Below, piece by piece: positions 1 through 14,358 of a DNA stretch of 14,358 nucleotides. Location: positions 1 through 14,358 of the forward strand of contig JAUSQB010000263.1 in NCBI GenBank assembly GCA_030652715.1, written 5' to 3'. The notes beneath the pieces were generated by a model. The model ran no database searches, was not told where the DNA came from, and saw only the letters and a list, made by a program, of their open reading frames with translations. Position numbers and translations under genes: made by a program. Source of the stretch: Rugosibacter sp. Lineage in GTDB: Bacteria > Pseudomonadota > Gammaproteobacteria > Burkholderiales > Rhodocyclaceae. Every line of letters begins with the position of its first letter. Positions within the stretch are counted from its first letter, which is position 1.

Positions 1-408
1 GTATCGACATGGATCTTTGCTATTTTTAAGAACAAGATCATCGACGAATTCCGTCGCCGCAGCCGCCTGCCGCAAGCGGATGTGGATGTTGAGCAAGAAC
101 AGGGATTTGACGACGCGTTGGAAGTGCAATTCGATGAGCGTGGTCATTGGGCTTCGCATCCCACGCCATGGGCCGACCCGCAGGCTTCGCTGGAGCAGAA
201 GCGGTTCTGGGAAGTATTCGAGGTTTGTATCAGCGGACTGCCTGAAAAACCCGCACGCGTTTTTGGCATGCGTGAATTGCTGGGCATGGAAACGGAAGAA
301 ATTTGTAAGGAACTCGGATTATCTACGTCGAATTGCTGGGTGCTCTTGCACCGGGCGCGTTTGGGGTTGCGCGATTGCTTGTCCCGACGCTGGTTTGGAG
401 AAAGTTAA
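1..408 (+). CDS. ECF-type RNA polymerase sigma factor, 3' part (5' end outside window)
   Basis: The frame is open from base 1 to the TAA at 406-408 and gives 135 residues without a start, so the gene begins before the window. The first residues (VSTWIFAIFKNKIIDEFRRR) match the end of sigma region 2, which contacts the -10 element. After an acidic linker, the stretch encoded at about 220-400 (LPEKPARVFGMRELLGMETEEI, then a helix with LHRARLGLRDCL) is a typical region 4 helix-turn-helix for the -35 element. The stop abuts the ATG of a small ZAS-type anti-sigma gene, the usual sigma/anti-sigma order. Both lie directly upstream of the copper-peptide genes, so this factor probably drives the operon, including itself. 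In Caulobacter, an ECF factor (SigF) controls a DUF692 operon. The signal sensed here is inferred, not seen. Confidence 0.9.
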   Translation, partial: VSTWIFAIFKNKIIDEFRRRSRLPQADVDVEQEQGFDDALEVQFDERGHWASHPTPWADPQASLEQKRFWEVFEVCISGLPEKPARVFGMRELLGMETEEICKELGLSTSNCWVLLHRARLGLRDCLSRRWFGES

Positions 409-606
409 ATGCGTTCGTGTCGTGAAGAAACAGAATTGATGTCGCAGAGACTGGATCGCCCGCTGTCATTCGGCGAGCATTTTGGTCTGTGCTTTCATCT
501 GTTATTCTGCCGTGGCTGTCGCGCGACGCAAAAGCATTTTGCCTTTCTGCACACTGCCACACGGGCCTGGCGAGAGCATCACGATGTTGATTCAACTCCG
601 CGTTAA
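409..606 (+). CDS. Small zinc-finger (ZAS/zf-HC2-like) anti-sigma factor
   Basis: This 65-residue protein starts immediately after the stop of the ECF sigma gene. It carries C4 and the H30-x3-C34-x2-C37 signature of ZAS domains (HLLFCRGC), which in known anti-sigma factors bind zinc and hold the partner sigma factor inactive. No membrane segment is visible, so it is probably cytosolic and may sense metal or oxidants through its own Cys/His cluster. Position and motif make it the likely regulator of the upstream sigma factor. It is shorter than many anti-sigma factors, but compact zf-HC2 proteins of this size are common beside ECF genes. The family call is secure; the sensing role is inferred. 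Confidence 0.8.
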   Translation: MRSCREETELMSQRLDRPLSFGEHFGLCFHLLFCRGCRATQKHFAFLHTATRAWREHHDVDSTPR

Positions 607-620
607 TCATTGACAACCTT

Positions 621-626
621 AAGGAG
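621..626 (+). promoter_or_regulatory. Shine-Dalgarno sequence of the precursor peptide gene
   Basis: AAGGAG lies 4 bases before ATG 631 and 7 bases before ATG 634. It is among the strongest ribosome-binding sites in this operon, as expected for an abundant precursor peptide. It also decides the start: the in-frame TTG at 610 lies upstream of the site and has none of its own. Confidence 0.75.
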
Positions 627-630
627 CAAT

Positions 631-999
631 ATGATGAAAAAGATGAATTCCCTGACTTTAGCTGTTGGAGCCGCTTTTGCAACGACCGTTCTCAGCGCAG
701 CTGCTTTTGCTGGCAGTAACCCGTTTGCCATGCAAAAGCTCGATAGCGGTTACCAGCTCGCAGCTGCTGATGCCAACAAGAAAATGGATGGTTCATGCGG
801 CGACAAAATGAAAGATGGCAAGTGCGGTGCCAAAATGAAAATGAAAGACGGCAAATGTGGTGAAGGCAAGTGTGGTGCGGATATGAAGAAGGTGTCCGAC
901 GGTAAATGTGGCGCCGACAAGAAAAAAGATGGTAGCTGTGGTGCTGGTAAAAAAATGGAAGAAACCACGGAAACGCCCAAAACTGAAGAAGCAAAGTAA
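631..999 (+). CDS. hvfA: HvfA/oxazolin-like secreted RiPP precursor with six (E/D)G(K/S)CG motifs
   Basis: This 122-residue protein has a Sec signal peptide (MMKK, a hydrophobic core, probable cleavage after AFA at 25-27). A short segment follows (NPF at 30-32, LDSGYQLA at 37-44) that recurs in precursors of this class. The Lys/Gly/Asp-rich core then has exactly six cysteines, at 56, 65, 76, 81, 93 and 103. Their motifs are DGSCG, DGKCG, DGKCG, EGKCG, DGKCG and DGSCG; the tail is acidic (ETTETPKTEEAK). In Haemophilus influenzae HvfA, six cysteines are converted by HvfB/HvfC into oxazolone/thioamide pairs that bind Cu(I). The DUF692 and DUF2063 genes follow directly. The start is ATG 631 or 634, judged from AAGGAG at 621-626. 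Modification and copper binding are inferred from the family. Confidence 0.88.
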   Translation: MMKKMNSLTLAVGAAFATTVLSAAAFAGSNPFAMQKLDSGYQLAAADANKKMDGSCGDKMKDGKCGAKMKMKDGKCGEGKCGADMKKVSDGKCGADKKKDGSCGAGKKMEETTETPKTEEAK

Positions 1000-1016
1000 T
1001 AAGCAAGTTTGCAGCC

Positions 1017-1874
1017 ATGAAATCCGCTGTGATTTCAGGTGCGGGCCTCGGCTTCAGGCGGGAACTTGTTCCCGCGCTGAAAGCCGGGGTGCCAAGCCCT
1101 GTGAGTTTTTTTGAACTGGCCCCTGAAAACTGGGCTGGCATGGGCGGTAGCTCAGCCCAGGATTTACGCGCTTTTACCGAGCGCTACCCCTTTGTTTGTC
1201 ATGGATTGTCGCTTGATCTGGGCGGCCCTTCGGCGCTGGATACGGTCTTGCTTCATCGCATCCGCAGTTTCATGCGGCAGCAAGGCATCACGTTGTATAC
1301 CGAGCACTTATCCTGGTGTGCCGATGATGGTCATTTGTACGATCTGTTGCCGATTCCGCTCACAGAAGATGCCGTGCACTGGGTCGCAGGCCGCATCCGC
1401 CGCGCGCAGGATATTTTGGGCATGCAGATCGGCATTGAAAATGCCTCGACTTACCTGATTCCGCCTGGTGCGGAAATGACGGAAGCCGAATTCATCCGCG
1501 CTGTGATGGATGAGGCGGATTGCTTGCTGCATCTGGACGTGAATAATATTGTTGTCAATAGCCTGAATCATGGCTTTAATGCCAGAGAGTTTCTGCGGTC
1601 TCTGCCGCTGGAGCGTATCTGCTATATCCATGTGGCGGGTCACCATGTCGAGCCGGATGGACTGGTGATTGACACCCACGGTGCGGATGTCATTGCCCCG
1701 GTGTGGCAATTGCTCGCAGAAGCCTATGCGCTGTGTGGTGCCATACCTACCTGCCTCGAACGTGATTTTAATTTCCCTGAGCTGACGGTGCTCAGTCACG
1801 AGGTTGCGCACATTGCGAGACTACAAGAGCGCCATGAGATGCGTGAGAATAAGATTCAACGAGCCATCGCATGA
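1017..1874 (+). CDS. hvfB: DUF692 multinuclear non-heme iron oxidase (MNIO), HvfB/BufB/MbnB-like
   Basis: This 285-residue TIM-barrel-type protein is of normal family length. It carries the DUF692 landmarks: GAGLGFRREL (8-17), FELAPENW (32-39), HGLSLDLGG (62-70), TEHLSW (95-100), IENAST (140-145), LDVNN (173-177), NHGFN (184-188), IHVAGHH (204-210), DTHGADV (219-225) and LERDFN (247-252). The His, Glu, Asp and Asn residues in these motifs are the kind that hold the two or three iron atoms in MbnB, HvfB and ChrH. Such enzymes oxidise cysteines of a peptide substrate, here most likely the six cysteines encoded just upstream. Its stop overlaps the next ATG (ATGA at 1871-1874), so it is probably translationally coupled to its DUF2063 partner. 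The enzyme should act in the cytoplasm before export. Confidence 0.95.
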   Translation: MKSAVISGAGLGFRRELVPALKAGVPSPVSFFELAPENWAGMGGSSAQDLRAFTERYPFVCHGLSLDLGGPSALDTVLLHRIRSFMRQQGITLYTEHLSWCADDGHLYDLLPIPLTEDAVHWVAGRIRRAQDILGMQIGIENASTYLIPPGAEMTEAEFIRAVMDEADCLLHLDVNNIVVNSLNHGFNAREFLRSLPLERICYIHVAGHHVEPDGLVIDTHGADVIAPVWQLLAEAYALCGAIPTCLERDFNFPELTVLSHEVAHIARLQERHEMRENKIQRAIA

Positions 1875-2662
1875 ACGCGCTACCGCCCTTTCAGGATTTT
1901 CAATTTGCGTTGGCCCGGCACCTGCGTCACCCGCGCCGCGTCCCGAGTCCCGTGGGTGTGTCAGTGCGCTGCTCAGCGGTATACCATGAGCTAGTACGTA
2001 ACAATCTTGAAGGTTTTTTGCTGGCTTGTTTCCCTGTGTCGCACACGCTGCTTGGCGTGCGGCGCTGGTCACGATTAGTCGATGCTTTTTTTCGCGAAGC
2101 ACGATGTCACACGCCGTATTTTCGCGAAATTCCGCGTGAATTTTTGCACTGGTTGCTTGAATCCCCTTCGCTGCCGATCAGCTTTCCCGCCTGGTTGCCA
2201 GAGCTAGCTCATTACGAATGGGTCGAGCTGGCGGTTGATGTGATGGAAACAGCGACACCACTCGCGCACCACCCCACAGGCAATCTGCTGGATGGGCAGC
2301 CGGTGCTGGCAGCGGCGGCAATGAATCTCGCCTATGCCTGGCCGGTGCACCGCATCAGCCCCGCGTGGCGGCCACGCAAACCCGGCGCGACGCATTTGCT
2401 GGTGTTTCGCGACGTGCACGAGGCGGTGCAATTTGTCGCGTTGAATCCGGTTAGCGCACGTTTGGTGGCTTTGCTGCAAGCGGCCGAAGGCGAGCTTAGC
2501 GGTCGCGACGCTTGCCTGCAGATTGCCCATGAATTGCAGCATCCTGAGCCGGAACAACTGCTTGTGCATGGCGCACATTTGTTAGATCAACTACGCACCG
2601 CAGGTGCTATTTTAGGGAGCAAAAAATGGCAAAGCTATGGGCAGCTATTGTGCGTTTTCTGA
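1871..2662 (+). CDS. hvfC: DUF2063 partner protein of the MNIO (HvfC/BufC-like)
   Basis: This 263-residue protein starts in an ATGA overlap with the DUF692 gene. The N-terminal DUF2063 domain is recognisable from [20 protein letters not shown] (37-56) and [12 protein letters not shown] (112-123). The remaining ~130 residues fit the C-terminal domain that contains the RiPP recognition element in HvfC. Known partners bind the leader of the precursor and present it to the DUF692 enzyme. The 3' end runs 37 bases into the DoxX-like gene, so the last ~12 residues are encoded in two frames and look less conserved than the rest. The function comes from the family and the gene order; no catalytic residues are expected. 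Confidence 0.9.
2614..2619 (+). promoter_or_regulatory. Shine-Dalgarno sequence of the DoxX-like gene
   Basis: AGGGAG stands 6 bases before ATG 2626, inside the end of the DUF2063 gene. It supports a start at 2626 and therefore a genuine 37-base overlap between the two genes. Confidence 0.65.
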
Positions 2663-3129
2663 ATGCTACAGGGGACTGGTTGGGTTTTTTGGGTTTGCGT
2701 TTACTCTTGGGCTGGGAGTTCTTTGAATCCGGTCTGGAAAAATATCATGGGGATAACTGGTTTGCCGACATTCAGGATAAATTTCCTGCGCCGTTTAATC
2801 TCATGCCAGTGAATATCAGCTGGTCCATGGCGACCTGGTTTGAGTTGATCGGTGGCGTGGCCCTGGTCATTGGATTGGGTACGCGGTTTTTTGCGGTATC
2901 TCTTTTTGTGCTGACTATTGTGGCAACCGCAGCTGTCCATTGGCCAGCCGAATGGCATACGCTGGGCGAGTTGATACAGGGTTATGCCATCACCAATGAC
3001 GGCCACGGTAATTTCAAGCTGCCATTGATATTTATGGCGATGCTCTTGCCGTTGATTTTTTCCGGCCCGGGAAAATTATCGCTGGATGCCTGGATTGTCC
3101 GGCGTTGTTTGGGCAAGGCATGGCGATAG
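2626..3129 (+). CDS. DoxX family inner-membrane protein of the copper-peptide operon
   Basis: This 167-residue protein has the DoxX layout of about four membrane segments: near residues 19-35 ([19 protein letters not shown]), 65-85 ([19 protein letters not shown]), 87-105 and 130-147. DoxX-type proteins accompany DUF692/DUF2063 genes in many oxazolin and bufferin operons. Their role is not settled; an electron-transfer or membrane redox function, or a help in export, has been considered. The start is supported by AGGGAG at 2614-2619. The gene overlaps the previous one by 37 bases and the following CWC gene by 10 bases, so it is firmly part of the operon. Confidence 0.88.
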
Positions 3130-3401
3130 AAAAGTTCCTGAAAGGACGCACCGCGCTGGCGCTGGTGATACGCCGCGAAGCAAGTGCCCTTGTCCAGGCA
3201 CGGATTCAAAGGGTGCCGCAAGATAGTCCCTCTTGGTGTCCGCGTTGCGCGGCAAACTTCACCTGTGGCGTAGTTGCGGGGCTCGATACTTGCTGGTGTA
3301 CGGAATTACCACCACTTAAGTTAGCCAAAAGTTCTGCCGCTGCTTGCTATTGCCCGCAATGCTTGCATGAGCTGCTTAGCGCGCAGTCTCACCCAGCGTA
3401 A
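3120..3401 (+). CDS. Cysteine-rich CWC family protein
   Basis: This is a 93-residue protein whose ATG overlaps the TAG of the DoxX-like gene. Eight cysteines fall in the last 54 residues in the CWC family pattern: C40-x2-C43, F-x-C49, CWC at 58-60, the ELPP that follows, then C76-x-C78-x2-C81-L. This looks like a compact metal-binding (probably zinc or copper) domain; the biochemical role of the family is unknown to me. The first ~38 residues (MAIEKFLKG onward, basic) lie outside the family core. They may be a true extension or an effect of a wrongly chosen start, as no good ribosome-binding site is visible. The 3' end overlaps the convergent nudB gene by 26 bases. Operon membership suggests a link to copper handling; that link is inference. 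Confidence 0.8.
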
Positions 3402-3816
3402 GAATTGCGTCGCGGTTGCTCCACGAAAAGCAGGCCGCTGCGGCTTCTTTCCACGGCAGCCATTGGTAGGCGATATGCTCGTCCGGGGTGATTTTTATTG
3501 GGCATTTTTCGGCGAGCATCAAGCTGAATACATGCTCGGTGTTGTGCGTCACCCCCGGCCCGTAACGGTAGCGCCACTCGGGGAATATTTCGAAACGATT
3601 GGTTGTTTGCCAGTCAAGAAATTGTGTAATCGCTGCTTGAATTCCTGTTTCCTCAAACACTTCACGCTGGGCTGTCAGGTTAAGTGGCTCATTATCTTCC
3701 TGGCTGCCTGTTACTGATTGCCAGAAGCCGCGGCGCTGTGTGCGTTCTAACAACAGCACATCAAGCGCTGCTGTATGAATGATCACGAGCACTGAAACCG
3801 GTTTTTTGAAAACCAT
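3376..3816 (-). CDS. nudB: Dihydroneopterin triphosphate diphosphatase NudB (Nudix hydrolase)
   Basis: This 146-residue Nudix protein removes pyrophosphate from dihydroneopterin triphosphate in folate synthesis. A complete Nudix box is visible: G37-x5-E43-x7-REVFEETGI (51-59). The N-terminus (MVFKKPVSVLVII, then LLLERT and GFWQSVTGS) and the later EWRYRYGPGVTHNTEHVF region match NudB rather than a generic Nudix enzyme. The start at 3816 is chosen because the family sequence begins there and because it overlaps the stop of the barstar gene by one base (TAATG). The frame is open further upstream, but that part is only the shadow of the barstar gene. It is the last gene of the aspS operon, and its 3' end overlaps the convergent CWC gene by 26 bases. 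Confidence 0.92.
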   Translation of the reverse strand: MVFKKPVSVLVIIHTAALDVLLLERTQRRGFWQSVTGSQEDNEPLNLTAQREVFEETGIQAAITQFLDWQTTNRFEIFPEWRYRYGPGVTHNTEHVFSLMLAEKCPIKITPDEHIAYQWLPWKEAAAACFSWSNRDAILTLGETAR

Positions 3817-4286
3817 TATCTGGATACATCTCCGGATTCCGGCTGAGCGATCACGGGCAGCCAGGCGATGCCATCGGCTTGCATATCGACCAGGCACCAG
3901 AACGGTATGCCTTGTTCGCGCCATTCGCTGGCAACATGCTGGAAGACCTGCACCAGGGTGACGAAATCGTTTTCGGCGTGGGCATGGATACCATCGCAAT
4001 GGTCGAGAATGATCACATAACCTTCGGCGGGACGCCAACCCATATCGAGCAGGCAGTCGCTAAGCGCATCCCAGTTATAGCCGAACCATTCAGGAAAACC
4101 AAGACCGTAGCCTATGGCTGCGAGCAACTCATCTCGGTTGCGGGTACTGCGCAAATCAATGCGTTGCACGAGACAGCCTGCCGATTGGGCACCTGCGATC
4201 AGGTCGTTCAACTTTCCGTGCGGTAAATGATAGACACCCGCATGGCCGACTGTACTAAACAATGTCTGATAGTGAGCAACGCTCAT
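3816..4286 (-). CDS. Barstar family protein, probable inhibitor of the neighbouring ribonuclease
   Basis: This is a 156-residue cytosolic protein without a signal peptide. The barstar signature is clear at residues 64-79 (FPEWFGYNWDALSDCL). D73 and D77 line up with barstar D35 and D39, the residues that contact the barnase active site. The protein is longer than Bacillus barstar (about 90 residues), with extra sequence at both ends; such longer forms are common in proteobacteria. Its ATG overlaps the TGA of the ribonuclease gene (ATGA at 4283-4286), so the two are made together, as needed for self-protection against a ribonuclease. Pairing with the adjacent enzyme is inferred from context. 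Confidence 0.88.
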   Translation of the reverse strand: MSVAHYQTLFSTVGHAGVYHLPHGKLNDLIAGAQSAGCLVQRIDLRSTRNRDELLAAIGYGLGFPEWFGYNWDALSDCLLDMGWRPAEGYVIILDHCDGIHAHAENDFVTLVQVFQHVASEWREQGIPFWCLVDMQADGIAWLPVIAQPESGDVSR

Positions 4287-4618
4287 CGTTGAATTTTCAG
4301 AAAGCTGCGATAGTGATCATCAGTGTAATAGAACACGGCAGGCGGTGTGCCGCCGCTGATGATGCGGCGCGCTCCTCGGTCATGTCGGCCGGGTGTCGGT
4401 ACGGTGTATTCGTGATAATAGGCGCGCGGTTCGACCGGCAGGCGCTTCTCGAAATTATTGAAGACGATGCCATCCCGTGGATACGGGAAAGGGCCGCTCT
4501 GGTCAATCAGTGCAAGCGTTGCGCGCGCCTCGGCCGGTAATTGCCCGACGGTGATAAAGTCGCCTGCCTTTGCGGAGAGCGAAAAAGCAACACACAACAG
4601 GGCAAGCAGTTTGTGCAT
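4283..4618 (-). CDS. Secreted barnase/RNase Sa-like ribonuclease
   Basis: This 111-residue protein has a Sec signal peptide (MHKLLALLCVAFSLSAKA, probable cleavage after residue 18). The mature part of about 93 residues is the size of RNase Sa and barnase. Landmarks are GPFPYPRDGIVFNNFEKRLP (42-61), YYHEYTV (67-73), GARRII (82-87) and YYTDDHYRSFLKI (97-109). By alignment with barnase, E70 is the general base, R85 the phosphate-binding arginine and H102 the general acid, so the catalytic set is complete. It should cut single-stranded RNA with a guanine preference, outside the cytoplasm. The barstar-like inhibitor follows with a 4-base overlap. The gene starts 18 bases after the aspS stop. The role could be nutrient scavenging or competition; the sequence does not decide. 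Confidence 0.88.
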   Translation of the reverse strand: MHKLLALLCVAFSLSAKAGDFITVGQLPAEARATLALIDQSGPFPYPRDGIVFNNFEKRLPVEPRAYYHEYTVPTPGRHDRGARRIISGGTPPAVFYYTDDHYRSFLKIQR

Positions 4619-4636
4619 CTCGTGTGCTGCCTGCTG

Positions 4637-6442
4637 TTAGCCAACCTGAACCTGGGTTTCCATTTTTTGCCGCAGGCGAATATGCAATTCGCGCAATTGT
4701 TTTTCGTCAACAACGGATGGTGCATCGGTGAGCAGGCACTGCGCGCGCTGTGTCTTGGGGAAGGCAATCACATCGCGAATCGATTCGGCACCGGTCATCA
4801 TGGTGACAATGCGATCCAGGCCAAACGCCAAGCCGCCATGCGGTGGCGCGCCGTATTTCAGCGCATCCAGCAGGAAGCCGAATTTGGTCTGCTGTTCTTC
4901 TGGCGTGATGCCAAGCGCTTGAAACACTTGCTCCTGCACTTCTGCGCGATGGATACGCACTGAACCGCCGCCCATTTCCCATCCGTTCAAGGCCAGATCG
5001 TAAGCCTTGGCCATGCACGCGCCGGGGTCGGCCGCCATGAGTTGTTCGTGACCATCTTTCGGGCTGGTGAAGGGATGGTGGCAGGCATTCCAGCGCTTAT
5101 TTTCTTCGTCATATTCAAACATCGGAAAATCCACCACCCACAATGGTCGCCAGGCTTCTCCGCTGAGATAGCCTTTGTCGTGGCCCAGCTTGCTGCGTAG
5201 CGCACCGAGGGCATCATTGACGATTTTAGTTTTGTCGGCGCCGAAGAAAATCAGGTCGCCCGACTGCGCGCCGGTACGTTCGACAATGGCTGCCAGCGCT
5301 TTTTCGTGCAGGTTTTTAACAATAGGCGATTGCAGACCTTCCTCATTGAGTCTGCTGGCGTCATTCACTTTGATATAGGCCAAGCCTTTGGCACCGTAGA
5401 TTTTAACAAACTCGGTGTAAGCATCGATCTCGCTGCGCGTCAGGGCTTTTTCGCCGACACCGCCGCCGGGCACGCGCAGTGCGGCGACGCGGCCACCAGA
5501 ATTTGCCGGACCGCTGAATACTTTGAAGCCAACGTCAGCGACCGCATCGGTGACATCGATCAGTTCCAGCGTGACGCGTAAATCGGGCTTGTCGGAGCCA
5601 TAGCGATGCATGGCCTCATTATGGGGCATGCGAGGGAAAGGGTTGGGCAGATCGATATTCAGCGCGGTTTTAAAGACGCTGCGTATCATTTCTTCCATCA
5701 AGTCGGTGATTTGGATCTCGGTTAAAAACGATGTTTCGATATCCACTTGGGTGAATTCAGGCTGGCGATCAGCGCGCAAATCTTCGTCACGGAAGCATTT
5801 GGTGATTTGATAGTAGCGGTCGTAACCGGCCACCATCAACAGCTGTTTGAATAACTGCGGCGATTGTGGCAGCGCGAAAAACTGGCCGGGATGAACGCGC
5901 GATGGCACCAGGTAATCGCGTGCGCCTTCGGGCGTCGATTTGGTCAGCATCGGCGTTTCAATGTCGATGAAGCCCTGCTCGTCGAGGAAGCGGCGGAAGG
6001 CCATGGCGACTTTGTAGCGCAGCATCAGGTTCTTTTGCATTTGTGGGCGGCGCAGGTCGATCACGCGATGCGTGAGGCGCACGTTTTCCGACAGATTGTC
6101 GTCATCCAACTGGAAGGGCGGGGTTACCGCCGTGTTGAGCACTTCCAGGTCATGACAAAGAATTTCAATCTCCCCGGTGGGCAGATTGGGATTCTCGGTG
6201 CCGACAGGACGGCGGCGCACGAGTCCTGTGACTTTGAGCACATATTCGTTGCGCACATCCTCGGCGACTGCGAACATCTCTGGTCGGTCCGGGTCGCAAA
6301 CAATCTGCGCCAGGCCTTCGCGGTCGCGCAAGTCGATGAAAATCACGCCACCATGGTCGCGTCGGCGATGGTTCCAGCCGCACAGGGTAACGATCTGGTC
6401 AATGTGAGAAGCATTAACTTGGCCACAATATTGAGTACGCAT
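4637..6442 (-). CDS. aspS: Aspartyl-tRNA synthetase
   Basis: This 601-residue class II synthetase is of the usual bacterial length. An N-terminal anticodon-binding OB-fold ([20 protein letters not shown], 22-41) precedes the catalytic domain. The catalytic domain shows motif 2 ([17 protein letters not shown]), the GAD insertion region, and motif 3 near the end ([11 protein letters not shown]). It is collinear throughout with proteobacterial AspRS. H30 corresponds to H31 of Pseudomonas AspRS, a residue linked to the non-discriminating enzymes that also charge tRNA-Asn for the GatCAB route, so this one may be non-discriminating. The ATG at 6442 has GGA 7 bases upstream. The gene lies 48 bases after the DUF502 gene. 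Confidence 0.97.
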
Positions 6443-6490
6443 AATAAGTTCCGAACTGAGATGAGTTCCCCCAGTGTAGCTGGTGGGCGG

Positions 6491-7144
6491 TTATTGGTTT
6501 TGGGCGCGCCCGAACAGGTTTCTCATGGGCGGGGCGACGACCCCCATGGAGACAATGTATTTCAGGGCATCATCGACGTTCATGTCGAGCTCGATGACAT
6601 CGCAGCGTTTGACAAAGAAGAAAAATCCATTGACTGGGCTGGGTGTTGTTGGAATAAAAACACCGACATATTCTTCAGGCAGCACAGCCGCGACATTCTG
6701 CGCCGGATTGCCTGTCTGAAAAGCAACAGCCCATGCTTCGGGATGGGGGTAACGCACTAGCAATACTTTGCGAAACGCCTCACCTTTCCCGGAGAATAGT
6801 GTATCGCTTACTTGTTTAACTGCGTAATAGACTGATTTAACGATGGGAATGCGTGAAAGAATGGCTTCCCAAAAGCGCACCAGGCGTTGCCCGACGATGT
6901 TTGTGGCAAGCAGCCCCGTGAGAAAAATGACCGCAATCGTCAAGATAACGCCCAGACCCGGCAGATAGAAGCCCAGCAGGTTTTCAGGCTGAATGACCTC
7001 AGGTAGCAGCATCAACGACTGATCCATCGAGCGTACGGTCAGTGCCAGCACCCAGATAGTAATTCCCAAGGGTACCCAGATCAGCAAGCCGGTAACAAAA
7101 TATTTTTTCAAGGCAAAGAGACCGTTGTAGGGGTTTGCATTCAA
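6491..7144 (-). CDS. DUF502 family inner-membrane protein
   Basis: This 217-residue protein has two strong N-terminal membrane segments (about residues 15-36 and 60-84) and a soluble C-terminal domain. The family hallmarks are YFVTGLLIWVPLGITIWVL, IPIVKSVYYAVKQ and VFIPTTPSPVNGFFFFV. The family function is unknown; it often sits beside aspS in betaproteobacteria, as here. The call begins at a TTG whose last bases overlap the stop of the fmdB-like gene (TTGA at 7141-7144). No ATG or GTG start exists further upstream before an in-frame stop, and no convincing ribosome-binding site is visible. A second candidate is TTG at 7111, directly before KKYFVTG. The start is therefore uncertain by 11 residues, but the family assignment is firm. 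Confidence 0.88.
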   Translation of the reverse strand: MNANPYNGLFALKKYFVTGLLIWVPLGITIWVLALTVRSMDQSLMLLPEVIQPENLLGFYLPGLGVILTIAVIFLTGLLATNIVGQRLVRFWEAILSRIPIVKSVYYAVKQVSDTLFSGKGEAFRKVLLVRYPHPEAWAVAFQTGNPAQNVAAVLPEEYVGVFIPTTPSPVNGFFFFVKRCDVIELDMNVDDALKYIVSMGVVAPPMRNLFGRAQNQ

Positions 7145-7434
7145 GCCTTGGTGCTGGCGGGTGTAGCTGATGAGGCAGCGGGGGCCTCAACCTTGGTTTC
7201 GGACGTTTTCTCTGTTGTTTTTTCGGTGGTTACGGCTGGCTTTCCTGAGGTACCTCCTTTGAAATCAGTGGCATACCAGCCGCTTCCCTTGAGTTGAAAG
7301 CCGGGAGCAGTGAGTTGTTTGACCAAAGATTCAGTGTGACATTGAGGGCAGAGTGTCAGCAGAGGGTCGCTTATTTTCTGCATGAACTCTTTCTCAAAGT
7401 TGCACTGAGTACAACGATAAGCATAGATCGGCAT
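7141..7434 (-). CDS. FmdB family zinc-ribbon protein
   Basis: This is a small 97-residue protein that begins MPIYAYRC, the canonical FmdB start. It has one zinc ribbon made by C8-x2-C11 and C29-x2-C32, followed by the conserved GFQLKGSGWYATDF (46-59). The C-terminal third is a low-complexity Thr/Ala/Ser/Lys tail, normal for the family. FmdB proteins are thought to act as small regulators, but the role here is unknown. It is the first gene of the fmdB-DUF502-aspS-RNase-barstar-nudB operon and lies 31 bases downstream of a TATAAT element. The frame stays open to 7491, but MPIYAY at 7434 is the family start and transcription probably begins after 7466. Confidence 0.92.
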   Translation of the reverse strand: MPIYAYRCTQCNFEKEFMQKISDPLLTLCPQCHTESLVKQLTAPGFQLKGSGWYATDFKGGTSGKPAVTTEKTTEKTSETKVEAPAASSATPASTKA

Positions 7435-7465
7435 GGCATTTTCTCGTGTGTCTGAATAGGAAATG

Positions 7466-7471
7466 ATTATA
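7466..7471 (-). promoter_or_regulatory. Probable sigma-70 -10 element for the fmdB-aspS operon
   Basis: A perfect TATAAT reads on the minus strand in the short gap between pilD and the fmdB-like gene, 31 bases before the ATG at 7434. No clean -35 hexamer is found at 16-18 bases spacing; TTGGCC lies 14 bases upstream. GC-rich dyad GGCCC-CT-GGGCC (7478-7489) overlaps that -35 region and could be a protein-binding site. Confidence 0.5.
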
Positions 7472-7512
7472 GCCGAAGGCCCCTGGGCCAAGGAATCCGG
7501 GATGCGCAGGGT

Positions 7513-8370
7513 TTACAGCATCATGCCGAGATAAGCCTGGGTAAGCGATTTCCCCCAGATCAAGGCTACAACCCCTGCTGCGGCAAGATAAGGCCCAAAA
7601 GGAATAGGTTCTTGGCGGTCATGTTTTGACACCACAATGAGCGAGATGCCGACTATGGCACCTACCAGTGAGGACAACAGGATCGTTATGGGAAGCATTT
7701 GCCACCCCAGCCAGGCACCGAGGGCCGCCAGCAATTTAAAGTCGCCATATCCCATGCCTTCTTTGCCGGTGACGAGCTTGAATAGCCAATACACGCTCCA
7801 CAGTGACAAATAGCCTGCTATAGCCCCAATCACTGCACTTTTAAGATCGGTATACGTGCCAAACAGATTAAATAGCAAACCAATCCAGAGCAGCGGTAGC
7901 GTAATGTTATCGGGTAGCAACTGCGTATCGTAGTCAATACAGGTGAGTGAAATCAGTGCTGCGATAAAAATCATTGCACCCCAACCCGCAGCGGTTAAAC
8001 CAAAGTGCATGGCAGCAAAGATAAATAATGCTGCTGTCGTTAGCTCCACCAAAGGATAACGAATAGAGATTGGTGTTTTGCAAGTACTGCACCGGCCACG
8101 CAGAAAAAGCCAGCTAAAGAGCGGGATATTTTCAGTCACTGTGATGGCATGGCTGCATTTTGGGCAGCGCGAGCGCGGATGAGACAGGCTGAGCGGCTCA
8201 AAAACAGGTGGCGCATCGCCACGCAAATCAGCACATTGCGTGGTCCAATCGCGTTCCATCATAATGGGCAAACGGTGAATCACGACGTTAAGAAAGCTGC
8301 CCACTGCCAAGCCCAGCAAGCCGACGATCAAAACCGCCACCGACGGATCAGTAATCCACAAGGCGCTCAT
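7513..8370 (-). CDS. pilD: Type IV prepilin peptidase/N-methyltransferase PilD
   Basis: This 285-residue inner-membrane aspartyl protease cleaves the leader of type IV prepilins and related pseudopilins and methylates the new N-terminus. GSFLNVVIHRLP (24-35) is the canonical start of the methyltransferase domain. Two CxxC pairs at 69/72 and 94/97 form the cytosolic zinc site. The protease aspartates lie in CIDYDTQLLPD (D146) and GMGYGDFKLLAALGAW (D210). PIPFGPYLAAAG near the end is also typical. The protein is full length with several membrane helices. It follows pilC after 9 bases, so the two are probably co-transcribed. Confidence 0.96.
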   Translation of the reverse strand: MSALWITDPSVAVLIVGLLGLAVGSFLNVVIHRLPIMMERDWTTQCADLRGDAPPVFEPLSLSHPRSRCPKCSHAITVTENIPLFSWLFLRGRCSTCKTPISIRYPLVELTTAALFIFAAMHFGLTAAGWGAMIFIAALISLTCIDYDTQLLPDNITLPLLWIGLLFNLFGTYTDLKSAVIGAIAGYLSLWSVYWLFKLVTGKEGMGYGDFKLLAALGAWLGWQMLPITILLSSLVGAIVGISLIVVSKHDRQEPIPFGPYLAAAGVVALIWGKSLTQAYLGMML

Positions 8371-8379
8371 GAACAGCGC

Positions 8380-9612
8380 TTAACCGACAACCGAACCCAG
8401 CTTGAAGATGGGCAGATACATTGCAACGACAAGGCCGCCAATAAGCACACCCAAAATTACCATGATGATGGGTTCCATCAGACTGGACAAGGCATCGACA
8501 GCGTCGTCAACCTCGGCCTCGAAAAAGTCGGCTACTTTGCCTAGCATGGAATCGAGTTGCCCTGATTCTTCGCCAATAGCAACCATTTGCGTCACCATGG
8601 GGGGGAATACATTCGAGTTTTGCATGGCGATGGTCAGGCTGGAGCCGGTAGTCACTTCGTTTTGAATCTCTTGGGTCGCTGTGGCATAGACATAGTTGCC
8701 CGATGCCCCTCCGACGGAGTCCAGCGCCTCAACAAGGGGCACACCTGCGGCAAACATGGTGGATAAAGTACGGGTCCAGCGGGCGATAGAGGTTTTGCGA
8801 ATCAGGTCGCCAAAGACGGGAAGCTTGAGCGCGTATTTATCCACTGCGATTTGGAAGGCGCGTGAGCGTTTGAAAGCGTATACCACGGCGTAGATGGCGG
8901 CAAAGATAGCCCCGAAAATGATATGCCAGTTCGCCACAAAACCATCTGAAATGGCGATAACGACGAGGGTAGGGCCTGGCAAATCGCCGCCAAAGCTGGC
9001 GAACACACCTTTGAATGCGGGGACAACGAAAATCATGATCACTGCAGTGATGACAAAGGCGACCACCAGAATCGACGTGGGGTAGAACATCGCGCTTTTC
9101 AGCTTGGACTTGATCGCCTGTATTTTTTCTTTGTAGCTGGCTAGCCGGTCAAGCAGTGTGTCCAGTATGCCTGCTTGTTCGCCCGCAGCGACGAGATTGC
9201 AGAACAACGCATCGAAATGCAGCGGGTATTTACGAAATGCAGTGGCCAGGCTGGCCCCTGTTTCAACATCTGTTTTGATGTTGATCAATAACCTGGCGAG
9301 TGCCGGGTTATTGGTGCCTTTACCGACAATATCGAATGACTGCAACAAGGGGACACCGGACTTCACCATGGTAGCAAGCTGGCGGGTGAATAACGTAATG
9401 TCCTTGTCGGTAACCTTGCCGCCAGAGCCGATCTTTTTTTGTTTGAGTATGCTGACCAGGATGCCTTGACGGCGCAATGAAACCTGCGCAACGGCTGCGC
9501 TTGGCGCATTCATTTCGCCGCGGACAACCTTGCCAGCTTTATTTTTGCCTTCCCAAAGGAAGGTGGCATCTTTTGCAGTAAGTCTTTTTTGCGCTGCTGT
9601 CGTTGTTGCCAT
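8380..9612 (-). CDS. pilC: Type IV pilus inner-membrane platform protein PilC
   Basis: This 410-residue protein has two tandem T2SSF domains. The first begins near residue 75 (FTRQLATMVKSGVPLLQSF) and the second near 278 (WTRTLSTMFAAGVPLVEAL). Each is followed by a GE-x-SG/AG-type motif (VAAGEQAGILDTLLDRLA, VAIGEESGQLDSMLGKVA). Three hydrophobic segments span the membrane, and the C-terminus MYLPIFKLGSVVG is typical for PilC. It forms the platform that couples the ATPases PilB and PilT to pilin assembly. The ATG at 9612 has GAGG 8 bases upstream and AAGGGG directly adjacent. pilD follows 9 bases downstream. The expected neighbour pilB does not precede it; a CNNM/CorC-type gene lies there instead. 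Confidence 0.97.
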   Translation of the reverse strand: MATTTAAQKRLTAKDATFLWEGKNKAGKVVRGEMNAPSAAVAQVSLRRQGILVSILKQKKIGSGGKVTDKDITLFTRQLATMVKSGVPLLQSFDIVGKGTNNPALARLLINIKTDVETGASLATAFRKYPLHFDALFCNLVAAGEQAGILDTLLDRLASYKEKIQAIKSKLKSAMFYPTSILVVAFVITAVIMIFVVPAFKGVFASFGGDLPGPTLVVIAISDGFVANWHIIFGAIFAAIYAVVYAFKRSRAFQIAVDKYALKLPVFGDLIRKTSIARWTRTLSTMFAAGVPLVEALDSVGGASGNYVYATATQEIQNEVTTGSSLTIAMQNSNVFPPMVTQMVAIGEESGQLDSMLGKVADFFEAEVDDAVDALSSLMEPIIMVILGVLIGGLVVAMYLPIFKLGSVVG

Positions 9613-9669
9613 CCCCTTGCCCTCAGTCTAGTTGCTTGTCATTGCACTCGACAAATCATGCCAAGAGTA

Positions 9670-10941
9670 TCACTCTTGCGCAGGATAGTGAAGACGGACC
9701 ATTTTAACCTTGCGATCCTGAGTTTGAATAATCTCCATGGGTACCCCGTTGACTTTGACGCCAACCCCCGCTTCAGGGATGTCTTGCAAGTGCTCAATGA
9801 TCAATCCATTCAACGTGCGAGGGCCGTCAACGGGAAGATCAAGTTCAAGCTGACGGTTTAATTCGCGCAAGCTGATAGCGCCATCTACCAACACGGTTCC
9901 TGCTTCATCCCACGTCAGACGCGAACTTACATCCGCCTGGCGGGTGGTAAATTTTCCGACCAGCGCTTCAACAATATCTTCCAGGGTAACCAGGCCTTGA
10001 ATTTCGCCATATTCATCCACCACCAGTCCGAGGCGCTGGCGGTTTTCGCGGAAAAACTGAAGCTGAGTGTAGATGGGTGTCGCTGCTGGAATGAAATACG
10101 GTGCAACCATTCTGTCGCGCAAGATTTCCAGATCGATTTCACCATTAAAGGCTTCAGTAAGCAAATGGCGCAGGCGGAGCACGCCTATGACATTTGCCGA
10201 ATCATGCTCGGTAACGATTACGCGTGTGTGGTAGCTCGTAGCAAGCTGCGCCATGATTTCATCTATGGGCGCAGCAATATCAATAGTTTCGATCTCACCC
10301 CGTGGCGTCATGATGTCGGCTACAGTGACATGTTCCAGTTCAAACAAATTCAGCAGAATAGAGCGGTGCTGTGATGGGATGAATTGGCCAGAATCAAGCA
10401 CTACAGCACGCAACTCTTCAGCGGACAAATGGTGCCCTTCGGCATCTGGCTTGGGTTGCAAATGCAGGAACCGCAACAAGGGACGGACAAACAGATTGAT
10501 GAACCACACAACCGGATAAGCGATGCGCAATAACGGTGTCAAGATATAACTGATGCGAATGGCCAGCCAGTCTGAATGCATTGCACCGGCGACTTTTGGC
10601 GTGATTTCAGAAAACACCAGCAAGCAGAAAGTGACAAAAACCGCACCGGCTTCAAGCGACCATTTTTCATTACCAAAGACGGTCAACGCAATATTTGCGG
10701 TCAGCATTGCAGCCAGCGAATTAATGAGCGTATTGCCAAGCAAAATCACGCCTAGCAACTGGTCTGTTTTGCTCAGTAACTGGATTGCCAGCCGTGCGCC
10801 ACGATGCCCTTCCTTGGCTAAATGCCGCAGACGGATGCGGTTGGAAGCCATCATCACGGTTTCGGCCATGGAAAAAAAGCCGGACACAATCAGCAATGCG
10901 GCAAGCCCTAAAAATTGCGTGCCAAGGGGCAATTCATCCAT
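9670..10941 (-). CDS. CNNM/CorC-type transporter (DUF21 + CBS pair + CorC_HlyC domain)
   Basis: This 423-residue inner-membrane protein has the YtfL/YfjD-type architecture. The N-terminal DUF21 (CNNM) domain has about four membrane segments (residues 10-180) with SGFFSMAETVMMASNRIRLRHL (20-41), GNTLINSLAA and FSEITPK. A CBS pair follows at about 205-335 (MTPRGEIETID, LGLVVDEYGEIQGLVTLEDI). The C-terminal CorC_HlyC domain spans about 340-420. Such proteins are implicated in magnesium or cobalt export and ion homeostasis; the older label hemolysin is not supported for this family. The gene follows the CcsA-like gene by 23 bases and precedes pilC by 57. No good ribosome-binding site is seen, but the N-terminus fits the family. 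Confidence 0.9.
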   Translation of the reverse strand: MDELPLGTQFLGLAALLIVSGFFSMAETVMMASNRIRLRHLAKEGHRGARLAIQLLSKTDQLLGVILLGNTLINSLAAMLTANIALTVFGNEKWSLEAGAVFVTFCLLVFSEITPKVAGAMHSDWLAIRISYILTPLLRIAYPVVWFINLFVRPLLRFLHLQPKPDAEGHHLSAEELRAVVLDSGQFIPSQHRSILLNLFELEHVTVADIMTPRGEIETIDIAAPIDEIMAQLATSYHTRVIVTEHDSANVIGVLRLRHLLTEAFNGEIDLEILRDRMVAPYFIPAATPIYTQLQFFRENRQRLGLVVDEYGEIQGLVTLEDIVEALVGKFTTRQADVSSRLTWDEAGTVLVDGAISLRELNRQLELDLPVDGPRTLNGLIIEHLQDIPEAGVGVKVNGVPMEIIQTQDRKVKMVRLHYPAQE

Positions 10942-10964
10942 CGATTTAGGCGATACGATTCAAG

Positions 10965-11819
10965 TCACGTGCTGCGGTTAAGAATAATCTCAAGCACAAA
11001 GCGGCTGCCCACATAGGCGAGCAGCAAGGCGACAAATCCGGCCAGTGTCCAGCGCAATGCCACCCTGCCGCGCCAGCCCCGCAGATGGCGGCCAATAAGC
11101 AGGGCGGCGAAAATCAGCCAGGAAATAATCGCAAATACTGTTTTATGGTCAAACTTCAAGGCCTTGCCAAACAGGTCCTCGGAAAAAAATATGCCGGACG
11201 CCAAGGTGAGTGTCAGCAGCACAAAGGCAATATGAATTAAGCGAAACAATAGGGTTTCCATGGTCAGCAAGGGAGGCAAACCAGCGAGCCAGGGTGAAAT
11301 TTTTCCGCGATGCAGCCCGCGTTCCGCTGCGGCCATGAGCAAGGCGTGCAACGCAGCCAGTGTAAACAGGCTGTAAGACAGCATGGCGGCGAGCAAATGC
11401 AAGCGCAGAGCCGGGGAGCTGGCATTGGCCAGAATATGCGGTTCGGTGAATAGGGCGGGTAACAGGCTGGTTAACGCTGCGGCAGGCAAGCCCAGCGCCA
11501 GCAAGCCATTTAGCCGTGCGAAAAAACTTTCAATCCAGAGTAATACGATGGCTAGCCACACCATGACAGACAATGCGATAGCAAAACCAAAGTGTATTTG
11601 GGAACCATCAAAAATCGCTATGCGGATACTGATTGCATGCGCGGCTAATGCGGCGAGCAAGCTGATCCGCTCGACCAAAGCCAACCCGGGTAACCCGGCT
11701 GAACCATGAGCGGGCGGGTTACCCGGGTTGAGCGAGCCACGCCAACTCGTTCGCCACAATTGGAGAGATAGTGCGGTATATATCGCAGCAGCCAGCACAT
11801 GCATTACTATTGGAGACAT
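10965..11819 (-). CDS. CcsA/YpjD-like cytochrome c assembly family membrane protein
   Basis: This 284-residue protein has about eight hydrophobic segments and matches the short YpjD-type branch of the CcsA/CcmC family. Landmarks are AHAISIRIAIFDGSQIHFGFAIALS, LRLHLLAAMLSYSLFTLAALHALL, SGIFFSEDLFGKALKFDHKTVFAI and GWRGRVALRWTLAGFVALLLAYVGSRFVLEIIL. Full-length CcsA proteins handle haem for cytochrome c maturation; the role of the YpjD branch is less clear. Placement divergent from ffh is a common proteobacterial arrangement. The ATG at 11819 lies only 40 bases from the ffh ATG. The 5' coding part carries a 16-bp inverted repeat (11682-11730). Confidence 0.88.
   Translation of the reverse strand: MSPIVMHVLAAAIYTALSLQLWRTSWRGSLNPGNPPAHGSAGLPGLALVERISLLAALAAHAISIRIAIFDGSQIHFGFAIALSVMVWLAIVLLWIESFFARLNGLLALGLPAAALTSLLPALFTEPHILANASSPALRLHLLAAMLSYSLFTLAALHALLMAAAERGLHRGKISPWLAGLPPLLTMETLLFRLIHIAFVLLTLTLASGIFFSEDLFGKALKFDHKTVFAIISWLIFAALLIGRHLRGWRGRVALRWTLAGFVALLLAYVGSRFVLEIILNRST
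11682..11730. repeat. Perfect 16-bp inverted repeat inside the 5' part of the ccsA-like gene
   Basis: CAACCCGGGTAACCCG at 11682-11697 is exactly complementary to CGGGTTACCCGGGTTG at 11715-11730, with a 17-base loop. Each arm holds a CCCGGG palindrome. It lies about 90-138 bases into the coding region and encodes the Pro/Gly-rich loop NPGNPPAHGSAGLPG. The transcript should fold into a stable hairpin. Confidence 0.85.
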
Positions 11820-11859
11820 TCTTGAAGTCTACACTAAGCCATTTAATTCTATTGCCATC
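11820..11859. promoter_or_regulatory. Divergent promoter region between ccsA-like gene and ffh
   Basis: Only 40 AT-rich bases separate the two divergent start codons, so both promoters must lie here or extend into the opposite coding region. TAGAAT (minus strand, 11848-11853) is a possible -10 for the ccsA-like gene. No convincing -35 element or Shine-Dalgarno sequence is visible on either side, so exact sites are not claimed. Confidence 0.35.
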
Positions 11860-13215
11860 ATGCTCGACAATCTAACCCAGCGCTTCGGCCGCGTCGTTAA
11901 AAATCTCCGTGGCCAGGCTCGCCTGACCGAAGACAACATTACAGATATGCTCAGGGAAGTGCGCATGGCCTTGCTTGAGGCTGATGTGGCTTTGCCCGTC
12001 ATCAAGGACTTCATCGCTCGCGTCAAAGAAAAGTCGCTCGGCCAGGAAGTCATCGGCTCCTTGACGCCCGGCCAGGCGCTGGTAGGTGTTGTTCAGCGCG
12101 AACTCACCGAGCTCATGGGTGGCGCAAGTGTCGGCCTGAATCTGGCGACACAGCCCCCTGCCATTATTCTCATGGCCGGCCTGCAAGGGGCGGGTAAAAC
12201 GACGACGACGGCCAAGCTGGGCAAATGGCTCAAAGAGCGGCAAAAGAAAAAAGTGCTTACCGTCAGTTGCGACGTGTATCGCCCCGCTGCCATCGAACAA
12301 TTAAAAACCGTATCCGCCCAGGCGGGTATCGATTTTTTCCCCTCGACACCGGATCAGAAGCCAGCCGATATTGCTGCAGCCGCCATCGATTACGCCAAGC
12401 GGCATTTTTACGATGTGCTTTTTGTCGATACCGCCGGTCGGCTGGCGATTGATACCGCGATGATGACCGAGATTCGCGATTTGCATGCGCAGGTCAAACC
12501 CATCGAAACCCTGTTCATCGTGGACGCCATGCTCGGCCAGGACGCCGTGAACACTGCCAAAACATTTTCTGAAACGCTGCCCCTGACCGGCATTATCCTG
12601 ACCAAGCTGGACGGCGACGCACGCGGCGGTGCTGCGCTATCCGTGCGCCATGTCACCGGCAAACCCATCAAGTTTGCCGGGGTGGGTGAAAAGCTCGATG
12701 GCTTGGAAGAATTTCATCCCGAACGCATGGCCAGCCGTATTCTCGGCATGGGCGATATTCTGAGCCTGGTGGAAGAAGCCCACCGCACGGTAGACCAAGA
12801 AAAAGCGCAAGCCTTTGCCAAGAAAATGAAAACCGGCAAGGGCTTTGATCTGAACGACTTCAAAGAACAAATCGGGCAGATGAAAAAAATGGGCGGCATG
12901 GCCGGCCTGCTCGACAAGCTGCCCGCACAGTTAAGCCAGGCCGCGCAACAAGCCGGCGGCGCAGTCAATGATAAATCGATGAACCGCCTGGAAGGCATCA
13001 TCAACTCGATGACGCCGACGGAACGTACCAAACCGGAAATCATCAAAGCCACGCGCAAGCGTCGCATCGCAACGGGTTCCGGTGTATCGGTGCAGGAAGT
13101 CAATCGCCTGCTCAATCAGTTCGAGCAGACGCAAAAAATGATGAAGCAGTTTTCCAAAGGCGGCATGCAAAAGATGATGCGCGGCATGAAGGGGATGCTG
13201 CCGGGGATGCGGTGA
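11860..13215 (+). CDS. ffh: Signal recognition particle protein Ffh
   Basis: This 451-residue SRP54-type GTPase binds signal sequences and 4.5S RNA to target membrane proteins to FtsY. The N domain (MLDNLTQRF onward) is followed by the G domain with P-loop GLQGAGKT (107-114), CDVYRPAAIEQLK (137-149), DTAGR (190-194) and TKLDGD (248-253). The methionine-rich M domain ends with MKGMLPGMR. Length and motifs are complete. The frame is open upstream to 11728, but the family N-terminus is at 11860 and the extra part lies antisense within the divergent ccsA-like gene. No clear Shine-Dalgarno sequence precedes the ATG. Confidence 0.98.
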   Translation: MLDNLTQRFGRVVKNLRGQARLTEDNITDMLREVRMALLEADVALPVIKDFIARVKEKSLGQEVIGSLTPGQALVGVVQRELTELMGGASVGLNLATQPPAIILMAGLQGAGKTTTTAKLGKWLKERQKKKVLTVSCDVYRPAAIEQLKTVSAQAGIDFFPSTPDQKPADIAAAAIDYAKRHFYDVLFVDTAGRLAIDTAMMTEIRDLHAQVKPIETLFIVDAMLGQDAVNTAKTFSETLPLTGIILTKLDGDARGGAALSVRHVTGKPIKFAGVGEKLDGLEEFHPERMASRILGMGDILSLVEEAHRTVDQEKAQAFAKKMKTGKGFDLNDFKEQIGQMKKMGGMAGLLDKLPAQLSQAAQQAGGAVNDKSMNRLEGIINSMTPTERTKPEIIKATRKRRIATGSGVSVQEVNRLLNQFEQTQKMMKQFSKGGMQKMMRGMKGMLPGMR

Positions 13216-13246
13216 CGTGCTGAAAAACTTCTCTTGCGCCGTATCG

Positions 13247-13261
13247 CCAGCGCCGACTTTT
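13247..13261 (+). repeat. 15-bp direct repeat, left copy flanking the DUF2971 gene
   Basis: CCAGCGCCGACTTTT occurs here, 31 bases after the ffh stop, and again in the same orientation at 14227-14241. The sequence just upstream of both copies is also loosely alike (a gaps-and-mismatches match around TCTC..GC.CCG). The copies bracket the AT-richer DUF2971 gene. Confidence 0.7.
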
Positions 13262-13307
13262 GCCAATCAATTCAATCTTGGTCGCTTATCACCTTGTATC
13301 TTTCCCC

Positions 13308-14126
13308 TCACTCCCCCGCTATGTGTATTCGATCCTCTCCACCAGAGCGCAACCATAGGTCGCGTATCGCATCGTAGTGATCTCTGGATGCTTCGGGTGA
13401 TATCCGAAGTCCGATTTCGGATATGAGATCAGCAATTTCAATTTGCTTGTGAGCCAGAATATCTGTGCGTGAAACAAACCGGATTTCTTTTTCATTCCGA
13501 AAAATTTGACGCTTGTTGAATGGTGCAATTCTAAGCGGATATTCGTAGGAAACGTAGCCTGCATAGAAGCCCTCGGTATTTCGGTCTGCCTCTAGCGCTT
13601 TTTTAAAGAGGTCTCGCAACATGCCATATCGTAACGTTATACCAACGCCGTATTTTCCACCTGCGTATCTGTGCCAAAGAAGATTATCGTCATGCGGGTT
13701 GGTAATTTCAGTCCAGCAAGATATAAGCCAACGACTCTGCATTAGTCGAACGTGTTCATCCCAAGCGATAGGTATAACATTCCTTTTCGTCAAGAGAATT
13801 TTTACGCATCGGTTGTAGTCTTCGGGAATAATCGAGTCACAGGAATCGTCAAAGCCATTAGCTTTGCCGAAAAATATCTCTTTTTGAGACAAGAACCACA
13901 GAAACTTGGTTGGCGACAAATAGCGGCAAATCAATTGATTATCTGGGGGCTCATCGGGAGCTGTGGGGACCTTTGTTTCTATAAGGTTGTGAATGCTTGG
14001 CCAAGGCGCTGCGTTTTCTAAGTCTTGGCCACTACGCATTCCAAAAAACGTATTCAGTTCCCCTTCGAGTTCTGATGTATCGAGATGAGCGTTGTTGGGG
14101 TTGGCTACGTAGTGATCGTCAAGCAT
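13308..14126 (-). CDS. DUF2971-like protein of unknown function (accessory gene)
   Basis: This is a 272-residue soluble protein. I recognise DUF2971-type landmarks: CRYLSPTKFLWFLSQKEIFF (67-86) then ANGFDDSCDS in place of the usual F-N-D-P-F-E; SCWTEITNPHDDNLLWHRYA with GGKYGVGITL; YVSYEYPL; and FRNEKEIRFVSR, like the EKEWR motif. The family function is not established; members are often accessory and occur near mobile or defence genes. The coding region is visibly AT-richer and uses rarer codons than ffh or aspS, which suggests transfer. It is a lone gene convergent with ffh, flanked by 15-bp direct repeats. The ATG at 14126 lacks a strong ribosome-binding site. Family assignment is by eye. 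Confidence 0.7.
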   Translation of the reverse strand: MLDDHYVANPNNAHLDTSELEGELNTFFGMRSGQDLENAAPWPSIHNLIETKVPTAPDEPPDNQLICRYLSPTKFLWFLSQKEIFFGKANGFDDSCDSIIPEDYNRCVKILLTKRNVIPIAWDEHVRLMQSRWLISCWTEITNPHDDNLLWHRYAGGKYGVGITLRYGMLRDLFKKALEADRNTEGFYAGYVSYEYPLRIAPFNKRQIFRNEKEIRFVSRTDILAHKQIEIADLISEIGLRISPEASRDHYDAIRDLWLRSGGEDRIHIAGE

Positions 14127-14240
14127 ATGAGTTATCGGAATGAACTAAAGGGTAAGGCTTGAATTAACTTTAAATCAAGACAAAGATCAGCATAGCATGA
14201 TGTTTTTGCGTCTCCGCACCGCCTCACCAGCGCCGACTTT
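14127..14240. other. AT-rich spacer upstream of the DUF2971-like gene
   Basis: This 114-base gap between the DUF2971-like gene and the transglycosylase stop should hold the promoter of the former. The minus strand has TTGTCT and TTGATT and AT-rich runs, but no well-spaced hexamer pair stands out. No terminator hairpin for the transglycosylase gene is visible. Confidence 0.4.
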
Positions 14241-14241
14241 T
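14227..14241 (+). repeat. 15-bp direct repeat, right copy flanking the DUF2971 gene
   Basis: This is the second exact copy of CCAGCGCCGACTTTT (first at 13247-13261). Its last base is part of the stop codon of the transglycosylase gene on the minus strand. Confidence 0.7.
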
Positions 14242-14358
14242 CAGCGCGTAGCCTGCATCACCCTCGGCCCCCAGCCCCAGCGGCCTTCCCATGCGCCGCG
14301 TACCATGTTGGGATACTCGGGTTTGCCCAGGCTGCCGTTGTAGCGGCCCAGCGCGCGG
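14241..14358 (-). CDS. Lytic transglycosylase (SLT domain), C-terminal end only
   Basis: Reading the minus strand from the window edge gives RALGRYNGSLGKPEYPNMV, then RGAWEGRWGWGPRVMQATR and a TGA at 14241-14243. The ARYNGSLG-x-x-x-YP motif followed by a Trp-rich end is typical of the C-terminus of SLT-domain lytic transglycosylases, which cleave peptidoglycan glycan strands in the periplasm. Only about 38 codons lie in the window; the start, signal peptide and catalytic glutamate are outside it. It is convergent with ffh, with the DUF2971-like gene in between. Confidence 0.78.
   Translation of the reverse strand, partial: RALGRYNGSLGKPEYPNMVRGAWEGRWGWGPRVMQATR

Follow-up and report, generated by a model that had tools for sequence, protein, structure and literature searches.

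A candidate sigma-dependent promoter within the ECF sigma factor gene of a captophorin operon from Rugosibacter

Gene content and class of the operon

The window analyzed here is the whole of a 14,358-nucleotide stretch of Rugosibacter sp. DNA (contig JAUSQB010000263.1), and it opens with seven tightly packed open reading frames, all on the forward strand. Families were assigned by Pfam and NCBIfam profile matches, using the curated NCBI cut-offs.

1..408, + strand: ECF sigma factor, C-terminal part only (TIGR02943, 167 bits, cut-off 162.2; Sigma70_r4_2, 45.4 bits, cut-off 25.7)
409..606, + strand: ZAS anti-sigma factor, 65 aa, soluble (NF052368, 57.4 bits, cut-off 50)
631..999, + strand: HvfA-type secreted precursor with six cysteines (NF050137, 34.9 bits, cut-off 19.5)
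1017..1874, + strand: HvfB, MNIO (DUF692) maturase (PF05114, 319.5 bits; NF003818, 388.1 bits, cut-off 360)
1871..2662, + strand: HvfC, DUF2063 partner protein (PME1) (NF050145, 264.5 bits, cut-off 142)
2626..3129, + strand: HvfX, DoxX-like membrane protein (NF050144, 150.1 bits, cut-off 80)
3120..3401, + strand: cysteine-rich CWC protein (PF14375, 36.1 bits, cut-off 24)

Successive genes are separated by gaps of 0, 24 and 17 bases and then overlap by 4, 37 and 10 bases. A first-pass annotation had named these same seven families and had placed them on one strand with gaps under 25 bases or overlaps, and both the profiles and the coordinates bear this out. The same block is found again in relatives, and the gene set is therefore not a product of chance. 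In another Rugosibacter MAG (L002; MNIO identity 87%), the gene order is identical and the sigma gene is intact. The operon had also been described as complete, which does not hold: the first base of the window is the first base of its contig, and the sigma gene is cut there. In an alignment with the 189-residue L002 sigma factor, what survives corresponds to residues 55-189, and a DNA search of the 82%-complete genome with 591 bases of L002, spanning the sigma start and the region upstream (no positive control), gave no match to the missing 5' half.

The precursor begins with what reads as a Sec-like signal and carries, in order, the motifs DGSCG, DGKCG, DGKCG, EGKCG, DGKCG and DGSCG. HvfB and HvfC have structural relatives in PDB 3bww (E 1.5e-69) and 3dee (E 9.5e-14), respectively, and no PDB relative was found for the CWC or ZAS proteins at E <= 1. 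The CWC protein has no signal peptide, as judged by reading. The CWC gene is a recurrent neighbour of such loci in relatives and can be regarded as a recurrent extra member of the block, with a presumed role in the operon. It is not an obligate part, since most CWC genes are located away from MNIO genes. Nor is it a recorded cluster member in one survey, the MNIO landscape paper, where the term 'cwc' does not occur in the main text.

Together, the precursor with its six [DE]G[KS]CG repeats of the EGKCG type, the HvfB-type MNIO, the DUF2063 partner and the DoxX-like HvfX identify an oxazolin-type captophorin operon of the HvfA/B/C/X family, a known class that is widespread (more than 24,000 MNIO-PME1 loci; PMC13097082). 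The same components are found in Haemophilus influenzae hvfABCX and in the fontiphorin and gonophorin systems. The first-pass assignment to this family is upheld, with HvfB, HvfC and HvfX above curated cut-offs and an HvfA-type repeat in the precursor, which itself scores below the narrow HvfA equivalog (NF050188, 19.7 bits, cut-off 95). HvfA likewise has six repeat cysteines. Its repeats are EGKCG, whereas the present precursor has DGKCG three times, EGKCG once and DGSCG twice, and, unlike Haemophilus hvfABCX, the block also includes sigma, ZAS and CWC genes.

HvfB and HvfC would be expected to convert cysteines of the secreted six-repeat precursor into copper-binding 5-thiooxazoles. The oxazolone/thioamide pairs proposed at first have been superseded, as the oxazolin modification has been revised to 5-thiooxazole (PMC13097082), and gonophorin is likewise assigned this group (PMC13419390). 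The label 'bufferin-type' also has to be dropped in its strict sense. Bufferin 1 (Buf1) of Caulobacter vibrioides does resemble this system in combining MNIO, DUF2063 and DoxX proteins under an ECF system responding to copper stress; however, it has a DUF2282 precursor and an NrsF anti-sigma factor, neither of which is present here. At E <= 0.1 there is no Pfam match for the precursor, and hence no DUF2282, the MNIO is below the BufB equivalog cut-off (NF050167, 245.2 bits versus 310), and the anti-sigma is a ZAS protein rather than NrsF. A methanobactin identity was similarly rejected (MbnB equivalog TIGR04159, 35.6 bits, below 325).

The sigma/anti-sigma pair and its possible signal

The ZAS gene directly follows the sigma gene, and its product has an HxxxCxxC motif and an N-terminal Cys4, with C4, H30, C34 and C37 at the same positions as in meningococcal NMB2145 (MseR). 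It also falls slightly below the zf-HC2 cut-off (21.7 bits versus 22.2). An ECF sigma factor and its predicted ZAS anti-sigma are proposed to control the operon. The earlier claim that the operon has its own ECF regulator is sound in that such a pair heads it, although only the C-terminal part of the sigma gene is present. A sigma/ZAS pair sharing an operon with such genes is already known from Neisseria.

The signal may be copper or oxidative stress. There is a reasonable, if smaller, chance that the operon serves mainly against envelope oxidative (hypochlorite) stress, with copper binding secondary. In Neisseria and Haemophilus, relatives of this sigma factor control msrAB as well as the doxX cluster, RpoE2 is linked to hypochlorite in the Haemophilus paper, and the ZAS protein retains Cys4, Cys34 and Cys37, which in Neisseria are required for full MseR activity. 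However, characterised captophorin products bind copper (PMC13097082), the peptide here is cysteine-rich and secreted, and expression of meningococcal sigmaE is unaltered by oxidative stimuli.

A promoter-like element within the sigma gene

A sigma-type promoter sequence, GTAAG-N16-CGTC, is located within the sigma gene at window positions 305-333, upstream of the anti-sigma gene. This candidate element was absent from the first-pass reading and is taken here as the main point of the locus.

305..313, + strand: proposed -35 element, GTAAGGAAC (7/9 positions of N. meningitidis sigmaE GTMAGBWTT; synonymous-site constraint)
314..325, + strand: spacer, 12 nt (Neisseria spacer, 12-13 nt)
326..333, + strand: proposed -10 element, CGTCGAAT (7/8 positions of the Neisseria consensus CGTCTAAH)

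The Neisseria sigmaE consensus is GTMAGBWTT-N12/13-CGTCTAAH, from which the window differs at two -35 bases and one -10 base. The -35 element lies in the C-K-E-L codons of the region 4 helix-turn-helix, the helix that reads -35 elements, and the distance from the proposed promoter to the anti-sigma gene downstream is about 75 bases. Because the strict Neisseria consensus gave no matches in one set of loci searched, the shorter core GT[AC]AG ... CG[AT]C was adopted. Judged by titles and the openings of abstracts, no promoter inside an ECF sigma gene driving its anti-sigma was recognised among the open-access papers searched.

Conservation of the element among relatives

Both halves of the motif are present in 16 of 19 loci with the order sigma-ZAS-MNIO (16/18 where a ZAS gene is recognised) and absent as an element in the other three. 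They occur in none of 24 MNIO-sigma-ZAS loci, one of which has the motif elsewhere in the sigma frame, and in none of 12 divergent loci. Both the order of the genes and the presence of the motif follow clades; with only two changes of arrangement across the sigma tree, an independent association between the two was rejected.

It could be supposed that the conserved letters reflect helix-turn-helix protein conservation and codon bias, and that a single transcript starts at a promoter upstream of an autoregulated ECF sigma gene. The helix is indeed conserved at the protein level, the small gaps between genes fit one transcript, and the Neisseria operon is autoregulated. This explanation is nevertheless improbable. 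When codons are shuffled synonymously, with protein sequence and codon usage preserved, the motif appears in a mean of 1.5 (maximum 5) of 18 sigma-ZAS-MNIO genes versus the 16 observed, and in 8.4 of 115 held-out relatives versus 68. For the occurrence of both halves in these 68 held-out genes, Fisher p is 2e-17, uncorrected for kinship. At the two motif codons, TGT and NCG are each found in 16/18 genes of the sigma-ZAS-MNIO order, versus 5/24 and 1/24 in the MNIO-sigma-ZAS order. Nor is a sigma-type site found upstream of sigma in any of the 19 sigma-first loci, counting the truncated window; at the window locus a second promoter before sigma is possible, the region upstream being absent from the contig.

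Among 49 genes picked by the -35 half alone, a selection that keeps this result from being circular, the -10 codon is NCG in all 45 cases encoding Ser, Thr, Ala or Pro, so that the residue shifts among four amino acids while NCG is kept; the next column reaches 57% and the median is 33%. At <=65% identity, NCG is found in 30/30. Held-out genes with the -35 half behave alike (NCG in 70/71 such cases, next column 66%, median 35%; at <=65% identity, 45/45, next column 65%). Both promoter halves are thus under nucleotide-level (synonymous) constraint.

Per-codon conservation in motif-selected genes was dropped as circular, and control groups show high columns too. On supported branches, the halves co-vary in 4.6 versus 0.3 (or 4.6 versus 0.0) pairs, with median p values of 0.125 and 0.0625, the pairs being too few for p to reach 0.05. 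A genome-wide count in six genomes of the genus, with a pattern shaped after these sites had been seen, gave 8 matches versus 3 in a reversed control; without the sigma site it gave 2 versus 3, and the count therefore offers no support. A search of window positions 1-3600 for sigma-70-type promoters found none, with 2.5 in shuffles.

The constraint might instead mark a nucleotide signal for another regulator or RNA, such as an operator, a copper-regulator box or an RNA element close to where sigma and ZAS meet, given that the evidence is one of sequence constraint from which promoter activity is deduced. We consider this unlikely, as the halves and their spacing resemble both the Neisseria sigmaE consensus and intergenic sites of sister loci, and the codons between the halves vary among relatives, unlike a compact operator or stem. 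In relatives with hvf genes before sigma, such a site lies just upstream of the precursor in 16/24, versus a shuffle expectation of 0.15. The constrained element would appear to be a promoter used by its own sigma factor.

Proposed regulation and its implications

Our favoured reading, which we hold to be quite probable, is that of a captophorin operon under ECF/ZAS control, with a sigma-dependent promoter inside the region 4 helix-turn-helix codons of the sigma gene. Stress would disable ZAS and free sigma, which would then transcribe ZAS-hvfABCX-CWC, with the sigma gene itself excluded. From the internal position of the promoter, sigma would switch on both its inhibitor and the copper peptide while leaving its own gene out, and the result may be a burst of effector production that carries its own negative feedback.

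The closest comparison is the Neisseria sigmaE operon NMB2140-NMB2145 with MseR, which shares the DoxX-like protein, the ECF sigma, a C4/H30/C34/C37 ZAS protein and a similar promoter consensus, as well as genes whose gonococcal counterparts have been shown to make a captophorin. There, however, sigma and ZAS (NMB2144 and NMB2145) end the operon and the consensus is drawn upstream of NMB2140, whereas here sigma comes first and the element is inside it. Neisseria sigma is downstream of its own promoter and therefore amplifies itself, unlike the loop proposed here. A sigma-circuit promoter embedded in upstream coding sequence is also found in Caulobacter, where the sigV promoter is located in cabp (PMC13171946); that promoter drives sigma from another gene, whereas the one here would drive the anti-sigma from within sigma.

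With almost the same confidence, it can be suggested that in a large group of ECF sigma factors of Gammaproteobacteria (in the GTDB sense, including the order of the window), the codons for the -35-reading helix are also a promoter read by that sigma factor, placed to drive the anti-sigma and, in many loci, the captophorin operon, in an inhibitor-first feedback loop. If so, a single run of letters would both encode the helix and form the DNA site that this helix recognises, and the sigma protein (Cys-Lys/Gln, Ser/Thr/Ala/Pro) would be constrained by its own target. Annotation of such loci would be mistaken in presenting the sigma/anti-sigma pair as a single, simply autoregulated unit. The internal promoter would also set the sign of the feedback: the inhibitor and the copper peptide would rise and sigma would not, giving a pulse, where the Neisseria order gives self-amplification.

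Gene content of the block

Positions 1-3401 carry seven genes, all on the + strand: an ECF sigma factor fragment, its anti-sigma (ZAS), a precursor, MNIO (DUF692, HvfB), DUF2063 (HvfC), DoxX-like (HvfX) and CWC, with gaps of 0, 24 and 17 bases followed by overlaps of 4, 37 and 10 bases. The first-pass annotation called this operon complete, which is not borne out: by alignment, the sigma fragment corresponds only to residues 55-189 of the 189-residue sigma of L002, a Rugosibacter MAG locus in which the gene is intact. Contig C115, from a genome that is 82% complete, begins with the window, and 591 bases of L002 across the sigma start, compared with that genome without a positive control, gave no match for the 5' half. 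The sigma sequences of L002 and of G005, a genome listed in the same genus as the window's, are 100% identical. HvfB, HvfC and HvfX score above NCBI cut-offs, and the MNIO and HvfC align with PDB 3bww and 3dee, respectively. The stretch 3376-14126 is, on reading, presumably mostly housekeeping (NUDIX hydrolase, barstar-like, aspS, FmdB-like, PilD, PilC, CorC-like, ffh); the NUDIX frame is convergent with the CWC gene and overlaps its 3' end.

The association of the sigma/ZAS pair with such genes is already known. ZAS residues C4, H30, C34 and C37, counted from the translated sequence, occupy the positions given for meningococcal NMB2145 in the literature, where the Neisseria sigma consensus is GTMAGBWTT, 12-13 bases, CGTCTAAH. 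Papers also drawn on are PMC12452194, PMC2893595, PMC3240639, PMC7907618 and PMC13171946.

The precursor, with an N-terminus that reads as Sec-like, passes the HvfA-repeat domain model and does not pass the narrow HvfA equivalog model. Its six cysteines lie, in order, in DGSCG, DGKCG, DGKCG, EGKCG, DGKCG and DGSCG; in relatives' repeats the residue before Cys is Lys, Ser or Ala. Ser or Ala replaces Lys (DGSCG, DGACG) in several repeats of the window precursor (631-999) and of loci L006 and L003, and the "Lys-Cys" class therefore drifts there in nature. Since the characterised relative FonBC fully modifies a DGKCG variant and accepts Ala, Arg or Thr at the Lys position (PMC13097082), the DGSCG sites may be regarded as plausible substrates. 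The product class is currently assigned as 5-thiooxazole in PMC13097082 and PMC13419390.

A promoter-like element within the sigma gene

The sigma gene contains a sequence resembling a promoter of this sigma type, as follows.

301-333, + strand: element region, ATT TGT AAG GAA CTC GGA TTA TCT ACG TCG AAT, encoding I-C-K-E-L-G-L-S-T-S-N
305-313, + strand: predicted -35 half, GTAAGGAAC
between 305-313 and 326-333, + strand: spacer of 12 bases
326-333, + strand: predicted -10 half, CGTCGAAT

The ZAS start codon (ATG at 409) lies downstream. The TGT AAG codons (-35 half) and the NCG codon (-10 half) are retained in relatives with sigma-ZAS-MNIO order (sigma-first) and GC of 0.66-0.68. The open-access literature searched yielded no description of such an embedded promoter.

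Loci were mapped with profiles from the window proteins (80 from genome contigs, the window's own genome included, and 30 from relatives). HvfABCX genes may be followed by sigma-ZAS, preceded by it as in the window, or free of any nearby sigma; in a further arrangement, ZAS precedes the precursor and sigma is divergent. Sigma-last loci (MNIO-sigma-ZAS) often have GTAAG-N16/17-CG[AT]C[TC]A, or something close to it, directly 5' of the precursor, and divergent loci often have such a site directly 5' of ZAS; in sigma-first loci it is inside the sigma gene, not 5' of the first gene. In a first scoring against shuffles, at least 10 of 11 matches 5' of the first gene were found in 8/29 sigma-last loci, 9/22 divergent loci (some with an unrelated sigma), 7/41 loci without a sigma and 0/16 sigma-first loci. 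Within 650 bases 5' of the precursor region, a stretch that in sigma-first loci takes in the embedded element itself, sites occur in 18/19 sigma-first, 16/24 sigma-last, 11/12 divergent and 3/4 loci with MNIO on the other strand, against dinucleotide-shuffle expectations of 0.2, 0.15, 0.15 and 0. With start codons guessed and some upstream stretches short, a site 5' of sigma was seen in none of these same sets (0/19, 0/24, 0/12 and 0/4) and in 2/67 loci without MNIO in reach. In five loci (L162, L164, L165, L168 and L173), a few hundred bases separate the embedded site from another GTAAG/GTAAT...CGAC site, which may be a further target of the same sigma.

Sequence constraint on the element

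From 155 sigma genes, 126 were kept at ≤92% identity. Both halves are present in 16 of 18 sigma-first loci with a recognised ZAS (16/19 with the sole such locus lacking one, where the element is absent), in 2/4 loci that have their own ZAS and an MNIO gene on the opposite strand, and in 27/67 loci with no MNIO in reach (65 of these 67 have ZAS, including all 27); at the usual place they occur in 0/24 sigma-last and 0/12 divergent loci. TGT and NCG occupy the two codons in 16 and 16 of the 18, versus 5 and 1 of the 24 sigma-last genes, one of which (1/24) has the motif anywhere, far from the usual place. In 200 synonymous shuffles the motif appeared anywhere in a mean of 1.5 of the 18 (maximum 5; observed 16) and 4.1 of the 65 (maximum 9; observed 29). 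Among 49 genes picked solely for their -35 half, the -10 codon encodes Ser, Thr, Ala or Pro in 45, and all 45 codons are NCG (T 18, S 11, A 9, P 7; next column 57%, median 33%); at ≤65% identity the figure is 30/30. Shared ancestry alone appears a poor explanation of the conserved element because synonymous sites are so diverged.

A further 120 sigma genes, taken from 20 loci and 100 stretches, served as a held-out set under unchanged definitions. Of these, 117 shared no more than 92% identity with the first set, and removal of near-duplicates left 115. Both halves were found in 68, the -35 half only in 4, the -10 half only in 8 and neither in 35 (Fisher p 2e-17, treating genes as unrelated despite their kinship), versus 8.4 (maximum 14) with both halves in synonymous shuffles. 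NCG was present in 70/71 (next column 66%, median 35%). At ≤65% identity (n=72) the same four classes numbered 43, 3, 4 and 22, with NCG in 45/45 (next column 65%, median 39%).

A sigma tree built without the element columns has only two arrangement changes, and the rule that sigma first means embedded promoter thus rests on few independent events. Supported pairs for co-variation of the halves were 4.6 vs 0.3 one way (median p 0.125) and 4.6 vs 0.0 the other (0.0625).

Neighboring genes

Loci L145-L370 comprise 214 distinct sigma genes, 205 with a recognised ZAS downstream; the element is present in 116 of these 205 versus 1 of the 9 without. Next genes after ZAS were found in 79 embedded loci; 73 were scanned, after exclusion of one near-duplicate, the gene of the window itself and four from the same genus. 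Precursors of captophorins, the copper-peptide class that includes oxazolin (HvfA), are the commonest recognised next gene (HvfA repeat domain in 19), followed by DUF2282 (5); among the rest are one thioredoxin-like gene, two AhpC-like ones, peptidoglycan enzymes and unrelated neighbors. The element thus belongs to this sigma/ZAS family beyond captophorin loci. Locus L241 (G022:C408), sigma-ZAS-precursor-MNIO-DUF2063-DoxX-CWC, is of the bufferin sort, with the same frame but a different precursor type, and also has the embedded motif.

CWC is a recurrent accessory gene of these loci, not a core one. In a set of 101 genomes, MNIO matches turned up in 58 and CWC matches in 56, with both in 41; by reading of the tables, 11 of the 41 have the pair ≤3 kb apart on one strand of a single contig, namely the seven MNIO-bearing genomes of the window's genus and G022, G026, G037 and G054. 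The gene straight after sigma-ZAS in G046 is CWC, with no hvf genes there (L242, G046:C11:57000-67500, about 2100-2562), and a second CWC fragment adjoins a separate MNIO gene located on the opposite strand. G001 keeps CWC although hvfBC is gone, and a profile search of that genome gave no MNIO match. Its locus L240 (G001:C4:397500-404000, about 2639-4600 in reverse-strand coordinates), from a congener, keeps sigma-ZAS-hvfA-hvfX-CWC, with just an N-terminal hvfB remnant left of hvfBC; between hvfX and CWC it has a second precursor-like frame, rich in Met, Lys and Cys.

A model for regulation

Gene content and order, sequence constraint and likeness to the consensus are established by these comparisons. 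Sigma may be expressed from a different promoter and kept in check by ZAS until thiol or metal stress frees it. The freed sigma would then fire the internal promoter, which would yield more ZAS along with the copper peptide and the enzymes that mature it.
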